Shown: positions 1 to 64,000 of the stretch, piece by piece
How the letters are laid out: each line of letters starts with the position of its first letter
How positions within the stretch are numbered: position 1 is the stretch's first letter
From: Cymbomonas tetramitiformis
Lineage: Eukaryota > Chlorophyta > Pyramimonadophyceae > Pyramimonadales > Pyramimonadaceae
Assembly (NCBI GenBank): GCA_001247695.2
Contig: LGRX02035258.1
Coordinates: forward strand, 62,001-126,000
Direction: 5' to 3'
Length of the DNA stretch: 64,000 bases
Notes under the pieces: generated by a model
Databases searched by the model: none
Told to the model about the DNA's origin: nothing
Seen by the model: the letters and a program-made list of their open reading frames with translations, nothing else
Position numbers and translations under genes: made by a program

Positions 1-2
1 GA

Positions 3-1823
3 GACTTGGATCAAGCGACGAACGATCTGGCAATCCGAGTCCAAGACACCATTTACAACAGCACCGACACATCCGGTAACAGTTTGGCGTGCATCAAGAA
101 CATGGATGTGTACCCCAGTTATTACGTGACCACCAAGGAGCTATCCGATTACACGAGCCCCGCGGGGATCCACAATCTGACCGTGACGATGCGTGGATAT
201 GATGCTTCTATGAATTACGATTCTACAAAAGAATACGTGAATCCTTTGGGTAACATTCAAGCAGGTGTATCTGGTGCATACGGTGTAGTCGGGTATGAAT
301 CAAACGACATCTACGTACCTGCGGGATTTGATGAATTATACACATCGAACGATTTAAGAATCTATGACGCGGACGACCCCCCGAAGTTGGTCAAACCGTG
401 GCAGGTGAACAAGGTTTGTGTGTACGCCTTTGCGGAATTGGTGGACCCATGGAGGACCATCTTGAAGGGACAAACGGACGCGAATAATTATGGATCGTAC
501 GCGGATCCTATAAAGGGATCTTTGAATCTTACAGCGGATAAGATATTTAAGAGGGCGTTTGTGAGTTCGACGACGTATAATAAAGACGGAAACGTTGCAT
601 CGACAGATCAATCACATGCAGTATATAACGCGGAAGGGGGTATATATGCTTTAACGGGTAATATCAGCCCCCCAGCACACCCAGCGGTCTCCCAAGCGAC
701 CTACGCCTCCGGTAACATATCGGTCACAGACATGACGTGTTTCAAAGCGGATACATACAACGGAGGAAATGTGAACACATTCGCGTGTGCGGCGTTCAAC
801 AGACAAATCGGAGATTACTACGACGGTAACGTGCACACAGGCCAAACGTACACGGAAATGGATTTCAAGAACATCTTCGAAACGTACAAAGTAGGCGGGA
901 CGGCTTTGAACCAACTCACCACCGCGGTACAAGGAACTCAAAATGAGACGATGTTTGTGTACCGAAAAGCGGACGCCACCGATAAGTACGCGATCGAACC
1001 CGCGGTGGTGAAACAATTCCACACGGAATTCGCAGATGACGTCACGGCGATTACCAATTATATCAATGTGGACCAAGCGGTACAAAGCGGCGGGGACGGT
1101 ATCAGTGATCTAGCGGGGAATGTCACATTAGGTAGCAGCACGTTGTACATGTACGCTTATGCAAATGTCGAGAACTATGATGGAAATGGCGTGTACGTCA
1201 TCAGTAGACCGTTGGTGATTTCGTTAGGATATGAATATGAAGCTACGGAGACGAATCTGATTATGCATGACTATGATTATGACGGATCAAATCACATATG
1301 GCAACTTCAAAATACAGCGACAATAGGACCGACCGCCTACGGTTTGGATTGGCTTAAAGCGATAGGCCACATAGGATCTGCGGACGGTTACGCTTATAAA
1401 TTGTTCAACCCTTCTGCAGAAACAGATACTTATCATACTAGCACAGGTTCTCAATTTTATGTTGAATTCAGTACACCCCAAAAAATTACTGCACTATATG
1501 CAGATATCAATGACACATATTCGATTGAGCAGATAACCCTATACACATCAATGGATAGTATAACGGATACAGCGACGCAATCTCAAGTTACTAGTGGTCC
1601 AGATAATGCTGTTTTAAGAAATGGTGGTACATGGACTGCTCATCTGATAACCGTCACGGATAGCACATTCACCATGGCACAAGCTATATCTTCCGATGTT
1701 GGAAGAAGATATGCGTCACCAATCGAAGCTAAATCTATATTCATAGAATTTAATGGCGAGACTTATATGTACAATATAAATATTTTAGGATACAAAAACA
1801 AATCGACTCCGTCTTGGATTTAA
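3..1823 (+). CDS. Large putative structural or adhesin-like protein, 5' end missing
   Basis: The reading frame is already open at the left edge, so the N-terminus lies outside the window; about 606 residues are visible. The protein is rich in Tyr, Asn, Thr, Asp and Gly and has no obvious enzyme motif. It alternates short beta-strand-like stretches, as surface or fibre proteins do. The last 200 residues contain a hydrophobic and aromatic jelly-roll-like stretch (FYVEFSTPQKITALYADIND near the start, IFIEFNGETYMYNI near the end) that resembles a discoidin-type ligand-binding fold. That comparison is weak. The gene is visibly richer in G+C than the rest of the window. A virion surface or host-attachment role is inference only. 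Confidence 0.6.
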   Translation, partial: DLDQATNDLAIRVQDTIYNSTDTSGNSLACIKNMDVYPSYYVTTKELSDYTSPAGIHNLTVTMRGYDASMNYDSTKEYVNPLGNIQAGVSGAYGVVGYESNDIYVPAGFDELYTSNDLRIYDADDPPKLVKPWQVNKVCVYAFAELVDPWRTILKGQTDANNYGSYADPIKGSLNLTADKIFKRAFVSSTTYNKDGNVASTDQSHAVYNAEGGIYALTGNISPPAHPAVSQATYASGNISVTDMTCFKADTYNGGNVNTFACAAFNRQIGDYYDGNVHTGQTYTEMDFKNIFETYKVGGTALNQLTTAVQGTQNETMFVYRKADATDKYAIEPAVVKQFHTEFADDVTAITNYINVDQAVQSGGDGISDLAGNVTLGSSTLYMYAYANVENYDGNGVYVISRPLVISLGYEYEATETNLIMHDYDYDGSNHIWQLQNTATIGPTAYGLDWLKAIGHIGSADGYAYKLFNPSAETDTYHTSTGSQFYVEFSTPQKITALYADINDTYSIEQITLYTSMDSITDTATQSQVTSGPDNAVLRNGGTWTAHLITVTDSTFTMAQAISSDVGRRYASPIEAKSIFIEFNGETYMYNINILGYKNKSTPSWI

Positions 1824-1915
1824 ATGTGTATGGCTACCATCAAAACCCATAAACAAAAAACCCCATTCAATAACAGTAAACCGACTTAAGAAAACTGATA
1901 CAAATATACATAAAT

Positions 1916-2470
1916 ATGTACCGATTACTACCACTCAGAGTCTTACGAAGAACCACCGGGATCATGTTTGATGAGATCGCGAAAAGCGACATCCCCAAAA
2001 TTCAAGGAATCGATCGTGTGATCCACGGTCCTAACGGAATCAGCCCAGGACCCATCGGTCCTATCAAACGACCTTGGTACATGCACACACACCAAGATGA
2101 CAACTTGATGGTTTTACAAGGAACGAGGTACGTGGATATCTATTGTCCGAAAGCAAAAGAAAAAGCGTCGTTCATTGTAACTCCCGAAAAAGTGTACAAA
2201 AATAACAAATTATATTTCAACGCACCGGCGATGTTGGTATGGCCTTCCGGAATCTTTCACAGAATCATCAGCGGATCCGAAGGGTCCATTTCGGTAAACT
2301 TCGCCACAAGACATCCTGAATACAACATAAAAAATAATTTTAATATTTATGACTTAGATACCGATACGGGAGAATATGAAGTCATCCGAGACGGTTTCGA
2401 AGACCAACCTGATTACGATTACCATACCAACGATATGGAAACTTTAAAAATTATAGAAGAGTCAAAGTAA
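1916..2470 (+). CDS. Cupin-fold protein (RmlC-like)
   Basis: 184 residues with a single cupin core. Motif 1 is around residues 60-66 (MHTHQDDN, two His followed by acidic residues). Motif 2 is around residues 112-120 (WPSGIFHR). Spacing and residues fit a metal-binding double-stranded beta-helix. Cupins include sugar epimerases, isomerases, dioxygenases and binding proteins, and the sequence does not tell which. The start is the ATG about 90 bases after the previous stop; an internal ATG at residue 17 is also possible. The acidic C-terminal tail from about residue 135 is outside the cupin core. A role in sugar metabolism would suit the island further right but is not shown. Confidence 0.6.
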   Translation: MYRLLPLRVLRRTTGIMFDEIAKSDIPKIQGIDRVIHGPNGISPGPIGPIKRPWYMHTHQDDNLMVLQGTRYVDIYCPKAKEKASFIVTPEKVYKNNKLYFNAPAMLVWPSGIFHRIISGSEGSISVNFATRHPEYNIKNNFNIYDLDTDTGEYEVIRDGFEDQPDYDYHTNDMETLKIIEESK

Positions 2471-2516
2471 AAAAAAAAAGTAAGTAAATGTGTAAATATA
2501 ATTTTTGTAATTTTGA

Positions 2517-2561
2517 TTAAATATTTTCAAAGACGATTGTAACGTTAAATATTTTCAAAGA
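2517..2561. repeat. Two 17-bp direct repeats in a convergent gap
   Basis: TTAAATATTTTCAAAGA occurs at 2517-2533 and again at 2545-2561, 28 bases apart, in the space between two genes that run towards each other. It may belong to the transcript-end region of both. No clear stem-loop is formed by the repeat itself. Confidence 0.5.
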
Positions 2562-2593
2562 TCGTAATTTCTTTATTACGTTGTTTGAATATT

Positions 2594-4141
2594 TTATACT
2601 CTCTTGTTTATAAGAGTCCCCCATTTGATAGTTGTATTATCACTCTTGTCCAAGTAATAGGGAATGATTCTATAAGGATGTTTTTCACTGATACCTCCAT
2701 TTTCTTTTTCGAACTCTTCTTTATTTAAGATAGTTTTTAAATCTTTTTGCATCTTGTTTGTACGTAATGTAGAATAATAGAATCCGTGACTATTCTTTTC
2801 TTTGTTTATAATTCCGTTTTCACCACCTGGTCGACGCCCTGGAATCTCTTTCTTGATATGTTTACAAGCTTCCTCAAAGGTATCGAAATAGTCGTGTTGA
2901 TATTCCACATTATTATCTTTCACCGGTTGATTGATGAGCTCGTTATTGAAAGTCTGTTTACAGATCGTCTTGTTTCCTCTAGCCTTTGTCGTATTAGAAG
3001 TCCAAGGGACTTGATTGTAATCAAATGATTTCTCATACATGTCTTGGCATTTTTCAACTGATTCCATGTTTGTGTAGATGATACAATCAAAGTTTGTATG
3101 ATACCCGTGGCATCTGCCAAAGAATCCTTGAACGATCACCGAGTCATCGGGACTTGGCGAAAATCGTTCATACAAGATACCCATATACTTCATGTGGATG
3201 CTCTTGGCACATCTCAGTTTCTCTTTGATAAAGATGATCGTATGTATCGATGGTTTCTTTTTCAAAAGATCGTTGATATCCTTCCACTGAGATTCTTGAA
3301 TGTATTCGGTGTACTCTACATCGTTTCCAAAAATCCGTTTGAATGTACCAATCGTTTCGTAATAATCCTCTCCTGTCTTCAAACGAATCAAGTGATACCT
3401 GTTTGATTTGTACTTTTGCATCTCGTGTTTGATTTCTCGAATGTTGTTCTCATTCTCGGGTCCTACAAGATTCTTGAATTGTCTTATTTGATTGTTTCGT
3501 TTCAATGTTTTATATCCGACGTGGCCTTCCGCTGGTGCCACTGGCAACACGTTCGAATACTCTTCACCCCAGTCTCGAACACTTTTCAAGGTGGCATTGG
3601 GAGTTGCAGACACCTCAACCATCTTGATATCTCTTTTTAGTCTTTCTTCTTTCGTGAAGATGCCACAGTCTTTCATAAGCTTAGCCAACTTTTGATCGAT
3701 ACGCGAAGCCAATTGGGGCTCGTCTAGGCAAATCATAATATTACTGATGTCTTCCATGTTTTGAAGACGGTCGAACAGTTTTTGTAAGTCCGCGTGATGA
3801 TAAATATTATTATGGATACATTGTGGAACCCGTTCTTTCGTTTGGTTTACCCAATCGACCGATGAGGTATTCGTTATAATGAAAATATTTTCGATCGGTA
3901 TAGGATTGGTCTTTTTGTATCTTATATACATGTAAATAAAGGCGACGAGTATACCGGTTTTTCCACTTTGCATCAACGCAACACACATGACATTTAATAG
4001 ATTAGGATTATCATCAAATCGTCGAAAAATCTCTTCAGCAGCCTTTCTTTGATGATCATAAATAGGATGGTCCAATTCGATGACTTTCAACTGACTGAAG
4101 AATACTTCGTGTTTCGCAATGATTCTCTGTGTATCAGTCAT
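2594..4141 (-). CDS. SF2 helicase-like ATPase
   Basis: 515 residues. The N-terminal half carries superfamily 2 helicase motifs in order: a Walker A-like MQSGKTG near residue 58, a Walker B DEPQ near residue 139, and a motif III VSATPNA near residue 178. A GFFGRCHGY stretch around residue 350 sits where motif VI with its arginine finger is expected. These motifs support ATP-driven translocation on nucleic acid. The MQSGKTG form of Walker A is known from phage and giant-virus SF2 proteins and from restriction-type helicases. The specific role (replication, recombination or defence) cannot be read. The gene is convergent with the cupin gene and preceded by three direct repeats. Confidence 0.8.
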   Translation of the reverse strand: MTDTQRIIAKHEVFFSQLKVIELDHPIYDHQRKAAEEIFRRFDDNPNLLNVMCVALMQSGKTGILVAFIYMYIRYKKTNPIPIENIFIITNTSSVDWVNQTKERVPQCIHNNIYHHADLQKLFDRLQNMEDISNIMICLDEPQLASRIDQKLAKLMKDCGIFTKEERLKRDIKMVEVSATPNATLKSVRDWGEEYSNVLPVAPAEGHVGYKTLKRNNQIRQFKNLVGPENENNIREIKHEMQKYKSNRYHLIRLKTGEDYYETIGTFKRIFGNDVEYTEYIQESQWKDINDLLKKKPSIHTIIFIKEKLRCAKSIHMKYMGILYERFSPSPDDSVIVQGFFGRCHGYHTNFDCIIYTNMESVEKCQDMYEKSFDYNQVPWTSNTTKARGNKTICKQTFNNELINQPVKDNNVEYQHDYFDTFEEACKHIKKEIPGRRPGGENGIINKEKNSHGFYYSTLRTNKMQKDLKTILNKEEFEKENGGISEKHPYRIIPYYLDKSDNTTIKWGTLINKRV

Positions 4142-4159
4142 GTATCGCAGTGATTACTT

Positions 4160-4217
4160 TTTTGAAAGGTTAAACGTTATTTGAAAGGTTAAAAGTTTTT
4201 TGAAAGGTTAAAAGTTT
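4160..4217. promoter_or_regulatory. Three direct repeats upstream of the helicase gene
   Basis: TTTGAAAGGTTAAA(C/A)GTT is present three times with a period of 19-20 bases, starting about 20 bases upstream of the helicase ATG and ending before the stop of the next gene. It is the only sequence in this gap, so a protein-binding or promoter role is likely, but this is inference. Confidence 0.5.
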
Positions 4218-4241
4218 AGTACTTCTTTGTTACCTTACGTC

Positions 4242-4781
4242 TCATAAGTCTTTAAGTGGTTTTTGGTACTTTTCATAAAGATCGCGATACACCTGCCCAC
4301 CTACATAGGTCTTTATCAAAGATCTCGGCGGTGCCAATAGGATGTCCAATTGAAACAACGCTTTGATTCTTTTCAAACGTACGCGTTCGACTCTTCTTCG
4401 AGCCAGGTACCTTCGGATGATCGATTGTTGAACGACAACGAGACGTTTTTGATAAATCCATTTCAAAATGATAAAGTGTTCTGAATACGTCATCAGATTC
4501 ACAAGCACATCATATGGAGTCATGAGTAGTCCATTTTTGATTTTCATATTGATAAGATTCATCTCTACAAGATGATATATCAAATTGATGTAAGGTAATA
4601 TTTGATTCGGTTCGATGCGATTCAAAAAGATCGGCAGATAATGTGCAAAGTTTCCGTATCTGTTAAACGTTTCATTGAAAAAGTTCATTCCAAAAAAAGA
4701 TATCAAATATAATGGTTTGTTTGAAATATCTTGGCTGGACAAGGTTCGTTCGAAAAAGATATCGTACCACATCGGTGTCAT
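4242..4781 (-). CDS. IQ-motif protein, paralogue 1 of 3
   Basis: 179 residues from the ATG at 4781. The longer frame upstream runs into the divergent gene, and the chosen start aligns with the paralogue at 6950-7522. It has an N-terminal WYDIFF block, a central helical region resembling one or two ankyrin-like repeats, then an IQ-type basic helix (VVVQQSIIRRYLARRR) and a C-terminal GGxxY block. IQ motifs bind calmodulin-type proteins, so binding of a host calmodulin or centrin is a plausible but untested role. Close relatives are at 6298-6909 and 6950-7522. Confidence 0.6.
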   Translation of the reverse strand: MTPMWYDIFFERTLSSQDISNKPLYLISFFGMNFFNETFNRYGNFAHYLPIFLNRIEPNQILPYINLIYHLVEMNLINMKIKNGLLMTPYDVLVNLMTYSEHFIILKWIYQKRLVVVQQSIIRRYLARRRVERVRLKRIKALFQLDILLAPPRSLIKTYVGGQVYRDLYEKYQKPLKDL

Positions 4782-4819
4782 ACGATACAAATAAAATAAT
4801 AATCTTAATATTATATACA

Positions 4820-4984
4820 ATGTCGATACGAAGAGCGAGTATGATAAAAATTTACAGACAAGAAAAAGGCACGATAGATAAAAAGACACATGAGATGTAC
4901 ATACACTTGCTTGATGAATTGTTTGAGGTGATCTTTAAAAAAGTGAATGGAATACAAATATACAAAAAATATTCTGGAAGGTAA
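4820..4984 (+). CDS. Short ORF, probably the N-terminus of the next gene
   Basis: 54 residues from the ATG at 4820, placed 38 bases from the divergent IQ-motif gene. It overlaps the next ORF by 38 bases in another frame. The overlap contains an A6 run (ATACAAAAAATATTC), and both frames encode similar lysine-rich text across it. A single-base change there would fuse this ORF to the 4947-6203 protein and give about 470 residues. It may therefore be a frameshifted N-terminus, or a separate short gene. No domain is recognised. Confidence 0.4.
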   Translation: MSIRRASMIKIYRQEKGTIDKKTHEMYIHLLDELFEVIFKKVNGIQIYKKYSGR

Positions 4985-6203
4985 ATTCAATCGTTCAACA
5001 AACGTCCCACATGCTTTATCCTTGTTAAAGAGTCATGAACCTTCTTACATATATGATATTTTACGGTCGGCTATAACGGTGAAAGTACATAAACGAATAG
5101 ACGACTTTAATACCGTTTTAGAGTTGCTATTATTTTGCATGTTTAACGTGTCTGTGTTATCTCTCAATGACTTGAAAAAAGAACTAAAGTATACCAATTA
5201 TGAGCGTTCGCTTTTGAAAGACTTAGGTAACATGTCAAACAAAAATATACAAAACAGCGATATATTAAACGTAGGTCAACTGACGGTTCGTTTAACATCG
5301 CCGGATTATGAGCTCAGACATTTGGAAGATGTCGATGAAGATTTTTTTATTACACATCACGTTATGTACGACCGATTCGATGCGAAAATTAAATCTGTAA
5401 TCAAAGACAGACTCGAATTGATTAACGCCAAACGAGCCATGATTGTTTACTATATCGACAAAAGAATGAAATCAAATAAAGCTCACCAGATGATGTCGAA
5501 CCGAATGCACAATTCCAAATACCTTCTCGCGAATAAAAGACTTCGAAAAGAGTTTGAAAAGTTCAAAGAAGAAAACAAAAAACCTTTTTCATTCCTTACA
5601 AATTCTAAAAATAATGTAAATAACAATCGCAGCAACGCAGGAAGTAATATAAGCAATCGAACGGTGACGAACTTGGGTAACAACAACACGGTCATTCGAA
5701 TGATCCGAAATCAACTCAACATAGAAAACAATATCGGTCTCGATGGAACGGGTCAAAATGCGTTAGCGAATCGCAGCAATTTCTTACCGATCATGCAAAA
5801 CGAATTGGAACGTCGTGGCAATGTCATCAAGATGTCTCGAGCGATCAATGATAAATTGAATAAAGACAACAATAACGGCCGTAAAAGAACCGTCAGAAAC
5901 GATTTACTAAAAGTCAAAGAGTACGAAAACAAACGAATCAAGAATTTCAATAATCTTGTTAAATTCAAAACGATGAACGACCTCGGAGAGATCTTGAATA
6001 GAAACAATAACGACCCTGAAAAGAAACGTATAAAGAATATAATGAACAATATGAAAATTGTTAGAAATGATGTCAAAAGTAAACGTACCAGATTAAATAG
6101 ATATGTACGAACGGGTGAGTACACGAACGCGTTTTCTAATCGTCACGTTGTACCCAACAGTAACAATCGATTGATGATATTGAAAAGACAAGCGTACAAC
6201 TAA
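4947..6203 (+). CDS. Basic, Asn-rich protein of unknown function
   Basis: 418 residues. The first ~215 residues are helical with no recognised domain. The rest is low-complexity and strongly basic, rich in Asn, Arg and Lys (runs such as NNVNNNRSNAGSN), which suggests a disordered nucleic-acid-binding or virion-associated tail. The gene is transcribed away from the three IQ-motif genes that flank it. The true start may lie in the preceding short ORF at 4820. I do not recognise the family. Confidence 0.55.
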   Translation: MEYKYTKNILEGKFNRSTNVPHALSLLKSHEPSYIYDILRSAITVKVHKRIDDFNTVLELLLFCMFNVSVLSLNDLKKELKYTNYERSLLKDLGNMSNKNIQNSDILNVGQLTVRLTSPDYELRHLEDVDEDFFITHHVMYDRFDAKIKSVIKDRLELINAKRAMIVYYIDKRMKSNKAHQMMSNRMHNSKYLLANKRLRKEFEKFKEENKKPFSFLTNSKNNVNNNRSNAGSNISNRTVTNLGNNNTVIRMIRNQLNIENNIGLDGTGQNALANRSNFLPIMQNELERRGNVIKMSRAINDKLNKDNNNGRKRTVRNDLLKVKEYENKRIKNFNNLVKFKTMNDLGEILNRNNNDPEKKRIKNIMNNMKIVRNDVKSKRTRLNRYVRTGEYTNAFSNRHVVPNSNNRLMILKRQAYN

Positions 6204-6297
6204 AGAAATAATGTAATTCAATCTCCTAATGAATTGAAGAAAATTGCTTTTACTCCAAAAACGAAATGCGATGTCCAAAAAGGCGAGCTATGAGAGA

Positions 6298-6909
6298 TTA
6301 AGAAACCAATTGTTGGTAATCCGAATAACATTTCATGAACTCCGAACCACCTTCGAAATGGTTGAATGATACATGACCGATCTGTCCGGGTGGTGCCATG
6401 ACGATAGGCAATAAGGCTTGTTTTAATCGCAAGCGGTGCAATTTTCTCATCGCCAGCCATCGTCTCACAAAAGACTGTTGAACGATCGCCAACTTCTTTT
6501 GTAAGATCCATTGTAGTGTTTTATAAAAGTATTGTGTAGTGATTTGATTCTTCCGAAACAGAACAGGCCTTTGTAAAATGTCCAATGGTATTTCGTTATA
6601 ATAGTTTTTAGCGTTTACATTAATCACATCATTTTCGACCAAGTGAAACAATAAATTCAAATAACATGTCGCTCGTGATAACTTTCGGTCAAAGACGTCC
6701 GGTCCATTGAGTAAGAAATATATAATGTAATGTCCAAAGTGACCGTAGTACGTGTTATAGTGTCCTTGATTGAATATATTAACCCCGTATTTTTTTGTTA
6801 AATAGAAGACGTGCTCGAGGAGCTCATTCGGACAAAGTGCACTTTGGCACAAATTCGAATGCCATGGTACGGATGTTTGTTCGGTATACAAAATTTCTAG
6901 ATCCATCAT
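6298..6909 (-). CDS. IQ-motif protein, paralogue 2 of 3
   Basis: 203 residues. It shares with its two neighbours a central helical stretch (NLLFHLVEND), an IQ-type helix (AIVQQSFVRRWLAMRK) near residues 145-165, a following proline pair (APPGQ) and a C-terminal FEGG block. The family architecture is helical or ankyrin-like plus a single IQ motif. The gene follows 6950-7522 on the same strand with a 40-base gap containing CACTTAAAGACCT upstream of its ATG, an element shared with nearby genes. Calmodulin binding is family-level knowledge of IQ motifs, and the viral role is unknown. Confidence 0.65.
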   Translation of the reverse strand: MMDLEILYTEQTSVPWHSNLCQSALCPNELLEHVFYLTKKYGVNIFNQGHYNTYYGHFGHYIIYFLLNGPDVFDRKLSRATCYLNLLFHLVENDVINVNAKNYYNEIPLDILQRPVLFRKNQITTQYFYKTLQWILQKKLAIVQQSFVRRWLAMRKLHRLRLKQALLPIVMAPPGQIGHVSFNHFEGGSEFMKCYSDYQQLVS

Positions 6910-6949
6910 GGTAGATGTTACCAGTCTTTCAAAAGGTCTTTAAGTGTTT

Positions 6950-7522
6950 TCAATACAGATTAGAATAGTGATTCATTGCATTGTGATAACATTGTCCACC
7001 TTCGAATTGATCGAAAAATATGTCTCCAACTTGTTTTGGTGGACTCAAAAGAATCAATTTCAACACTTTTTGCAAACGCAACCGCCGCGTTTTACGAACG
7101 GCCAACCATCGTCTCACGAAGGATTGTTGAACAATCGCCAGTTTCTTTTGAAAAATCCATTGTATGGTTTTGAAATGATAATCAATTGCAATATCTTGTT
7201 TCATTTTTGATTTAAAACAATCATTAAGAGCATCGATTGGTGTCTGATTGAAATAATCAAATGCATTCAAATCGATCTTATTATTTTCAACCAAATGAAA
7301 TAATAGATTCGTATAACAAACCGCTCTTCTCGGTTCGATATCATACATTATAGAATCGTTTAGTATATGATATGGAAGGTAATGAGCATAATTACCATCG
7401 TATGATTGATAACACGATTGATTAAAAACGTTTGATCCATAGCGTTTGAAAAGTCTAGATACAACTTGATTCGTTCGATGTGGATTCAAAGGTTGGTTGA
7501 ACAATAACGAATACCAAGACAT
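6950..7522 (-). CDS. IQ-motif protein, paralogue 3 of 3
   Basis: 190 residues. It is the most complete match to 6298-6909: both have an N-terminal WYSLLF or equivalent block, an NLLFHLVEN helix, an IQ-type segment (AIVQQSFVRRWLAVRK) and the FEGG C-terminus. Tandem position and shared order show local gene duplication. The 30-40 bases before the ATG carry CACATAAAGACTT, like the element before 6298-6909. No membrane segment or signal peptide is seen. Confidence 0.65.
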   Translation of the reverse strand: MSWYSLLFNQPLNPHRTNQVVSRLFKRYGSNVFNQSCYQSYDGNYAHYLPYHILNDSIMYDIEPRRAVCYTNLLFHLVENNKIDLNAFDYFNQTPIDALNDCFKSKMKQDIAIDYHFKTIQWIFQKKLAIVQQSFVRRWLAVRKTRRLRLQKVLKLILLSPPKQVGDIFFDQFEGGQCYHNAMNHYSNLY

Positions 7523-7555
7523 ATTTACAGTCTTTTCAAAACGAAATAAAAGTCT

Positions 7556-8410
7556 TTATGTGACTTTGTCTAATTCCCTGAATGAATTCTTTTTGTGAAT
7601 GAATCGATCGAATCCATCTATTTTGAATTGAGAGTTGTACTCAAAGTTGTCTACGCTCATCGCATAAATGGTTTGTTTCAAAAACGAACTTTCTTGTGAT
7701 TCCCATTGTCTAAACGTTTTCACTAATTCGAATCCCGAACACTCTGGCATATAGATGTCACATAAAACGAACGAATAGATTTCTTTTTTTAGTTTCCATA
7801 TTCCTTCTTTCGCATTGTCGACCGTTTCGACTTCGAAACCTTTCGATTGTATAAACGTTTTTAATGAATACAATGTCACAATAATATCATCAATGATCAA
7901 AACCTTTTTACGAACGTTTTTTGAATGATTGTACATGTATGTGAACATCTTGTTTTGTATGCCTTTGAATTGGAATAATTGTCTTTTTCCGAATAGTGAT
8001 TTATCGGTGACGTATTTGTATGTTTCGTTCGAAATATGAATGCTATTGATATTAGCGGAAGTCTGCAATCGGCTTGCGATGTTCATGGCTATTCCGTAAA
8101 ATTTGAGAGACTTTGAAATGACTTCACCGGTATGAATACCGATTCGGAGTTGAACGACATTAGAACTAAAAATATTACGTAATCTATTCAATGTATTCAA
8201 GACGTTCAATGCAAATGTTATCGCGGTATCTACGTCATCTGTATGGGCGACATAGCAATCACCGACGGTCTCTAATTTATGTACATCGCATGATAAAGTA
8301 TCTATCGTTTCGAAATACTCGGTAACGGAATTCATGATCGTTTCGCACGACTTGTCGACGCACCATTCAGTGTAATTTGCAATGTCAATGAATATAATTG
8401 TTTTGAACAT
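7556..8410 (-). CDS. Class III nucleotide cyclase fused to a response-regulator receiver
   Basis: 284 residues in two domains. Residues 3-165 form a class III nucleotidyl cyclase with both metal aspartates (D9 in FIDIANYT, D51 in KLETVGD) and the transition-state pair N110 and R114 (MNIASR). K45 and E47 match the guanylate-type KxET motif, but the second base-specifying Cys is not evident, so GTP or ATP use is open. Residues 168-284 are a CheY-like receiver with D174, D175, phospho-acceptor D218 (CDIYMPE), S252 and K273/K274. All catalytic positions I can place are intact. The protein has no membrane segment and should be soluble. No partner histidine kinase is in the window. Confidence 0.85.
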   Translation of the reverse strand: MFKTIIFIDIANYTEWCVDKSCETIMNSVTEYFETIDTLSCDVHKLETVGDCYVAHTDDVDTAITFALNVLNTLNRLRNIFSSNVVQLRIGIHTGEVISKSLKFYGIAMNIASRLQTSANINSIHISNETYKYVTDKSLFGKRQLFQFKGIQNKMFTYMYNHSKNVRKKVLIIDDIIVTLYSLKTFIQSKGFEVETVDNAKEGIWKLKKEIYSFVLCDIYMPECSGFELVKTFRQWESQESSFLKQTIYAMSVDNFEYNSQFKIDGFDRFIHKKNSFRELDKVT

Positions 8411-8433
8411 TATAATTAAGTTCCTTAAAAATT

Positions 8434-8453
8434 CAACTTAAAGACTTCAAGTG
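8434..8453. promoter_or_regulatory. Putative shared promoter element of a divergent pair
   Basis: The 20-base stretch CAACTTAAAGACTTCAAGTG is partly palindromic and lies between the cyclase gene (start 8410, minus) and the RING gene (start 8484, plus). Variants of CACTTAAAGAC also occur 25-45 bases upstream of the genes starting at 6909, 7522 and 18611. A promoter role is inferred from position and repetition only. Confidence 0.35.
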
Positions 8454-8483
8454 CCTATAAGCAGAACTGACAATCTATTCAAA

Positions 8484-8960
8484 ATGGAATGCAATATTTG
8501 TCTTGATTCTATTGAGAAGAATTTGAAGAAACTGAAATGTGGACATTGTTTTCACAAGTCATGTATCAATCGATGGCTTGAGAAAAAAAATGATTGTCCT
8601 TATTGTCGTAAGAAGGTATTGGTACATTATAATGACAAACAATTGGAAGAACAGTGGTACGATTCAAAACAAATCGAATTTGAAGAGTTCTTGGAAGAGT
8701 ATTTCGAAATGATCGAATTAATCATCGAACACGATCCATTATTTTTCATTGAGGACATATTGTTTGAAATTCAAAGTTATCAAAAGACCTATCAGAAAAT
8801 AATAAAAATGTGTGGTCGTTTTGAAACGGATTACGAGGTATCCGATGATACGATATGTTATTTTGATAGAAGACTTTATAAATTAGAAAGAGATGATATA
8901 ACCGATCGACGAATTGAAAATGTTTTTAATAAAAAGTCAAGTTTGATTAATATAGCCTAA
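8484..8960 (+). CDS. RING-H2 finger protein, putative E3 ubiquitin ligase
   Basis: 158 residues from the first ATG (the frame is open from a GTG at 8451). Residues 1-42 are a full RING-H2 domain: CNIC, then C-G-H and F-H-K-S-C, then C-P-Y-C, spaced as in E3 ligases that recruit an E2. The rest is acidic and helical with no recognised domain and no membrane segment. Ubiquitin-ligase activity towards host or viral proteins follows from the family. The substrate is unknown. Its stop overlaps the end of the convergent lipase gene. Confidence 0.75.
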   Translation: MECNICLDSIEKNLKKLKCGHCFHKSCINRWLEKKNDCPYCRKKVLVHYNDKQLEEQWYDSKQIEFEEFLEEYFEMIELIIEHDPLFFIEDILFEIQSYQKTYQKIIKMCGRFETDYEVSDDTICYFDRRLYKLERDDITDRRIENVFNKKSSLINIA

Positions 8961-11035
8961 TTATTATTTATATTATTTAATTTACGTCCTTTTGAAATCA
9001 GAGACTCCGGGGGGGCGGATGGTCTTACCATTTTTTGCGTTAAATTAACTTCACTCAATGGTAGTGATGGGGGTGTATATGGGCGTTTATACGGTACAGA
9101 CCCGTTGTTTCGGTTGTTTCGGTTGTTTTTAGTCTTCTTTTTTTGAACAACCTTACGAAGGCTTGCCCAATTTCCCGTATTATAGGCGTTGTTATTTGAA
9201 CTGGTTTCAATGTTGTACCACATGTTGTTATCGGTCGTAGAAAGACTATTGGAACGGGCAACAGAACGACTATTTGAACCGGTATTCGGACGATTGTTTA
9301 CACGGGTAACAGAACGACTATTTGAACCGGTATTCCGAGGATTGTTTACACGGGTAACAGAACGACGATTGGTACCGGTATTCCGACGATTGTTTACACG
9401 GGCAACAGAACCACCATTGGTGCGGATAATCGGAAGACTATTAGCACGGGTAACAATACCGGAGGGTTCGTTCTTTACTACGTTTTTACTAAATCTACGA
9501 TATAGTTTATTATAGGGTATATTTGCTATTTGTGATTTACTTTCAGTTACTATATCGCTTGATACATTCAAACCATTACCAATTCCTAACATGTGTTTAA
9601 CAGGTTTTGATACACGATTCATCATCTTCAAACTGGTTTGAGTAATGGTGTTTTTGAGTTGTCCTTTTAATGTAAATTTGTTAGGATATAACCGTCTTAA
9701 TTTTTCATACCAAGCGATTAGCTTATACACACTTTCTGTTTTATAAAGATCCAGAGTTGCTTCGATTGGTAAACCTATTTTTTTCCAACTATTCGAAGTA
9801 TACGCGTATGGATTTTCAAGCCTATCTATATATTTTGCTATAATTTCACGTTCGAAAATATCGATATATGTATACAACTTGTGAGACTCTATCTGAGAAC
9901 TCATATTATTGAATGAATATGTTAAGGAATTCTTACCACGAAAGCCGCGGTATTGATATCTTCGTAACCCACTATTTGCACGATAAGGGATTGGTAATAG
10001 TACAATATTATGTCGTGAATGATGAACATATCCGAGATCGTTTGCTTTCCCTACTAGTTGAAGTCTACCTTCGCTTAATTCATGTGGATGTCTGGGTTGT
10101 AGGTACTTGTTTGAATTCTGTCTTTTTATTCCGAAACTTGCAACATGATCCCAACACGTGACCGGATCTGTATCCACCATCATATGAATCTGAGTAATAT
10201 CCATCATGTTATAGATATCAGTGAACTCTTTATTACCGACAATTGGTGATGCGTAGGTCACATTATAAATATTCAGTTTTTTATTTTTATACAAGCTTTT
10301 TATAGTGCTATTTAAGAACACCGATGCGAGAACACTCATAGCTGCTCCTAAACTATGTCCTGTTATTACAATTTCCGAAACGATCGTTATTTGATTAGAA
10401 AAATGTAATAGCTTCAAAGTTTCGACAAGCTGAATATGGATCAATTTGTAATATTTCCAAAAGCCCGTGTGAATTTTTATTTTATCTTTATTCGCATACT
10501 TAGAGGATACGAAGTCTAACATTTTTTTCGATGTCATTTCTTGTTCAGATCTGAATAAGTCAGTTGGACTTATTAAATTATATTGACCATCTTTGAATAA
10601 GTCATTAATTTTGTTAGTACCTTTGAAACTGATATATAACGTATCGCCCGATCTTGCTAGCAAAACGGGCGGATCTTTAAAGGACCATGCAGTTGACGGC
10701 CTTTCTGCGGTTATATTTTGACGTTCAATCGCACCCAATGTAAATCCGAGATCTAAAGGTTGAATATACCACATTGCAAACGAAATCGGCGAATTGTAAC
10801 CACCGATTGCAGTCGGGTTTACTCGTATTGCTACTTTATTGTCTACCCATAGACTTGTTATATGCTTAATTTTAGAAGTTTCGTCAAAGAAATATGCTAA
10901 TGAACAAAATATAGCAGAATTCTTCAATCTATTTATTGATTTGATGTTCCATAAACCTTTTTTTTCCATAGATAATTGTACCGAATATTCTTCGTTGTTT
11001 TTTACTATTTTATTGTTCATTATATATGGATTCAT
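8957..11035 (-). CDS. Class 3 lipase with a repetitive basic tail
   Basis: 692 residues. Residues ~120-345 match the Lipase_3 alpha/beta hydrolase fold: the strand DTLYISFKGT that shapes the oxyanion hole, the nucleophile elbow GHSLG near residue 225, a later Asp in DTDPVTCWD and a His near HHSRHN, giving a plausible triad. Family members hydrolyse triacylglycerol or phospholipid esters. The region after residue ~500 is low-complexity and basic, with three 16-residue repeats (R-S-V-T-R-V-N-N-x-x-N-T-G) and several Asn/Arg-rich stretches. There is no signal peptide. A role in host lipid or membrane breakdown is inference. Confidence 0.8.
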   Translation of the reverse strand: MNPYIMNNKIVKNNEEYSVQLSMEKKGLWNIKSINRLKNSAIFCSLAYFFDETSKIKHITSLWVDNKVAIRVNPTAIGGYNSPISFAMWYIQPLDLGFTLGAIERQNITAERPSTAWSFKDPPVLLARSGDTLYISFKGTNKINDLFKDGQYNLISPTDLFRSEQEMTSKKMLDFVSSKYANKDKIKIHTGFWKYYKLIHIQLVETLKLLHFSNQITIVSEIVITGHSLGAAMSVLASVFLNSTIKSLYKNKKLNIYNVTYASPIVGNKEFTDIYNMMDITQIHMMVDTDPVTCWDHVASFGIKRQNSNKYLQPRHPHELSEGRLQLVGKANDLGYVHHSRHNIVLLPIPYRANSGLRRYQYRGFRGKNSLTYSFNNMSSQIESHKLYTYIDIFEREIIAKYIDRLENPYAYTSNSWKKIGLPIEATLDLYKTESVYKLIAWYEKLRRLYPNKFTLKGQLKNTITQTSLKMMNRVSKPVKHMLGIGNGLNVSSDIVTESKSQIANIPYNKLYRRFSKNVVKNEPSGIVTRANSLPIIRTNGGSVARVNNRRNTGTNRRSVTRVNNPRNTGSNSRSVTRVNNRPNTGSNSRSVARSNSLSTTDNNMWYNIETSSNNNAYNTGNWASLRKVVQKKKTKNNRNNRNNGSVPYKRPYTPPSLPLSEVNLTQKMVRPSAPPESLISKGRKLNNINNN
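9264..9440 (-). repeat. 48-bp tandem repeats inside the lipase gene
   Basis: Three near-identical 48-bp units start at 9264, 9312 and 9360, followed by a decayed partial copy. They encode a 16-residue Arg/Asn/Thr-rich unit. The period is a multiple of three, so copy number can vary without breaking the frame. Confidence 0.85.
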
Positions 11036-11067
11036 AGGAATTTATTGCATAGTAAAATAATAATAAT

Positions 11068-13284
11068 TTAATCAATCTCTTCCATTTTTGATTCACCGTT
11101 TTGCGTAGAGTCCTCCAAAACTTCTTCGTTTGAATCCAGTTCATCCTCAAGGTCGTCGTCTTCCGGATTCAATGTCACCGAGATGATGTTATGGATCCGT
11201 TTTGTGAAATCTCTTGGTTGTTGTAAAGTGAATCCGGAATCCAAAACCGCACTTTCGAACAACAGGTAAATGATATCTTTGCAAGTCTCCGGTGTTTTCT
11301 TGAACCTTTCGAAAAGACCCTTTATAATCTTATGTTCCGTATTAATCTCCATCGTCTTTTTTGTCATTATCGATGCATGTTCCATATTTGTTTGTAACGC
11401 TTGGGCTTTCAGGATGCGTTCCATGTTCGCAGTCCAACCGAATTGAGAACTTACCAGACAACAAGGACTGTCGGTGACTCGATTGGATACCGTTACCTTT
11501 TCGACCGTGTCTCCTAGAACGTTCTTCATATTATCACAGAGATCTTTGTATTCTTCGGATAGTTGTTTGAGTTTTTCTTTTTCGTCTTCCGTGTCGCCGA
11601 GATCTAAATCAGAACGAGTAATGCACATGAGTTTCTTATCTTTGTAAGTAGACAGATGTTGGGTTAGATATTCGTCCAAAGGATCTGTGAAGTATAACAC
11701 CTCGAATCCTTTCTTATTCAGTTTTTCGATGAATGGTGATATTGAAACAGATTGTTTGTTTTCACCGGTGATATAATAAATACCTGGTTGATTCTCTTGC
11801 ATGTTTTCTACATATTCATCAAGTGTCTTTTGTGTGTCTGCTTTGTTCGTGTGGAACATCAACAATGGTGATAGTTTGTCTTTATTCTTTGGATCTTCAC
11901 AAATACCAAGTTTGATATTTTTGGCAAATTGATCATAAAATGTTTTATACTTTTCGGGATCCTCTTTCAAAGTTTCAAAGGTTTCAATCGTTTTCTTAAC
12001 CAAGCTCTTTCGAATGCTTTCGATCATTTTGTTTTGTTGTAGAATCTCTCTGGATACGTTCAAAGGTAGATCCTCTGAATCTACGATACCTGAAATGAAT
12101 TGTAAGTAATCGGGCATCAGGTCTTCCACGTCGTCGGTGATGAACACACGACGGACATACAGTTTCACCTTTGATTTCTTGTTTTGTTTTTGAAACATGT
12201 CAAACGGTGCACGTACCGGGACATATATCAATCCTTTCACGGTCAGATTGCCTTCAACGGGAAAATGTTTGTGAATCAATGGATCGCTTGTGTCATTGTT
12301 TAAATTTTTGTAAAATTGATTGTATTCGTCTTGTGTGATAACATCTTCGGATCTCGTCCAGATTGGACTTTGAGTATTGATCTGATCGTATTCATAATAC
12401 GTTTCGGTTTTCTTTTCCGGTGGCTTTTCCGGGACGTCAACCGGGACCTCAAGTGGAGCATCATCGGTGCTTTCGGTCGTTTCCGTAGGATCCTTTGATT
12501 CACTTTCGGTCGTTTCCGTAGGATCCTTTGGTTCACTTTCGGTCGTTTCCGTAGGATCCTTTGGTTCGCTTTCGGTCGTTTCCGTAGGATCCTTTGGTTC
12601 GCTTTCGGTCGTTTCCGTAGGATCGTTTTCAACCTGCCTCGTTTTCTTGACCATCAGTTTAATTGGGAATGAAATGTATTCGGAGTGTGTTTTGATTATA
12701 TTTTTCAAAATGTTCGTATCAAGATACTTTTCTTGTTCTGGTTTGATATACAAATTCATACGCGTACCTCTAGAGTTCAAAACTTGGTTTTCATTGGGTT
12801 CGATCGTGAAATTCGATCCACCTTCCGAAGTCCATACAAGTTCTTCCGCTAAATCATATTTCTTAGTGATAACTTCGATCTTGCTTGCAACCAAGAAAGC
12901 TGAATAGAATCCAACACCGAATTGACCAATCATACTGAGAGCATTCTTACTATCGCTTTCACTTTTCAAAGCGTTCATAAAGTTTTTGGTACCGGATCGT
13001 GCGATCGTTCCAAGATTGTTTTTGAGTTCCTCTTTAGACATACCGATACCGGAATCTTCGATCGTCAATACTTTGGTGTCGGTGTCTGTTGAAATTTTTA
13101 TTTCGAACTCTGGATTTTGTTTTGTGATTTCCGCATCAGTCAATGATGTGTATCGAATTTTATCCAAAGCGTCCGATGAATTAGAAATAAGTTCTCTCAA
13201 AAAGATATCGTTATTGCTATAAAAAGAATTAATAATAAGCCCCATCAGTTGTTGAATATCAGCGTCAAAGTTGCAAGTCTCCAT
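11068..13284 (-). CDS. HSP90 molecular chaperone, eukaryotic cytosolic type
   Basis: 738 residues, full length. The N-terminal GHKL ATPase has E31, N35 and D38 (ELISNSSDALDK), the DSGIGM loop with D77, and GQFGVGFYSAFLVA. The middle domain carries the SREILQQNK catalytic loop. The C-terminal dimerisation domain is complete. The last five residues are MEEID, one conservative change from the MEEVD tail with which cytosolic HSP90 binds TPR co-chaperones. The charged linker (about residues 219-270) is replaced by five 11-residue DPTETTESEPK-type repeats. The closest relationship appears to be eukaryotic HSP90 rather than bacterial HtpG, so host capture is likely. Confidence 0.95.
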   Translation of the reverse strand: METCNFDADIQQLMGLIINSFYSNNDIFLRELISNSSDALDKIRYTSLTDAEITKQNPEFEIKISTDTDTKVLTIEDSGIGMSKEELKNNLGTIARSGTKNFMNALKSESDSKNALSMIGQFGVGFYSAFLVASKIEVITKKYDLAEELVWTSEGGSNFTIEPNENQVLNSRGTRMNLYIKPEQEKYLDTNILKNIIKTHSEYISFPIKLMVKKTRQVENDPTETTESEPKDPTETTESEPKDPTETTESEPKDPTETTESESKDPTETTESTDDAPLEVPVDVPEKPPEKKTETYYEYDQINTQSPIWTRSEDVITQDEYNQFYKNLNNDTSDPLIHKHFPVEGNLTVKGLIYVPVRAPFDMFQKQNKKSKVKLYVRRVFITDDVEDLMPDYLQFISGIVDSEDLPLNVSREILQQNKMIESIRKSLVKKTIETFETLKEDPEKYKTFYDQFAKNIKLGICEDPKNKDKLSPLLMFHTNKADTQKTLDEYVENMQENQPGIYYITGENKQSVSISPFIEKLNKKGFEVLYFTDPLDEYLTQHLSTYKDKKLMCITRSDLDLGDTEDEKEKLKQLSEEYKDLCDNMKNVLGDTVEKVTVSNRVTDSPCCLVSSQFGWTANMERILKAQALQTNMEHASIMTKKTMEINTEHKIIKGLFERFKKTPETCKDIIYLLFESAVLDSGFTLQQPRDFTKRIHNIISVTLNPEDDDLEDELDSNEEVLEDSTQNGESKMEEID
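12471..12625 (-). repeat. 33-bp tandem repeats encoding the HSP90 linker
   Basis: Units of 33 bp start at 12471, 12504, 12537 and 12570, with a partial fifth at 12603. They are almost identical and encode an acidic 11-residue unit. The high identity suggests recent expansion, and the period keeps the reading frame. Confidence 0.9.
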
Positions 13285-13376
13285 TACTATTGTCTAGTAG
13301 TCTTTTTTTTAAATCATTTTAATTACCACTTAAATACACGCACACATGATATTATACATAATAAATCCGAAAAAAT

Positions 13377-14381
13377 ATGTTTAACGAAAATGACATCTTT
13401 CTTATCTTACTAATATTTTGTCAACGATTAAAAAATATAGCACCAAGATTAATAGCACAACACATCGAAACCGTTTTGTATGGTGTGTCGGTTGTACCCC
13501 GATCTGGATATGTCGGTTCGGTGTCTCAAAGATTGTTTGATTTGCCTACCTGCAAGTTGTCACTGACTGCCATTCAAAAAGTAGAATTAAAAGAATTAAA
13601 TGAAGAGATCAATGATCTATTTTGGAAACCGTTAACACGCTTGTTGATCGAGCGAATGCAAAATGGATACATATTATTTAATTCGGGTTTTTATAGAGAC
13701 TTTGGATTTCTTAAATTTGAAACTGAATGTAATTATTTTTCAAAAAAATGCATAACTTGGAATTATTTGAAAACATTAGAAAACCAAGGAATAATACGAT
13801 TAGAAAATGCGGATAAGAAATGTCGGAAAAAATTTTACGTATTAAACGAAATCAAAGATTACACGCCATTGGTATACAAAGAACCCGAATCGTCGGAATC
13901 CAGTGGAGAGACCATTGTCAAAAATATATTGATAAGAATAGGGAAAGAGTTTGAGACGCAAAGGAAAGGACCGAAATGTAAAAATTATACAAAGTTTGAC
14001 TTTGCGATTTTCGAACAAGGTACAGTCGTCGGTCACATTGAAGTCGATGGAAAACAACACCACGAATTCATACCTCATTTTAATAAATCGTCCACAAAGA
14101 TACACGGTCCTTTTGATAGTATTGATCGAATCAGAGAATGTAATACATTTGAAAAATTGAAAAATAGACCCGATTACATAGGTTTATTAAAATTCATAGA
14201 GTCTCACTCGAGAGACCGCATAAAAAATAATGACTGTTTAAAAAAGAATATTCCTATATTGCGTCTGAGAGACACCTGTTCGGATTTTGAAAACATTGTT
14301 GTCGACTGGGTAAATGGAGTCAAGACTAGTATAACATTAGAAAATGTCATGAAACTTAGAAATTATAATTGGATACTTTAA
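13377..14381 (+). CDS. PD-(D/E)XK-type (Vsr/DUF559-like) nuclease protein
   Basis: 334 residues. The C-terminal half has a restriction-endonuclease-like core: DFAIFE near residue 210, then GHIEVDGKQHHEF (E-x-D-G-K, the acidic pair plus Lys of the active site), and later RDRIKNNDCLKKNIPILRLRDT, the alternating basic helix and strand typical of Vsr or DUF559 proteins. The N-terminal ~170 residues have no recognised domain and may bind DNA or a partner. DNA cleavage is predicted from the motif order, and the target is unknown. The gene is divergent from HSP90, and CACTTAAATAC lies about 40 bases before its ATG. Confidence 0.65.
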   Translation: MFNENDIFLILLIFCQRLKNIAPRLIAQHIETVLYGVSVVPRSGYVGSVSQRLFDLPTCKLSLTAIQKVELKELNEEINDLFWKPLTRLLIERMQNGYILFNSGFYRDFGFLKFETECNYFSKKCITWNYLKTLENQGIIRLENADKKCRKKFYVLNEIKDYTPLVYKEPESSESSGETIVKNILIRIGKEFETQRKGPKCKNYTKFDFAIFEQGTVVGHIEVDGKQHHEFIPHFNKSSTKIHGPFDSIDRIRECNTFEKLKNRPDYIGLLKFIESHSRDRIKNNDCLKKNIPILRLRDTCSDFENIVVDWVNGVKTSITLENVMKLRNYNWIL

Positions 14382-14397
14382 ATAATTGAATATAATA

Positions 14398-15798
14398 ATG
14401 TCGCATTATGTTATTGTTGGATCCGGTCCCTGTGGACTTACAGTCGCTTTTATACTATCCAAATTAAAAAAGAAGGTGACTATTATAGATCGTGAAGACT
14501 CTATCGGTGGTTGTCATCAAGTTCGTCGTACACACGATCATAAATTTACAGAACACGGTCCAAGAATCTATCTTGATAATTATGTAAATTTCATAGAAAT
14601 CTTGAAACAGATGCACATTGATTTTTATGAATTATTTACGAAATCCGACGAATCGTTTTATAAAAGTTCCAAAGAGATGTTGAAATATGTAAATGTCAAC
14701 GAACTCCTGATTTTGACATACCATTACATATGTTATCTATTTGATAAAGAAAGATATAAAAGGTACACCGTGGATGACATCATAAGCGGCTTTTCAAAGA
14801 ATGCAAAAGAGTATATCGATTTTCAATGTAAAACGACGGATGGTGCCGGGATCAAAGTGTACACCATGTATGAATATTTTGAATTGATCAATCAATGTGT
14901 GTTATACGATTTATATGAACCAAAGTTCTCAAATGATATCGCATTGTTTGAATTATATAAATCATATCTCGTGAATCAAGGCGTCGTTTTCATATCCGGT
15001 GAAGAGATCCAAAGTATACACGATTCAAATCATATCATGACTAAAAATGGAATAATCATTCATTTCGATGAATTGATCATTTGTACACCCTTGACAGACC
15101 TGGTAAGCATTTTGAAAAGATCGATGAATTTCAAAAACATCTTCGGACCCATAGATCATATATATCGATACGCAAGGTATACAAATTATATACCATATTT
15201 ATCGTTTACCTTACATTGGAATGAAAAGATTGAACACTCGTTTTCCGGGGTCATTGGTGAATGGAAGATATTTTTGAAAGACATTTCGAAGAAAACGATG
15301 GATCCGATTTCAAAGACCATCTATAGCGGTGCACTTGTGGAATTAGATATCAAAAGTAAACGATTGAATAAAACCGCAAATCAAATAGACCATCCATCGG
15401 ATTTGATCAACGAGATATTATTTCAATTACACACTGTGATTGGTTTCAAAAAGATCCCTGAAATCATATTGAGTCCCGCTGTTTATAGATCGTCTCACAA
15501 ATGGAATACGAAGGACACTGCGTACATGTTTACCAAAAAGAGCACCCCATTCCCGTTTACATCGATGTTATCGAATATACATTCCGTAGGAACCCATAAT
15601 TTGCGTTCGTACATACCGTTCACGTCGTATGAATCGGCGATACAGAACGCGATTCGATTTTGTCATCATTTGAAACCGGAAAGTAAACATGTGATTGAAA
15701 TAAAAAATGTCAAGCAATTGAATACATACATTTACAACTTATTAATAGTTCTTATTATTATTTTGATATGTGTTATCATGATGCGTATGATATGGTGA
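14398..15798 (+). CDS. FAD-dependent amine-oxidase-like oxidoreductase with C-terminal anchor
   Basis: 466 residues from the ATG at 14398 (an in-frame TTG lies four codons upstream). The N-terminus is a Rossmann FAD-binding motif (YVIVGSGPCGLTVA, then a long gap to TIIDRE). A following IGGCHQV and HGPRIY pattern recalls UDP-galactopyranose mutase and protoporphyrinogen-oxidase-like flavoproteins. The last ~22 residues are hydrophobic (LLIVLIIILICVIMM), indicating a C-terminal membrane anchor. The substrate is not known. A UDP-galactopyranose-mutase role would suit the glycan genes but the sequence is too divergent for a call. It overlaps the next gene by 7 bases. Confidence 0.65.
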   Translation: MSHYVIVGSGPCGLTVAFILSKLKKKVTIIDREDSIGGCHQVRRTHDHKFTEHGPRIYLDNYVNFIEILKQMHIDFYELFTKSDESFYKSSKEMLKYVNVNELLILTYHYICYLFDKERYKRYTVDDIISGFSKNAKEYIDFQCKTTDGAGIKVYTMYEYFELINQCVLYDLYEPKFSNDIALFELYKSYLVNQGVVFISGEEIQSIHDSNHIMTKNGIIIHFDELIICTPLTDLVSILKRSMNFKNIFGPIDHIYRYARYTNYIPYLSFTLHWNEKIEHSFSGVIGEWKIFLKDISKKTMDPISKTIYSGALVELDIKSKRLNKTANQIDHPSDLINEILFQLHTVIGFKKIPEIILSPAVYRSSHKWNTKDTAYMFTKKSTPFPFTSMLSNIHSVGTHNLRSYIPFTSYESAIQNAIRFCHHLKPESKHVIEIKNVKQLNTYIYNLLIVLIIILICVIMMRMIW

Positions 15799-16238
15799 AG
15801 AGAACTGAGTATATTGACCCTTACACATTAGAAGATACTCGGAACTTATCAAACGATAAGCGATTTGACTTTGTTGAAAATAATGTGAGATACGTTTTTA
15901 ATAAAGATACGATATTACATAACTTTCGTATGCAAGGTAGATTCGTAACTAATCCGTATACTAGACGAGTGTTTAACAATCGTACATTAAATAGATTACA
16001 GAATTTGATAAAAAATAACAATAACGCTTTAACAAATAATGAATTCGAATTCAATCAAGGCGTCAAAGAGTTGATGCAATTATATAACGAACGTCAAAAG
16101 AACTTACCCATGAATAAAAGACGATATATGAATTATAGAAAGGCTGCCAATGAATATATCAACGATCTTCGTAATTTGCAGAATGAAAATAATCTGTTGC
16201 GATTGAAAAATGCGGTGATTAGAAAGATGCGGTATTGA
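15792..16238 (+). CDS. Small basic protein with DPYT and NPYTRR motifs
   Basis: 148 residues from the ATG at 15792, which overlaps the stop of the FAD oxidoreductase gene; an ATG eight codons earlier (15768) is also in frame. The N-terminal half carries the pattern I-D-P-Y-T-L-E, Y-V-F-N-K-D-T-I and N-P-Y-T-R-R-V-F, which I know from small proteins of giant viruses and which is reminiscent of a U-box-like fold without metal ligands. The rest is helical and Asn/Arg-rich. Translational coupling to the upstream gene is likely. Function is unknown. Confidence 0.55.
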   Translation: MVKRTEYIDPYTLEDTRNLSNDKRFDFVENNVRYVFNKDTILHNFRMQGRFVTNPYTRRVFNNRTLNRLQNLIKNNNNALTNNEFEFNQGVKELMQLYNERQKNLPMNKRRYMNYRKAANEYINDLRNLQNENNLLRLKNAVIRKMRY

Positions 16239-16498
16239 GGACTTTGATTCAATTTGTAAGAGAATCAAAGGAAAAATCATTTGAATTCGTATTTTTTCTT
16301 CGGAGTATCTAAAATATGTTTTATAGAAAAAAAAATAAACCGATTTAATTCAAAGGCTACATTTTGTCTACATCAATCAAAACCCCAAAGGATTGCAAAA
16401 GGTTGTACGAATTTGCTAAAACATTATATGCGAACGATCAAAATCGAATGAAGGTGACGTTTGTAATTTAAAAGGAATAATCGTGGTTATATTATAAA
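16239..16498 (+). other. Gap with an open-frame remnant and AT-rich promoter
   Basis: This 260-base gap has no ATG-started gene. An open frame of 40 codons without an ATG runs at 16349-16471 (TTG at 16364) and reads like coding sequence, with a KTPKDCKRLYEFAKTLY stretch. It could be the decayed end of a gene. The final 30 bases are AT-rich (TTATATTATAAAATG) and probably serve as promoter for the ORF at 16499. Confidence 0.35.
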
Positions 16499-16687
16499 AT
16501 GCCCGTTTCATTCATTCCATTATTTGGATTGCGTATCGCCAATGAAACATGGAAAAGTGTTTGTTTTAGAAAACAAGTGTTGAAAAATGTATACTTCTTC
16601 CGGATAGCAACCTTGACGGGACTTTTCGTTTGTAACGAAATTTCAAAAATTGACAAACCGATCGAAACAGATCATTTCGTTATATAA
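16499..16687 (+). CDS. Small ORF, uncertain
   Basis: 62 residues starting MPVSFIPLFGLRIANETW, with a hydrophobic centre (FFRIATLTGLFV) but no recognised domain. An AT-rich TTATATTATAAA lies directly before the ATG, as at other starts in this window, and the next gene starts 6 bases after the stop. It is the only candidate in this stretch, so it may be real, but length alone gives little support. Confidence 0.3.
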   Translation: MPVSFIPLFGLRIANETWKSVCFRKQVLKNVYFFRIATLTGLFVCNEISKIDKPIETDHFVI

Positions 16688-16693
16688 TGTATA

Positions 16694-17119
16694 ATGAAAA
16701 GTCCGATACCGAATGATGTCGTGGACACCGCGTTATATAAAAAAGCGAGAAAGAAGACCGAGAAGGTGTTTGGATCTACGACATCGGCATACCGTAGTAT
16801 GTATTTAGTGAAGTCGTACAAAGCGATGGGTGGACGATACAAGTCTTCCAAGAAGACAAAGAACACCACGAAATGGTTGAAAGAACGATGGATAATCGTA
16901 CAAGATTATATCAACAAAGGTAAAATAGTAAACTGCGGAGAGTATAAGAAAGATCGACATGCGTGCAGACCATTAATAAGAATCGACAATAAAACACCTA
17001 TAACGATAAAGGAAGTTATCAAGAAACATGGCAAAGACAAAACGCGGAAGCTTGCAAAATTGAAAGAATCGGGTGCGAGTAAGATCAGGATTGATTGGAA
17101 AAAAGGAAAGAAATATTAA
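16694..17119 (+). CDS. DUF5872-like small basic protein
   Basis: 141 residues, strongly basic. The order of blocks (YRSMYLVKSYKAMGGRY, TTKWLKERWI, CRPLIRID, KTPITIKEV and a basic C-terminus) matches what I recall of the DUF5872 family found in giant viruses and phages, whose function is unknown. The charge suggests nucleic-acid binding or virion packaging. It lies 6 bases after the preceding small ORF and 43 bases before a methyltransferase. The family name is from memory of conserved blocks and should be treated as tentative. Confidence 0.6.
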   Translation: MKSPIPNDVVDTALYKKARKKTEKVFGSTTSAYRSMYLVKSYKAMGGRYKSSKKTKNTTKWLKERWIIVQDYINKGKIVNCGEYKKDRHACRPLIRIDNKTPITIKEVIKKHGKDKTRKLAKLKESGASKIRIDWKKGKKY

Positions 17120-17162
17120 AGTCATAAAAAGACACTTATTTTAATATATTTTGTTATTGTAA

Positions 17163-17708
17163 ATGCAATTTACCCGCAATGTCACAAAAACTATCAATTT
17201 CCAATATCTAAATGAAATAATAAATAGAGAAAATCTGAAATTCTTAGAGATTGGATGTTTTGAAGGTCGTAGTGTCTTATATTTATTAGACAAATATTTA
17301 CAAGGAAATACCGATAAAATATATTGTATAGATCCATGGTTAATTAACGATCCTGGTAGAATAATCAGTGAAAATACGTACGAATTGTTTATGAATAATA
17401 CACGCAAGTATCATGATAAAATGATTATAAAAAAAGGATATAGTAAAGATATACTATTAGAATTCGAAGATAACTTTTTTGATTTTATATATATCGATGG
17501 TGATCATCGATATGAAGCTGTAAAACATGATGCGATTGTTAGTTTTAAAAAATTGAAAGTAAATGGTTATATGTTATTTGATGATTACTTTATCAAAATA
17601 CCAGAAGCCGTATACAAGGCTGTAAATGAATTTATTCAAGAGTATAAGCATCGAATAAGAATAGTATCGACAGCAAACAAACAATTAATGTTAGTCAAGC
17701 TCTCATAA
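17163..17708 (+). CDS. Class I SAM-dependent methyltransferase
   Basis: 181 residues. Motif I is FLEIGCFEGRS near residue 25. An acidic residue ends strand 2 (YCIDPW), and motif III-like FIYIDGDHRYEAVKHD follows near residue 110, giving the Methyltransf_24 pattern. The D-x-D-H stretch is the usual metal or substrate site of this subfamily, which includes sugar O-methyltransferases. Close relatives in the window are at 27282, 30365 and 47119. It is the first of eight methyltransferases and lies outside the main glycan island. The stop overlaps the convergent repeat-protein gene by 6 bases. Confidence 0.75.
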   Translation: MQFTRNVTKTINFQYLNEIINRENLKFLEIGCFEGRSVLYLLDKYLQGNTDKIYCIDPWLINDPGRIISENTYELFMNNTRKYHDKMIIKKGYSKDILLEFEDNFFDFIYIDGDHRYEAVKHDAIVSFKKLKVNGYMLFDDYFIKIPEAVYKAVNEFIQEYKHRIRIVSTANKQLMLVKLS

Positions 17709-18611
17709 GGCATCGATATTTTCTAAACCGACTCTTGCGATATTCTTTGGACTAAATACGATCTCCGTGAGTCCTCGAAAAAGGTCATTGTGATATTTCA
17801 AGTGATCTTCAAAACTACTCAAGAACGTATTTCTTTCTAATGTGAATTTATTTTTACACATCGAATACGTTAATGCAAAGCTAGATCGATTCAGATATCT
17901 TTCTATAAGATCGAATGTGGTGTTCTCATTGTTCATTAAGAAATCATCAAAATTGGTAACGAAATCCAATACGTTTTCCCATGTAATATTTGGATTTATT
18001 TGAATAGCGGAAGAGTTCCACGGGTATTTATCTCGGGTAAATTCTATATCGTGTGGCAAAATTCCTTCATTCGAACTTAATCCCAATATGGAGACATTAA
18101 AAAGATTGTGTTTATTTGCTAAAGACATCGACACGTTTGGATTCATACACAAACCTAGACGACTCCACGGGAATTCAGAATACTCTCCGATCAGATCAAA
18201 AGTCATCGAATCATTTTTAGAGATGTCAAACCAGCTAAGTTTATGTGAACGATCATACTTTTGTAAAAATTCTAAAGTTATGTTTGGATTTTTACAAAAA
18301 CTGCGTATGTTCCAGTTATATTCGGGATGTTTTTCAATAATCTCTAAAGTAATATTCGGATTTTCAGACATATATTTATAATTCCAAGCGTATTGTGGAT
18401 GGCTTTGTACAATCTCCCAAGTGACATTTGGGTTAATAGATATGTTATTGAAATCCCAATCTATGATATCCGAATAGTTTACAATAGTATTCCAAGAGAT
18501 GTTTTGATTCTTGCTGAGCATAGAAACACACGCTGCGGAAAGTTTTCCATTGGAAAGCTCGTAGACTTTGTTGATGAAATAATCAGACCAAAGATCGAGT
18601 GCGATATTCAT
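17703..18611 (-). CDS. Repeat protein with NPN(I/V)T units
   Basis: 302 residues from the ATG at 18611; an ATG five codons upstream (18626) is possible, but 18611 puts the CACTTAAAGACTC element at the same distance as in 6298-6909. It contains about eight imperfect repeats of ~25-30 residues with the core N-P-N-[IV]-T-[WL]-E followed by HPx(Y)xW(N). Such proteins occur in families in several giant viruses and probably fold as a solenoid for protein-protein contact. There are no enzyme motifs. The role is unknown. Confidence 0.65.
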   Translation of the reverse strand: MNIALDLWSDYFINKVYELSNGKLSAACVSMLSKNQNISWNTIVNYSDIIDWDFNNISINPNVTWEIVQSHPQYAWNYKYMSENPNITLEIIEKHPEYNWNIRSFCKNPNITLEFLQKYDRSHKLSWFDISKNDSMTFDLIGEYSEFPWSRLGLCMNPNVSMSLANKHNLFNVSILGLSSNEGILPHDIEFTRDKYPWNSSAIQINPNITWENVLDFVTNFDDFLMNNENTTFDLIERYLNRSSFALTYSMCKNKFTLERNTFLSSFEDHLKYHNDLFRGLTEIVFSPKNIARVGLENIDAL

Positions 18612-18642
18612 CTTTTGATGATACAATTTATTTAAAGAGTCT

Positions 18643-18951
18643 TTAAGTGGACTTCATCATGTCAATAATATGATTATGGTACCATTGTTTATCGATTGAT
18701 TTATGAAGATGAAATTTGCAATAAAAGAATGTTTGTCTAAGTAAAATTCGTTCTAATTCATTAAAGTAATCAAAAAAAATCTGAATGAATAAAGCAACCA
18801 TTTTTTGTTCCGAGTGTTTACACGCATACATGTAAAGCGTTTTGAATATATGAGGACTCATTACGAATTTATTTTCTAATAAAAGATGGGTGTCCTGATT
18901 ATCGATCAGTTTTTTCCCTAATGATATGATATAGTCTACATCCAGTTCCAT
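18643..18951 (-). CDS. Hypothetical helical protein
   Basis: 102 residues, rich in Phe, Tyr, Leu and His. The pattern looks helical and loosely ankyrin-like (PHIFKTLYMYACKHSEQKMVALFIQIF). No family recognised. It overlaps the upstream gene at 18936 by 16 bases, suggesting coupled translation or a shared transcript. Confidence 0.45.
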   Translation of the reverse strand: MELDVDYIISLGKKLIDNQDTHLLLENKFVMSPHIFKTLYMYACKHSEQKMVALFIQIFFDYFNELERILLRQTFFYCKFHLHKSIDKQWYHNHIIDMMKST

Positions 18952-19331
18952 AGTATTTGCGAGGAAAATTCAGAAACGACGTATAATAAGATTCCCGAAA
19001 ATACTATGGAGTATACAAACTCTAGATATATGAACCGATTTTTCGAATCTTGTAGATGTGTTATTTCAAAATTTTGAAGACACACGAGCTCGTCTATATT
19101 GTTCAAAACCGAACTACTCCACATGTTATGCTTTCTGTAAAAATGTTCTTGGCCTGTATAATAGAAACCATTTTTACGCAAAACATATAACACTTCGCTC
19201 ATCGTTTTAAGATTGCACGCGTGAGATTCAATACAACTTAATACTTTTTCATACGTATTGATTCTATAGATGTCACCCGATTCGTACTTATCTTTGATTT
19301 CCGTAAGACCGTTGATAATTGTTTGATTCAT
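18936..19331 (-). CDS. Hypothetical protein with one C-terminal membrane segment
   Basis: 131 residues. The first 100 residues are soluble and helical with several Cys and His but no metal-binding spacing. Residues ~104-125 (YLEFVYSIVFSGILLYVVSEF) form a likely transmembrane segment. It precedes 18643-18951 on the same strand. No homologue recognised. Confidence 0.45.
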   Translation of the reverse strand: MNQTIINGLTEIKDKYESGDIYRINTYEKVLSCIESHACNLKTMSEVLYVLRKNGFYYTGQEHFYRKHNMWSSSVLNNIDELVCLQNFEITHLQDSKNRFIYLEFVYSIVFSGILLYVVSEFSSQILWNWM

Positions 19332-19378
19332 GTTTTGAACTGTTTTATTACATAATTTACGCCCTTAAGTAAGATTTC

Positions 19379-19612
19379 TTATCTTTTCATGACACGTTTC
19401 CATCCAGAATTCTGAGCATCTGTGACGTGCATGATCTTACCACCCGAACGGATGACACGGGCACTTTTACCACCCTTTAACCTTTTTAAGAGTTTGGCGG
19501 CGTAAGGTTTGAAAACCTGACGGACCTTAATACCGTTTTTGGTTTTTTTGTACATGTACCCGGATGCGGGCTTGTAACCTTTGGGACCTGCTGATTTTCG
19601 TGCGTGTACCAT
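19379..19612 (-). CDS. Small basic protein
   Basis: 77 residues from the ATG at 19612, which gives the upstream gene a normal end. Lys and Arg are abundant (GYKPASGYMYKKTKNGIKVR) and there is no acidic cluster, as in packaged DNA-binding proteins of large viruses. The longer open frame upstream overlaps the next gene and was trimmed. No family recognised. Confidence 0.5.
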   Translation of the reverse strand: MVHARKSAGPKGYKPASGYMYKKTKNGIKVRQVFKPYAAKLLKRLKGGKSARVIRSGGKIMHVTDAQNSGWKRVMKR

Positions 19613-19637
19613 CTTATAAATTATAGAAATATTTTTT

Positions 19638-20132
19638 TTATTGTCTGAAAAATGGAAAAAAGTCGGCACGTCTTGCGTCGTGAACGGTACCCTTTTGTCC
19701 GGGATCGTTGATGAATGCATAATGTTTCGTTTTGATCGCTCTGGCGTGACCTTTGTTCACCGGATTGGTGTATTTATCTGGAGCGAACGCGACCTTGGCC
19801 AAGACTATTTTAGTTCTGCCTAATGGATCTTTATTGGTCGGATTGATTATCTTGTTTTTCATCGCATTGCTTAACGTACTTTTACGTATAGTGTTCATAA
19901 TCAAATTACGATTTTGATGAATCATTGGATTAAGCTTTCGTAGAAGATTTTCCATCGCATCTGTCTCTAAATTTCTATTTTTGTTTTTTGTTTTTTCTTG
20001 TTTTTTCATGTTATTCAATTTTTTTAAACCCGCTTTTTTAACTTGTTTATCTTTGGTAAACTTCTTCCATTTTTTTACGACACTTTTGGCTTTTGCGGAA
20101 GATGACTTACGACCGCTTCGAATAACAGGCAT
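19638..20132 (-). CDS. Basic Lys-rich protein
   Basis: 164 residues from the ATG at 20132. It starts with a very basic N-terminus (VIRSGRKSSSAKAKSVVKKW), followed by a helical middle and a C-terminus with KTKHYAFINDPGQKG. High Lys/Arg content and length suggest a DNA-binding or virion core protein. No domain recognised. Together with 19379 and 20147 it forms a cluster of small minus-strand genes with gaps of 14-26 bases. Confidence 0.5.
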   Translation of the reverse strand: MPVIRSGRKSSSAKAKSVVKKWKKFTKDKQVKKAGLKKLNNMKKQEKTKNKNRNLETDAMENLLRKLNPMIHQNRNLIMNTIRKSTLSNAMKNKIINPTNKDPLGRTKIVLAKVAFAPDKYTNPVNKGHARAIKTKHYAFINDPGQKGTVHDARRADFFPFFRQ

Positions 20133-20146
20133 TATATAATAACGGT

Positions 20147-20302
20147 TTATTTTTTTGCACATGTACCACAATGATCGACGTTCGCCCAGTCGACCGTATT
20201 GTTGATTTGTGTGATATTTTTATTCGTACACCAACGACCTATTAATTGTTTGTTCGTGATCAAATTGAAACGAATCAGAAACATTCGTATAGTTTCAAAC
20301 AT
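20147..20302 (-). CDS. Small giant-virus protein with VDHCGxC end
   Basis: 51 residues from the ATG at 20302. The C-terminus RWCTNKN, then WANVDHCGTCAKK, has the paired Cys and DHCG block that I recognise from short conserved proteins of Imitervirales. The Cys/His arrangement may bind zinc or iron, but this is not shown. It is divergent from the amylase gene, with 49 AT-rich bases in between. Confidence 0.5.
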   Translation of the reverse strand: MFETIRMFLIRFNLITNKQLIGRWCTNKNITQINNTVDWANVDHCGTCAKK

Positions 20303-20351
20303 CGTATATAATATTAAAAAATAGTATTCTTTAAATATTATATATAAATAG
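20303..20351. promoter_or_regulatory. Bidirectional AT-rich promoter region
   Basis: This 49-base gap between two divergent starts is almost entirely A and T, with TATATAATATT reading leftwards and TATTATATATAAA just before the amylase ATG. It must hold the start signals of at least one of the two genes. Confidence 0.45.
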
Positions 20352-21323
20352 ATGTATTGTGTATCAAGTAGTAAGATCATTTTACAAGGATTCAAGTGGA
20401 CCAGTCAGAGACATTCCGTGAAGTATGAACAAAGTTGGTATAGTCATTTGAAAGAAAACGTAATGTCTTATAAAAATCGTTACAGTCACATATGGTTACC
20501 ACCACCGAGTAAATCGGTAAGTCCAGAAGGGTATCTGCCATTGGATTTGTACGATTTGAATTCTGAATACGGAACGAAATATGAATTGAAAGAATTATTG
20601 AGCGAATTATCGGAATATGACATCGTGTCTATATGCGACATCGTGATCAATCATAGATGTGCTAAATATCAAAATAAAGCAATTTGGAATCGATTTGGGG
20701 ATACCATGTGTTGGGATAAATCTATGATCACACCAAACAATCTACGATGGGAGGGTACGGGAAGTATGGGAACCGGTGAAGAGTACATACCGGCACCAAA
20801 TATCGATCACACGAATAAACGAGTACAAGACGATATAAAAGAATGGATGTTGTATCTAAAGCATCTCGGTTTCAAAGGATGGCGATACGATTTTGTTAAA
20901 GGATACTCCGGTGAGTTTGTTAAGATGTACAACGAACACACGGATCCCGAAATATCAATCGGCGAGTATTGGGACACATGCGAATACGATCTAAGTGGGC
21001 AATTAGAATTCAATCAAGATAGTCATAGACAAAGAATCGTAAATTGGATCGACTCTACGGACGGTACATCGTGTGCGTTTGATATAACAACTAGAGCGAT
21101 CTTATTGGAATCTTTGAAAAATCAACAATATTGGAGACTATCCAAATTTGAAATCAACACTGGTGTTATGGGGTATCGGAATAATAAGGCGATCACATTT
21201 GTGGAAAATCATGATACGAGTCGTCAATGGACTTTTGACGAACATCTTTTAGAGCTTGCATATGTCTACATCTTGACACATCCTGGTATCCCCTGTGTCT
21301 ACTGGACATCATCGATGAACTAA
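20352..21323 (+). CDS. GH13 alpha-amylase, main part (gene frameshifted)
   Basis: 323 residues. All four GH13 signature regions are present: DIVINH near residue 96, GWRYD with nucleophile D180, GEYWD with acid/base E205, and FVENHD with D288. The short plant-like layout suggests a eukaryotic source. The enzyme hydrolyses alpha-1,4-glucans such as starch. No signal peptide is seen. The frame ends abruptly after PGIPCVYW, where family members continue into the C-terminal beta domain. That domain is encoded in the +1 frame directly downstream (21305-21505). A one-base loss near 21304 explains the break. Active-site residues are all upstream, but the product lacks its C-domain. Confidence 0.85.
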   Translation: MYCVSSSKIILQGFKWTSQRHSVKYEQSWYSHLKENVMSYKNRYSHIWLPPPSKSVSPEGYLPLDLYDLNSEYGTKYELKELLSELSEYDIVSICDIVINHRCAKYQNKAIWNRFGDTMCWDKSMITPNNLRWEGTGSMGTGEEYIPAPNIDHTNKRVQDDIKEWMLYLKHLGFKGWRYDFVKGYSGEFVKMYNEHTDPEISIGEYWDTCEYDLSGQLEFNQDSHRQRIVNWIDSTDGTSCAFDITTRAILLESLKNQQYWRLSKFEINTGVMGYRNNKAITFVENHDTSRQWTFDEHLLELAYVYILTHPGIPCVYWTSSMN

Positions 21324-21505
21324 TCGAAATTAGAAATAAATATGATATTCAAGAGGATTCGAATTTGAAAATAATATCAGCAACATATAACGTGTATCAT
21401 GCAGTTATCAATAATATTTTGCATGTCAAAATAGGTAATGATATTCACTGGCATGGAGACCTTTTATTACAAGGAAATCGCTATGTCGTCTTTTACGAAT
21501 CTTGA
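21305..21505 (+). pseudogene. Amylase C-terminal domain in a shifted frame
   Basis: An open frame of 66 codons without its own start reads DELIEIRNKYDI, then SATYNVYHAVINNILHVKIG and NRYVVFYES before a stop. This follows the C-terminal beta domain of plant-type alpha-amylases and starts exactly where the main ORF is interrupted. It overlaps the end of the RBR gene by 13 bases. Either the gene is newly inactivated or truncated, or the base is a sequencing error. Confidence 0.75.
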
Positions 21506-22863
21506 AAACTGACATACTTACAAATTGATAGTAGTCCATTTTTCAAGATAAATGGACAGACACAATTATACATTTTTGAAATATTCACAAGGACTTCGTT
21601 ATGATATTGTATGTAATCGAATAATTCGTGGAATTTTGAATTGAAAATATGTGGATCAATAGTAGTTGCCAATACGTCCCAGATATCAAATCCTATGGTG
21701 CTTGTAGTTTCTAACACTTGATAAATCGAATGACTCTTTTCGCGTTTCTTCTCACGGATTTGTAGTAAATGAGAAAACTTTTGCATGTCGAAATCGTTTA
21801 ATATATAGGACACTCGCAAATCCTTATTATCGTTATGATGTCTTGGTGTCCATTTACCATAGTTACCTCTGACTTCCACCATTAATATGTGTACGAATGT
21901 GCGATAGATGTTTCGCAGTAGTTTTCTTTGTTCATAACAGGTATCGAATACGTCTCTCATCCGATATTCAAAATGCATCAAATTTTGTTCTCTTTGAAAC
22001 TCGATGACCCATTCGGGGGCACAATTCGGATCTTGTTCTGGTGGCAGTGCATTGCCAAGGCCATTTTTTTGAATCCATTCCAAACCGACCGGGTTGTGGA
22101 TCATACCGGTCTCCTTTTTACCAGTTATGAAATCGAATGCGATATTGCAAGAGATGCACCACACCTGCGAGCACCCGCCGTTTCGATACACTCGAAGACC
22201 ACACTGAGGACAGGGGGTGGTGTCCTTCAAGATGTTCTGCACGGAGCTTTTGATTTGTGGATCGCATTCGTGGTTTGCACCGTAAGCTTCGTTGCACGAC
22301 TTGCAAAAGGAGTTCTCGCAAATACCACAAGTGATTTTCGAGTTCGATTCGGATACGTTTATAAATCCCCGACAACCTTCGTGTGGGCATTTACGGAAAG
22401 TGTTCGCTTTAGGTTTTGATTTCGATTTGCTTTTTAGTTTGTACATTTCGCGATTGATTTCTCGTACCTGTGAGTACACAGTTCTCATTTCGTTTATATC
22501 CATCGGATACTTATTTTGATACGGTTCCAAAAGTCTTTTACGATTTGCTAACAAAGTTCTCATTTTACGTTCACATTCTGCATCCTCCTGTGTAGCAGGC
22601 AACAATATCATTTCTTGTTCGAGAAAAAAAGATTCTCGATGTTTTTTGTATTCCGTATTGATGAAATATTTTGAAAAATGTTTGAAAAGAAATTCTCGAG
22701 ACCATAACTTGTTACAATTCATACAATGAGCCGGTTGATTTTTTGATAGTATATAGGTCTTACAACAATTGTTACACATCTCAAAAGAACAATCGCATGG
22801 AACATGGCGTTTCGTTTTCGATATGCATACCTGGCATTCGATTGTATCCTTTTTAATAATCAT
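21493..22863 (-). CDS. RBR-type E3 ubiquitin ligase
   Basis: 456 residues with RING1 (residues ~9-52, CQVC to CMNC), an in-between-RING zinc module (~160-200, KCPHEGC, CGIC, CKSC, HEC) and RING2 (~215-245, CPQC, then NGGCSQVWC). The Cys in NGGC corresponds to the catalytic Cys of Parkin-type RBR ligases, which carry ubiquitin as a thioester. A long helical linker with a Lys/Ser run separates RING1 from the IBR. The C-terminal ~200 residues have no recognised domain. It should act on host or viral proteins in the cytosol. Confidence 0.85.
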   Translation of the reverse strand: MIIKKDTIECQVCISKTKRHVPCDCSFEMCNNCCKTYILSKNQPAHCMNCNKLWSREFLFKHFSKYFINTEYKKHRESFFLEQEMILLPATQEDAECERKMRTLLANRKRLLEPYQNKYPMDINEMRTVYSQVREINREMYKLKSKSKSKPKANTFRKCPHEGCRGFINVSESNSKITCGICENSFCKSCNEAYGANHECDPQIKSSVQNILKDTTPCPQCGLRVYRNGGCSQVWCISCNIAFDFITGKKETGMIHNPVGLEWIQKNGLGNALPPEQDPNCAPEWVIEFQREQNLMHFEYRMRDVFDTCYEQRKLLRNIYRTFVHILMVEVRGNYGKWTPRHHNDNKDLRVSYILNDFDMQKFSHLLQIREKKREKSHSIYQVLETTSTIGFDIWDVLATTIDPHIFNSKFHELFDYIQYHNEVLVNISKMYNCVCPFILKNGLLSICKYVSFQDS

Positions 22864-22906
22864 ATTCTCCCCGTATTATTATTATAAAGTAAAATAATGG
22901 TTTTAA

Positions 22907-23245
22907 ATGAACACTAAAAAATATATATATAATTATTGTATGACGTGTAGATACACAAAAGTGATTATCAAAAAAAGTGATAAGAAAGATAAGAAACTAA
23001 CCGCTATATTTCATAATGATAACGGAAAGGCCGTAAAGACGATTCATTTTGGTGCTAAAGGGTACAGCGATTATACGATTCATAAAGATCCCAAAAGGAA
23101 GGAACGATACATCAGCCGGCATAGAGCTCGAGAAGATTGGAATCGATGCGATACCGCGGGAGCCTTGAGCCGATATGTGTTATGGCAATATCCATCACTG
23201 CAGAAATCTATACAATATTACAAACGTAAATTTAATTTGAGGTAA
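22907..23245 (+). CDS. DUF5754-like protein
   Basis: 112 residues; the ATG at 22940 is a possible alternative start and fits the usual family start better. The order VIIKKSDKKDKK, TIHFGAKGYSDYTIHKD, RYISRHR, then W...AGALSRYVLW matches the DUF5754 family of giant viruses and some phages as I remember it. The function is unknown. It is basic and small, so virion-associated or nucleic-acid-binding roles are possible. It overlaps the convergent membrane protein gene by 28 bases. Confidence 0.65.
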   Translation: MNTKKYIYNYCMTCRYTKVIIKKSDKKDKKLTAIFHNDNGKAVKTIHFGAKGYSDYTIHKDPKRKERYISRHRAREDWNRCDTAGALSRYVLWQYPSLQKSIQYYKRKFNLR

Positions 23246-23565
23246 GATACCGTGTAGAATAAAAATGTTCCCCATAATGTATCGGCGATCGCCATAGATA
23301 ATTTCCAGTCTTTGAAAGTCGCAAGGTTAATCAAATGATACACCGCATAAGTATAGAACCCAATTATGGCCGCATACTGACTACTTTTCATAGCACTGAT
23401 CATAAGTGAAATGATGATATAAGTTAACATGGCGTATTTGTAATCGATGTACACACGACCTTTTTGAACATTCTCCAACATCGATATGAAATTATTGCCC
23501 ATACATGATAACCAAAAGAAATCAAAGAAAAGAATTAAAAAAATGGTCAATAAAAAATGTTTCAT
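23218..23565 (-). CDS. DUF2177-type membrane protein
   Basis: 115 residues with four hydrophobic segments (about 3-20, 47-62, 68-86 and 95-110). The first block FFDFFWLSCMGNNF and the end block DTLWGTFLFYTVSYL fit the DUF2177 membrane family found in bacteria and in giant viruses. No activity is known. It is divergent from the next gene, with only 9 bases between start codons. Confidence 0.65.
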   Translation of the reverse strand: MKHFLLTIFLILFFDFFWLSCMGNNFISMLENVQKGRVYIDYKYAMLTYIIISLMISAMKSSQYAAIIGFYTYAVYHLINLATFKDWKLSMAIADTLWGTFLFYTVSYLKLNLRL

Positions 23566-23574
23566 TATAATATA
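23566..23574. promoter_or_regulatory. Nine-base divergent start region
   Basis: The sequence CAT-TATAATATA-ATG places two opposite start codons 9 bases apart. The spacer is TATA-like. Both genes must use promoter elements inside each other's coding sequence or almost leaderless transcripts. Confidence 0.45.
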
Positions 23575-23787
23575 ATGTTACTATTAATATTTCTGGTTCT
23601 AAATGCGATCTTCTGGGGACTCTTCGATCATGCAAGTCATTGTAAAGTGGCACTTATGTTCGGTATGAAATCGTGTCCACCACACTGGGTCCATCTTTTG
23701 ATGGGTTTGGTGTTTTTCCTATTGGCCATATATGTTCAACAAAAAGACTACGTAACATACCTTATGAGTTCAAAGAAGAATCAATAA
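23575..23787 (+). CDS. Small two-segment membrane protein
   Basis: 70 residues from the ATG at 23575. Two hydrophobic stretches, LLLIFLVLNAIFWGLF and HLLMGLVFFLLAIYV, flank a short loop with HCK and CPPHW. No family recognised. It lies head-to-head with the DUF2177-type gene, which may point to a joint membrane role. Confidence 0.5.
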   Translation: MLLLIFLVLNAIFWGLFDHASHCKVALMFGMKSCPPHWVHLLMGLVFFLLAIYVQQKDYVTYLMSSKKNQ

Positions 23788-23808
23788 AATCCCCGTAAAT
23801 GTTAAGTA

Positions 23809-24582
23809 ATGTCCGTAAGTTTGAATATAACGATTACATATGACGAAATTAGGATATATACACGTTTTAAATATGACAAATTAATAGCGAGCATTGAAAG
23901 TTTGAAATATCGATCGTTTGAAAAGATATATTTCGTGATCGATTCTTTCAAAAACACAGAATGGACTTCAAGTGAAGATCGAAATACTATTCTTGAAGAA
24001 CTTAAATCAAACATCAATGATCGATTATTGACATATACGTCGAATGTGGAATATCATACGATTGATTACGACGATCCATCCAAGTTTGATTCTATTTTGA
24101 AACCGATCACCGGGCTTGTGAATGTTTTGAAAAATCGAAATCAATTCTATAAAAACGCATTGGTCTATTTCATATCGATTGGTTTATGTGATTCAAGGTA
24201 TCTATTTCATCTGGACGGTAATAGAGGATTGTATTCAAGTGATAAGGATATATCATTCATCCATCAAGGTATAGAACTCATCGAAAAGAATGTTGACATA
24301 TTTGGCGTGTGTGTACCCAGGAAAAATATGTTAAAGAAGATCATTAAAAGGGATCAATCGACCGATTACTTTAGATCGCATTGGAATGATAATAAGTATC
24401 ATATGAGTCTACAGGCGTTTTTGATAAATACACAACTATTCAAAGATCAAACATTCGAATATATAAAGGATAATCGTAGGATCATATCGAAGCATACAGA
24501 ATACATTATGGATTTTAGTTATTCGGACTACTATCCGATATTCATAAATATAAAACACTCTGGAGTTTACAAAGAAACGTAA
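23809..24582 (+). CDS. Glycosyltransferase-like protein (GT-A type, tentative)
   Basis: 257 residues. An N-terminal alternating strand/helix pattern resembles a Rossmann-like nucleotide-sugar site. RYLFHLDGNRG near residue 135 sits where a GT-A DxD motif is expected but has LDG instead of a true DxD, so catalytic status is unclear. Position at the left end of the glycan island supports the call. No signal or membrane segment. The closest family is uncertain. Confidence 0.45.
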   Translation: MSVSLNITITYDEIRIYTRFKYDKLIASIESLKYRSFEKIYFVIDSFKNTEWTSSEDRNTILEELKSNINDRLLTYTSNVEYHTIDYDDPSKFDSILKPITGLVNVLKNRNQFYKNALVYFISIGLCDSRYLFHLDGNRGLYSSDKDISFIHQGIELIEKNVDIFGVCVPRKNMLKKIIKRDQSTDYFRSHWNDNKYHMSLQAFLINTQLFKDQTFEYIKDNRRIISKHTEYIMDFSYSDYYPIFINIKHSGVYKET

Positions 24583-24597
24583 AAAAGTCACAAAAAG

Positions 24598-26055
24598 TCA
24601 CAAAATATTCAATAATAAGTCGATGACAATTAATAATAAAATCCGATTGCTGACTTTTGTTTCTAGTTTGTTCATTTGTACTTTTAGAACCTTTTCTTGT
24701 TGCAATTCATTCATCAAATCGATCGAGCTTTTTTCATGTTTTCCATTTTTGATAACCATTTGAATATCTTTTGCGACTTTCTCGATGATGTTTGATGTTA
24801 TATTTTTACCCATAATGTCTAATATCAAAGATTGTATTATTTTGGTGTATTCAAAAGAAGCATCCAATCCTTTACAAACACCTTCTAAGGTCGTTAACGT
24901 TTTGAATAAAAGGATCACATCGGAATTGAGAATGAAGGGCAAGTTATCAAAGTCCATGTCCTCGTCGGAAAATATTTGATTATTGAGTTTGGACACGTCA
25001 ACCTCGTCGGCGTAGTCTAATATGTATACAACAAGTTTATACAATATGACGTATTCTCTATTCGTCAAACATTCAATGTTCTTTCCACGAGAGTCTAAAG
25101 CGAACACGATTTCGTTTTCGATGATCAACGTCATGATAGAAATAACATCTTTTTCGTACAAAGCGATGATTAAGTTTTCAAGACATTTTTTAAGATTTAG
25201 ATCCACTTTGTAAACTATACCGAAATCGTACAATATTATTTTGTTGGTCTTTTTCTGAAGACTAATATTACCGGGATGTGGATCTGCGTGTATGTATCCA
25301 TCTTTCAAAACGATGTTTGAAAAATGTGTGACTAGTTTATTCGCGATCACTTTCTTATTGACACCGGGGTCATCTATACAATTTATTTTCACTCCTGGAA
25401 GATACTCCATGACGATAACTCTTTTAGATACGTATTTGGAATAGACTCTTGGAATGATGATATCATTATTGTTTTTGAAAAAAGAATGAAATAAATACAT
25501 ATTCTGCATTTCGTTTGTGAAATCCAATTCTTTCTTTATCGAGTTTGCAGTCTCTTGAATGATCAATACAACATCGTTTATAGTTCGATTGTTAAGCAGT
25601 TTTGTAAAGTCGGTTAACTTGTTTAAAATGTTCAAATCTTCTTGAAATATGTATTCGATTCCTGGTCGTTGTACTTTGATAACCACATGCTTGTCGTTAT
25701 TTGCTAATTTTGCGAGATGCACCTGACCGATGGAAGCGGAGGCAAGCGGTTCCTTTGAAACCTGACTGAAAACATCATCAATTGTAATATTAAATTCTTC
25801 AATGAAAGTCTCTTGGACGTGATGGAAATCGAACGCGGGTACTTCGCTTTGAAGTTCGGTTAACTCATCCGTTATATACGAGGGGAATACATCGATTCTA
25901 GAGGAAATAATTTGACCCATTTTGATATAGGTCGGACCGAGATCGATCATGTTCTTTTTAATCCATTTACCCGTTTGGTGATTTTTTTGTCCTGACAGCA
26001 ATTTGTATGTAAGTCTGGTTGCAAACTTCACAGTACTTACATATTTAGACTGCAT
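24598..26055 (-). CDS. ABC1/UbiB (ADCK) family atypical kinase
   Basis: 485 residues. The diagnostic elements are all present: the KxGQ motif (KMGQIISSR, ~residue 46), the alanine-rich loop variant ASASIGQVH (~105), VIKVQRPG with the ATP-binding Lys, HADPHPGN of the catalytic loop (~255) and YDFGIV as the metal-binding DFG. Members control coenzyme Q or lipid metabolism in mitochondria and plastids. A C-terminal hydrophobic segment (LLLIVIDLLLNIL) could anchor it in a membrane. No clear targeting peptide. ATACTTAAATAG lies just before the start. Confidence 0.9.
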   Translation of the reverse strand: MQSKYVSTVKFATRLTYKLLSGQKNHQTGKWIKKNMIDLGPTYIKMGQIISSRIDVFPSYITDELTELQSEVPAFDFHHVQETFIEEFNITIDDVFSQVSKEPLASASIGQVHLAKLANNDKHVVIKVQRPGIEYIFQEDLNILNKLTDFTKLLNNRTINDVVLIIQETANSIKKELDFTNEMQNMYLFHSFFKNNNDIIIPRVYSKYVSKRVIVMEYLPGVKINCIDDPGVNKKVIANKLVTHFSNIVLKDGYIHADPHPGNISLQKKTNKIILYDFGIVYKVDLNLKKCLENLIIALYEKDVISIMTLIIENEIVFALDSRGKNIECLTNREYVILYKLVVYILDYADEVDVSKLNNQIFSDEDMDFDNLPFILNSDVILLFKTLTTLEGVCKGLDASFEYTKIIQSLILDIMGKNITSNIIEKVAKDIQMVIKNGKHEKSSIDLMNELQQEKVLKVQMNKLETKVSNRILLLIVIDLLLNIL

Positions 26056-26150
26056 TCAATCTATTTAAGTATCCATTTATTTTATTTTCATAAATAGATT
26101 ACCGATATGTAAAGTGTATTAAAAATAAAAATGATTTTTAAAAGTATAGT

Positions 26151-26504
26151 ATGCAAATCGTTTGTAAGAATCCGAATGTCATTATGTGTAAACAATCCAC
26201 TGTGTCCGACAAAGTGAATGAGACTGTAAATGCCTTTACCAAAAGAAAGGTGGAACGAATTAACGATGTATTAACTTTTGTTAAAAAAGAATCGGTAAAA
26301 GATGTTCAATATTTTGATTCTTTTGAAAAGCAAAGGTTGGATCGTGTCAAGGATATCGTAGAGGAGATCCGAAATCAATCGGAAAAGGATATCCAGTTCT
26401 TGTATGACTTTATGAATGACATACAAGAATTCGCAGAATCAAAAGAAGAAACCAATGTTGAAATTATCAAACAAGAACACGATGACTTTTTTGAAAGCTC
26501 GTAA
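26151..26504 (+). CDS. Small coiled-coil protein
   Basis: 117 residues, highly charged. Residues ~20-100 are predicted to be one long helix with heptad-like hydrophobic spacing and a repeated K/R-V-K-D-x-x-F-D pattern. No domain recognised. It stands alone between the ABC1 kinase and the first GT2 gene. Confidence 0.45.
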   Translation: MQIVCKNPNVIMCKQSTVSDKVNETVNAFTKRKVERINDVLTFVKKESVKDVQYFDSFEKQRLDRVKDIVEEIRNQSEKDIQFLYDFMNDIQEFAESKEETNVEIIKQEHDDFFESS

Positions 26505-26565
26505 TTTTGTTTTAGAGAGGTTAGTTTGATTAACGATTTTGTTTTTATATAAATAACGTAATAAT

Positions 26566-27285
26566 ATGTCCGTCACGATTGTCTTGAGCTACTACAATCA
26601 AACGTTTGATTTATTACAGAAACATGTGAACCATTGGAATGAATTTGAAAATAAAGATCAATTCAAATTCATTATTGTGGATGATTGTAGCAAGAAGATG
26701 AAATTAGAACATTTGATAGATTACATTCAAAGCAAGGTCGATATTCGATATTTTGAAGTCGAAGATGATATCAAATGGAACTTGGCGGGGTCAAGAAACT
26801 TAGGAGTAAGTCAGTCGAAAACTGAATGGATTATGCTTTGTGATATGGACACCATAGTCGACAACGAATGTGCAAAAGAGATGTTGAAAGCGACCAAGAT
26901 GACCGACAATGATAAGTATCTCTTTAGGTTCAATCGAATCGTACCCGAAGACAACAATCACGAAAAGAATTATAAAATGCATCCAGGGTTGAGAATGCTG
27001 CGACGACAAGATTATCTGGACGTGAATGGTTGCGATGAAGACCTTGTGGGAAATTATGGATATTACACACTCTCTCTGGAAGAACACTTGATGGCCGCAA
27101 AAGGGTTTGATTTGTATGACCTGGTGAACGCATACATCTTATATTATCCGGAAGGAGATTGTGATTATCTTGACAAGAGCAACAAAAAGAACAAAAAGAA
27201 GGTGCATCACAAAATGCAAACGGGCAAATGGTCGAATGATATGATTCGGTTCAAATGGCACGAAATTTTAATCAATAATGTATGA
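26566..27285 (+). CDS. Family 2 glycosyltransferase
   Basis: 239 residues with a GT-A fold: the first strand MSVTIVLSYYN, FIIVDDCS near residue 38, NLAGSRNLGV near 73, and the metal-binding DxD in CDMDT near 97. A later acidic EEH is in the acceptor region. This is the classical GT2 arrangement that transfers a sugar from a nucleotide donor to a glycan. It overlaps the methyltransferase gene at 27282 by ATGA, so the two are probably translated together. The donor and acceptor sugars cannot be read. Confidence 0.8.
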   Translation: MSVTIVLSYYNQTFDLLQKHVNHWNEFENKDQFKFIIVDDCSKKMKLEHLIDYIQSKVDIRYFEVEDDIKWNLAGSRNLGVSQSKTEWIMLCDMDTIVDNECAKEMLKATKMTDNDKYLFRFNRIVPEDNNHEKNYKMHPGLRMLRRQDYLDVNGCDEDLVGNYGYYTLSLEEHLMAAKGFDLYDLVNAYILYYPEGDCDYLDKSNKKNKKKVHHKMQTGKWSNDMIRFKWHEILINNV

Positions 27286-27920
27286 CAACAGAAGCAATAA
27301 TTAATACATGGACGGAATACATAGAGAATAATTTAATGACTTTAACATGCTTAGATGATGATAAAGAATTACTGGAAGGTAACATGTATTCTGCACATAA
27401 TAAAAAAGTCAAACATGATGGCATAAAACCAAAACAAGTAAATATTGTGAATGTTTTGAAAATCATAAATCCAAAAACAATTTTAGAAATCGGATTTAAT
27501 TCAGGGTTTTCAGCATTATTGATGAAAATGACATGCCCGTCTAGTAAAATGACATGTGTAGATATTAATTTACATACATATGTGGAACCTTGTTTTGAAA
27601 GAATATCAAAAGATGTCGAAGATCTTGAATTAATAAAAGAGTCATCGCATACTGCTTTACAAAAAATGATCACCTTGAATTATACATTCGATATGATCCA
27701 TATAGACGGAGATCATTCATACGAGGGTGCAAAAATTGATATTGATAATTGTATAAAATTATCACATCCAGGTACCGTTATATTAGTGGACGATACATCG
27801 TTATATTATATCGACAATCTTTGCCAGGAATGTATCGATCTTAAAAAGGTTGTGGAGTTTTCTTTTGAAAAAGCCGAATGCACTCGCAAATATAAACATA
27901 GAATATTAAAAGTAATTTAA
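27282..27920 (+). CDS. Class I SAM-dependent methyltransferase
   Basis: 212 residues. Motif I is ILEIGFNSGFS (~residue 67), CVDIN ends strand 2, and MIHIDGDHSYEGAKIDI (~residue 143) is the Methyltransf_24 acidic site, followed by ILVDDTS. This is the fold of sugar O-methyltransferases. The gene is coupled to a GT2 glycosyltransferase by a 4-base overlap, which suggests methylation of the glycan made by that enzyme. Confidence 0.8.
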   Translation: MTTEAIINTWTEYIENNLMTLTCLDDDKELLEGNMYSAHNKKVKHDGIKPKQVNIVNVLKIINPKTILEIGFNSGFSALLMKMTCPSSKMTCVDINLHTYVEPCFERISKDVEDLELIKESSHTALQKMITLNYTFDMIHIDGDHSYEGAKIDIDNCIKLSHPGTVILVDDTSLYYIDNLCQECIDLKKVVEFSFEKAECTRKYKHRILKVI

Positions 27921-27943
27921 ATATATTAAAGAATAATATAAGC

Positions 27944-28723
27944 ATGAAATGTATTCTAGTTACACCTGTAGGTAGAGAAAGATACTTGAGTAAGTTGTAC
28001 AAACATATCAAAAGACAAAAAAATGAATTCGATCAATGGCATCTCTGGATGAATACAATCATAAAAGAAGACATAAATTATATCGAGTCTCTTGCTAAGT
28101 CTGAAACGTGGATCAAAATCATTTACAAAGACCTGATAAAAATCATACCCGACAAAGGATCCTCTTGTCGAAATTTGAATCTTTTTTATGGAGATTACAA
28201 GGAACCAAATGTAATTTACATAAAAATTGACGATGATATCGTGTTCATGGAAACCGATTTTATAAAGAAACTGAAAGACTTCAGAATCTCTAACCGAAAT
28301 AATCCGATTGTGTTTCCAAATATTATTAACAATAATTATTTCAACCATATTCACAAACATATAAAAGACATCGATAAATCTTTACCTGAACACGAATATG
28401 CCATACAGATTCATGAAGTTTTCAAACACAATCAAATGACCGATTTTTATTTTGACGACATCGTGTTGAACGATTTCAAAAGAGTTGGAATTCAATGTTT
28501 CAGTTGGATTGGGAATGATTTTCCAAAAATGTTTAATAAATTATGCAGTGATCCGATGCGTCTCGACGATGAAAAATGGTTATCTTTCAAGTTTCCGTTA
28601 AAGGTCGGTGTACCGAACAAGGTTAGAGGTGATTGTCTATGTGTTCATTATAGTTATAGTTCTCAACAGATATATAAGGAAAATAAAAATGTATTGGATA
28701 AATATATAAACGATTATATATAA
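27944..28723 (+). CDS. GT-A type glycosyltransferase, paralogue of 44359-45204
   Basis: 259 residues. It starts CILVTPVGRERYLSKLY and has a metal-binding IKIDDDIVFM near residue 94. The paralogue at 44359-45204 has the same first motif (VTPSGRRRYL), DDDIVW and later C-VHYSYS or C-VHFSYG near the C-terminus. The DDD and the conserved WHLW block support a nucleotide-sugar binding site. Family number unknown. It is one of several duplicated pairs in the island. Confidence 0.7.
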   Translation: MKCILVTPVGRERYLSKLYKHIKRQKNEFDQWHLWMNTIIKEDINYIESLAKSETWIKIIYKDLIKIIPDKGSSCRNLNLFYGDYKEPNVIYIKIDDDIVFMETDFIKKLKDFRISNRNNPIVFPNIINNNYFNHIHKHIKDIDKSLPEHEYAIQIHEVFKHNQMTDFYFDDIVLNDFKRVGIQCFSWIGNDFPKMFNKLCSDPMRLDDEKWLSFKFPLKVGVPNKVRGDCLCVHYSYSSQQIYKENKNVLDKYINDYI

Positions 28724-28849
28724 ATGTTATTCATATTTTTTTTTTTTATGTCAAAGAAAGGTTTCAGTATCTCAATCGAGTAATAAATGAAATAAAGGTC
28801 AATTAAATACATACATGAACATTTTAAAAATATTTCATAATTAGTATAT

Positions 28850-29584
28850 ATGAAAATAATAGTAGGCAGTGTATGTGATGGAAGTGATGCATACATAGAT
28901 AGTTGGAAACCTTGTATTGATTCTCATATAAATTATTGTGAACATCATGGTTATGAGTATCATTGTGAAAGAATATTAGACAAATCGAGACCGCCACAAT
29001 GGTCAAAAATACTTGTTGCACTGAAATACATTAATCAATGTGACTATTTTGTTTGGTTAGATGCGGATACTTTGATTACCAATAATCAAATTTCGATTGA
29101 ATACTTGACACGTTTAATGGATGATAAAGATATGTTGATCGCATGTGACATTGTCGGATTGAATACAGGATTTTTTATTGTAAAATCATGTGAATTCATA
29201 TCAAATTTATTTGAAAAGATTTATTCGTTGAAATCTATAACACACAATGGTTGGTGGGAACAAACGGCGTTCATGTTATTGTATCATAATAATCAATGTG
29301 TGCGTGATCGTGTTTGTGTTGTAAAGGAAAATAGTTCAAGGTTATTCAATGCGAGACATTATAATTGGAGCCAGCAAAATAGTTTATTGATTCACTTTCC
29401 AGGTCCGGATAAGAAACACTACAACGATTCTTTCAAATCAAACGCGAATAGATGTAACGATATGACTTTATCAAACATCGAATTACACCAAGATAACTTT
29501 GAATCTAGTTTGTATAACAAGTGTCGAATGAAGATCAACAAAAAAGTACCAGGGTTTCAATTAAAAGAATCATTTATTATATGA
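28850..29584 (+). CDS. GT34-like glycosyltransferase (GMA12/MNN10 type)
   Basis: 244 residues. WSKILVALKYINQ is followed by YFVWLDADTL, the DxD of family 34, then GLNTGFFIVK, WWEQTAF and LIHFPG near the C-terminus, which follow the order of alpha-1,6-mannosyltransferases and galactosyltransferases of yeast and plants. Unlike those it has no signal anchor, so it should act in the cytosol or virus factory. It overlaps the next gene by ATGA. Confidence 0.8.
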   Translation: MKIIVGSVCDGSDAYIDSWKPCIDSHINYCEHHGYEYHCERILDKSRPPQWSKILVALKYINQCDYFVWLDADTLITNNQISIEYLTRLMDDKDMLIACDIVGLNTGFFIVKSCEFISNLFEKIYSLKSITHNGWWEQTAFMLLYHNNQCVRDRVCVVKENSSRLFNARHYNWSQQNSLLIHFPGPDKKHYNDSFKSNANRCNDMTLSNIELHQDNFESSLYNKCRMKINKKVPGFQLKESFII

Positions 29585-30372
29585 AGCTTTGTATTTTGAT
29601 ATTTGGACAATTTCGATCTTTTCAAACCAATTTGGAAAACAATCTTCGTGAAATTAACGATGTCTTTTTAAAAGGTAACGAAGTAGATGTTTATCTATTG
29701 ACCGATAAAAATACAAGTGGAAATTATGTTCAAAAAAAAGAAAAAAGAATTATTGAAATCTTCAAAAGATTCAATTGTAATATCCAAATAAGATACTGGG
29801 AAGACCTGGTACAATTTCATTTTATCGATAAACAAAAACAAGAAGAGTATCTAAAAAATCGACGTAGCGATAACGTCCGGTTGAACTTCACGATGAACAT
29901 GTGGTATCGTCGATTTTTAACTAATGAGTTCCGAAAAGAATCCGGTAAAGGTTATGATTTGTGTTTATTTTTTAGGCCTTTTGACACGATCATTAGAAAG
30001 TTAAAACCGAACGAAGAAATATCAAAAAGTATTAAAAACGCGATGACTGATAACATGGTATACGTGTCATTTGATACATTCATATATTGTAATCCTTCGA
30101 CTATCGATAAGGTATTTGAAATGACAAACTCTAGATTGTTTCACGATGAAGATATATGGGACATTAAAAATCTTTGTAACTTTTTCAAAAATAATGATAG
30201 TTATTTATATCATGCGAAACCAACTTATTGCTCGGAAGTACAATTGATATCATATATGTATCACAATGACATTAAATTCAAAAATATTAGAATAGATATA
30301 ACAAATGACAAAACGGAATGCAATAAAGACTCACTATTTTACATAATTCATAACAAATTGAAATTTAAGTAA
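29581..30372 (+). CDS. Glycosyltransferase-like protein with GQFRSF start
   Basis: 263 residues from the ATG that overlaps the preceding stop; the longer frame upstream lies inside 28850-29584. It starts LCILIFGQFRSF and has a middle block DLCLFFRPFDTI and a C-terminal YCSEVQLISYMYH. The GQFR start is shared in spirit with 52948-53799 (IGTLRGG) and with bacterial glycosyltransferase-like proteins of unknown specificity. No DxD is clear. Position and coupling to a GT34-like gene support a glycan role. Confidence 0.55.
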   Translation: MKLCILIFGQFRSFQTNLENNLREINDVFLKGNEVDVYLLTDKNTSGNYVQKKEKRIIEIFKRFNCNIQIRYWEDLVQFHFIDKQKQEEYLKNRRSDNVRLNFTMNMWYRRFLTNEFRKESGKGYDLCLFFRPFDTIIRKLKPNEEISKSIKNAMTDNMVYVSFDTFIYCNPSTIDKVFEMTNSRLFHDEDIWDIKNLCNFFKNNDSYLYHAKPTYCSEVQLISYMYHNDIKFKNIRIDITNDKTECNKDSLFYIIHNKLKFK

Positions 30373-30961
30373 ATTCGAATTCTATATGACTATTAAAATT
30401 GAGTAAACCGGTACCTGAGTAATGCCCGTATTTGGTGATGTCTACTTTAGGATAAGCAATTTTTAACCACAACTTTTGCATACATTTGTTCAATCTTTTT
30501 GCAGGATGGTGTAAATCATCTAACAATATTATACCACTATAACGTAGCTCTACGAGCTTGTCAATTATTTTTCGTTCGGTGTGTCCAAGATGATCGATAT
30601 CGATCATTACAATTTTAACATGCTTGATAAGTTCGGGTGTTAAATCGTGCAAAACGTTTTTAATTCTAAATTCTATATTAGATTTGGAATAAATCTTGTG
30701 TTCATCATTTTTAATATCGTCAACAAGATTGTACGTAATCACTTGATTTGTCTCATTGTGTGATAATGCAATCGCACTAGTTCCACGTAACGTGCCTATA
30801 TCTAGGATTGTTACATGATCGAATAACGTTGTTAAATACGAATACAATCGGTATTCACTCAATCCTGATTTACTTTCATAATACGTTTTATTGTCAAGTA
30901 AATACTCTTGATTTTTCATTACAAACTGATCAAGCGTATCATTATTAATCTCGATATACAT
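30365..30961 (-). CDS. Class I SAM-dependent methyltransferase
   Basis: 198 residues from the ATG at 30961, one base after the end of the upstream GT17 gene's stop region; the longer frame overlaps that gene and was trimmed. Motif I is ILDIGTLRGTSAIALS (~residue 50), followed by VMIDIDHLGHTE and ILLDDLHHP. These are the acidic and His positions of Methyltransf_24 proteins. It is likely to be co-transcribed with the GT17-like gene. Its tail overlaps 29581-30372 by 8 bases. Confidence 0.75.
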   Translation of the reverse strand: MYIEINNDTLDQFVMKNQEYLLDNKTYYESKSGLSEYRLYSYLTTLFDHVTILDIGTLRGTSAIALSHNETNQVITYNLVDDIKNDEHKIYSKSNIEFRIKNVLHDLTPELIKHVKIVMIDIDHLGHTERKIIDKLVELRYSGIILLDDLHHPAKRLNKCMQKLWLKIAYPKVDITKYGHYSGTGLLNFNSHIEFEFT

Positions 30962-30962
30962 C

Positions 30963-31751
30963 TTACAATAACATTTCAAAAAAATCCGGAAGGTACTCAT
31001 TGTCTTTGATTTCAACTTTTCGAAATTCTTTTGAATCAAACTTCGGATACAAAAAGTTCGTTTGATTATCGATAGCTCGTTGTAATTTTTTAGGTGCAAT
31101 ATATTTATCATTTGCGTATTTATCACAGTGATCGAAATTCGACACTTTATGTATAATAGCATCTATCCCACCAAAATAACTAAAATGCCAACCACAATGC
31201 TTGATAATTGGGAATTGTGGGAAAATACCCGATATATGCGTTGATTTTCTAATTTTTTCAAAACCTAGATCATATTTTTTTAATGTATCGTAAGTCATTA
31301 CAGTTGCATTTGACCATTTCACAAATGATTTACACGTCAAGTTGTAATAATAGAAATCTTGTTCTAGTCGATATATGTCCGATAAAATGGATTTGTCTAA
31401 GCGTCTCAACGTATCTTTATCGGGAATCTCGTCAAGATCCGTGAATATGATTATGTCATCATTTGACATTTGTAATTGATCAAAACCTTTTACGATATAA
31501 TTTCGTTGTATATCTATATTATTTGGTGGATTTCCATCAGGTGTTTCATCGACGACTACGTGGATGATTTTATGTTGATATTGTTTGAATAAAGTATTTT
31601 TATTATTGTGATAGAATAATTCTTTTTTCTTTCCACTGAATGTGTGTGTACTTTCAATTAATATGTGATGATCCACAAAATCATTTAGATATTTCAGTCT
31701 AAATTCCAACATTTTCAACTCATTGTTAATAATAAAACAATCTATAATCAT
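30963..31751 (-). CDS. Family 17 glycosyltransferase (beta-1,4-GlcNAc-transferase-like)
   Basis: 262 residues spanning the whole GT17 fold. The start IIDCFIINNELKMLEFRLKYL, HILIESTHTFSGKKK, the catalytic-region ITDLDEIP (metal-binding acidic residues), and GWHFSYFGGIDAI all fit bisecting GlcNAc-transferase (MGAT3) relatives. No membrane anchor. Reaction in the family: addition of beta-1,4-GlcNAc. The actual viral acceptor is unknown. It is followed directly by a methyltransferase on the same strand. Confidence 0.85.
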   Translation of the reverse strand: MIIDCFIINNELKMLEFRLKYLNDFVDHHILIESTHTFSGKKKELFYHNNKNTLFKQYQHKIIHVVVDETPDGNPPNNIDIQRNYIVKGFDQLQMSNDDIIIFTDLDEIPDKDTLRRLDKSILSDIYRLEQDFYYYNLTCKSFVKWSNATVMTYDTLKKYDLGFEKIRKSTHISGIFPQFPIIKHCGWHFSYFGGIDAIIHKVSNFDHCDKYANDKYIAPKKLQRAIDNQTNFLYPKFDSKEFRKVEIKDNEYLPDFFEMLL

Positions 31752-31762
31752 TATACTTTAAA

Positions 31763-33211
31763 TCAAGAAATAAAGTGACTACCCATATTATTGGTTCGAT
31801 TGATGGCCGATTGCGTGATGAATGATGCGATCGTTATCATGTTCCACAGTTCCATGCTCTTTTTTACGTTTTGATAATTATCATCAAGTATACACTCGGA
31901 CATTTCGACATCCGTGATCATTTTTTGTATATCTTGTTTCGCGGTTTTTAACTTTTCTTTATTACGAACAATTCCCACACTGGACCACATGAGTTCGCTC
32001 AACCGTTTGTGAATGCTATCGGTGTCTTCTACGATTGCAAAATTATCGTGGTATTGTGTGACATCAAACGTCTTTTTGTTATATGTTGATTTTGTGTCGA
32101 TGTCCTTTGAAATGTGTTCCGCCATCGCTAGACATTCCAATAGACTATTGCTAGCCAAACGATTCGCCCCGTGGAAACCCGAACAAGCACACTCGCCGGA
32201 TGCGTACAATCCTTCAATCGACGTTCGTCCGTTCATACCCGTTTTGATACCTCCACACATGAAATGTTGAACGGGAGTGATAGGAATCAATCCATCATAT
32301 TCTTTGCATTGATTTGCGATCATCGGGAACCGTTGTTTGAATCGGTGAAGATGTCTTACATCCAGATATATCTTACCAACTCCTTTCGATTGTTCTTGGA
32401 AGATACCTCTAGATAAGATGTCACGAGTGGTGAGTTCGGATACCATGAATCTTTTGAGATCACTGTTCACGATTGTCGCACCCTCTCCACGCAGTGCCTC
32501 GGTGATTAATAATTTTTTGTTATCCGAATCTAATCCCGTCGGATGGAATTGGATGAACTCTAAGTCCAATAGGTCGACACCCGCTTTGTGTGCCAATGCC
32601 ATACCATCGGCGGTAGCCTCCGTAGGATTGCTCGAATGTCTTCCGTAGATCGATCCGATTCCTCCTGTACACAAAACCACGATATCGGCGAAACGATCGT
32701 TGCATAACATTCGTCCGCTAGTATCCTTTGAAAAGGAACGAATCCCTTTACATTTTTTTAAATCTATCATCAGCTCGTATACAAATTCATTGAAATGGGT
32801 TGTGATATTTTGTTTTTGTTTTATTTGTTCGAACAAGTCGGTAATGATTCTTTTTCCGGTTTCGTCGTTCATATTATGAATACGATGTGTAGAGTGACCA
32901 CCTTCTTTTGAAAGATGATCATTGAAATTGATATTGTAATTTGACAACGACTGGATACAAGTTGATGCCATATTGCAAATGTTGGTGACTATGTTTCGAT
33001 TGTTATGATTCGCCCCAGCTTTGATAGTATCTTCTATATGACTCATGATGTCCTCTTCCGACGAACTTGCAGCAATACCTCCTTGAGCATACCAAGAATT
33101 GGAGGAGTCTATATCACATTTTGAAATGATCGTAACGGAGTGTCCTTTTTCGGAACACTTTAGAGCGAGTGCTAATCCGGCAAGGCCGTTTCCGACAATG
33201 ATAACATGCAT
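31763..33211 (-). CDS. nadB: L-aspartate oxidase
   Basis: 482 residues. The N-terminal Rossmann FAD site is VIIVGNGLAGLALAL. NSWYAQGGIA, LEFIQFHPTGL, TEALRGEGA, VQHFMCGGI and GLYASGECACSGFHGANRLASNSLLE follow in the NadB order, with the substrate-binding His and Arg of the succinate dehydrogenase/NadB superfamily. NadB oxidises aspartate to iminoaspartate, the first step of prokaryotic- and plastid-type NAD synthesis. Its partner quinolinate synthase (NadA) is not in the window. Length and motifs favour NadB over fumarate reductase. It sits inside the glycan island and has no obvious link to sugars. Confidence 0.85.
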   Translation of the reverse strand: MHVIIVGNGLAGLALALKCSEKGHSVTIISKCDIDSSNSWYAQGGIAASSSEEDIMSHIEDTIKAGANHNNRNIVTNICNMASTCIQSLSNYNINFNDHLSKEGGHSTHRIHNMNDETGKRIITDLFEQIKQKQNITTHFNEFVYELMIDLKKCKGIRSFSKDTSGRMLCNDRFADIVVLCTGGIGSIYGRHSSNPTEATADGMALAHKAGVDLLDLEFIQFHPTGLDSDNKKLLITEALRGEGATIVNSDLKRFMVSELTTRDILSRGIFQEQSKGVGKIYLDVRHLHRFKQRFPMIANQCKEYDGLIPITPVQHFMCGGIKTGMNGRTSIEGLYASGECACSGFHGANRLASNSLLECLAMAEHISKDIDTKSTYNKKTFDVTQYHDNFAIVEDTDSIHKRLSELMWSSVGIVRNKEKLKTAKQDIQKMITDVEMSECILDDNYQNVKKSMELWNMITIASFITQSAINRTNNMGSHFIS

Positions 33212-33271
33212 CTTTTGTTTTGTAAAACAATAGTTTATTTACTTAAATAAATTTAGAATAGAAATATATAT

Positions 33272-33535
33272 ATGAGAAACAAAACAAAAGCTCCCATTAA
33301 AGTGCCGAACGAAAATAAAGGATCATCCATCATGGGCGATATCGCGAGCACGGTGGTCACCGGTGCTGCGTTAGGAACGGGTCAAGCGATCGCTCACAAA
33401 ACCGTCGACGCGGTTGTGAATGCGATGACGACTACGACAAGTAAGCCAGATAACACCGAAATGTGCAAAAGATTGTATGACTTGTGTCAAACGAACGAAA
33501 CTTTGTGTAAAGACTTTCGAGATCTGTGTAAATAA
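33272..33535 (+). CDS. CHCHD2/Mix17-like small protein with heptad-spaced cysteines
   Basis: 87 residues. A basic N-terminus is followed by a glycine/alanine-rich hydrophobic segment (GDIASTVVTGAALGTGQAIA) like that of mitochondrial CHCHD2/CHCHD10/Mix17, and then by four cysteines spaced C-x6-C-x6-C-x6-C. CHCH proteins have twin C-x9-C motifs, so each spacing here is three residues shorter. TACTTAAATAAA lies 20 bases before the ATG. If the relationship is real, the protein could act on mitochondria. This is inference from short motifs. Confidence 0.5.
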   Translation: MRNKTKAPIKVPNENKGSSIMGDIASTVVTGAALGTGQAIAHKTVDAVVNAMTTTTSKPDNTEMCKRLYDLCQTNETLCKDFRDLCK

Positions 33536-33561
33536 TAAATAATAATAATAATAATAAATAC

Positions 33562-35745
33562 ATGCTTAAGAATGGGAGTAACGTCAAAAATATATGGAAT
33601 TCACTCGTTGATACACATTTGTTACCAGGCAAAATTAATAATGATATTCCTACTAAAGAAAATTTAATAGGAAAAGAAATTCAAGAAAAACAAAATCTGG
33701 AATATATGTTTCTGGCTTTAGATACAATGCATGATCTTTATGATCGAGGTTCAATGAGTACAGAAACAAAAACAGCGTTATTTAAATTTTTACAAAAATA
33801 TCGAGATGTTTTTAAACGTCAAAAATTATATAAACATACAAGGTTAAGTTTATATAATAATGAATTAGAAAGTCACGTCAATTCAAATACATTGTTTAAA
33901 GAAATTGCAACGGACATCAAAAAAGTAAAAGCGGCTTTCTTAGGTAGAATCATTGAAGCTCATAATGACACGGCTTTGAAGATTCTCTATCCGAGAGTAG
34001 AGATACCATACATACTAAATGAGCTTAACCTAAAGGTGGTTAGAGATTCTGGAGCAACATTTGAAGAGAATCCTTACAATAACCCTTTCGATGAACGTCT
34101 AGCCCTAAAAGTACGACTATCGGAATCTCATACGATATCAAATATATTTGATCCAGCACCCTCTAGTTACGCAGATCCGTTCGATTTACGGTTTGTAGAA
34201 CTTTTAGATAAAACACGTCATGCAACGTATGGTACTATAATACCAGATATCTCCAAACCTCTACAATATCACATGCTCTACAGTCACGATGAAATCTCAT
34301 TTTCCTTTCATCACTATGTAATACGTCATGATTTACAAGCATTTCCATTGTCACATATAAAAACACATTGGTGTCTCCAAAATGATTATTTTTTTATAAT
34401 GACCATTCAATTAAAAACGCCAACCTATAATAGAGCGTTACGAACTTTAGGACAAGCGACGCTATTCCAAATGTTCAGAGGGTTATGTCCGGGTATGCCC
34501 CACACGATTGTTAAATCTCAGAGGAAAGATAAATGGAATATTGAATATTTACAACCAATAATTGCAGATTTGCATGGAGTTGCAAAAGGAGAGATACTAT
34601 TCTCTGAAATATCAGTAGGTGGTTTAAATTCAAGTGACGATACATCTGCTCAAGTAATGCATCTATCGAATAAGGATGCTCATTTCTCGGTTACTCATGT
34701 AAGAACATCATTAATAAGCAAAATCAGAAATGGACTTAACAAGGGCACATTTGGGTCGGTAAAAGATGCATTGAAATTTGCAATAAAATCTACCACTTTA
34801 AGTGATTTTGAACCGGACCTGGAGGCTGCTTCAAAAATGAATATAAGGACTAAAAACGGCCGCGATCAATTTAGGCAAAAAGTCACCGAGATTATACAAG
34901 TCTTAGATCAAAAGCACCATGATACAAATCAGGAAAGTTTTAGAGCAAGAATTCGAAGAAATTATGGATTCGATTTAAAAAGAAAAGGAGATAATGCACA
35001 GGTAAAAGAATTAAAATTGATTAATGGTTTCATAACAAAAGCAAGCAATCTCAATTCAGATACCCCTAGATTACTATTGTCGACTGGTGATATACTATGT
35101 TTTATAAATGCCGCAATGAATAATGTACCTTGTTTATTCATAGGAAACGCGTTTGCAAGTTATATGATACTCGATCCGTTAACATGGTATAAATGGGAAC
35201 GACATCTTAGAACAAAAAATACTGCACATTTTGTGAGAATGGACTACAAACCTTTTCAAAAAGCGATGTATATATTAGCACGATTTATAATCAATAGTCT
35301 GGAAAATAATAAAACATTCATAAAAGACTTCGCAGAACATACCACTACGTTTACACCGGAAAATATACATAAATTACGGGGACATCTGCATGTTCTAGGT
35401 GCAGTTTTTGACCAGACACTTGTCAATAACAATAACGGGATCAGTACATCCGCATTAAACACACAATCTATGTATGGTGGTATAGTTACAAAGTCGTATT
35501 GGACATTCATGGCTCATAATTTTGTTTTAACTCCGTCTAGAAACGCTGCTGCTGCAAATAATAAACTGGAGGTACTTTATAAGAATCCTGCAACTTATCA
35601 CCAACCACACGGACAGAGTCTGGAATATATATACCAAATATTGGTCATTTTTGTAAACGTCTTATCCTCTATAAACAAAACATTGCCAGATTACATAACA
35701 TTGCACATGCTTGAAAATAACATTACGAATTCATTAACCATTTAA
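33562..35745 (+). CDS. Large protein of unknown function
   Basis: 727 residues without recognised domains, signal peptide or clear membrane segment. Residues 40-130 are helical. The middle (~230-300) is rich in His and aromatic residues (FSFHHYVIRHDLQAF). A stretch at ~495-535 (LLLSTGDILCFINAA, PCLFIGNAFASYMIL) is hydrophobic and might be a core fold. Its length and isolation suggest a virion or host-manipulation protein. The 3' end overlaps the convergent GT-methyltransferase gene by 4 bases. Confidence 0.5.
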   Translation: MLKNGSNVKNIWNSLVDTHLLPGKINNDIPTKENLIGKEIQEKQNLEYMFLALDTMHDLYDRGSMSTETKTALFKFLQKYRDVFKRQKLYKHTRLSLYNNELESHVNSNTLFKEIATDIKKVKAAFLGRIIEAHNDTALKILYPRVEIPYILNELNLKVVRDSGATFEENPYNNPFDERLALKVRLSESHTISNIFDPAPSSYADPFDLRFVELLDKTRHATYGTIIPDISKPLQYHMLYSHDEISFSFHHYVIRHDLQAFPLSHIKTHWCLQNDYFFIMTIQLKTPTYNRALRTLGQATLFQMFRGLCPGMPHTIVKSQRKDKWNIEYLQPIIADLHGVAKGEILFSEISVGGLNSSDDTSAQVMHLSNKDAHFSVTHVRTSLISKIRNGLNKGTFGSVKDALKFAIKSTTLSDFEPDLEAASKMNIRTKNGRDQFRQKVTEIIQVLDQKHHDTNQESFRARIRRNYGFDLKRKGDNAQVKELKLINGFITKASNLNSDTPRLLLSTGDILCFINAAMNNVPCLFIGNAFASYMILDPLTWYKWERHLRTKNTAHFVRMDYKPFQKAMYILARFIINSLENNKTFIKDFAEHTTTFTPENIHKLRGHLHVLGAVFDQTLVNNNNGISTSALNTQSMYGGIVTKSYWTFMAHNFVLTPSRNAAAANNKLEVLYKNPATYHQPHGQSLEYIYQILVIFVNVLSSINKTLPDYITLHMLENNITNSLTI

Positions 35746-37265
35746 CCCTTTTTCAAAACCATCACACACGTACCGTGTCCCAAATAATTAGCTTCCCTCC
35801 AATTGAAGTCTTTGGTGATCTCCTCATGTTTATACAGTACTTCCAGGTCGTGTTCATCGATACAATCGTTGATTCCGTTTCTAACATGTTCCCAGTTCCA
35901 ACAGTTGCTAATGAATATGAACTCGTCGTCGAAGTTTGACATAAAGTGGGCTATAGATCGCTTATTCGAATTATAAGAATGTTCTCCGTCATACAAGAAC
36001 ACGTTGAACTGTGGCAATTTGTGTTTCTTGATTCTCCAACAATCTATACATTTGTGCTCAAAATGGTTTTCCCCTTTGACGGATTCCACATTCGTCAACA
36101 TATCATTCTGAGCATTGAATCCCCATTTGGGTTTATGGTTGAATTGTGAAAAGTTATCTATAGTCACAAAATGTTTCATCTTATTCCCACACAGACTAGC
36201 ACACGTCGTGCTGCCTTTCCACGATCCGATCTCTAATTGCCTACAATCGTCCATAGAACATATGTTATTGATGAGGTGTCTGAATTTTGTTGATGTCATT
36301 CCCTGTATGTTCTTCACGTGATCGGTGATCTTTGAATCCGATTTGTTTGATTTGTCGATACATTGATCAAGATGATCTTTGAATTTGGACAATGCGAGTG
36401 TTTTTGGTTTCGGTACCGGATTTTCTTTGAGATATTTTTCTTTATTTTCCGGTTTGGTTTTGAAACTCTCTTTCGCTTTTTGAATTAGTTCGTTGTAATT
36501 CGAAACCACGATGATGGACGCTCCGGATAACTTTGGAAAGTATCCCGTGTACGCACCGTTTTCCAATTCGTGACCGACTTTGTGAAATATGATATTGATT
36601 CCTTTGAAATACGACGCCAAGACCGAACCACCACCCTGCACTGAAATGAATCTTTCACAATTCGCTAAGATCTTCATCTGAAGTTGATTAAAATTCAGGT
36701 CTTTGTATTCGTTCGCCAAATCTTGAATAGTGGTCACGTGCAATCGGTTCATTAGATTCATATCTTTGAATTTGGGAATCTTTTGCGAATCGTTAACAAA
36801 ATCCTTTTCATTTCCGATCGGTCGAATATAAATGATTTTGTAATCGTAACGGAAGTGTTCGATGAGCTTTTCGAGTGTAATTAAGTCTATATAATTATGT
36901 TGTCTAGGTCCCCATTCGTTTGAAAACTTGTTATATATGATCAACAAAGGTTTATCATAAACAAAGATGTCATTTTGAAAATGCTCTTTGTATGGCGGTG
37001 GGATCCATGAAGAGTAATTACGTTCACCGTGTCTCCAAGTCTTCTTCTTTTTGTGATTTTTAGACAGACATTCATCGGGAACACGATCGTTGGGTCGTCG
37101 ATTAGTGTCTTTGATTTTGTGTTTGGATGAAAAGTAATACAATTCCTGAGTTCCTTTGACCGATTTGGTTTTACCCAAACAACCTTTGGAATGCAAATGA
37201 TAACAATATGGAATGGCAGTGGACAATTCGACACCAAACTCACCAATGTACTCTACATCAACCAT
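35742..37265 (-). CDS. Fused glycosyltransferase-like and methyltransferase protein
   Basis: 507 residues in two parts. Residues 1-270 hold a GT-like region (FVYDKPLLIIYNKF, YKIIYIRPIG, then CERFISVQGGGSVLASYFKG, a donor-site loop seen in GT61/GT-B type enzymes). Residues ~325-507 are a class I methyltransferase: QLEIGSWKGSTTCAS, FVTIDNFSQF, FLYDGEHSYNSNKRS, FISNCWNW. The second part is close to the separate methyltransferase 52259-52930. The fusion links sugar transfer and methylation in one chain. Only the broad folds are supported. Confidence 0.65.
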   Translation of the reverse strand: MVDVEYIGEFGVELSTAIPYCYHLHSKGCLGKTKSVKGTQELYYFSSKHKIKDTNRRPNDRVPDECLSKNHKKKKTWRHGERNYSSWIPPPYKEHFQNDIFVYDKPLLIIYNKFSNEWGPRQHNYIDLITLEKLIEHFRYDYKIIYIRPIGNEKDFVNDSQKIPKFKDMNLMNRLHVTTIQDLANEYKDLNFNQLQMKILANCERFISVQGGGSVLASYFKGINIIFHKVGHELENGAYTGYFPKLSGASIIVVSNYNELIQKAKESFKTKPENKEKYLKENPVPKPKTLALSKFKDHLDQCIDKSNKSDSKITDHVKNIQGMTSTKFRHLINNICSMDDCRQLEIGSWKGSTTCASLCGNKMKHFVTIDNFSQFNHKPKWGFNAQNDMLTNVESVKGENHFEHKCIDCWRIKKHKLPQFNVFLYDGEHSYNSNKRSIAHFMSNFDDEFIFISNCWNWEHVRNGINDCIDEHDLEVLYKHEEITKDFNWREANYLGHGTCVMVLKKG

Positions 37266-37306
37266 AATGAATGTTTAGTATACAAATATAAAAAGTTTGT
37301 AACAGT

Positions 37307-38047
37307 ATGACAAAAGTCGCGTATTGTTTTTATGGGAAAATAATAAGTCGATGTGTTGATATGGCGTATGCATTGTATTTACTAAAAAAACAACAAAAAA
37401 ACAGTTACATACGAAGGCTACATGGTCGCGATGTTCAAAAAGACATATTTTGTCATTCGTGGCATCCCGATTTGGGAAATCAAATAAATGAAATACTTGG
37501 TCCTATAACGAGTTTACACGAACCTCCCAAATCATTCGAATTGAAAGACATCAAAGATCCCGAGTTTTCCAAAAGAGTCAACGAAGATCGCAATATGCAT
37601 GATGGTGGTAGAAATCCCATCGAGAATCAATTCAGCTCTGCGTTCAGTGCAAAGAAGTCAATCGATTTGAAGAATACATATGAATCTGCGAATGGAATTA
37701 AATATGATTTTGTTGTTCTTTTGCGATACGATATCATAATCAAACAAGACATCAATATTGACACTTTGGATCATAATGTGATGTACTTTTCAAATTACAA
37801 ACCGATGTTCAAACCAGGATTACCAAGAATCAAAGATTTCGTATTTATATCTTCATCAGTAAACATGAATGAATTTGTTTCTTTGTTTAATTATCTTGAA
37901 GAGTATCGTAATAACGAAGATTGTTATCGAATCAAAAGAGATCAATTACAATTTGATTTTCATAGATTCAAATGTCATCATATCGTTAAGACTATGAAAA
38001 TCAAAATGAAATCGTTAGACATATCTAAAGAAAAACTGTATAACTAA
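37307..38047 (+). CDS. Glycosyltransferase-like protein, paralogue of 42686-43468
   Basis: 246 residues. The start KVAYCFYGKI, IFCHSWHPDLGNQ near residue 46, SLHEPPKSFELK, a SSAFSAKKSIDL block and FVVLLRYDIIIKQ near 140 are all matched by 42686-43468 (AYCYTGKL, YCHSWNPE, SLHEYPIDFELK, SSAYSIKQCIGL, IVIICRYDACIT). The R-Y-D after a hydrophobic strand is a likely nucleotide-sugar site. The family is not known to me by number. It is divergent from the GT-methyltransferase fusion gene. Confidence 0.6.
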   Translation: MTKVAYCFYGKIISRCVDMAYALYLLKKQQKNSYIRRLHGRDVQKDIFCHSWHPDLGNQINEILGPITSLHEPPKSFELKDIKDPEFSKRVNEDRNMHDGGRNPIENQFSSAFSAKKSIDLKNTYESANGIKYDFVVLLRYDIIIKQDINIDTLDHNVMYFSNYKPMFKPGLPRIKDFVFISSSVNMNEFVSLFNYLEEYRNNEDCYRIKRDQLQFDFHRFKCHHIVKTMKIKMKSLDISKEKLYN

Positions 38048-38052
38048 TATAA

Positions 38053-38784
38053 ATGACATTGCTATCGTTTATAGGAGACTTTGGGTTTTACAATGAAAAT
38101 TTAGAAATGATTTGCAATCAAATCGAACAATCAAACAGTGATTACACGTTTTTGATGGGTGATTGTTTTTATATGCGAGGGTTAGAGTCTCATCAATTAA
38201 AAAAACAACTAAGACTCTTTGATTCATTCTTTCAAAACATACGAAACAAACACATGATCTTAGGAAATCATGATCACGATGGCGACTCCATCGACGCCTA
38301 TAAAAAGGTATCCAATTGGATTATGCCGCATTTTTATTATAAAGTGGAAATCAATGAAGACATCGATATATTTTGTATCGACACCTGTATGATGGAGAAT
38401 CATACACAAATAAATTGGTTGAACAAAAGTTTGTTTGAATCTAAAAAAAAGTACAAAATCGTGGTCGGTCATTATCACATCGTCACCAATGGCATGTATC
38501 CAGATTTGCCTGAGACGCAGATACTACGATTTATCTTTGAAACGCATGGCGTTTGCTTATATGTCTGCGGTCATGAACACATGCTGTTCCACAAGCATAT
38601 CAAGTTTCATCATTGCATCTCTGGGGCGTCCAGTGAATTTAGATTGCATAAATCCGGCAGGTATCCGGATGCCTTCTCGTATCACGGAATCGGGTACTTT
38701 CGTGTCAGATACATCGACGGTGTTTTGCAATGTGAATTTGTGGACATTATGGGGAAACTATTGAATGGATTCACGATTTCATAA
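38053..38784 (+). CDS. Purple-acid-phosphatase-like metallophosphoesterase
   Basis: 243 residues with the five metal-ligand blocks of calcineurin-type phosphoesterases in order: GDFG (~residue 8), GDCFYM (~36, with the Tyr that marks purple acid phosphatases), LGNHDHDG (~73), VGHYH (~137) and CGHEH (~172). The dinuclear metal site is therefore complete. There is no signal peptide, in contrast to secreted relatives. It lies 5 bases after a glycosyltransferase-like gene, so it may remove phosphate from a sugar or nucleotide intermediate. The substrate is unknown. Confidence 0.8.
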   Translation: MTLLSFIGDFGFYNENLEMICNQIEQSNSDYTFLMGDCFYMRGLESHQLKKQLRLFDSFFQNIRNKHMILGNHDHDGDSIDAYKKVSNWIMPHFYYKVEINEDIDIFCIDTCMMENHTQINWLNKSLFESKKKYKIVVGHYHIVTNGMYPDLPETQILRFIFETHGVCLYVCGHEHMLFHKHIKFHHCISGASSEFRLHKSGRYPDAFSYHGIGYFRVRYIDGVLQCEFVDIMGKLLNGFTIS

Positions 38785-38811
38785 CATAAAAAAAAGTGTG
38801 GCATATATAAC

Positions 38812-39537
38812 ATGTCAAATGTTTGTATAAGTATCACATCTATTCCGTCTCGTATAAACGAGATTATTCCGACCTTGCATTCTTTCTTGCATCAGAAAGA
38901 AGTAAAAAAAATCTTCATATGCATTCCTATATTTTCAATTCGATTTCAAAAGCCATACATATTATGGAATGCCTTGAAAACATTTATCGACTCACACGAA
39001 CAAATAAAACTCATATGGTGTCCGGATTACGGACCGGGCACTAAACTTCTAGGTTGTTTGGATCACGTCGACGTATCCGATAACATACTGATTTGTGACG
39101 ATGATAGGAAATTAAAACCGGATGTGATTTTTAGATTTTCCGAAATGATGACATTGTATCCTGATACGATTCTGTGTGGAAAGTATACTAACCAGAACAA
39201 TTCTCAAAATAAGGTTTTATGGGGATGTCGTGGAATATTGATACCGAGACGACTTATACACAACGACATATACAAAATACATTATGCGATGTCTAATAGT
39301 TGCCGATACGTTGATGATGTGTTTTGGACTAGGTATTTTGTTGATTATAAAAAATATGAACCAGTTGTCGTGAAAGGTATTTCGGTGTCCTCTGAACACT
39401 GTGGTCAAGATGCATTATATAAAGAAACCGGATCAATACAAAGACATATATTACAAACGAAATGCGAATCCTGCGAGTTACCTAACCATGAAGAGCTATC
39501 GAAACTGAGTGATAATCCGTATGTATTGTATGCATAA
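38812..39537 (+). CDS. GT-A type glycosyltransferase
   Basis: 241 residues. The pattern ISITSIPSRINEIIPTLHSFLHQ, then IWCPDYGPGTKLLG near residue 66 and ILICDDDRKLKPD near 92 with a DDD metal site, matches a widespread GT-A family. WGCRGILIPRR and RYVDDVFWTRYFVDY follow as in related fungal and bacterial transferases. No anchor sequence. The next gene starts after a 133-base gap. Confidence 0.75.
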   Translation: MSNVCISITSIPSRINEIIPTLHSFLHQKEVKKIFICIPIFSIRFQKPYILWNALKTFIDSHEQIKLIWCPDYGPGTKLLGCLDHVDVSDNILICDDDRKLKPDVIFRFSEMMTLYPDTILCGKYTNQNNSQNKVLWGCRGILIPRRLIHNDIYKIHYAMSNSCRYVDDVFWTRYFVDYKKYEPVVVKGISVSSEHCGQDALYKETGSIQRHILQTKCESCELPNHEELSKLSDNPYVLYA

Positions 39538-39670
39538 TGAATCAAGTAGGAAATATGGGAAAGTTTTTTTGAAACTCAATAGTGAACTCTTTACACTTTA
39601 TGCTCGCTGGACGGAAAATGAAGAATCTACGGTTCATTTTATCATTACATTTTATAATTTAATTGAAACG

Positions 39671-40429
39671 ATGAAGTGTAGTGTATACATCGTCACCTAT
39701 CTTAATGAAGACCTATTGAATCAAACCTGTGCATCCGTTTTGAAAGCGGTTGATCATTGTAAAGATGTCAACTTTGATCTAAACATCATTAACAATCATT
39801 CAAAGTTCGCTTGTAGATACCCACAATTCAAAGTGTTACACAATATGACCCGTCCCGATTTTTCGAAAGGACATTTGTCTCGCAATTGGAACGAATGTAT
39901 TCTCAACGGATTTAAAAGCAAAGATCATCCAAAATGTGATTTTTTAATCAATTTACAGAACGACGTTTTGGTAAAAGAAGACGCCTTTAGCAATTTGTTG
40001 AAGTATCATAAAGAAAGAAAATTGACATTCATACAAGCGGGGCGGGGTGACGAATTATGTTTTTACACGATCCACGCGATCCGAACGGTGGGCTTATGGG
40101 ACGAATTCTTTTGCGGTATCGGTTATCAAGAAGCGGATTACTTTTTGAGACAATGCATCAACAACAAAAACTGTTCAATTAATGATTATCGTCACAACAG
40201 AGTATATAATCCTATAGAGGGAGTTGATTTTGTGGAACTCATTCAAACGGGATGTGAACGCAGCGATCCGATTCATATGGAATCAAAAGGACTATCGAAT
40301 GATTTGTGTAGGTCATATTTTAGAAAGAAATGGGGTTTCGATCCGAAGAAACCAAATCCTTTTGAAAATATAAATAAGAATTGGAAACCCATGAAAGATA
40401 CGCAATTTCCATTGTATCCTTATTTTTAA
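39671..40429 (+). CDS. Glycosyltransferase, GT2-like
   Basis: 252 residues from the ATG at 39671 (the frame is open further upstream, into the preceding gene). SVYIVTYLNEDLLNQTCASVL, LNIINNHS and FLINLQNDVLVKEDAF follow the GT2 pattern, with a QND in place of the DxD, then VGLWDEFFCGIGYQEADYFLR, the acceptor-side helix containing the ED-like residues. Donor is unknown. Confidence 0.65.
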   Translation: MKCSVYIVTYLNEDLLNQTCASVLKAVDHCKDVNFDLNIINNHSKFACRYPQFKVLHNMTRPDFSKGHLSRNWNECILNGFKSKDHPKCDFLINLQNDVLVKEDAFSNLLKYHKERKLTFIQAGRGDELCFYTIHAIRTVGLWDEFFCGIGYQEADYFLRQCINNKNCSINDYRHNRVYNPIEGVDFVELIQTGCERSDPIHMESKGLSNDLCRSYFRKKWGFDPKKPNPFENINKNWKPMKDTQFPLYPYF

Positions 40430-40470
40430 TCTTTATTACACTTTAAGAACCTTGGCACATTTCATTAGCA

Positions 40471-41847
40471 ATGGTTTGGAAATGTGAACACAACGATTGT
40501 AATACTAGACCTAATTTCAATGTACCATCTGAAAAAGTGGGACGATTTTGTGCGATACATGCATTACCGGGTATGATTGATGTGAAGAACAAAAGATGCG
40601 AACACAACGATTGTAATACTCAACCTATTTTCAATATCTCATCTGAAAAAGTAGGACGATTTTGTTCAATACATGCATTATCGGGTATGATTGATGTTAA
40701 GAGCAAAAGATGTGAACACTATGGTTGTAATACTCAACCTATTTTCAATGTTCCATCCGAAAAAGTAAAACGATTTTGTTCAATACATGCATTATCGGGT
40801 ATGATTGATGTGAAGAACAAAAGATGCGAACACTACGATTGTAATACCCGACCTAATTTCAATATTCCAACTGAAAAAGTCGGACGATTTTGTTCAATAC
40901 ATGCATTGTCGGGTATGATTGATGTTAAGAGCAAAAGATGTGAACACAACGATTGTGATACCCGACCTATTTTCAATATACCAACTGAAAAAGTAGGACG
41001 ATTTTGTTCAATACATGCATTACCGGGTATGATTGATGTGAAGAACAAAAGATGCGAACACTACGATTGTAATACCCGATCTAGTTTCAATATACCAACT
41101 GAAAAAGTAGGACGATTTTGTTCAATACATGCGTTGTCGGGTATGATTGATGTTACGAGCAAAAGATGTGAACACGACGGTTGTGATACTCTACCAAATT
41201 TCAATATACCAACTGAAACAGTAGGACGATTCTGTAAGATTCATGCATTACCGAGTATGATTGATGTAAAGAACAAAAGATGCAAAACATACATGTGTGA
41301 TACACGAGCATCGAACCCAAAATATAAAGGACATTGTTTATTTTGTTTTATGAATGTATTTCCAAATGAACCGGTAGCTAGAAATTATAAAACAAAAGAA
41401 ACATGTGTAGCGGACCATATCAAAGATTCCTTTCCGGATTATGACATAAGTTTTGACAGAAAAGTGACTTGTGGATGTTCCACAAGAAGACCCGATATCA
41501 TGTTCGACTTTGGACAAAAAGTGATAATCGTGGAAATCGATGAAAACCAACATGAAAATTATGAAAGCAGTTGCGAAAATAAAAGAATCATGCAATTGTC
41601 ACAGGATGTTGACCATCGACCAATCGTCTTCATACGATTCAATCCGGATCAATACACAGATTCTAATGGTAAAAAAGTGACATCATGTTGGAGTATAAAT
41701 AAACAAGGTATATGTCAAGTAAAAAAATCAAAACAAACTGAATGGAAACAACGTTTGGAATGTTTGACATCAACGATTAAAACTACTATTGAAGAACACA
41801 CAAATAAGACGATATCTATTTTAAATCTTTATTATAATGAAACTTAA
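40471..41847 (+). CDS. EsV-1-7 repeat protein with a C-terminal nuclease-like domain
   Basis: 458 residues. Residues 5-270 contain seven repeats with the exact spacing C-x4-C-x16-C-x2-H-x12, the EsV-1-7 zinc-finger-like unit known from the Ectocarpus virus and the brown-algal IMMEDIATE UPRIGHT gene, followed by a degenerate eighth unit. Residues ~310-440 carry a restriction-endonuclease-like core: DIMFDFGQKVIIVEIDENQH (D, then E-x-D), a nearby K/R and IVFIRFNPDQY. The domain pair suggests a site-specific DNA-binding nuclease. Regular repeats imply DNA recognition by array, but this is inference. It overlaps the next gene by 11 bases. Confidence 0.85.
   Translation: MVWKCEHNDCNTRPNFNVPSEKVGRFCAIHALPGMIDVKNKRCEHNDCNTQPIFNISSEKVGRFCSIHALSGMIDVKSKRCEHYGCNTQPIFNVPSEKVKRFCSIHALSGMIDVKNKRCEHYDCNTRPNFNIPTEKVGRFCSIHALSGMIDVKSKRCEHNDCDTRPIFNIPTEKVGRFCSIHALPGMIDVKNKRCEHYDCNTRSSFNIPTEKVGRFCSIHALSGMIDVTSKRCEHDGCDTLPNFNIPTETVGRFCKIHALPSMIDVKNKRCKTYMCDTRASNPKYKGHCLFCFMNVFPNEPVARNYKTKETCVADHIKDSFPDYDISFDRKVTCGCSTRRPDIMFDFGQKVIIVEIDENQHENYESSCENKRIMQLSQDVDHRPIVFIRFNPDQYTDSNGKKVTSCWSINKQGICQVKKSKQTEWKQRLECLTSTIKTTIEEHTNKTISILNLYYNET
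40483..41280 (+). repeat. Seven 114-bp EsV-1-7 repeats
   Basis: Seven units of 114 bp (38 codons) in tandem. Nucleotide identity is high between units, with alternating variants (ALPGM or ALSGM, CEHND or CEHYD), which points to recent duplication of a two-unit block. Confidence 0.85.
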
Positions 41848-42694
41848 ATTATTCATCATATTTCATAGATATCTTTCAAAAGATTTGATAAATCATTATT
41901 GTAAGACATACGATACGACGTTCTTTGGTGTCAACGAGGACATCGAAAAACGAATCGAACCGATTTTTGATAAATACACGTTGTATGAATATAAGTTATC
42001 AAAATATGAAAAATTATTTCAAAAGTTTGGTTTTGGTGAATCAAGTTGTATCGTACACGTCGGTCACCACGACTTGCATACGAATCATGAATATATAGGA
42101 TTTACGCAGTACGATATGTTACTCCGATTGAATAAATTAGACCGTCAACTAAAACCCAATGCGTGCATATACACGAGACTGCAAGGAGACAAAAAGAATG
42201 TTTTCAAACAAAGTCAACTCGATCGAATACCCATTGATTTCTTCTTTCAATGTTACAATGAATACTTTGATACCAATTATTCGGAGAACGATTTCAAAAC
42301 GATATCAAAACAAATATTTGGAGAAATTAGAAACATATATAGATGTTCATTTATAATTCACAAGGACGTTTATAACAAGCTTTATCCATTTTGGTCTCAG
42401 TACATGTATAAATTATTTACGTATCTGTATGTAGACGATGGCTTCAAAGACATAAAAATTAAAACGAACATACATGACAATTATAGATTTTGTTCATGGG
42501 TGATGGAAATCACACTGGGTATAACGCTGATTCTTGAAAAGGATTTATCGGAATATATTTGCATAAAAGCGGATGACAATGGTCAACAAGTGTCGAATTA
42601 TGATTACTCAAAAAGAAATCAAAGAGATTATGAACAAAAGTATTCAAAAGAATTGATAAATGAATTTCAAAAATATAACATGATGTTAGCGTAG
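41837..42694 (+). CDS. Glycosyltransferase-like protein (DUF4422-like, tentative)
   Basis: 285 residues. KLKLFIIFHRYLSKDL opens the protein, then EYIGFTQYDMLLRLNKL near residue 90, the place where DUF4422-type sugar transferases have their EYVG-YRRY block. The centre contains FFFQCYNEYF and VYNKLYPFWSQYM, the acceptor-like helices. No DxD is clear. The link to DUF4422 is from motif memory only. It overlaps the preceding EsV-1-7 gene and, at the other end, the convergent 42686-43468 gene. Confidence 0.5.
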   Translation: MKLKLFIIFHRYLSKDLINHYCKTYDTTFFGVNEDIEKRIEPIFDKYTLYEYKLSKYEKLFQKFGFGESSCIVHVGHHDLHTNHEYIGFTQYDMLLRLNKLDRQLKPNACIYTRLQGDKKNVFKQSQLDRIPIDFFFQCYNEYFDTNYSENDFKTISKQIFGEIRNIYRCSFIIHKDVYNKLYPFWSQYMYKLFTYLYVDDGFKDIKIKTNIHDNYRFCSWVMEITLGITLILEKDLSEYICIKADDNGQQVSNYDYSKRNQRDYEQKYSKELINEFQKYNMMLA

Positions 42695-43468
42695 TGTTTG
42701 ATAATGTTTTTCAAAATCGAAACCGGGTAGTTGTTTTAAATTTAGTTTCAAAGTATCCATGATGTGATGGCTTTTATAGTAGTGATCCATGAATTTGTTT
42801 TCATGTTTTTTGAGATTACTATAATTTCTGTACAAACATCGATAATATTCAAAATGATCATACAGAGTGGAATACTTTTGAATACCATTTAGATTTGAAA
42901 TTATGAATTCTGGATGCATATGAATCCGATTAATAATGTATTCTTTCATCTTAATAGGTCTCGGGGTGGTCATTTTGGCACAATAGATTGTATCCGACAT
43001 TTGCAGATCGTCTAAATATATCGTTTTAGTGATACACGCATCGTATCGACAAATGATGACGATATCATAATGTTCTTTGACGAGTCCTATACATTGTTTG
43101 ATAGAATACGCAGATGATTTGTTTCTTGTAACGACGTGATGTTTGTAATCGGAATCTTGATGACTATTTTTTATGAAATCGATACAATATTGCGGACATC
43201 TTCTCTTGATGTCTTCGCATATCCTTTGTGGATCAACTGGTTTTAATTCAAAATCAATTGGATACTCGTGTAATGATTTCACGGGATTGAAGACAGTATC
43301 GATATCTTTTGAAAATTCGGGATTCCATGAATGACAATATACATCTTGTTGATGTTCTCTTTTGCATATCAAACGATTATGTGGAAGATTGTCTACATTC
43401 AAGTTTAGAGACACATTGCAATCTATGTGACGTTTCAATTTACCCGTGTAACAATATGCTATTCTCAT
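42686..43468 (-). CDS. Glycosyltransferase-like protein, paralogue of 37307-38047
   Basis: 260 residues. It shares AYCYTGKLKRHI, DVYCHSWNPEF, SLHEYPIDFELK, SSAYSIKQ and IVIICRYDACIT with 37307-38047, in the same order. It is more divergent at the C-terminus, where HHIMDTLKLNLKQLPG is shared. Paired genes with this degree of similarity indicate duplication inside the island. The 53 bases before its start are shared with the divergent gene at 43522. Confidence 0.6.
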   Translation of the reverse strand: MRIAYCYTGKLKRHIDCNVSLNLNVDNLPHNRLICKREHQQDVYCHSWNPEFSKDIDTVFNPVKSLHEYPIDFELKPVDPQRICEDIKRRCPQYCIDFIKNSHQDSDYKHHVVTRNKSSAYSIKQCIGLVKEHYDIVIICRYDACITKTIYLDDLQMSDTIYCAKMTTPRPIKMKEYIINRIHMHPEFIISNLNGIQKYSTLYDHFEYYRCLYRNYSNLKKHENKFMDHYYKSHHIMDTLKLNLKQLPGFDFEKHYQTLR

Positions 43469-43521
43469 TTTATTTATACTATTGTAAACAAATTAAGGAT
43501 TATGTCGAACAAATAGTGATA

Positions 43522-44328
43522 ATGAAGATTGCTGTGGTCGTACCCGTGCATCCTCCGAGATTTGAATATGTATCAAGATTGGTTAAAAGTTGTTTGAAAA
43601 ATATGAAATACATTGATTTATACTTTGTGATGACATCGGAGGACGATCAAAAATTGCTACAAGAGTACCCTGTCAACTTTATCATTTTACCGAAAGACAT
43701 CAATCATGATCGGTTGGAAGATTCTAGAGGTTATCCGACATTCAAAAAGTTTTATGCATTGAATCAAATAAAACACGATTACGATTACGCGATAACTATG
43801 GACGTCGAAACGGAGTTCCTCGATTTGAAAAATCTTGATACTATTGTCCGCAAATTTTGTGAAAAGAAAAAGGTGTATGGTTGTAACCATAATCAGAAAT
43901 TCAAAAAGCGAAATAAGAAACCCGAAAAGATCAACAATAAATGTGCGGAGTTCTTAGATGTACAAGTAGAAAACCAAAACGTATTTTTTTGGTTTAGCCA
44001 AATCCCGATATACGATATGCAGATATTTTCAAAATTTATAGACTACATAGATTTTGAAAATCATAATAAAATAATCGATAAACTGTCATGGTACACATCG
44101 TTTGAATACATTATATTCATGTATTATTGTGTGAAATATCATGGATATAAGATAGTGGACTTGGAACAATATGATTTATATTTTAATTGGAGTTTGGAAG
44201 ACAATTTGGATGAAGATTGTCGAAATAGATTGAAAGAACACAATATTGAAGTCAATTGGCAGGTATTGGGAATGCCGATCTTTGAAGAAACCTTGATCAT
44301 ATATCAGATTGATCGATATCGCGAATAG
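43522..44328 (+). CDS. Glycosyltransferase-like protein
   Basis: 268 residues from the ATG at 43522; the longer frame lies inside the divergent gene. It starts KIAVVVPVHPPRFEYVSRL, has IDLYFVMTSEDDQK and YDYAITMDVETEFLDL (DVET is the likely DxD variant at about residue 94), and then FWFSQIPIYDM and TSFEYIIFMYYC. The order matches GT-A enzymes. It belongs to no family I can number. Confidence 0.6.
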   Translation: MKIAVVVPVHPPRFEYVSRLVKSCLKNMKYIDLYFVMTSEDDQKLLQEYPVNFIILPKDINHDRLEDSRGYPTFKKFYALNQIKHDYDYAITMDVETEFLDLKNLDTIVRKFCEKKKVYGCNHNQKFKKRNKKPEKINNKCAEFLDVQVENQNVFFWFSQIPIYDMQIFSKFIDYIDFENHNKIIDKLSWYTSFEYIIFMYYCVKYHGYKIVDLEQYDLYFNWSLEDNLDEDCRNRLKEHNIEVNWQVLGMPIFEETLIIYQIDRYRE

Positions 44329-44358
44329 AATTGATAAAAAAAAGGATATTGAAATATA

Positions 44359-45204
44359 ATGAAGAAAATAATTGTGGTCACACCAAGTGGACGACGAAGA
44401 TATTTATGCAAATTGTACGGACATTTGAAAAAACAAAAAGACGACTTTCATGAATGGCATTTATGGAAGAATACCGAAAATTCTTATGATATAATGTATA
44501 TACATAATTTGGAAAAAACACACGATTGGATAAAAGTGATAGACATGCAACTTCCAGAAATTGGTAAAAAAAAAGAGGAAGATAATGACAAAAACACATG
44601 GAGAGGTAAATATATTCATATATTTTATAGATATTGTGTCGATGTTAACAACATATATATAAAACTCGATGACGATATAGTTTGGTTACAAAAAGATTTC
44701 ATAAAGGAATTTGTTAAGGCTAGAATGGTGGATAAAGAACACCCTATAATATATGCAAACACGATCAATAATAATTATATGTCTCAATATCATCATCCCG
44801 ATATGAAAATATTACAAAGCGATTGGTATATAGATATGTATACACGATCAAACATAAATGATAAATATCTATTTGATAAAAATAAGATCGCACTCAATTT
44901 ACATGAAATGTTTTGCAACGAAACAGATAAAGAGCGATTCAATATAGAAAACGAAGAGATTGCATATGGTAAAAGAGTATGTATTAATGCGATAAGTTGG
45001 CGAGGTGATGATAATCGTATAACTAAAATGATGCAGAATTGTAAAGAAGAAGATGAAAGATATATATCTGTTACATATCCTATGAAAATTCAATGCAAAA
45101 ACATGATTTATGGAAATATTTTATGTGTGCATTTTAGTTATGGACACCAAAGATATAATTTAGACATTTTAGATTCTCGGCTAGATTCGTTGTATGCACC
45201 GTAA
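44359..45204 (+). CDS. GT-A type glycosyltransferase, paralogue of 27944-28723
   Basis: 281 residues. It matches 27944-28723 over its whole length: VVTPSGRRRYLCKLYGHLK, WHLWKNT, IYIKLDDDIVW with the metal-binding DDD, ANTINNNYMSQ, and GNILCVHFSYGHQRYN at the end. A ~20-residue insertion rich in Lys and Asp (KKKEEDNDKNTW) is specific to this copy. Adjacent to the previous glycosyltransferase-like gene on the same strand. Confidence 0.7.
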   Translation: MKKIIVVTPSGRRRYLCKLYGHLKKQKDDFHEWHLWKNTENSYDIMYIHNLEKTHDWIKVIDMQLPEIGKKKEEDNDKNTWRGKYIHIFYRYCVDVNNIYIKLDDDIVWLQKDFIKEFVKARMVDKEHPIIYANTINNNYMSQYHHPDMKILQSDWYIDMYTRSNINDKYLFDKNKIALNLHEMFCNETDKERFNIENEEIAYGKRVCINAISWRGDDNRITKMMQNCKEEDERYISVTYPMKIQCKNMIYGNILCVHFSYGHQRYNLDILDSRLDSLYAP

Positions 45205-45383
45205 TTATATAATGACATGTGTATAGTATGAAGGAAAATATATTGAAACAGTATGTTTTGAATTTGGACTTATACATCGTTTCACATGGAGGTTAAATAT
45301 TATCTGTATATAAAGACGTTATTTTGTGATAACTTAAAAAGATTAAGTTTGAAATATACGAATAAAATAATATGTGATTTATT

Positions 45384-46226
45384 ATGCACGAATGCAATCT
45401 TGTTGATGGACTCGGCGACAAACTATTACATTTAATCTCAAAAGAGGTTTTATCAAGACATCTCAATATCAAAAATAAATACTATTTCGTGGATGTGAAA
45501 TGGGGACGTTACGATACAAAACTATTTGATTTCAAATGTGATGTATCCAATGACTATTCAAACACCGAAAGATTGAATCCGGAATTCATGCATCTGTCAC
45601 CTTGCAATCAAAGCGAATATTTTGATAAAGATATATCAACAGATTTCTTACAAATCGCAGAGAATATCAAACCCTCGGTGATTATCGACAAAAATATACC
45701 CGATATGGATAATGTTTACGGAATTCATTTGAGAAAATCCGATAAAGTGATTTCGGATGACTTATACGATGAAAAGGTATGGAAACTTCAACAAAATCCC
45801 AAAAAGATTACGCATATACTTTATAGTAATTCAAAATCAGAATACAAAGCCATACTAGAAAAGATAAAAGAAGACGTGAAATACATTATCACAAATGAAG
45901 ACAATCCTAAATTCTTTTTATGCAGTGAAGACAACGTCGTAAAAGCGGACATGCGGAACTATATACACGATTTACAAGGACGTGTAATTGATGTTCATTA
46001 CGACCATTGTGATCTTGACGGATATTCTAGTGTGTTAGATTTGTTTTGTTTATCAAGATGCAAATGTATCCTACAAGGTACAAAATACTCCTCGTTTAGT
46101 ATTTCAGCAGCATTGAGCGAAAAGAGTGATCAATTATTTAAGCGACGTCAAAGAATCGTTGATTCATGTGTGGACACCTTGTTTAACAATCAACAACTCG
46201 ATACTGTCCGACGAAAATATGTATGA
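45384..46226 (+). CDS. Fucosyltransferase-like protein
   Basis: 280 residues. The N-terminus NLVDGLGDKLLHLI and the motif YGIHLRKSDKV near residue 115 (the HxR donor-binding block of GT11 and POFUT-like fucosyltransferases), then CILQGTKYSSFSISAAL near 230. A related protein is 51438-52244 (GIHCRLGDKY and ILQWTKYSSYSV). An in-frame ATG-TGA lies four codons upstream of the chosen start (45372-45377), so the natural start may have been lost or the base miscalled. It is 180 bases from the previous gene. Confidence 0.6.
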   Translation: MHECNLVDGLGDKLLHLISKEVLSRHLNIKNKYYFVDVKWGRYDTKLFDFKCDVSNDYSNTERLNPEFMHLSPCNQSEYFDKDISTDFLQIAENIKPSVIIDKNIPDMDNVYGIHLRKSDKVISDDLYDEKVWKLQQNPKKITHILYSNSKSEYKAILEKIKEDVKYIITNEDNPKFFLCSEDNVVKADMRNYIHDLQGRVIDVHYDHCDLDGYSSVLDLFCLSRCKCILQGTKYSSFSISAALSEKSDQLFKRRQRIVDSCVDTLFNNQQLDTVRRKYV

Positions 46227-46282
46227 CATTAATAAAACGAAATATGTTTGCGGAAAATATGATGATTTAGAAAACATAATTT

Positions 46283-47008
46283 CTATTCTCGAATTCTAAT
46301 GCGTCTTTTAAATGGACATTCTGCAAAGAGCACATTGTATTTTTTACACATGATACTGTATATCGATTGCTCCCAACGATTCTCTTTGAACGTTTCGAAA
46401 TTGGGATTAACACTTTGAACATCAGAACAAAATAAAGGATTGTTTTTACATATATCCCATAATTCTTCGTAAAATTTCATACTAAAATCTGTTTTTTTAA
46501 TAAATTGACACCCAGCATCCATCTGACACATTTCTACTATATCTTTGCAATCTCTGCAATCGAAATGATCAAAAATATCACCAGTTGTCCAGTATTCCTC
46601 TTTCAAAGAATTTCTGGGATAATCCCACATCGGAAACGACATAACTCCTTTATGATCATTTTCAAGGGTTTCAAATAAAGTCTGTACACGATCATAATGC
46701 GATTGTCTCGAAGATTTTATTTGAGATCCACTATCTAGATATACCAATATATCCCCGTGATCGAGTTTTTGTAATGTTTTGCAAATTACGTATGGTTTCC
46801 AGATATAATACCCACCACCTCTTCTACTATTAAAAACAAATTTGAAATCCTCATTCGAATCTATTAGTTGTTTCATTTCTATTTCATTTCGTATATCTTC
46901 AGTTTTCAAAATGAATTCGTCAAATATATTCAGTTGTTTTGCTTCATTAATAATTCGTTCTCTCGATTTTAGAAAATTCTTATCACCGTATGTCAAGAAA
47001 TATTTCAT
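46283..47008 (-). CDS. Glycosyltransferase-like protein with DILVYLDSG
   Basis: 241 residues. The centre GGGYYIWKPYVICKTLQKL, then DILVYLDSGSQI, is a known signature of transferases that act on sugars with a DxD-like site (YLDSG). Later blocks DAGCQFIKKTDFS and RWEQSIYSIM resemble acceptor-side helices. Clear GT-A type features without a recognised family number. It is convergent with 45384-46226. Confidence 0.6.
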   Translation of the reverse strand: MKYFLTYGDKNFLKSRERIINEAKQLNIFDEFILKTEDIRNEIEMKQLIDSNEDFKFVFNSRRGGGYYIWKPYVICKTLQKLDHGDILVYLDSGSQIKSSRQSHYDRVQTLFETLENDHKGVMSFPMWDYPRNSLKEEYWTTGDIFDHFDCRDCKDIVEMCQMDAGCQFIKKTDFSMKFYEELWDICKNNPLFCSDVQSVNPNFETFKENRWEQSIYSIMCKKYNVLFAECPFKRRIRIRE

Positions 47009-47118
47009 GATATTGTTATATAATTTATTATGTATCTAAATCAAACGTTTGCAATCCTTTACAATATTTTAAAGGATAATTGTACTGAAATATAATATGA
47101 AATTTCATCAAGCAAAAA

Positions 47119-47838
47119 TCATAATTTCATATAAACACGATTGTGACCAACCGCATATAAAAATTCCAACGTCGAATCATTATCTATACGATCTCGTATC
47201 GCACGAGCGACATCTAGATGGCCTAAAAAATTACCATGTGCATTTTCTAAAAACAGGGAAGCGTCATCTAAAACCAATATTCCATTTGATTTCAATAAAG
47301 GAATGTAATTTTTAAAATCTTGACAGACTTCATCATAATCGTGACTACCATCGATAAAAAGGATGTCATATGGGGATTTGGCTTTCGCTTGTTGGATAAC
47401 ATTATGATCTTGTGACATACCTTTTATGATGGTTGTATTATTGTACGTTACATTGCATGATTTGAATGTATTTACGATTTCTTTTTTATAATTACTATCC
47501 GCGTAAGTAGAATACTTATCTCCAATATTTGATAACGGAGTGATGCCAAATATGGACGCATGCTTTTTAAAATAGTCCGCTAAAATTTGAATGAGTGATA
47601 AGATCCTTCCTTTGTATACGCCTATCTCTAAAAAATAAAAATCGGATGGCATATGTTGAACGATCAAGAACCAATTCCAATGAAATGGAAGTTCGCCAAA
47701 TCCTGCGACAAGTTTAAAATAATGTTTTAAGAAATAATATTTGATCGTATTATTTTTGAATTCGTTGTAGATTTTTTTATATTTATCAACATCATTGGTT
47801 TTGTGATATTCTATGACGTCTTGAATCTTTTCAAACAT
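47119..47838 (-). CDS. Class I SAM-dependent methyltransferase
   Basis: 239 residues from the ATG at 47838; the longer frame runs into the divergent gene. Motif I FLEIGVYKGRILSLIQ (~residue 67), FGITPL at strand 2, LFIDGSHDYDEVCQDF with the DGSHDYD acidic site near 155, and ILVLDDASLF form the Methyltransf_24 pattern. Close relatives: 17163 and 27282 in this window. Substrate is likely a sugar. Confidence 0.75.
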   Translation of the reverse strand: MFEKIQDVIEYHKTNDVDKYKKIYNEFKNNTIKYYFLKHYFKLVAGFGELPFHWNWFLIVQHMPSDFYFLEIGVYKGRILSLIQILADYFKKHASIFGITPLSNIGDKYSTYADSNYKKEIVNTFKSCNVTYNNTTIIKGMSQDHNVIQQAKAKSPYDILFIDGSHDYDEVCQDFKNYIPLLKSNGILVLDDASLFLENAHGNFLGHLDVARAIRDRIDNDSTLEFLYAVGHNRVYMKL

Positions 47839-47879
47839 AATATTAAATCGATTTAAAATTTGGAAATGTAAACATATAC

Positions 47880-48767
47880 ATGTCAAGACAATTAGTGACT
47901 TGTTTCAAGAACAAGAGTCCCACATTTTTCACATTTCGAAAGTTTTACTTTGATTATTGGCATATAGACACAATCACGTATTGTATTGGATACACGTCGA
48001 AGGACAACTATGAATATATAAAAAATAATTACATATCTGAATTAGACAATCATAAAGCGGTTGGTAACCTCGCGGATAGCATTCAAAATGTGGAAGTATA
48101 CTATACGGATTCAGAAGTATTTTTGTTATACTTCACACCCGACAACGAATCCATCGCGTTAAGTCAATGGGACTCTATGAAAGGAACTTTGATGCGATAT
48201 TATTACAAGCATTTATACAAAGATACAACTTTCATAATCACGATCGATAATGATGAATTTTTGTATAAATCTGATATACGATCAATCAACGACACCCATC
48301 GTTTTCATTATCTAGAGATCTTACTTAATGACACTTTTGATATGAATGATGATCTTGAATGGTGCATTCAAAGTTGGAGCAATATAAAATATTTTATCCA
48401 AAAACGTAGGCAACAAGATTGTACATCTTGTAAAACATTCAACTTCAATTTTCATAACAACAAATATCGTATCGATCGGTCTCTGATGGCTTTCAAACAT
48501 TCCGGTAAAGATTTACTATTCGACGAAAGTTCTTGCAGATTTGTAAAAGATAAATCGATCGATTTACAAGCATCTTTAGAAACAGGTGTGTGTTTTCATT
48601 TTCTAGGATTTACCAAAAACCATTTGGTATCCAGTAAACAGAATCGATGGAGAAACGATTGGGGATCCTTTTTTGAACAAAACGACATATTACGATCGGC
48701 ATATGGATCGATCGTGTGTAATGTTTTGAAGGATCACATCGATCCAAAAGATTTTCTTAACGTATAA
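47880..48767 (+). CDS. Glycosyltransferase-like protein (GT92-like, tentative)
   Basis: 295 residues. Strand-helix alternation with FIITIDNDEFLYKSD near residue 122 (a DND variant of the DxD site), and later CFHFLGFTK, which corresponds to the His block in GT92/DUF23 proteins that transfer galactose. A cysteine pair C-x2-C (DCTSC) is near residue 185. No anchor. The divergent methyltransferase gene starts 41 bases upstream. Confidence 0.55.
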   Translation: MSRQLVTCFKNKSPTFFTFRKFYFDYWHIDTITYCIGYTSKDNYEYIKNNYISELDNHKAVGNLADSIQNVEVYYTDSEVFLLYFTPDNESIALSQWDSMKGTLMRYYYKHLYKDTTFIITIDNDEFLYKSDIRSINDTHRFHYLEILLNDTFDMNDDLEWCIQSWSNIKYFIQKRRQQDCTSCKTFNFNFHNNKYRIDRSLMAFKHSGKDLLFDESSCRFVKDKSIDLQASLETGVCFHFLGFTKNHLVSSKQNRWRNDWGSFFEQNDILRSAYGSIVCNVLKDHIDPKDFLNV

Positions 48768-48773
48768 TATACA

Positions 48774-48953
48774 ATGAATCTTCCCAAAACCTTCGATAAT
48801 GCATTAATCCGAGTTTTCATGTGGAACCTATTAATCAGCATAATCGCATACGTTATTTTCGACGTAAACAATCCACAAATAATCCCAGCGATGATCCTAT
48901 GTTCTTTGATGATTTACAGTTATTTTAATTTGTACGCGTGCAAGTGTAAATAA
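48774..48953 (+). CDS. Small membrane protein
   Basis: 59 residues starting at an ATG 6 bases after the preceding stop and ending 1 base before the convergent asparagine synthetase end. Two hydrophobic segments (FMWNLLISIIAYVIF and IIPAMILCSLMIYSYF) are separated by a short loop with an NNP turn, and the protein ends CKCK. It is too short for most gene callers. No family recognised. Confidence 0.45.
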   Translation: MNLPKTFDNALIRVFMWNLLISIIAYVIFDVNNPQIIPAMILCSLMIYSYFNLYACKCK

Positions 48954-48954
48954 A

Positions 48955-49701
48955 TCATTCTTTGAAAAGTGACTTTATCTGTCTGGCACTAGGATCGTCC
49001 GATTCGGTCCACTTGGGCATCCACATATAATCGATATGCTTTAGTTCTATGAACCATTTATCATACACCATTTTATAATGATTCACTTCATCTTTTAGAT
49101 TGTCTTTTAAATAATCGATCCAAGAATATCCGACGCCGTCGCTCATTCCATTCTTTTGTCTGTTGTAAATGGATTGTGGAAGATATTCTTCGAATGCTTC
49201 TCTGAGAATGTATTTTTCGATACCATGATAGGATGGCATTTTGATTTCGGGTACTATATCATTGGTTATGTATTCGACAAATGCTTTGTCAAAAAATGGA
49301 ACACGGAGCTCCAACCCATGAGCAGCCGTGCAACGATCCGCTCGGAGAGCATCATACTTGTGAACATCCTTTATAAGTCTGATGGTTTCGTCATGAAATT
49401 CTTGTGTGGACGGTGCGTTGTGAAAATAGATGTATCCTCCAAAAAGTTCGTCGGCACCTTCTCCGGAGAACATCACCTTGATCGATGGAAAGTTTTCTTT
49501 GATGTGTTTTGAAAGGAGATACATAGGCACGGATGCTCGGATGGTGGTGATATCAAATGATTCTAAATGCCATATGACATCATCTAATGACTTCATTCCA
49601 TCTTCCAATGAGAATTCAAACACGTGATGTTCGGAATCCAAAAACTTGGCCATCTCTTCGGCAGCGATCAAATCGGGAGAGCTGAATCCTTTGGTGCCCA
49701 C
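48955..49701 (-). CDS. asnB: Asparagine synthetase, C-terminal part of a frameshifted gene
   Basis: 248 residues by an internal start. The reading frame actually continues upstream to the A9 run at 49716. It covers most of the synthetase domain (MFSGEGADELFGGY near residue 80, then ELRVPFFDKAFVEY and NRQKNGMSDGVGYSW), which uses ATP to activate aspartate. The PPi-loop SGGLDSS lies in the other half. The complete gene would span 48955-50455. As it stands, the two parts cannot form one chain without frameshifting or slippage. Confidence 0.85.
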   Translation of the reverse strand: MGTKGFSSPDLIAAEEMAKFLDSEHHVFEFSLEDGMKSLDDVIWHLESFDITTIRASVPMYLLSKHIKENFPSIKVMFSGEGADELFGGYIYFHNAPSTQEFHDETIRLIKDVHKYDALRADRCTAAHGLELRVPFFDKAFVEYITNDIVPEIKMPSYHGIEKYILREAFEEYLPQSIYNRQKNGMSDGVGYSWIDYLKDNLKDEVNHYKMVYDKWFIELKHIDYMWMPKWTESDDPSARQIKSLFKE

Positions 49702-50455
49702 CGAAAAGGTTTTTATTTTTTTTTGGATGTACCAACTTGGCCGCTACGGATGCGATGATCGATGAATCGAGTCCACCGGATAGAAAGAACCCGTAATCGA
49801 CGTCCGACGGTAGTCTTTTTGATACCGATTGAATTAAAAGGTTGTACAAATTTGTGGAATTTGAAAAGCTTGGTTCCATCTTCAGATAAGGTTTCAAAGA
49901 CAACGGGTTGTATTTTTGAAAGCCGTTCTTCGAATCCCAAGTGTGACCTGGTGGAAACTGTTTGATGGTTGTGGAATTGTCTATCAACGCTTTGGCTTCC
50001 GATGCAAAGTTATACACATTCGGATCTGCTTTGGACTTTCCATAGAATAATGGACGGATACCGATCGGGTCGCGAGCGACGATATCGACTTGCGGACTTG
50101 TGTAAGCAAATGCGAACACACCGTCTAATAGTTTGCAAATGATATCGGGCGAATTATTCTTGTGATTCAACATGTGATAAACGACTTCGCAATCGGAATC
50201 ACCTTTCGTCATTGTGACGGAGTGGTCTTGTAACAGCTGTTTATGGTTGTATATTTCACCGTTACACATGAATGCGGTGTTCGATTGAGTTTGAAAAAAG
50301 GGTTGACTTCCGTTAGAGGATAGATCGTTGATACTGAGACGATCGAAAATAAGTTTTCGGGAGTTCATGAATACGACTTGTTGGTCATCTGGCCCTCTAT
50401 GATTAAGAGATTTTACATTAAGGTCATTGATGTTTATAAATGTTATACCACACAT
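49616..50455 (-). CDS. asnB: Asparagine synthetase, N-terminal part of a frameshifted gene
   Basis: 279 residues, of which the last ~35 lie beyond the frame change and are unrelated to the family. MCGI places the catalytic Cys at position 2 of the glutaminase domain. RLSINDLSSNGSQPF and CNGEIYNHKQL are the glutamine-binding loops. The synthetase domain begins with the PPi-loop FFLSGGLDSSIIAS. It then reaches the A9 run and leaves the frame. Glutamine-dependent asparagine synthetase occurs in other giant viruses. Its relation to the glycan genes is not obvious. Confidence 0.85.
   Translation of the reverse strand: MCGITFININDLNVKSLNHRGPDDQQVVFMNSRKLIFDRLSINDLSSNGSQPFFQTQSNTAFMCNGEIYNHKQLLQDHSVTMTKGDSDCEVVYHMLNHKNNSPDIICKLLDGVFAFAYTSPQVDIVARDPIGIRPLFYGKSKADPNVYNFASEAKALIDNSTTIKQFPPGHTWDSKNGFQKYNPLSLKPYLKMEPSFSNSTNLYNLLIQSVSKRLPSDVDYGFFLSGGLDSSIIASVAAKLVHPKKNKNLFGGHQRIQLSRFDRCRRDGQVFGFRTSRV
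49716..49724 (-). other. A9 run at the asparagine synthetase frame change
   Basis: On the coding strand nine A residues precede T-AAAAA. Removing one A joins both frames exactly (the PKK of one half runs into the IKTFSVGTKG of the other). The run is a classic site for sequencing error, polymerase slippage or programmed frameshifting. Confidence 0.8.
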
Positions 50456-50495
50456 ACACGTTTAATACGATGTAGTTTTAAATGCATTTTAAATA

Positions 50496-51443
50496 ATGAT
50501 TTTTCTATCATTAGGTCAAAATAGGAATCCTGAATTCTTTAAAAAACAGATCGCAGACTTATTGATAAATGACAAAATAGAAGCAATAGTAATAGTAACT
50601 TGGACTTCTGAAAATATTGAAATTCCAGATTATAAAAGCATACATGTTCATAAACTTGAAAGACCGATCGAGTTATACGCAAAACATAAAGAACGATGTA
50701 GTGGATACATAGATGAATGGTTTTGTACGACAGTATTTTATCAGCACTATCTATATAGATATGGTATTGAATATATCAATAAAACATTCGGAAAGGATTG
50801 TTTTATATTGAAATCAAGATTAGATGTATACATATCAACAGAACAAATAGATATTATATATAACTCGGACTATAAAGTAAATTCGAATATACAGACGGAT
50901 ATCAAATATAAAGCATGGATATTAGATACACATCTAACATGTGTGTATTGGTTAAATGATATAATCTTTTATTCGCATTTTGATACGATGAATCAAATAA
51001 TGACTTTTGATAGAGGTCTTCATAAAATATTAGATGGACATAAAGCTTTTTTCTGGAAACATCTTACTACTTACAAAATATATGAAAAGAATGATCCATC
51101 ACAGTACGACAGACTACGAAAATATCCAATACCAAAATCTTATAGAAATGCGGACACGAAAGAAGACATCGATACATTAGAAGCTTTGAGAAAATATTAT
51201 CACATGATAACGGAATGTTTCGTAATGAAAACAATATCAAATGGCGTTTTGTTTCGTAATAATGGTTGTGCATTTGGAGACAATACGTTCGATCCATTTT
51301 GGAATTTACACAAGATCAAGTCACGAAATAAGATCGATTTATATAAGATAAGTTGTAAACATTTCAGATTCAATCTAAAAACAACGTCAGATATGAGTCT
51401 CTTTAAAGATATATATCAAACATACTTTGACAACACGTTATAA
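50496..51443 (+). CDS. Glycosyltransferase-like protein
   Basis: 315 residues. The start MIFLSLGQNRNPEFFKKQI resembles the GQFR-type transferase at 29581. The middle has FILKSRLDVYIS near residue 105 (LD in a DxD-like place) and IFYSHFDTM. It ends with the common NGCAFGDNTFDPFWNLH region. No family number can be assigned. It ends 6 bases inside the convergent 51438 gene. Confidence 0.5.
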   Translation: MIFLSLGQNRNPEFFKKQIADLLINDKIEAIVIVTWTSENIEIPDYKSIHVHKLERPIELYAKHKERCSGYIDEWFCTTVFYQHYLYRYGIEYINKTFGKDCFILKSRLDVYISTEQIDIIYNSDYKVNSNIQTDIKYKAWILDTHLTCVYWLNDIIFYSHFDTMNQIMTFDRGLHKILDGHKAFFWKHLTTYKIYEKNDPSQYDRLRKYPIPKSYRNADTKEDIDTLEALRKYYHMITECFVMKTISNGVLFRNNGCAFGDNTFDPFWNLHKIKSRNKIDLYKISCKHFRFNLKTTSDMSLFKDIYQTYFDNTL

Positions 51444-52244
51444 CAATTTTGAATTCAAATATGGCATCCACTCTTTGAAATGATTCGGATCTTTGTTGTA
51501 CACATTGATAATCGGAACATCGTTCAATAAAGATGCACACACAGAGTAACTTGAATACTTTGTCCACTGAAGGATTTGTGTACATTTCGAAAGACAAACC
51601 ATATCAGTCATGATCGCCGCCCCTGGATCTGTGTTGTTCTCTGGAGCGACTATAGGAATCTTATTACATTGTTTAATAAACTCCATCAATTTATTTTTAT
51701 ATTTTGGTTTGTCACATGCGATGAAGAAATACACATCGGAACTTTGTTCAATGAGTTTCATACAACGTTTTTCAATATATTCAAACTCTTCACCGGTCAT
51801 CACGGTAGGTTTCAAAGGACCCTTCTTCAATTTTTTATATTTGTCACCAAGTCTGCAATGAATTCCAACACATCTGTCGATGTTTTCTGGAATGTTTACA
51901 TTTATACGATCATTGAATATGGTACTTTTGATTACCCGCGAATACAAATTCATCACTTTTTGGGTATCGAAGTCAGCGATTATTCCCGGGTGGTTATTAC
52001 CCGATCCATGCGATTTTAATGTGACATCAATCATGTCTTCTTTGATTTCTTTGATAAAAGTGCATCCGGGTACCGTAATGTAATCACTGATGTCATACAG
52101 ACAATGAGGTTCATCTATTTTCCATAGAAAATACACATCGTTTTTATCATTATGAAGTCGCACGTATGTCAATGAGATGTACAAATCTAAAAGACGATCC
52201 GCCAAACCGGAATGTGCTTGCTGCAATGATAAGTATGTCGTCAT
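51438..52244 (-). CDS. Fucosyltransferase-like protein
   Basis: 268 residues. TYLSLQQAHSGLADRLLDLYIS near the N-terminus is a donor-binding loop. CVGIHCRLGDKYKKLK near residue 126 holds the H-x-R block of GT11/POFUT-type enzymes, and ILQWTKYSSYSVCASL near 228 is the matching C-terminal block. It is a paralogue of 45384-46226, and this copy has a complete N-terminus. Fucose transfer is inferred from the motif only. Confidence 0.6.
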   Translation of the reverse strand: MTTYLSLQQAHSGLADRLLDLYISLTYVRLHNDKNDVYFLWKIDEPHCLYDISDYITVPGCTFIKEIKEDMIDVTLKSHGSGNNHPGIIADFDTQKVMNLYSRVIKSTIFNDRINVNIPENIDRCVGIHCRLGDKYKKLKKGPLKPTVMTGEEFEYIEKRCMKLIEQSSDVYFFIACDKPKYKNKLMEFIKQCNKIPIVAPENNTDPGAAIMTDMVCLSKCTQILQWTKYSSYSVCASLLNDVPIINVYNKDPNHFKEWMPYLNSKLL

Positions 52245-52258
52245 ACCTAAGTATATTG

Positions 52259-52930
52259 TTAGACATCAGTTATTTTTCTTAAAATAAATACGCACATTCC
52301 ATTGTGCCAGTCACTCTCTACACCTAGTATATTTTTAGTTGTGTATATTTCTTTTTTATGTTCAATATTTAGCGATAATTGTATGATAGCTTTGTATGTA
52401 CCGTCTCTTACTTCTTTATCATTCCAATCGTCGACTATGTATATGAAAATATCATCCAAACAATCAATGTAATGAGTTAACGCTTTGCAGTGTGATTGTT
52501 CCGAGTGATCCGCATCATACATGTACATATTGAATCGATCTAATTTAGAAACATCAATATTCCAACAATCGTTATCAATAAACGTTGCATTATTATCTCC
52601 TTTATACATATCAAAATTATGTATAAATTTATTCTTCTTACCGCCAAATCCATTTCCTCTATTGAATTGAGACCAATTATCAATAGCTAGAGCATTTTGC
52701 ATTTTATTTTTATATAGAGCTGAACAAAATGAACTACCTTTCCAAACACCAATTTCGAGATATCTCGTATCCTCAAGACTTGTTATGTTATTGTAAAAAT
52801 GTCGCGTCTTTTGACCAGTCATACCATCTAATGTCAACAATCGCACATCATCGATCTTTGATATTCCTTTTTCTGCATTTTCATAACATTTATCAATATG
52901 ATCAATATATGTTTCGCATGTAGATTTCAT
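52259..52930 (-). CDS. Class I SAM-dependent methyltransferase
   Basis: 223 residues. YLEIGVWKGSSFCSALY (motif I, ~residue 58), AIDNWSQFN, MYMYDADHSEQSHCKAL and IYIVDDWNDKEVRDG follow the same order as the C-terminal part of the 35742-37265 fusion protein, so the two share an origin. The acidic D-A-D-H block is the usual catalytic or metal site. It probably modifies a sugar hydroxyl. Confidence 0.75.
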   Translation of the reverse strand: MKSTCETYIDHIDKCYENAEKGISKIDDVRLLTLDGMTGQKTRHFYNNITSLEDTRYLEIGVWKGSSFCSALYKNKMQNALAIDNWSQFNRGNGFGGKKNKFIHNFDMYKGDNNATFIDNDCWNIDVSKLDRFNMYMYDADHSEQSHCKALTHYIDCLDDIFIYIVDDWNDKEVRDGTYKAIIQLSLNIEHKKEIYTTKNILGVESDWHNGMCVFILRKITDV

Positions 52931-52947
52931 ATAGTCTTCAATATAGT

Positions 52948-53799
52948 TTACCTTTGTGAATAATACGCACGTTCTAGTAACAACGTGAATGCATCCCTTT
53001 TACGATCTTCGGCGTCTCTAAAATCGGCGAAGGTGAACTTTGGACTGAAACGGTACTCATTTTCTAATTTGATAATGTCATCCGGGTAATGCATAAAACA
53101 ATCTGCATATTCGCCGGTGTATTTTACCTTGTATTCAAAATTTAAAAAGACACCGGGACGGTTCGTCGTTCCTGATTGTTCATTCGGTCGCATGATAATG
53201 AAATGATTTTTCAAAAACCGACCTACATGAAATCCTTTGTTTTCAAAAAAGAAACAGAGCATCTTTTCAATGTGACTTTTCAAAATCCGTGTTTCGTATA
53301 TGAACTCGATGATAGACAAACTCTCAACGATGTTTGATTTATGTACGATCATGAAGCGATCACAAAGTCCTCTAAAGTTTTGTCCAATAGGAATTGAGAT
53401 TTGATTTTGTACAAATGGAAAGTTTGAATTGATGTAAACGTTATCGGATCTCGTGACGATGTAATAATCATAATGTAATAAATCGTTTTTGATAAGATCT
53501 TCTTTCAGTCTCCATCTGTAGTATATCATATTAGCATGATTCCATACGGTTCTCTGGAGGTTTTTATGACTCCATTTTGTATTCATAGCGGAATCGAATG
53601 CAACTTCCATAGAGTTTTGATGTGGATGTTCGAAGACGTATTTAGCTAATTCAGTCATCGGGTGATTCTTATTGACGTCTTGATGTGTAACGCACAATAA
53701 CAAATCGGCTTCGTACGGCTTCAAAATGTATTTATTGAGTGTTTCCGAAGGAATGTGTCCACCTCGAAGAGTCCCTATGATGCAAACAAGCAGTTTCAT
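52948..53799 (-). CDS. Glycosyltransferase-like protein
   Basis: 283 residues. The start KLLVCIIGTLRGGHIPSETL and the middle YYIVTRSDNVYINS (RSD at about residue 119 in a DxD-like place) with the later CFFFENKGFH pattern suggest a GT-A type transferase of the same group as 29581-30372. Decayed copies of two pieces of this gene are found near 54857-54948. It is preceded by a decayed gene end at 53806-53857. Confidence 0.55.
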   Translation of the reverse strand: MKLLVCIIGTLRGGHIPSETLNKYILKPYEADLLLCVTHQDVNKNHPMTELAKYVFEHPHQNSMEVAFDSAMNTKWSHKNLQRTVWNHANMIYYRWRLKEDLIKNDLLHYDYYIVTRSDNVYINSNFPFVQNQISIPIGQNFRGLCDRFMIVHKSNIVESLSIIEFIYETRILKSHIEKMLCFFFENKGFHVGRFLKNHFIIMRPNEQSGTTNRPGVFLNFEYKVKYTGEYADCFMHYPDDIIKLENEYRFSPKFTFADFRDAEDRKRDAFTLLLERAYYSQR

Positions 53800-53805
53800 T
53801 AAATA

Positions 53806-53857
53806 CTATCAATATATGAATTATGGATTCCGTACCAACATGTTTTTGTAAATTTCA
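53806..53857 (-). pseudogene. Decayed C-terminus of a gene like 54927-55559
   Basis: On the minus strand this stretch (53813-53850) resembles the last codons and stop of the glycosyltransferase gene at 54927: the same NP-x-FIY ending and the same ATATATTxATAG context. It no longer has an upstream open frame. It marks an earlier copy of the 54927 gene displaced by 53858-54706. Confidence 0.5.
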
Positions 53858-54706
53858 TTATTGATAAGTACTCTTTATTAATTCTTTGTTTTTTATATCA
53901 TAATGATCTATCAAATTAATATAATTATTTGATTTACCGGTTGCTCTGATTTTTAAATAATACATATTACTATCTTTATTTTTTATATTATGTGCATTTA
54001 CAATAGCCTTTAGAAATTGTTCGGCATTATTATTGTTATTTTTTGAACACCAATTTGGAAAATCATTATATCTTGTACATATCTTGTATAATATATTTGA
54101 AGGTGCTATATAAAATCCATTCGCGATTCCTCCCCACTTATTAAAATTTGTAGTATATACACAATTTGATATATAACTATCTTTTATTTCATCTATATTT
54201 ATTGGTTTTAAAATCAATGAATCGGAGGAAACCATCACACAAATATCATATTTTTTTATTGGAAACCTTTTTATACACTCTAATTCACTATATAAACTTC
54301 TCATAAAATTTAAATTCATATTCGTATCCTTGTAATGTGTACATGTAATATCATTATATAAATTTAAATCTTCTTGAAATTCTGTTTCGATTTTATCACA
54401 TTTTAACAAATTTACATCATTATTATCTATATTTATATCAGATTCTTCTATCCTTGATGAATTAATTTTATTGTCCTTACTCAATAATGAATAGTGATAA
54501 ACATCTACTTCAAGCTTATTATGTGTGTTTAGTTTTTTTATAATATTCTCTTGTATGCTTTTATATGTATATTTAAAACTCCTTGGTGCATATCCGTGTA
54601 TAATTACAGCTATCTTATATTTTTTATTTTGATATAATTTTGAATATATCGATTCCTTACTATAAATTAATAATAATATAATTAGAAGTATAAATATTCG
54701 ATTCAT
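53858..54706 (-). CDS. Membrane-anchored glycosyltransferase-like protein, AT-rich
   Basis: 282 residues, visibly more AT-rich than its neighbours and with many Asn codons. The N-terminus IFILLIILLLIY is a signal anchor, the clearest one among the transferases of this island. YKIAVIIHGYAPRSFKYTY follows as the first strand and helix. The centre YDICVMVSSDSLILKP near residue 160 has an SSD in the DxD place. This suggests an insertion from elsewhere. Family number unknown. Confidence 0.5.
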   Translation of the reverse strand: MNRIFILLIILLLIYSKESIYSKLYQNKKYKIAVIIHGYAPRSFKYTYKSIQENIIKKLNTHNKLEVDVYHYSLLSKDNKINSSRIEESDINIDNNDVNLLKCDKIETEFQEDLNLYNDITCTHYKDTNMNLNFMRSLYSELECIKRFPIKKYDICVMVSSDSLILKPINIDEIKDSYISNCVYTTNFNKWGGIANGFYIAPSNILYKICTRYNDFPNWCSKNNNNNAEQFLKAIVNAHNIKNKDSNMYYLKIRATGKSNNYINLIDHYDIKNKELIKSTYQ

Positions 54707-54774
54707 ACTTTTCGTTTATTATCCAAAATAAAATATAATTCATTTTTACTATTTAGTATTTTTTAATATGCACG

Positions 54775-54950
54775 AATCTGCTTGATTTTTGATACTTTGA
54801 ATAGTTCTTATCAAAAGACAAACGGTTTATAGAAGCGACTACGAATGTTGCATATATATTAGCATGATTCCATACGGTTCCTCTGAGGGTCCCTACGATG
54901 CAACCAAGCAATTTCATTAAATACTATTAATATATGAATTCTGGATTCAG
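54775..54950. pseudogene. Chimeric remnants of two neighbouring glycosyltransferase genes
   Basis: 54778-54856 resembles 55484-55562, the start of the 54927 gene. 54857-54882 resembles 53526-53552 and 54883-54948 resembles 53767-53830, both from the 52948 gene and its flank. The middle ~215 bases of the latter are missing. The pieces have many substitutions and no open frame, so they are old duplicates with an internal deletion. Confidence 0.65.
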
Positions 54951-55559
54951 TACTCGATTTCCAATCAAATGAGAAGAATCGAACGGATCCATTCGAGAAA
55001 AATAGCAAACATGCGGACATACTACGATATTGAATTTTTTGATGTGGATTGTTTTGAGGATCTTGAAATCCTCGATGAATGGATATGTATTTTTGAATTG
55101 AATTGTATCTAACACCTTACGTTTTACGGCGAAGGATATACCAACTTTTCCACATTTCAATGATTTACAATTTAATTTTGGTAGTATTTCGAATTTAGAA
55201 TCGCCGAAATATTGTCGGAATATAACACAATCGATACATTCATTTAGTTTTTCTTCGTGACGAAGTTTTTGAATATAATCGTTCGATATAGTATCATCGT
55301 CGTCAATAAAAGATACCCACGGTGTATCTGCCAATGCTATTCCAATATTTCTTATTTGTGATCGATGTGCTTGTTTTTCAACCTGTTTCAATGTAATGCG
55401 GTCATCTTTTGATTCATTCAAAATATCTTCATGAATTTGATCGATTCCATCAAATGCAACTACTAACTTCCAATTCGGATCGGTTTGATTTTTTATACTT
55501 TGAATACTTCTTACCAAAGACAATCGGTTAATCGATGGAACAACAAACGTGACGTACAT
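54927..55559 (-). CDS. Family 2 glycosyltransferase
   Basis: 210 residues from the ATG at 55559; the longer frame enters the divergent fucosyltransferase-like gene. YVTFVVPSINRLSLVRSIQSI, then VVAFDGIDQ, SQIRNIGIALADTPWVSFIDDDDTISN (the metal-binding DDDD near residue 84) form a classic GT2 core, followed by GKVGISFAVKRKVLD and FIEDFKILKTI. Its last codons overlap the remnant stretch described at 54775. Donor is unknown. Confidence 0.75.
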   Translation of the reverse strand: MYVTFVVPSINRLSLVRSIQSIKNQTDPNWKLVVAFDGIDQIHEDILNESKDDRITLKQVEKQAHRSQIRNIGIALADTPWVSFIDDDDTISNDYIQKLRHEEKLNECIDCVIFRQYFGDSKFEILPKLNCKSLKCGKVGISFAVKRKVLDTIQFKNTYPFIEDFKILKTIHIKKFNIVVCPHVCYFSRMDPFDSSHLIGNRVLNPEFIY

Positions 55560-55599
55560 AACAAAAAGTAAAATAAAATTGTATTGTAAAAAACGAATC

Positions 55600-56427
55600 A
55601 TGATAACGATTGAATTCAATAAATGGAGCGGGCGTTTGGGCAATAGATTGATGATTTTGTGTAATGCGATTGAGTATGCACAACGTCACAAACATTCTAA
55701 GATATCATTTAATGATATTCAACAAAGTACAAAATTTTTTAATTTTAATTCAAAAGAGGACATATTTAAAAGTAAAGAAATAACATTACACGGGAACAAT
55801 GATGCATTTATAAAGTCTATGTTTGTCTTGTATCGCAATGCGTATCCAGAAGTGATAGATGAAAAAACAAATGAAAATATAAATGGTTTCCGATTTGATT
55901 TTGATGTCAAAGGAATACATTATTATAAAATCATGCATACGATGGTTAGACCTATATTAAAAATTAAAGAAATATCCATACCGGATGATTGTTTGTTAAT
56001 TCATATACGATGGGGAGACACCGCGAGATTTCCCAAACATCTGCACTATGATCCTAAATTTGTATATTTTGCATTATCAAAAAGATTTTATGACTGTATA
56101 ATACCAAAATATGAAAAAATATGGATAATCGGTGAACCAGGCGATGTGTCGGATACCAATTTTGATTACATTGTTGAAACGTATAAATCAAAGATAATTC
56201 AAATCGATCGCCACAATGACATCATAACAGATGCTAGTTTGATCGCAAGCACAAAGAATTTAGTTATCTCGAACTCAACCTTTTGTATTATGTTTTCATT
56301 ATTGATGAGACCAGAGTCGACCGTATTTGTCCCGGAGATCCATAATGGGATTAAATTGTACGAGAAGGTCTACGAAGGCTCACCATTCAAAGTGGAATAC
56401 GTGAAACATTTATCTTCTCCTATATGA
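55600..56427 (+). CDS. GT11-like fucosyltransferase
   Basis: 275 residues from the ATG at 55600. The N-terminal block NKWSGRLGNRLMILCNAIEYAQ and LLIHIRWGDTARFPKH near residue 130 (the HxRxGD motif) match alpha-1,2-fucosyltransferases (GT11). The C-terminal NLVISNSTFCIMFSLLM corresponds to the conserved S/T-F-x-x-x-x-A end block. No anchor. It overlaps the tail of the convergent FkbM gene by 58 bases. GDP-fucose as donor is family knowledge. Confidence 0.75.
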   Translation: MITIEFNKWSGRLGNRLMILCNAIEYAQRHKHSKISFNDIQQSTKFFNFNSKEDIFKSKEITLHGNNDAFIKSMFVLYRNAYPEVIDEKTNENINGFRFDFDVKGIHYYKIMHTMVRPILKIKEISIPDDCLLIHIRWGDTARFPKHLHYDPKFVYFALSKRFYDCIIPKYEKIWIIGEPGDVSDTNFDYIVETYKSKIIQIDRHNDIITDASLIASTKNLVISNSTFCIMFSLLMRPESTVFVPEIHNGIKLYEKVYEGSPFKVEYVKHLSSPI

Positions 56428-57104
56428 TATATTTCTTTGTATCCATATGACTCCAATAATTCCAGCATATTTTGTGGATCTGAATTGCATTGTTTCATAT
56501 TGGTTTCGTTCCATTCTAATTGAATCGTTGGATGCCATTTAGAAAGACATCTATGGGCACCCAATAATATATTGTATTCCCACCCTTCAGTGTCTATTTT
56601 TATAAAATGTATCGGAATGTTCTTTTCGAAAAATAGATTATCCAAGGTATCGGTTTGTATATCTATGGTGTACGCATTGTCGTTTGAAAATCGAATAGGT
56701 TGGTTGGACATGGTATGAAAACCATTGTTGTGTTTGCATACGGTCAATTTATCAGCGTCCTTTTCTTTAGAGACCGCCATGTTAAATGTTTTTATGTTTT
56801 GAATATCATTGATTTTGATATTTTGTATTAAGATATCATATGTTTCTTTAAAAGGTTCAAAAGAGTAAAAAGTACACATCGGCAAATGTTTTGCTAATAA
56901 AGAATATAATCCAGACTGTGCACCAATGTCAACGATATTAACATTTTGATCTTTGGGTATCAAATCATAAAATGCTTGTATACTATCCAGCTCTACCAAA
57001 TTACCAGACCGTAAAAAAGTACCTTTGGTCTTTTTCCAAGAATCTTCACAAACCATAATCGGTAACGATTGTTTTTCAAACGTGTAACGGTACACACGAG
57101 ACAT
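56370..57104 (-). CDS. FkbM-family methyltransferase
   Basis: 244 residues. NIVDIGAQSGLYSLLAKHL (motif I near residue 57), YSFEPFKETYDIL and the FkbM signature IHFIKIDTEGWEYNILLGA near residue 165 are all present. The family methylates sugar or antibiotic hydroxyls and is common in glycan gene clusters. It overlaps the fucosyltransferase gene tail by 58 bases and starts next to the divergent sugar dehydrogenase gene. Confidence 0.85.
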   Translation of the reverse strand: MSRVYRYTFEKQSLPIMVCEDSWKKTKGTFLRSGNLVELDSIQAFYDLIPKDQNVNIVDIGAQSGLYSLLAKHLPMCTFYSFEPFKETYDILIQNIKINDIQNIKTFNMAVSKEKDADKLTVCKHNNGFHTMSNQPIRFSNDNAYTIDIQTDTLDNLFFEKNIPIHFIKIDTEGWEYNILLGAHRCLSKWHPTIQLEWNETNMKQCNSDPQNMLELLESYGYKEIYHIGEDKCFTYSTLNGEPS

Positions 57105-57159
57105 GATGATGAGTGATAATATACGTAAAATAAAATTACCAAAATTAATAACGTATTAT

Positions 57160-58254
57160 ATGAAAAACATTACTGTATTTGGAATCGGTCGTTTGGGACT
57201 TGTATTGAGTCTTCTATTGGAATCTAAGGGATACAATGTCATGGGCGTGGACATCTTTGAAAATTATGTAAAATTGATAAATGACAAAGAACTAAACTCC
57301 GACGAACCATCGGTGAATGACTTATTAAGGTCTTCGAAAAATCTAAAAGCGACCACCAATATGGATGAAGGTGTCGATCACTCAGATATTTTATTCATTA
57401 TGGTGCAAACTCCAAATTCGGGAGGCGATAAATTCTACGATCACAATGTGTTGTCCAACTTGTTGACGTCTCTAAATTCAAAGAGAGTAAAAGATAAGCA
57501 CATCATAATCGGATGCACCGTCATGCCAGGGTATATAGAATCGATAGGTAAGGAATTGATAAAAGATTGCGAAGGATGTACGTTGAGTTACAACCCAGAA
57601 TTCATAGCTCAAGGAGATATCTTCAATGGACTCTTGTATGCGGATATGGTATTACTAGGGACCGATAGCGAGAAGCTCGGTAAGATCATGACGGAGATTT
57701 ATACGAATATCATGGAAGTATGTCCAAAAATGTGCATCATGAGTCCGACGGAGGCGGAGATCGTGAAGATCTCATTGAATTCGTATATAACAACCAAGAT
57801 CGCATTTGCTAATACGATCGGCGATTTGTGCAAAAGGTACAATTGTGATAAAGATGTCGTTTTGGATGCGATCGGCAGCGATAGTCGTGTCGGGAATAAA
57901 TATTTTAAATACGGATATTCCTATGGAGGACCGTGCTTTCCGAGAGACACCTTGGCTTTCAAACAATTGCTTGAACAAAACGATGTCTACTCTGGAATAC
58001 TAGACGGGACCTATAAGAGCAATGAATTTCATATCAAAGAACAATCAAAGGACTACATTGAGGACATCGTAACGTTTGAAAATGTTTGTTATAAAGAAAA
58101 TTCAAAGGTTGCGATAATAGAAAACAGTGCGAAATTAAAGATCGCTGAACATCTTGTAAAACAAGGGAAGAAAGTGATCATCAAGGACGTTTCAAGTATC
58201 ATCAAAGAAGTTCAAAAAGAATACGGAAATATGTTTGAATATTATATAATATGA
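57160..58254 (+). CDS. UDP-glucose/UDP-ManNAc-type nucleotide-sugar dehydrogenase
   Basis: 364 residues from the ATG at 57160; the frame is open 19 codons further upstream and overlaps the FkbM start. The N-terminal NAD site is VFGIGRLG. The rest of the fold has NPEF (E147), K203 and N207, and the catalytic Cys259 in YGGPCFPRD. The enzyme oxidises a UDP-sugar twice to the uronic acid. Which sugar it takes cannot be read. It would supply acidic sugars for the glycans made by the neighbours. It overlaps the next methyltransferase by ATGA. Confidence 0.9.
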   Translation: MKNITVFGIGRLGLVLSLLLESKGYNVMGVDIFENYVKLINDKELNSDEPSVNDLLRSSKNLKATTNMDEGVDHSDILFIMVQTPNSGGDKFYDHNVLSNLLTSLNSKRVKDKHIIIGCTVMPGYIESIGKELIKDCEGCTLSYNPEFIAQGDIFNGLLYADMVLLGTDSEKLGKIMTEIYTNIMEVCPKMCIMSPTEAEIVKISLNSYITTKIAFANTIGDLCKRYNCDKDVVLDAIGSDSRVGNKYFKYGYSYGGPCFPRDTLAFKQLLEQNDVYSGILDGTYKSNEFHIKEQSKDYIEDIVTFENVCYKENSKVAIIENSAKLKIAEHLVKQGKKVIIKDVSSIIKEVQKEYGNMFEYYII

Positions 58255-59027
58255 CCTTATCGAATGAAATAAAAGAATACTGGAATAGACGTCCATGTAA
58301 TATAAATCATTCTAAAAAAGAAAAGAACACAAAAGAATATTTTGACGAAGTAGAAGCCAAAAAGTATAAAGTAGAATATCACATACCAGGGTTTGCTGAG
58401 TTCGAAAAAACAAATGGATTAAAGATGTTGGAAATTGGTTGTGGGATCGGTACGGATGCGACGAACTTTGTAAGACATGGTGCGAAATACACTGGTATCG
58501 AGTTATCGGAGAACTCCTTAGAAATAACAAAAACAAGATTCGAGGTCTTTGATTTACAAGGTGATCTACGGTGTATGACCGGTGAAGACTTGGAGTATCA
58601 TTTTGAATCGGAAAGTTTTGATTTGGTGTATTCATTCGGAGTCATTCATCATGCGGAGAACCCGGAGATCGTTTTTGATCAGATATACAAAGTTTTGAAA
58701 AAAGGGGGTACATTCAAATTCATGGTGTATGCAAAGAATTCGTGGAAAAAGTTTATGATTGATAATGAGTTGGATCAATATGAAGCTCAAAACCAATGTC
58801 CACAAGCACTAACGTATACAAAAGATGGTATATATGATCTACTAAAAGACAAATACGATAACATCGAAATCAAACAAGAACATATTTTCCCATATAAGAT
58901 TGATGAGTATAAAGAAGGTCGGTATCTGAAACATGAATACTTTGAATCTATGCCGGAAGACGTGTTTAGAATATTAGAGGAAAACATTGGTTGGCATTTA
59001 TGTGTGACGTGTCGCAAATTATTATGA
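58251..59027 (+). CDS. Class I SAM-dependent methyltransferase (UbiE-like)
   Basis: 258 residues. Motif I is MLEIGCGIGTDATNF near residue 60. GIELSENSL ends strand 2 and FDLVYSFGVIHHAENPE is the motif that holds the catalytic region in Methyltransf_11 proteins. It is coupled to the nucleotide-sugar dehydrogenase by a 4-base overlap, so it could act on a uronic acid or its glycoside. Substrate class is inferred only from the neighbour. Confidence 0.85.
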   Translation: MTLSNEIKEYWNRRPCNINHSKKEKNTKEYFDEVEAKKYKVEYHIPGFAEFEKTNGLKMLEIGCGIGTDATNFVRHGAKYTGIELSENSLEITKTRFEVFDLQGDLRCMTGEDLEYHFESESFDLVYSFGVIHHAENPEIVFDQIYKVLKKGGTFKFMVYAKNSWKKFMIDNELDQYEAQNQCPQALTYTKDGIYDLLKDKYDNIEIKQEHIFPYKIDEYKEGRYLKHEYFESMPEDVFRILEENIGWHLCVTCRKLL

Positions 59028-59091
59028 TGTATATCAAATATTGAAAACAGTATGTTCAACGTACAAACTTTTTGTAATTTGCCGTGGTAAT

Positions 59092-59685
59092 ATGATCTAT
59101 CTGCAATATGATTCGAATACTTCTACAGATGGATTTGGTTCACAATTACAAAGAATAATGAGTTTGTACATTGTTTATAAAGAATATAGAGAACAATTCA
59201 ATATTGTATTTGATTTCAAAGGTCTACAATTGATCGAATATCAAGGATTAATGGCAATTGATTCAAATACATACATGGACAATTTTGTTGATATTTGCAA
59301 CAAACGGTTAAATATAGAAACACATAATTCCACAATACCTCATGCTACAAAAAACGTTTCAATAGGACATCTTACGATGAATATACTAGAACAATACAAA
59401 GAATCAAATGTAATCTTAAAATGTATTCATGCATATAGAATCGTAGATTGGAATCATAAATTTTTATACGATAATGTCAAAACGATATATAAAACTCATA
59501 TTTTGAAAAACGAATATTTTACGATTGGTATACATCTTAGAAGAAGTGAGTTATATGCGGTAGATTCAAAAAATCCAAAAAAGAAAAGGATGTTATCGAA
59601 TCAATGGTATATTGAAAATACTAAAAAAGTTATATCAATTTTAGACAAATACAATAAAAAATATGTGATCGAATTATATGTATAA
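59092..59685 (+). CDS. Glycosyltransferase-like protein, N-terminal part, frameshifted
   Basis: 197 residues from the ATG at 59092 (a TTG-started frame goes further). MIYLQYDSNTSTDGFGSQLQRI is a donor-loop start shared with 60019-60231 and with fucosyltransferase-like proteins of giant viruses. FTIGIHLRRSEL near residue 145 is the H-x-R-R motif. The frame ends at YVIELYV, and the rest of the fold follows in the +1 frame to 60002. Confidence 0.65.
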   Translation: MIYLQYDSNTSTDGFGSQLQRIMSLYIVYKEYREQFNIVFDFKGLQLIEYQGLMAIDSNTYMDNFVDICNKRLNIETHNSTIPHATKNVSIGHLTMNILEQYKESNVILKCIHAYRIVDWNHKFLYDNVKTIYKTHILKNEYFTIGIHLRRSELYAVDSKNPKKKRMLSNQWYIENTKKVISILDKYNKKYVIELYV

Positions 59686-60002
59686 TAATACGACAATCTT
59701 CGCTTGGAATAAAAGCTAGAATAAACAGTGATATTATTTTAAGCAAAGACATTGATAAATTACACGAATTTGACCTTTTACCAAATTTAGAAAAATATAT
59801 TAATGAATTTCCGTTAGATACGTTCGATCGAATGATTAACTGTGATATATTGATATCAAGCATATCTAGTTTTAGTGCATGTGCAAGATATCTAAGTCCA
59901 TCTGGTATAGCCGTATATAAACAAGCTTGGTTTCGTTACGATACGAAAGATATAAATTGCGAAGAAAAGGATTTTGAAAAAAAAATATATGATATTTTTT
60001 GA
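59676..60002 (+). pseudogene. C-terminal part of the frameshifted transferase
   Basis: An open frame without its own start encodes RQSSLGIKARINSD, then CDILISSISSFSACARYL and GIAVYKQAWF, the serine-rich end block of the fucosyltransferase-like family, before stopping at 60000-60002. A one-base change between about 59655 and 59685 (an A6 run is at 59656-59661) would restore one gene. It may be decay or error. Confidence 0.6.
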
Positions 60003-60018
60003 TCTTTCTTATTACATG

Positions 60019-60231
60019 TTAGCGGATCCATCGTTTAACAAAAAAATGATTTTTTATGTTCATACATTCTTCACATTTGTCGATAAAATATGGATAATTG
60101 TCACAATTGTTTTCGAATGATTTTATGGGAGTGTATACAAATTGATCTTTATGATGCAAAATCGAACATATGATATTCAAAAATTGAGATCCAAATCCAT
60201 CGGTTCGTGGTGGATTTGTGAAATGTTTCAT
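60019..60231 (-). pseudogene. Truncated transferase copy (N-terminus only)
   Basis: 70 residues beginning MKHFTNPPRTDGFGSQFLNI, matching the TDGFGSQ donor loop of 59092-59685, and then stopping. Only the first quarter of the fold is present. It faces the parent gene tail to tail. It is likely a decayed inverted duplicate, although a short functional peptide cannot be excluded. Confidence 0.5.
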
Positions 60232-60388
60232 ATACTTATGATATATTCATATTGAATAGGCGTGTCATATAAAATAATTTGATGGGCAATTCAAATACAT
60301 GCAACATGTATGACAATCAAAAAACGTAGAATTCCGAATAGTTTATAAGTACGTCGATAACATATTGAAAAAATATAATAAATATAAT

Positions 60389-61702
60389 ATGTCAGCTACA
60401 ATTTATTGTCCCGGTATATTTGATTTGATAACAATTGGTCATTTAAATATAATAGAAAAAGCTAGTAAATATGGAGAAGTTATAATAGGTTTATATTCAG
60501 ATAATTTGAAAGATGACTTAATCAACGACTTCGAAAATAGAAAACAAATCTTACAAAGTTTGAAAAATGTTCATGCGATTATAGAAGAAAATGAATTAAA
60601 CTATCATACAAATCTGTATAAATTAAAACCAAATTATATAATACATGCAGATAATTGGAAGTATAATGATAATATGAAATATCGAAATGATGTCATCAAC
60701 TTGATTAAAGATATTAATTGTGAATTAATTGAAGTTCCATATACAAAAGGAATTTCTACATCAAATATTGTCGCCAAAATTTTAGATCACGATATACTAC
60801 GAAATAATTATATCAGTAAATCTAAAAAATTGAGAGAATTAATATTTTCAAATCAATTAGAGTTCATAATGGAAGCTCATAATGGAATTTCTAGTAAAAT
60901 TGTTGAAAGAACTGGTTTCAAAGCAATATGGGCAAGTGGTTTATGTTTATCGGCATCTTTAGGTTTAAGAGATTCAAATGAAGCATCATGGTCTCAAGTG
61001 ATAGATACTTTAGAATATATGGCCAATTCCGTAAATATCCCGATAATTGTCGATGGTGACCAAGGATATGGCAATTTCAACAATGCTAGAATATTTTGTA
61101 AAAATCTAGAACAGCGTGGTATAGGTGGTGTAGTTTTTGAAGATAAATTATTCCCTAAAACGAATTCATTTATTGAAGTAAATGGAGGGCAAGAATTAGC
61201 GAATATCAATGAATTTTGTGGTAAAATAAGAGCCTGTAAAGATAATCAAATAAACCCATATTTTGTAATTGTAGCAAGATTAGAATCTTTTATAGCGGGT
61301 TTCGATGTGAAACACGCTTTAGAAAGGGCATATGCATATCATGCATCTGGTGCCGATGCGATCTTAGTTCATAGTAAAAAAGGTAATTGCAAGGATATCG
61401 ACGATTTCATGAAAATTTGGGACAATAGATGTCCGATTATAATTGTTCCGACAAAATATTATGCAACTGCAACAGAACACTTTCGGGAAATAGGTATAAG
61501 TACGATAATCTGGGCAAATCATAATTTAAGAACTGCAATAAAACATATGGAGAATACATGTAAAGACATTTTCGAAAATGATAGTTTAATTAATGTAGAA
61601 ACACATATAGCTTCAGTAAAAGATATATTTGAGTATACAGATGAAGATGGATTAAAATCAGATGAAGTCTATTATGAAAATTATGATCCGAAAGTTGTAT
61701 AA
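60389..61702 (+). CDS. Fused cytidylyltransferase and phosphoenolpyruvate mutase
   Basis: 437 residues from the ATG at 60389. Residues 1-130 are a cytidylyltransferase-type nucleotidyltransferase with FDLITIGHLN, in which the first His of the HxGH motif is Thr15, and ISTSNIV at 122-128. Residues 150-437 are PEP mutase: W181, S183, D195, D222, D224, the diagnostic EDK-x5-NS (E251 to S260), R297, E299 and H328. This signature separates mutases from isocitrate-lyase relatives. PEP mutase makes phosphonopyruvate, the entry step of phosphonate synthesis. The fused domain may activate the phosphonate product with CTP, but the altered HxGH could weaken it. Confidence 0.92.
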   Translation: MSATIYCPGIFDLITIGHLNIIEKASKYGEVIIGLYSDNLKDDLINDFENRKQILQSLKNVHAIIEENELNYHTNLYKLKPNYIIHADNWKYNDNMKYRNDVINLIKDINCELIEVPYTKGISTSNIVAKILDHDILRNNYISKSKKLRELIFSNQLEFIMEAHNGISSKIVERTGFKAIWASGLCLSASLGLRDSNEASWSQVIDTLEYMANSVNIPIIVDGDQGYGNFNNARIFCKNLEQRGIGGVVFEDKLFPKTNSFIEVNGGQELANINEFCGKIRACKDNQINPYFVIVARLESFIAGFDVKHALERAYAYHASGADAILVHSKKGNCKDIDDFMKIWDNRCPIIIVPTKYYATATEHFREIGISTIIWANHNLRTAIKHMENTCKDIFENDSLINVETHIASVKDIFEYTDEDGLKSDEVYYENYDPKVV

Positions 61703-62545
61703 TCATGAATATACTAGATTCTTACTTACGCATGTATAATCACAATTTTCACCATATGTATCTAATGCATCATCTATTTTTTTGACTATCTGATTAAAAT
61801 ATTGTTTATTTTCAATCAAATTCAATGCTAACATTACATCTTTTTTCATTAAATTTAATTTAAAACCGTAATTGCAATTCATTTCGATTACATGCTTAGG
61901 TATCCTCTCTGACGTAGCTAAACTTCGTCCAGATGACTTATTGATTACTTCTAATGCAGTATTGACATTGATTTCTAATTTGTTTTTTAAACTATTGATA
62001 CCTTCGCTTGCAATAATCAAATTCGATACATTCAATAAATTATTTATCGATTTTATTGCGTGTCCCGAACCTAAATTTCCAACATAGTTTGAATATGAAA
62101 ATAATTCAATATATTGTTTCAATACTAAATAATCATTATATTGACCACCAACAATAGATGTTAAAGTTCCTAATTCGGCTTTTTCAGGACCACCGCTAAT
62201 GGGACTATCAAGTACAGCAATATTTTTAATATTAAGCATTTTACCAATTGAAATTGTTTTTTCATAATCACCTGATGTTAAATCTATTATGTATTTTCTG
62301 CTATCGTAATAACTTAAATCTTTACAAATGTCAAACACTTCATTTGATGTAGGTAAACATAAGAAGATTACATCACTATTTTGAATCAAATCGTTATGAT
62401 TTCTGTATATTTCAGAGTTATAATGTTTATTAAATTCTATTACTTTATGGAATGATCTGTTATTGATATTTACTTTATATGTTTTGGATATATTTTTTGC
62501 GATTCTAAATCCCATAGTTCCTAAACCAATAAATCCAATTTTCAT
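61703..62545 (-). CDS. Beta-hydroxyacid dehydrogenase (3-HIBADH-like)
   Basis: 280 residues. The NAD(P) site is GFIGLGTMG (residues 4-12). DSPISGGP (113-120) and GSGHAIKSINN with catalytic K165 (159-169) are the family's substrate and active-site blocks. Members reduce or oxidise hydroxy acids such as 3-hydroxyisobutyrate, tartronate semialdehyde and related compounds. Next to PEP mutase, a phosphono-aldehyde or phosphono-keto acid is a candidate substrate, but this is inference. It starts 26 bases from the divergent dioxygenase gene and ends 1 base from the mutase gene. Confidence 0.85.
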   Translation of the reverse strand: MKIGFIGLGTMGFRIAKNISKTYKVNINNRSFHKVIEFNKHYNSEIYRNHNDLIQNSDVIFLCLPTSNEVFDICKDLSYYDSRKYIIDLTSGDYEKTISIGKMLNIKNIAVLDSPISGGPEKAELGTLTSIVGGQYNDYLVLKQYIELFSYSNYVGNLGSGHAIKSINNLLNVSNLIIASEGINSLKNKLEINVNTALEVINKSSGRSLATSERIPKHVIEMNCNYGFKLNLMKKDVMLALNLIENKQYFNQIVKKIDDALDTYGENCDYTCVSKNLVYS

Positions 62546-62571
62546 ATTATATTTAATATTTAATATATAGT

Positions 62572-63294
62572 ATGAATAATCTAAATGAAGTTATGTATGA
62601 ATCTTACAAAAAAAAAGGATTTTTTATAATAAAAGACTTTTGTAATAAAGAACATTTAAATTTTGATATAAATTATAATGATTGTAACATATATAAAGAT
62701 TCTAATAATGTTATTAGTAGAATTGAGAACATTACTTATAAAAATAATAAAATTAATGATTTAAATTTATTGTGTAAAAAGTATTTAAAAAGTATTTTTG
62801 ATAAAGATTTTGAATTATTTAAAGATAAAATCAATCTAAAACCTCCATTAGGTAAAGGTTTTAAGCATCATCGTGATGGAATTTTTAAATTTACAAAAAA
62901 TGATAAAGTTTTAAATGGTTGGTATTCTTATGCTGATAATTTTTGTAATTTTTTGATTTGTTTAGATGATTTTACATTAGATAATGGGACTCTTCAAATA
63001 TATGATATAGAATATAAAACTTTTGAAGAATATTATAATGAAACTAATAAAAACGGTACCCCAATATTAAATGATATATATATAAAAGGAACTCCAACAC
63101 CGTTAATACTTAATAAAGGTGATGCTGTAGTTTTTAATTCTAAATGTGTTCATTTTAGTGAAGATAATAAAAGTAAATGTTCAAGAAGTAGTATATATTT
63201 TACTTATAATGAAGCTGTATTCGGAGATTTACATGAAACATACTTTAATGATAAAATAAATTATAATAAAGAAGTAAATAAATCACTAAATTAA
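62572..63294 (+). CDS. PhyH-type Fe(II)/2-oxoglutarate dioxygenase
   Basis: 240 residues, very AT-rich. The facial triad is placed at H100, D102 (KHHRDGIF) and H194 (VHFSEDN), with R205 as 2-oxoglutarate anchor. Lengths and spacing fit the phytanoyl-CoA dioxygenase family. Known phosphonate members are PhnY and PhnY*, which hydroxylate 2-aminoethylphosphonate. Together with PEP mutase next door this suggests hydroxylation of a phosphonate. No membrane or signal segment. Substrate assignment is by context only. Confidence 0.75.
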   Translation: MNNLNEVMYESYKKKGFFIIKDFCNKEHLNFDINYNDCNIYKDSNNVISRIENITYKNNKINDLNLLCKKYLKSIFDKDFELFKDKINLKPPLGKGFKHHRDGIFKFTKNDKVLNGWYSYADNFCNFLICLDDFTLDNGTLQIYDIEYKTFEEYYNETNKNGTPILNDIYIKGTPTPLILNKGDAVVFNSKCVHFSEDNKSKCSRSSIYFTYNEAVFGDLHETYFNDKINYNKEVNKSLN

Positions 63295-63338
63295 TTAAAT
63301 ATGTTTATATTCTAATTAAGATAAATATATTTATAAAA

Positions 63339-63396
63339 ATGATAATTTTAGTGGCAATAGTTTAAGTTTTATTTCATTATGATCATATCAATTTAT
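63339..63396 (+). pseudogene. Decayed copy of the start of the 63509 gene
   Basis: 58 bases align to the first codons of the cytidylyltransferase gene at 63509 (ATGAxAATTTTAGT, then TTTATTTCATTATGxTCAT) and end with an early stop in the frame. The HYGH block has become HYDH. It is a clear remnant of a tandem duplication that left the gene 113 bases further on intact. Confidence 0.65.
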
Positions 63397-63508
63397 TAAA
63401 AAATTAAAGAAGAATACCCGAATAGTATTATTATTATTGGTTTACATACTAATTAAAGTGTTGTTAAATACAAAGAAATCAAAATTCTCATATTATATAG
63501 TATATAAT

Positions 63509-63907
63509 ATGAGAATTTTAGTACCAATGATTGCAGATTTATTTCATTATGGTCATGTCAGACTACTACAAAGAATAAATGATATGTATCAAAATGATGA
63601 AATTATTATAGGATTAATACCAGACGAAGTTGCGGGTCCATACAAAAGAGTTCCAATAATGAAATATGAGGAAAGATATGAAGTTTTAAAATCGTGTAAA
63701 TATACAAAAGAAATATTAAAATTTGATCAAACGAATACACAGAAATTCATGGATGATTATAATATAACTTATATTATACACGGTCATAATAAAGAAGAAC
63801 ATCAAAAATATCTAAATTTGTATAAAATTTCAAATGATAAATTGATTAGAATTGATTACTGTGATAGTATATCTACTACAAATATAATTGATAGAATAAA
63901 AAATTAG
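63509..63907 (+). CDS. Stand-alone cytidylyltransferase
   Basis: 132 residues from the ATG at 63509; the frame is open further upstream. LFHYGHVRLL (residues 11-20) holds the intact HxGH motif, ISTTNII near the end is the matching nucleotide-binding block, and IIHGHNK is in between. This is the family of glycerol-3-phosphate and phosphoethanolamine cytidylyltransferases. In this cassette it could activate a phosphonate as its CMP ester. It has full catalytic motifs, unlike the domain fused to PEP mutase. Confidence 0.85.
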   Translation: MRILVPMIADLFHYGHVRLLQRINDMYQNDEIIIGLIPDEVAGPYKRVPIMKYEERYEVLKSCKYTKEILKFDQTNTQKFMDDYNITYIIHGHNKEEHQKYLNLYKISNDKLIRIDYCDSISTTNIIDRIKN

Positions 63908-63924
63908 TGTACATTTTAATCTGA

Positions 63925-64000
63925 TTAATTATGATATGTTTTTATATGTTCCATGAATCTTTTCTTTCTATCTATTGGTTTATTTTTTGGTCTTGATAAT
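63925..64000 (-). CDS. 3' end of a gene cut by the window edge
   Basis: The minus strand has an open frame from the right edge to a TAA at 63925-63927. The last residues read KRFMEHIKTYHN after a basic stretch. The frame and the tail-to-tail position with the cytidylyltransferase gene suggest a real gene. The family cannot be named from 24 residues. In a phosphonate cassette it could be a decarboxylase or transaminase, but that is a guess. Confidence 0.4.
   Translation of the reverse strand, partial: LSRPKNKPIDRKKRFMEHIKTYHN

Follow-up and report, generated by a model that had tools for sequence, protein, structure and literature searches.

In bacteria, capsule and O-antigen cassettes are switched by replacement of whole decoration modules between conserved flanks. 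Carbon-phosphorus (C-P) chemistry is uncommon, and the search for producers of the phosphonates found in the environment continues (Acker et al.). In the bacterial Pnt clusters (PntC, LicD-like transferases), as set out in the relevant sections of Rice et al. (PMC6697681), a PEP mutase (PepM), genes for production of 2-aminoethylphosphonate (AEP), CTP activation, and a LicD-like transferase are found near glycan genes. In the same sections, bacterial phosphonate cytidylyltransferases have LicD-like phosphotransferases or glycosyltransferases nearby, the motif EDKxxxxxNS serves as a filter, and the cytidylyltransferase (CyTase) of Fom1, from fosfomycin biosynthesis, is stated to act on hydroxyethylphosphonate (PMC6697681). 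The nearest described case to virus-borne phosphonate synthesis is that of the Borg archaeal elements, with a likely fusion of PepM and CTP:phosphoglutamine cytidylyltransferase in a glycoconjugate region (PMC12660748). Giant viruses of the Megavirinae carry glycosylation clusters that vary between clades (PMC10117803), the terms "phosphonate" and "phosphono" being absent from the main text of that paper and from that of a Chem Rev review on giant-virus glycans. The open full texts searched yielded no description of virus-borne phosphonate synthesis, in line with the initial annotation of this locus, which knew of no viral phosphonate-decorated glycan.

Here we analyse a 64,000-nucleotide stretch (the window) of contig C25074 from the Cymbomonas tetramitiformis assembly, which quite probably carries a compact phosphonate tailoring module kept by a giant virus in an exchangeable glycan slot. 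Six adjacent ORFs, all intact, form a cassette of approximately 5.5 kb (Table 1). The four ORFs that had been annotated within the window (mutase, beta-hydroxyacid dehydrogenase, PhyH, and two cytidylyltransferase units between them) are all present, and the cassette leaves the window edge as had been claimed; the rightward search for a decarboxylase that had been suggested recovered phosphonopyruvate decarboxylase (Ppd) above its curated cut-off, with a LicD-family gene in addition. The apparent replacement of modules between conserved flanks resembles capsule and O-antigen switching, but the slot lies in virus-like DNA. Fom1 has the same CyTase-PepM domain order; however, the PepM half found here is of another lineage, far from the Fom1-layout fusions of viral contigs in a tree built without Fom1, and its partner genes are a beta-hydroxyacid dehydrogenase, PhyH, and LicD. 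Unlike the Pnt clusters, the cassette is located in virus-like DNA rather than a bacterial chromosome, no transaminase was found with it, and its cytidylyltransferases are of PF01467 rather than PF12804 type. It shares with Borg elements a PepM-cytidylyltransferase fusion in a glycan setting, but these are archaeal and extrachromosomal, and a swap slot is not mentioned in the corresponding passages (PMC12660748). The Megavirinae clusters, as far as they are described in the sections on glycogenes, involve rare amino sugars and match the AT-richness of the genome, whereas the present cassette is richer in AT than its surroundings (PMC10117803).

Table 1. Features of the cassette and its slot. 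Positions are those of the window; extended coordinates equal the position in the right-hand locus L006 plus 63000.
Feature	Position	Strand	Details
Left conserved flank, SAM methyltransferase	58251-59027	+	slot starts at its stop codon
Strain-variable cargo slot with cassette	59028-64000, on to ~66045-66080 extended	.	from comparison with C1 and C13591
Truncated glycosyltransferase-like fragment (name by eye)	60014-60250	-	inside slot, common to three alleles
CyTase-PepM fusion, 437 aa	60389-61702	+	PF01467 part ~60404-60775; PepM part ~60830-61645
Beta-hydroxyacid dehydrogenase, 280 aa	61703-62545	-	NAD_binding_2 (PF03446) and NAD_binding_11 (PF14833)
PhyH-type Fe(II)/2-oxoglutarate dioxygenase, 240 aa, PhnY*-like	62572-63294	+	
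Stand-alone CTP_transf_like cytidylyltransferase	63509-63907, from first ATG	+	PF01467 60.2 bits
Phosphonopyruvate decarboxylase (Ppd), 382 aa	63925-65073 extended (L006:925-2073)	-	3' end in window, 63925-64000
LicD-family protein	65348-65935 extended (L006:2348-2935)		PF04991

By curated cut-off, the C-terminal half of the fusion (aa 148-419) is a phosphoenolpyruvate mutase, scoring 357.6 bits against the TIGR02320 threshold of 319.55, and its best PDB sequence match is 1m1b (PepM). As the initial annotation had claimed, it carries the EDKxxxxxNS motif (as EDKLFPKTNS) and the catalytic residues: W181, S183, D195, D222, D224, R297, and H328 are invariant in 16 sequences and were aligned to 1m1b, and we take these Trp, Ser, Asp, Asp-x-Asp, Arg, and His positions to have catalytic roles in PepM. 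Identity as a PEP hydrolase or isocitrate-lyase relative was ruled out by scores below the cut-offs of the phosphonopyruvate hydrolase (192.3 vs. 374.4) and methylisocitrate lyase (117.8 vs. 354.4) models. In a mutase tree, from which 2 of 104 rows were dropped as too short, the window protein pairs with P0001 (support 100/98) inside a 42-row clade (100/93) comprising itself and 41 further proteins that are recorded as combining PepM and PF01467; we would guess this clade, with P0001-P0043, to be viral. The other PepM of the assembly (L008), which adjoins its own Ppd, forms a long branch among proteobacterial rows with modest support (84/82, 91/81). With L008 placed apart from the 42-row clade, a host origin of the viral gene is not supported; aligned identity of L008 to the window PepM is 47%.

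The cytidylyltransferase domain that precedes PepM (aa 6-129) matches PF01467 at 50.6 bits (cut-off 21), and its best PDB match (75 bits) is 5x3d, a chain named phosphoenolpyruvate phosphomutase and representing the Fom1 CyTase domain. None of the best 80 of 567 GTDB matches to the fusion starts before query residue 117, and hence none covers the bulk of this domain. Its nucleotide-binding motif reads TIGH, versus HPGH in Fom1, and part of a loop is missing, so the fused CyTase is possibly weak or altered; of 16 aligned sequences, 11 have H at the first place of HxGH, 4 have N, and the window protein has T, and TxGH is also present in a phosphopantetheine adenylyltransferase that can be aligned to the domain. 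The stand-alone cytidylyltransferase has an intact HYGH motif, its best PDB match being ethanolamine-phosphate cytidylyltransferase (3elb), followed by choline-phosphate cytidylyltransferase A.

The most likely route predicted from these genes leads from PEP via phosphonopyruvate and phosphonoacetaldehyde to a reduced and/or hydroxylated phosphonate, CMP-phosphonate, and a phosphonylated glycan. PepM would turn PEP into phosphonopyruvate, which Ppd (TIGR03297, 411.4 bits vs. a curated cut-off of 312.5) would decarboxylate to phosphonoacetaldehyde. The earlier proposal that the cassette makes, oxidises, and CTP-activates a C-P compound is supported by both of these cut-offs and by the PhnY*-like PhyH, the steps after decarboxylation being putative. 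The beta-hydroxyacid dehydrogenase, whose best PDB match is 3-hydroxyisobutyrate dehydrogenase (1wp4, 147.7 bits), is proposed to be a phosphonoacetaldehyde reductase that would convert this phosphonate look-alike of malonic semialdehyde into 2-hydroxyethylphosphonate; given that a similar dehydrogenase was found in none of 80 bacterial PepM loci and in none of the 29 viral loci, such a role is without precedent in these data. The PhyH protein is proposed to be a phosphonate hydroxylase that may act on the phosphonate product. At an E-value of 0.001 its sole NCBIfam match is methylphosphonate hydroxylase NF052437, at 48.5 bits against a curated cut-off of 500, which makes it a relative rather than a member of PhnY*, and when PDB sequences were searched by profile, general PhyH relatives alone were returned, with ectoine hydroxylase on top. 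Its HxD...H metal site (H100, D102, H194) is invariant in 9 sequences and, together with a KxKINxK stretch, is common to the PhyH proteins of bacterial PepM loci. Similar PhyH genes occur in 8 of the 80 bacterial loci, and the proteins scanned from six of these eight all had NF052437 as best match. A cytidylyltransferase would then make CMP-phosphonate, and LicD would transfer the phosphonate onto a sugar built by neighbouring glycosyltransferases; the match of the latter protein to PF04991 is modest (31.3 bits, cut-off 22.6) and spans profile positions 2-49 of 227, the first fifth only. Particle or infected-cell glycans would thereby bear C-P groups resistant to phosphatases.

A parallel cassette occurs among 29 IMG/VR loci, which are not independent: L110 is the contig of L013, some others seem to be one phage recovered from several samples, L133, L134, L135, and L137 match by the cytidylyltransferase part only, and L001 by PepM only. 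The mutase fusion, both halves of a split Ppd, and an Fe-dependent dehydrogenase (Fe-ADH) occur together in 19 of them (22 have both halves of Ppd and 21 have Fe-ADH), LicD-like matches, some weak, in seven, and an aminotransferase was detected in none of the 29. Some of these contigs are clearly phage, with tail sheath, baseplate, terminase, or rIIA genes in 4 of 9 loci from which one or two proteins each were scanned; L134, one of the four, is among the loci that match by the cytidylyltransferase part only. When 51 neighbouring ORFs of L122, L124, and L129 were scanned against PHROGs, glycan and nucleotide genes were identified, with no structural family among the listed 25 of 29 families. 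Of two faecal "Bacteriophage sp." records with fused homologues at 32% identity (H1, H2), L094 was rejected as phage and left out of the count because its gene row (a YidC-like ORF named by eye, a transaminase-like gene, mutase, and Ppd) looks bacterial. Direct and alignment searches of IMG/VR for giant-virus relatives with the window fusion returned L001 and L013 only; the stand-alone cytidylyltransferase returned two weak loci, and the window Ppd and PhyH none.

The slot itself was delimited by comparison with contigs C1 and C13591, which are 97-98% and approximately 91-93% identical to the window, respectively, up to the same gene end, the match ceasing at window positions 59012 and 59042. 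Beyond this left flank both contigs hold different glycan genes, then rejoin at L006:3081, at a common downstream ORF that by eye is F-box-like, without a Pfam match, and that begins at about 66045-66080 extended. The flanking SAM methyltransferase is present three times in the assembly (on C25074, on C1 at 98%, and on C13591 at 93%). The truncated fragment within the slot, possibly a recombination remnant, is approximately 90% identical to L146:3173-3406, L146:5466-5698, and L148:2520-2741. Whole modules could be swapped between virus strains, and coat chemistry altered, by recombination either in the flanks that the contigs have in common or in the fragments that recur within the slot. It is conceivable, at somewhat less than even chances, that giant viruses have a serotype-like slot in which strains trade complete decoration modules, a full C-P pathway among them, that their particles or infected cells bear phosphonylated glycans, and that phages follow the same strategy via a different mutase lineage and dehydrogenase. 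Should the whole route be encoded by viruses, these would be candidate producers of phosphonoglycans, and phosphonate groups would have a part in the contest between virus and host at the surface. The slot with its three alleles is a direct instance, open to testing, of switched coat chemistry in giant-virus-like DNA.

The product could instead be AEP, optionally 1-hydroxylated by PhyH, with a host transaminase and some other task for the dehydrogenase. We regard this as unlikely, even though an AEP-transaminase-like gene occurs in 60 of the 80 bacterial PepM loci (7 of the 8 with PhyH), the stand-alone cytidylyltransferase most resembles the ethanolamine-phosphate enzyme, and the assembly owns a PepM-Ppd pair and five exon pieces on C7660 that jointly resemble a class-V aminotransferase. 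No transaminase was found by similarity on the contig stretches searched (all but C25074:50001-52000), no assembly match exceeds the PhnW/AepZ cut-off (best single piece 61.5 vs. 360.8 in an exon-wise search), and the viral parallels have a dehydrogenase, with a transaminase detected in none.

The phosphonate module is set among viral-type genes, namely Erv1, topoisomerase II, an ATP-dependent ligase, and a SNF2-type helicase on the contig, and MutS with an HNH match that is weak and falls short of its cut-off. Capsid genes of nucleocytoplasmic large DNA viruses (NCLDV) are found on C1, whose slot-side stretch is the one nearly identical to the window, and on C375; none was found on C25074. 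The early-promoter motif AAAATTGA is not enriched in the window (18 found vs. 19.2 expected) or in L006 (2 vs. 2.75), and a search for upstream words had no clear outcome. Endogenous or co-assembled status of the virus is probable, since C25074 belongs to an 851.7-Mb eukaryotic assembly and its right end is a high-copy repeat. These same features would suit a decaying endogenous relic, whose genes became fossils of the host genome only recently and make no product, as would the C375 capsid gene, which is in pieces, and an asparagine-synthase-like gene (name by eye) that is one ORF in C1 and two overlapping ORFs in the window, by which the viral segment outside the cassette is possibly decaying. 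A relic is improbable to much the same degree as the AEP product: the six cassette ORFs are all intact, differences in the genes compared with C1, C13591, and C14771 are mostly silent, and even a relic would testify to a viral cassette. Pooled dN/dS of shared-region genes is 0.15 (13 comparisons, with one ORF entered once for each of two contigs, and with the split gene, 54927, 55549, and 56370, all four of them shared, standing outside the pool), that of the SAM methyltransferase is 0.13 versus C1, and these genes look to be under purifying selection.

A slightly less likely reading than either is a mixed glycan-tailoring island, in which PepM and Ppd make a phosphonate and the second cytidylyltransferase and LicD serve a separate phosphocholine or phosphoethanolamine decoration. 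That cytidylyltransferase does best match Kennedy-pathway enzymes, LicD weakly matches a cholinephosphotransferase model (39.5 bits, cut-off 225), and the slot of C13591 holds a different CTP_transf_like gene without PepM; however, the cassette genes are contiguous and have low GC3 in common, and LicD-like genes are found beside PepM on two viral contigs, L001 and L013, and lie near phosphonate cytidylyltransferases in the bacterial clusters discussed (PMC6697681). Misassembly, or viral DNA to which contaminating bacterial sequence has been joined, would explain a cassette base composition unlike the rest of the window but is very improbable, as the cassette lies inside a 163-kb contig, its flanks are found again on two further contigs in unchanged order, slot GC is low in all three alleles, and the best 80 of 567 GTDB matches all lack the bulk of the fused cytidylyltransferase.

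The AT-richness of the virus-borne module, pointed out in the initial annotation, is borne out by GC of 0.196-0.289 and GC3 of 0.079-0.194 in the six cassette ORFs, below the means of 0.339 (sd 0.039) and 0.349 (sd 0.073) in a hand-made list of 30 other window ORFs. For the separate acquisition that it had suggested, the swap slot is sharper evidence than AT content; one comparison ORF (53858-54706; GC 0.218, GC3 0.159) equals the cassette in AT-richness.

Domain profile searches recovered the four window ORFs named in the initial annotation, with domains as stated, and the first of these encodes a 437-aa protein in which a PF01467 cytidylyltransferase is fused to a PEP mutase (PepM). The mutase identity holds: the protein scores 357.6 bits against the NCBI equivalog cut-off of 319.55, lies far under the cut-offs of the phosphonopyruvate hydrolase and methylisocitrate lyase models, and has as its best PDB sequence match (360 bits) the entry 1m1b, named phosphoenolpyruvate phosphomutase, the mussel enzyme. 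The catalytic residues of the mutase showed no variation across 16 aligned sequences. The diagnostic motif, EDKLFPKTNS, agrees with the EDKxxxxxNS filter applied by Rice et al. (PMC6697681).

The source assembly comprises 851.7 Mb in 25,745 contigs, a size that indicates a eukaryote; the contig carrying the window (C25074, with the window at 62001-126000) spans 163,408 bases. The phosphonopyruvate decarboxylase (Ppd) sought beyond the right edge was found directly at that edge, overlapping the final 76 bases of the window (411.4 bits; cut-off 312.5), followed by a LicD-family protein (31.3 bits; cut-off 22.6). The cassette therefore comprises six intact ORFs in ~5.5 kb, in the order cytidylyltransferase-PepM, beta-hydroxyacid dehydrogenase, PhyH, cytidylyltransferase, Ppd, and LicD. 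That a phosphonate cassette resides in giant-virus-like DNA is well supported; its product, transfer step, and virion display are inferred.

A 3-hydroxyisobutyrate-type dehydrogenase is present in the cassette in place of an aminotransferase, and similarity searches revealed no aminotransferase in the C25074 stretches searched (all but C25074:50001-52000). An exon-by-exon search of the assembly gave no PhnW/AepZ match up to cut-off; five pieces on another contig (C7660) may together make up a single gene for an aminotransferase of that superfamily. Among 29 viral loci from IMG/VR, 19 combine a mutase fusion, both Ppd halves, and an Fe-dependent alcohol dehydrogenase, and no aminotransferase was detected in any of them at E 1e-4. 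A transaminase-like gene occurs in 60 of 80 bacterial PepM loci. Beta-hydroxyacid dehydrogenases like that of the window were found in none of these bacterial (0/80) or viral (0/29) loci. Because no aminotransferase was found, a dehydrogenase is present, and the viral parallels agree, we favour a route in which the dehydrogenase would carry out reduction to 2-hydroxyethylphosphonate, a cytidylyltransferase would activate this product with CTP, and LicD would transfer the activated phosphonate.

Since the fused cytidylyltransferase is atypical (TIGH where HxGH is expected, and a shortened loop) and the stand-alone one has HYGH, with ethanolamine-phosphate cytidylyltransferase as its best likeness, it may be the stand-alone copy that does the work. 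For the PhyH protein, the one match at E 0.001 among 18,950 NCBIfam models was methylphosphonate hydroxylase (48.5 bits; cut-off 500). Its relatives occur in 8 of the 80 bacterial PepM loci, in one case ~8 kb from the mutase; the same model was best for all six of these eight proteins that were scanned (132-178 bits), and metal ligands and a KxKINxK stretch are common to all eight and the window protein. This sub-cut-off match and the residues shared with PhyH proteins of PepM loci mark it as a relative of phosphonate hydroxylases rather than a proven member. Among PDB sequences, a profile of these nine proteins matched general PhyH enzymes, ectoine hydroxylase being one.

In a 102-row tree, the bootstrap of which was not fully settled, the window PepM pairs with the database protein P0001 (100/98) within a 42-row clade (100/93) of the window and 41 database proteins with PF01467 and PF13714. 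None of the best 80 of 567 GTDB matches starts before query residue 117, and window-type fusions were not seen in IMG/VR using the window query. Because the viral-contig fusions group with a gut-bacterial one on the opposite side of the tree, the two look like separate fusion events. On the window's side of the tree is the PepM of a phage contig (L001), which has a long branch. A Fom1-like mutase fusion with split decarboxylase and Fe-ADH is found on viral contigs among the IMG/VR loci L001, L013, and L110-L137; a tail sheath lies close to LicD and PepM in L001, a terminase-like gene in L120, and a baseplate-like gene in L118. Phosphonate genes also occur in MT836947 (L094) and MT837901 (L095), deposited as unverified bacteriophage; L094 resembles bacterial DNA.

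The same neighbourhood occurs on two further contigs of the assembly, C1 (418 kb, with NCLDV capsid genes) and C13591. The window is ~97-98% identical to C1 from 47844 to 59012 and ~91-93% identical to C13591 as far as 59042; collinear homology breaks off where a methyltransferase gene ends, and is back at coordinate 66081 of the extended window, at which an F-box-like ORF ends (91.6% and 90.8%). Between these flanks only short pieces are in common: a 220-240 bp glycosyltransferase-like fragment in all three contigs, and 103 bp shared with C13591. A piece of 197 bp inside C1's slot duplicates the right flank. The C1 slot (GC 0.23-0.35 in 1-kb steps) encodes an FkbM methyltransferase, a capsular-synthesis-type transferase, a MIOX-like oxygenase, and a nucleotide-sugar transferase; that of C13591 (0.26-0.30) encodes a mannose-phosphate-isomerase/cytidylyltransferase fusion, an RmlD-HAD fusion, and a kinase-like gene. 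The assembly holds three copies of the left flank and one of the mutase fusion. Matched flanks with differing contents therefore reveal one place with three decoration modules, in three strains or copies. Genes of the shared region differ mostly silently (pooled dN/dS 0.15, 13 comparisons), one being identical and one, with 5 differences, having a ratio of 0.90.

An AT-rich ORF in this region has every compared codon identical between C25074 and C1 while nearby ORFs reach dS 0.139, which suggests a recent exchange. C1 homology starts only at L147:231 (window ~47844), L147:1-230 being different, and C1 has ~550 extra bases near window 55920, which fall within the gene at 55549. A gene that looks by eye like an asparagine synthase also differs in its ORFs.

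Coordinates of features on C25074 and other contigs of the assembly
Feature	Window or C25074 stretch	Other contig	Remark
Cytidylyltransferase-PepM fusion	60389-61702		
Slot piece shared with C13591	L006:2199-2301		piece lies right of the window
MIOX-family gene, C1 slot		L146:6858-7640	
AT-rich ORF	53858-54706	L147:6246-7094 (C1)	GC3 0.159
Extra bases in C1		L147:8311-8861	
Asparagine-synthase-like gene	48955-50455	L147:1342-2841 (C1)	two overlapping ORFs on C25074 vs single 499-aa ORF on C1
Assembly's own PepM		L008:4555-5460 (C14242)	one open frame, beside Ppd
Assembly's own Ppd		L008:5635-6798 (C14242)	one open frame, beside PepM

C25074 carries Erv1, topoisomerase II, an ATP-dependent ligase, an SNF2-type helicase, and MutS with a weak HNH match under cut-off. 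A repeat, of which there are 20 other near-full-length copies (93-99% identity), makes up its final 2.6 kb. Before it come a DNA_pol_B_2 polymerase, an integrase-like ORF (under cut-off), and ORFs judged structural by eye, two of which were scanned and had no Pfam match. Because of this high-copy terminal repeat and the genes before it, we read the viral DNA as endogenous or host-linked; alternatively, a transposable element may sit inside a viral genome. Across stretches L007, L009, L010, and L149, Polinton-like or virophage-like genes (DNA_pol_B_2, integrase-like, structural-looking by eye) lie beside giant-virus genes on C25074, and similar ORFs occur on C4301.

The PepM-Ppd pair on C14242 is separate from that of the cassette and different, and its PepM is 100% identical to a EukProt protein over 92% of its length; judged from these genes, the eukaryotic source may be a phosphonate producer in its own right. 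Transposon-like ORFs lie near this pair.

Within open full texts, a scope outside which supplements, subscription papers, and preprints fall, no paper on virus-encoded phosphonate synthesis was found. The nearest described case is a Borg element with a fusion similar to that of the window (PMC12660748). Viruses are described as encoding phosphonate-degradation genes (PMC13188868), viral genes "related to phosphonate metabolism", of unspecified kind, are reported from desert gypsum (PMC9500819), and clade-specific glycan clusters are described in Megavirinae, in a paper whose main text lacks the word phosphonate (PMC10117803).

A 23-kb contig of higher GC, C375, has NCLDV capsid genes, one copy fragmented, and an ATPase-like ORF in its first 10 kb (L109, C375:1-10000), and may be an endogenous copy in decay. 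Very long ORFs of 1715 and over 1566 aa, with higher GC (0.437), adjoin the window on its left (L012:2-9999) and possibly encode surface proteins.
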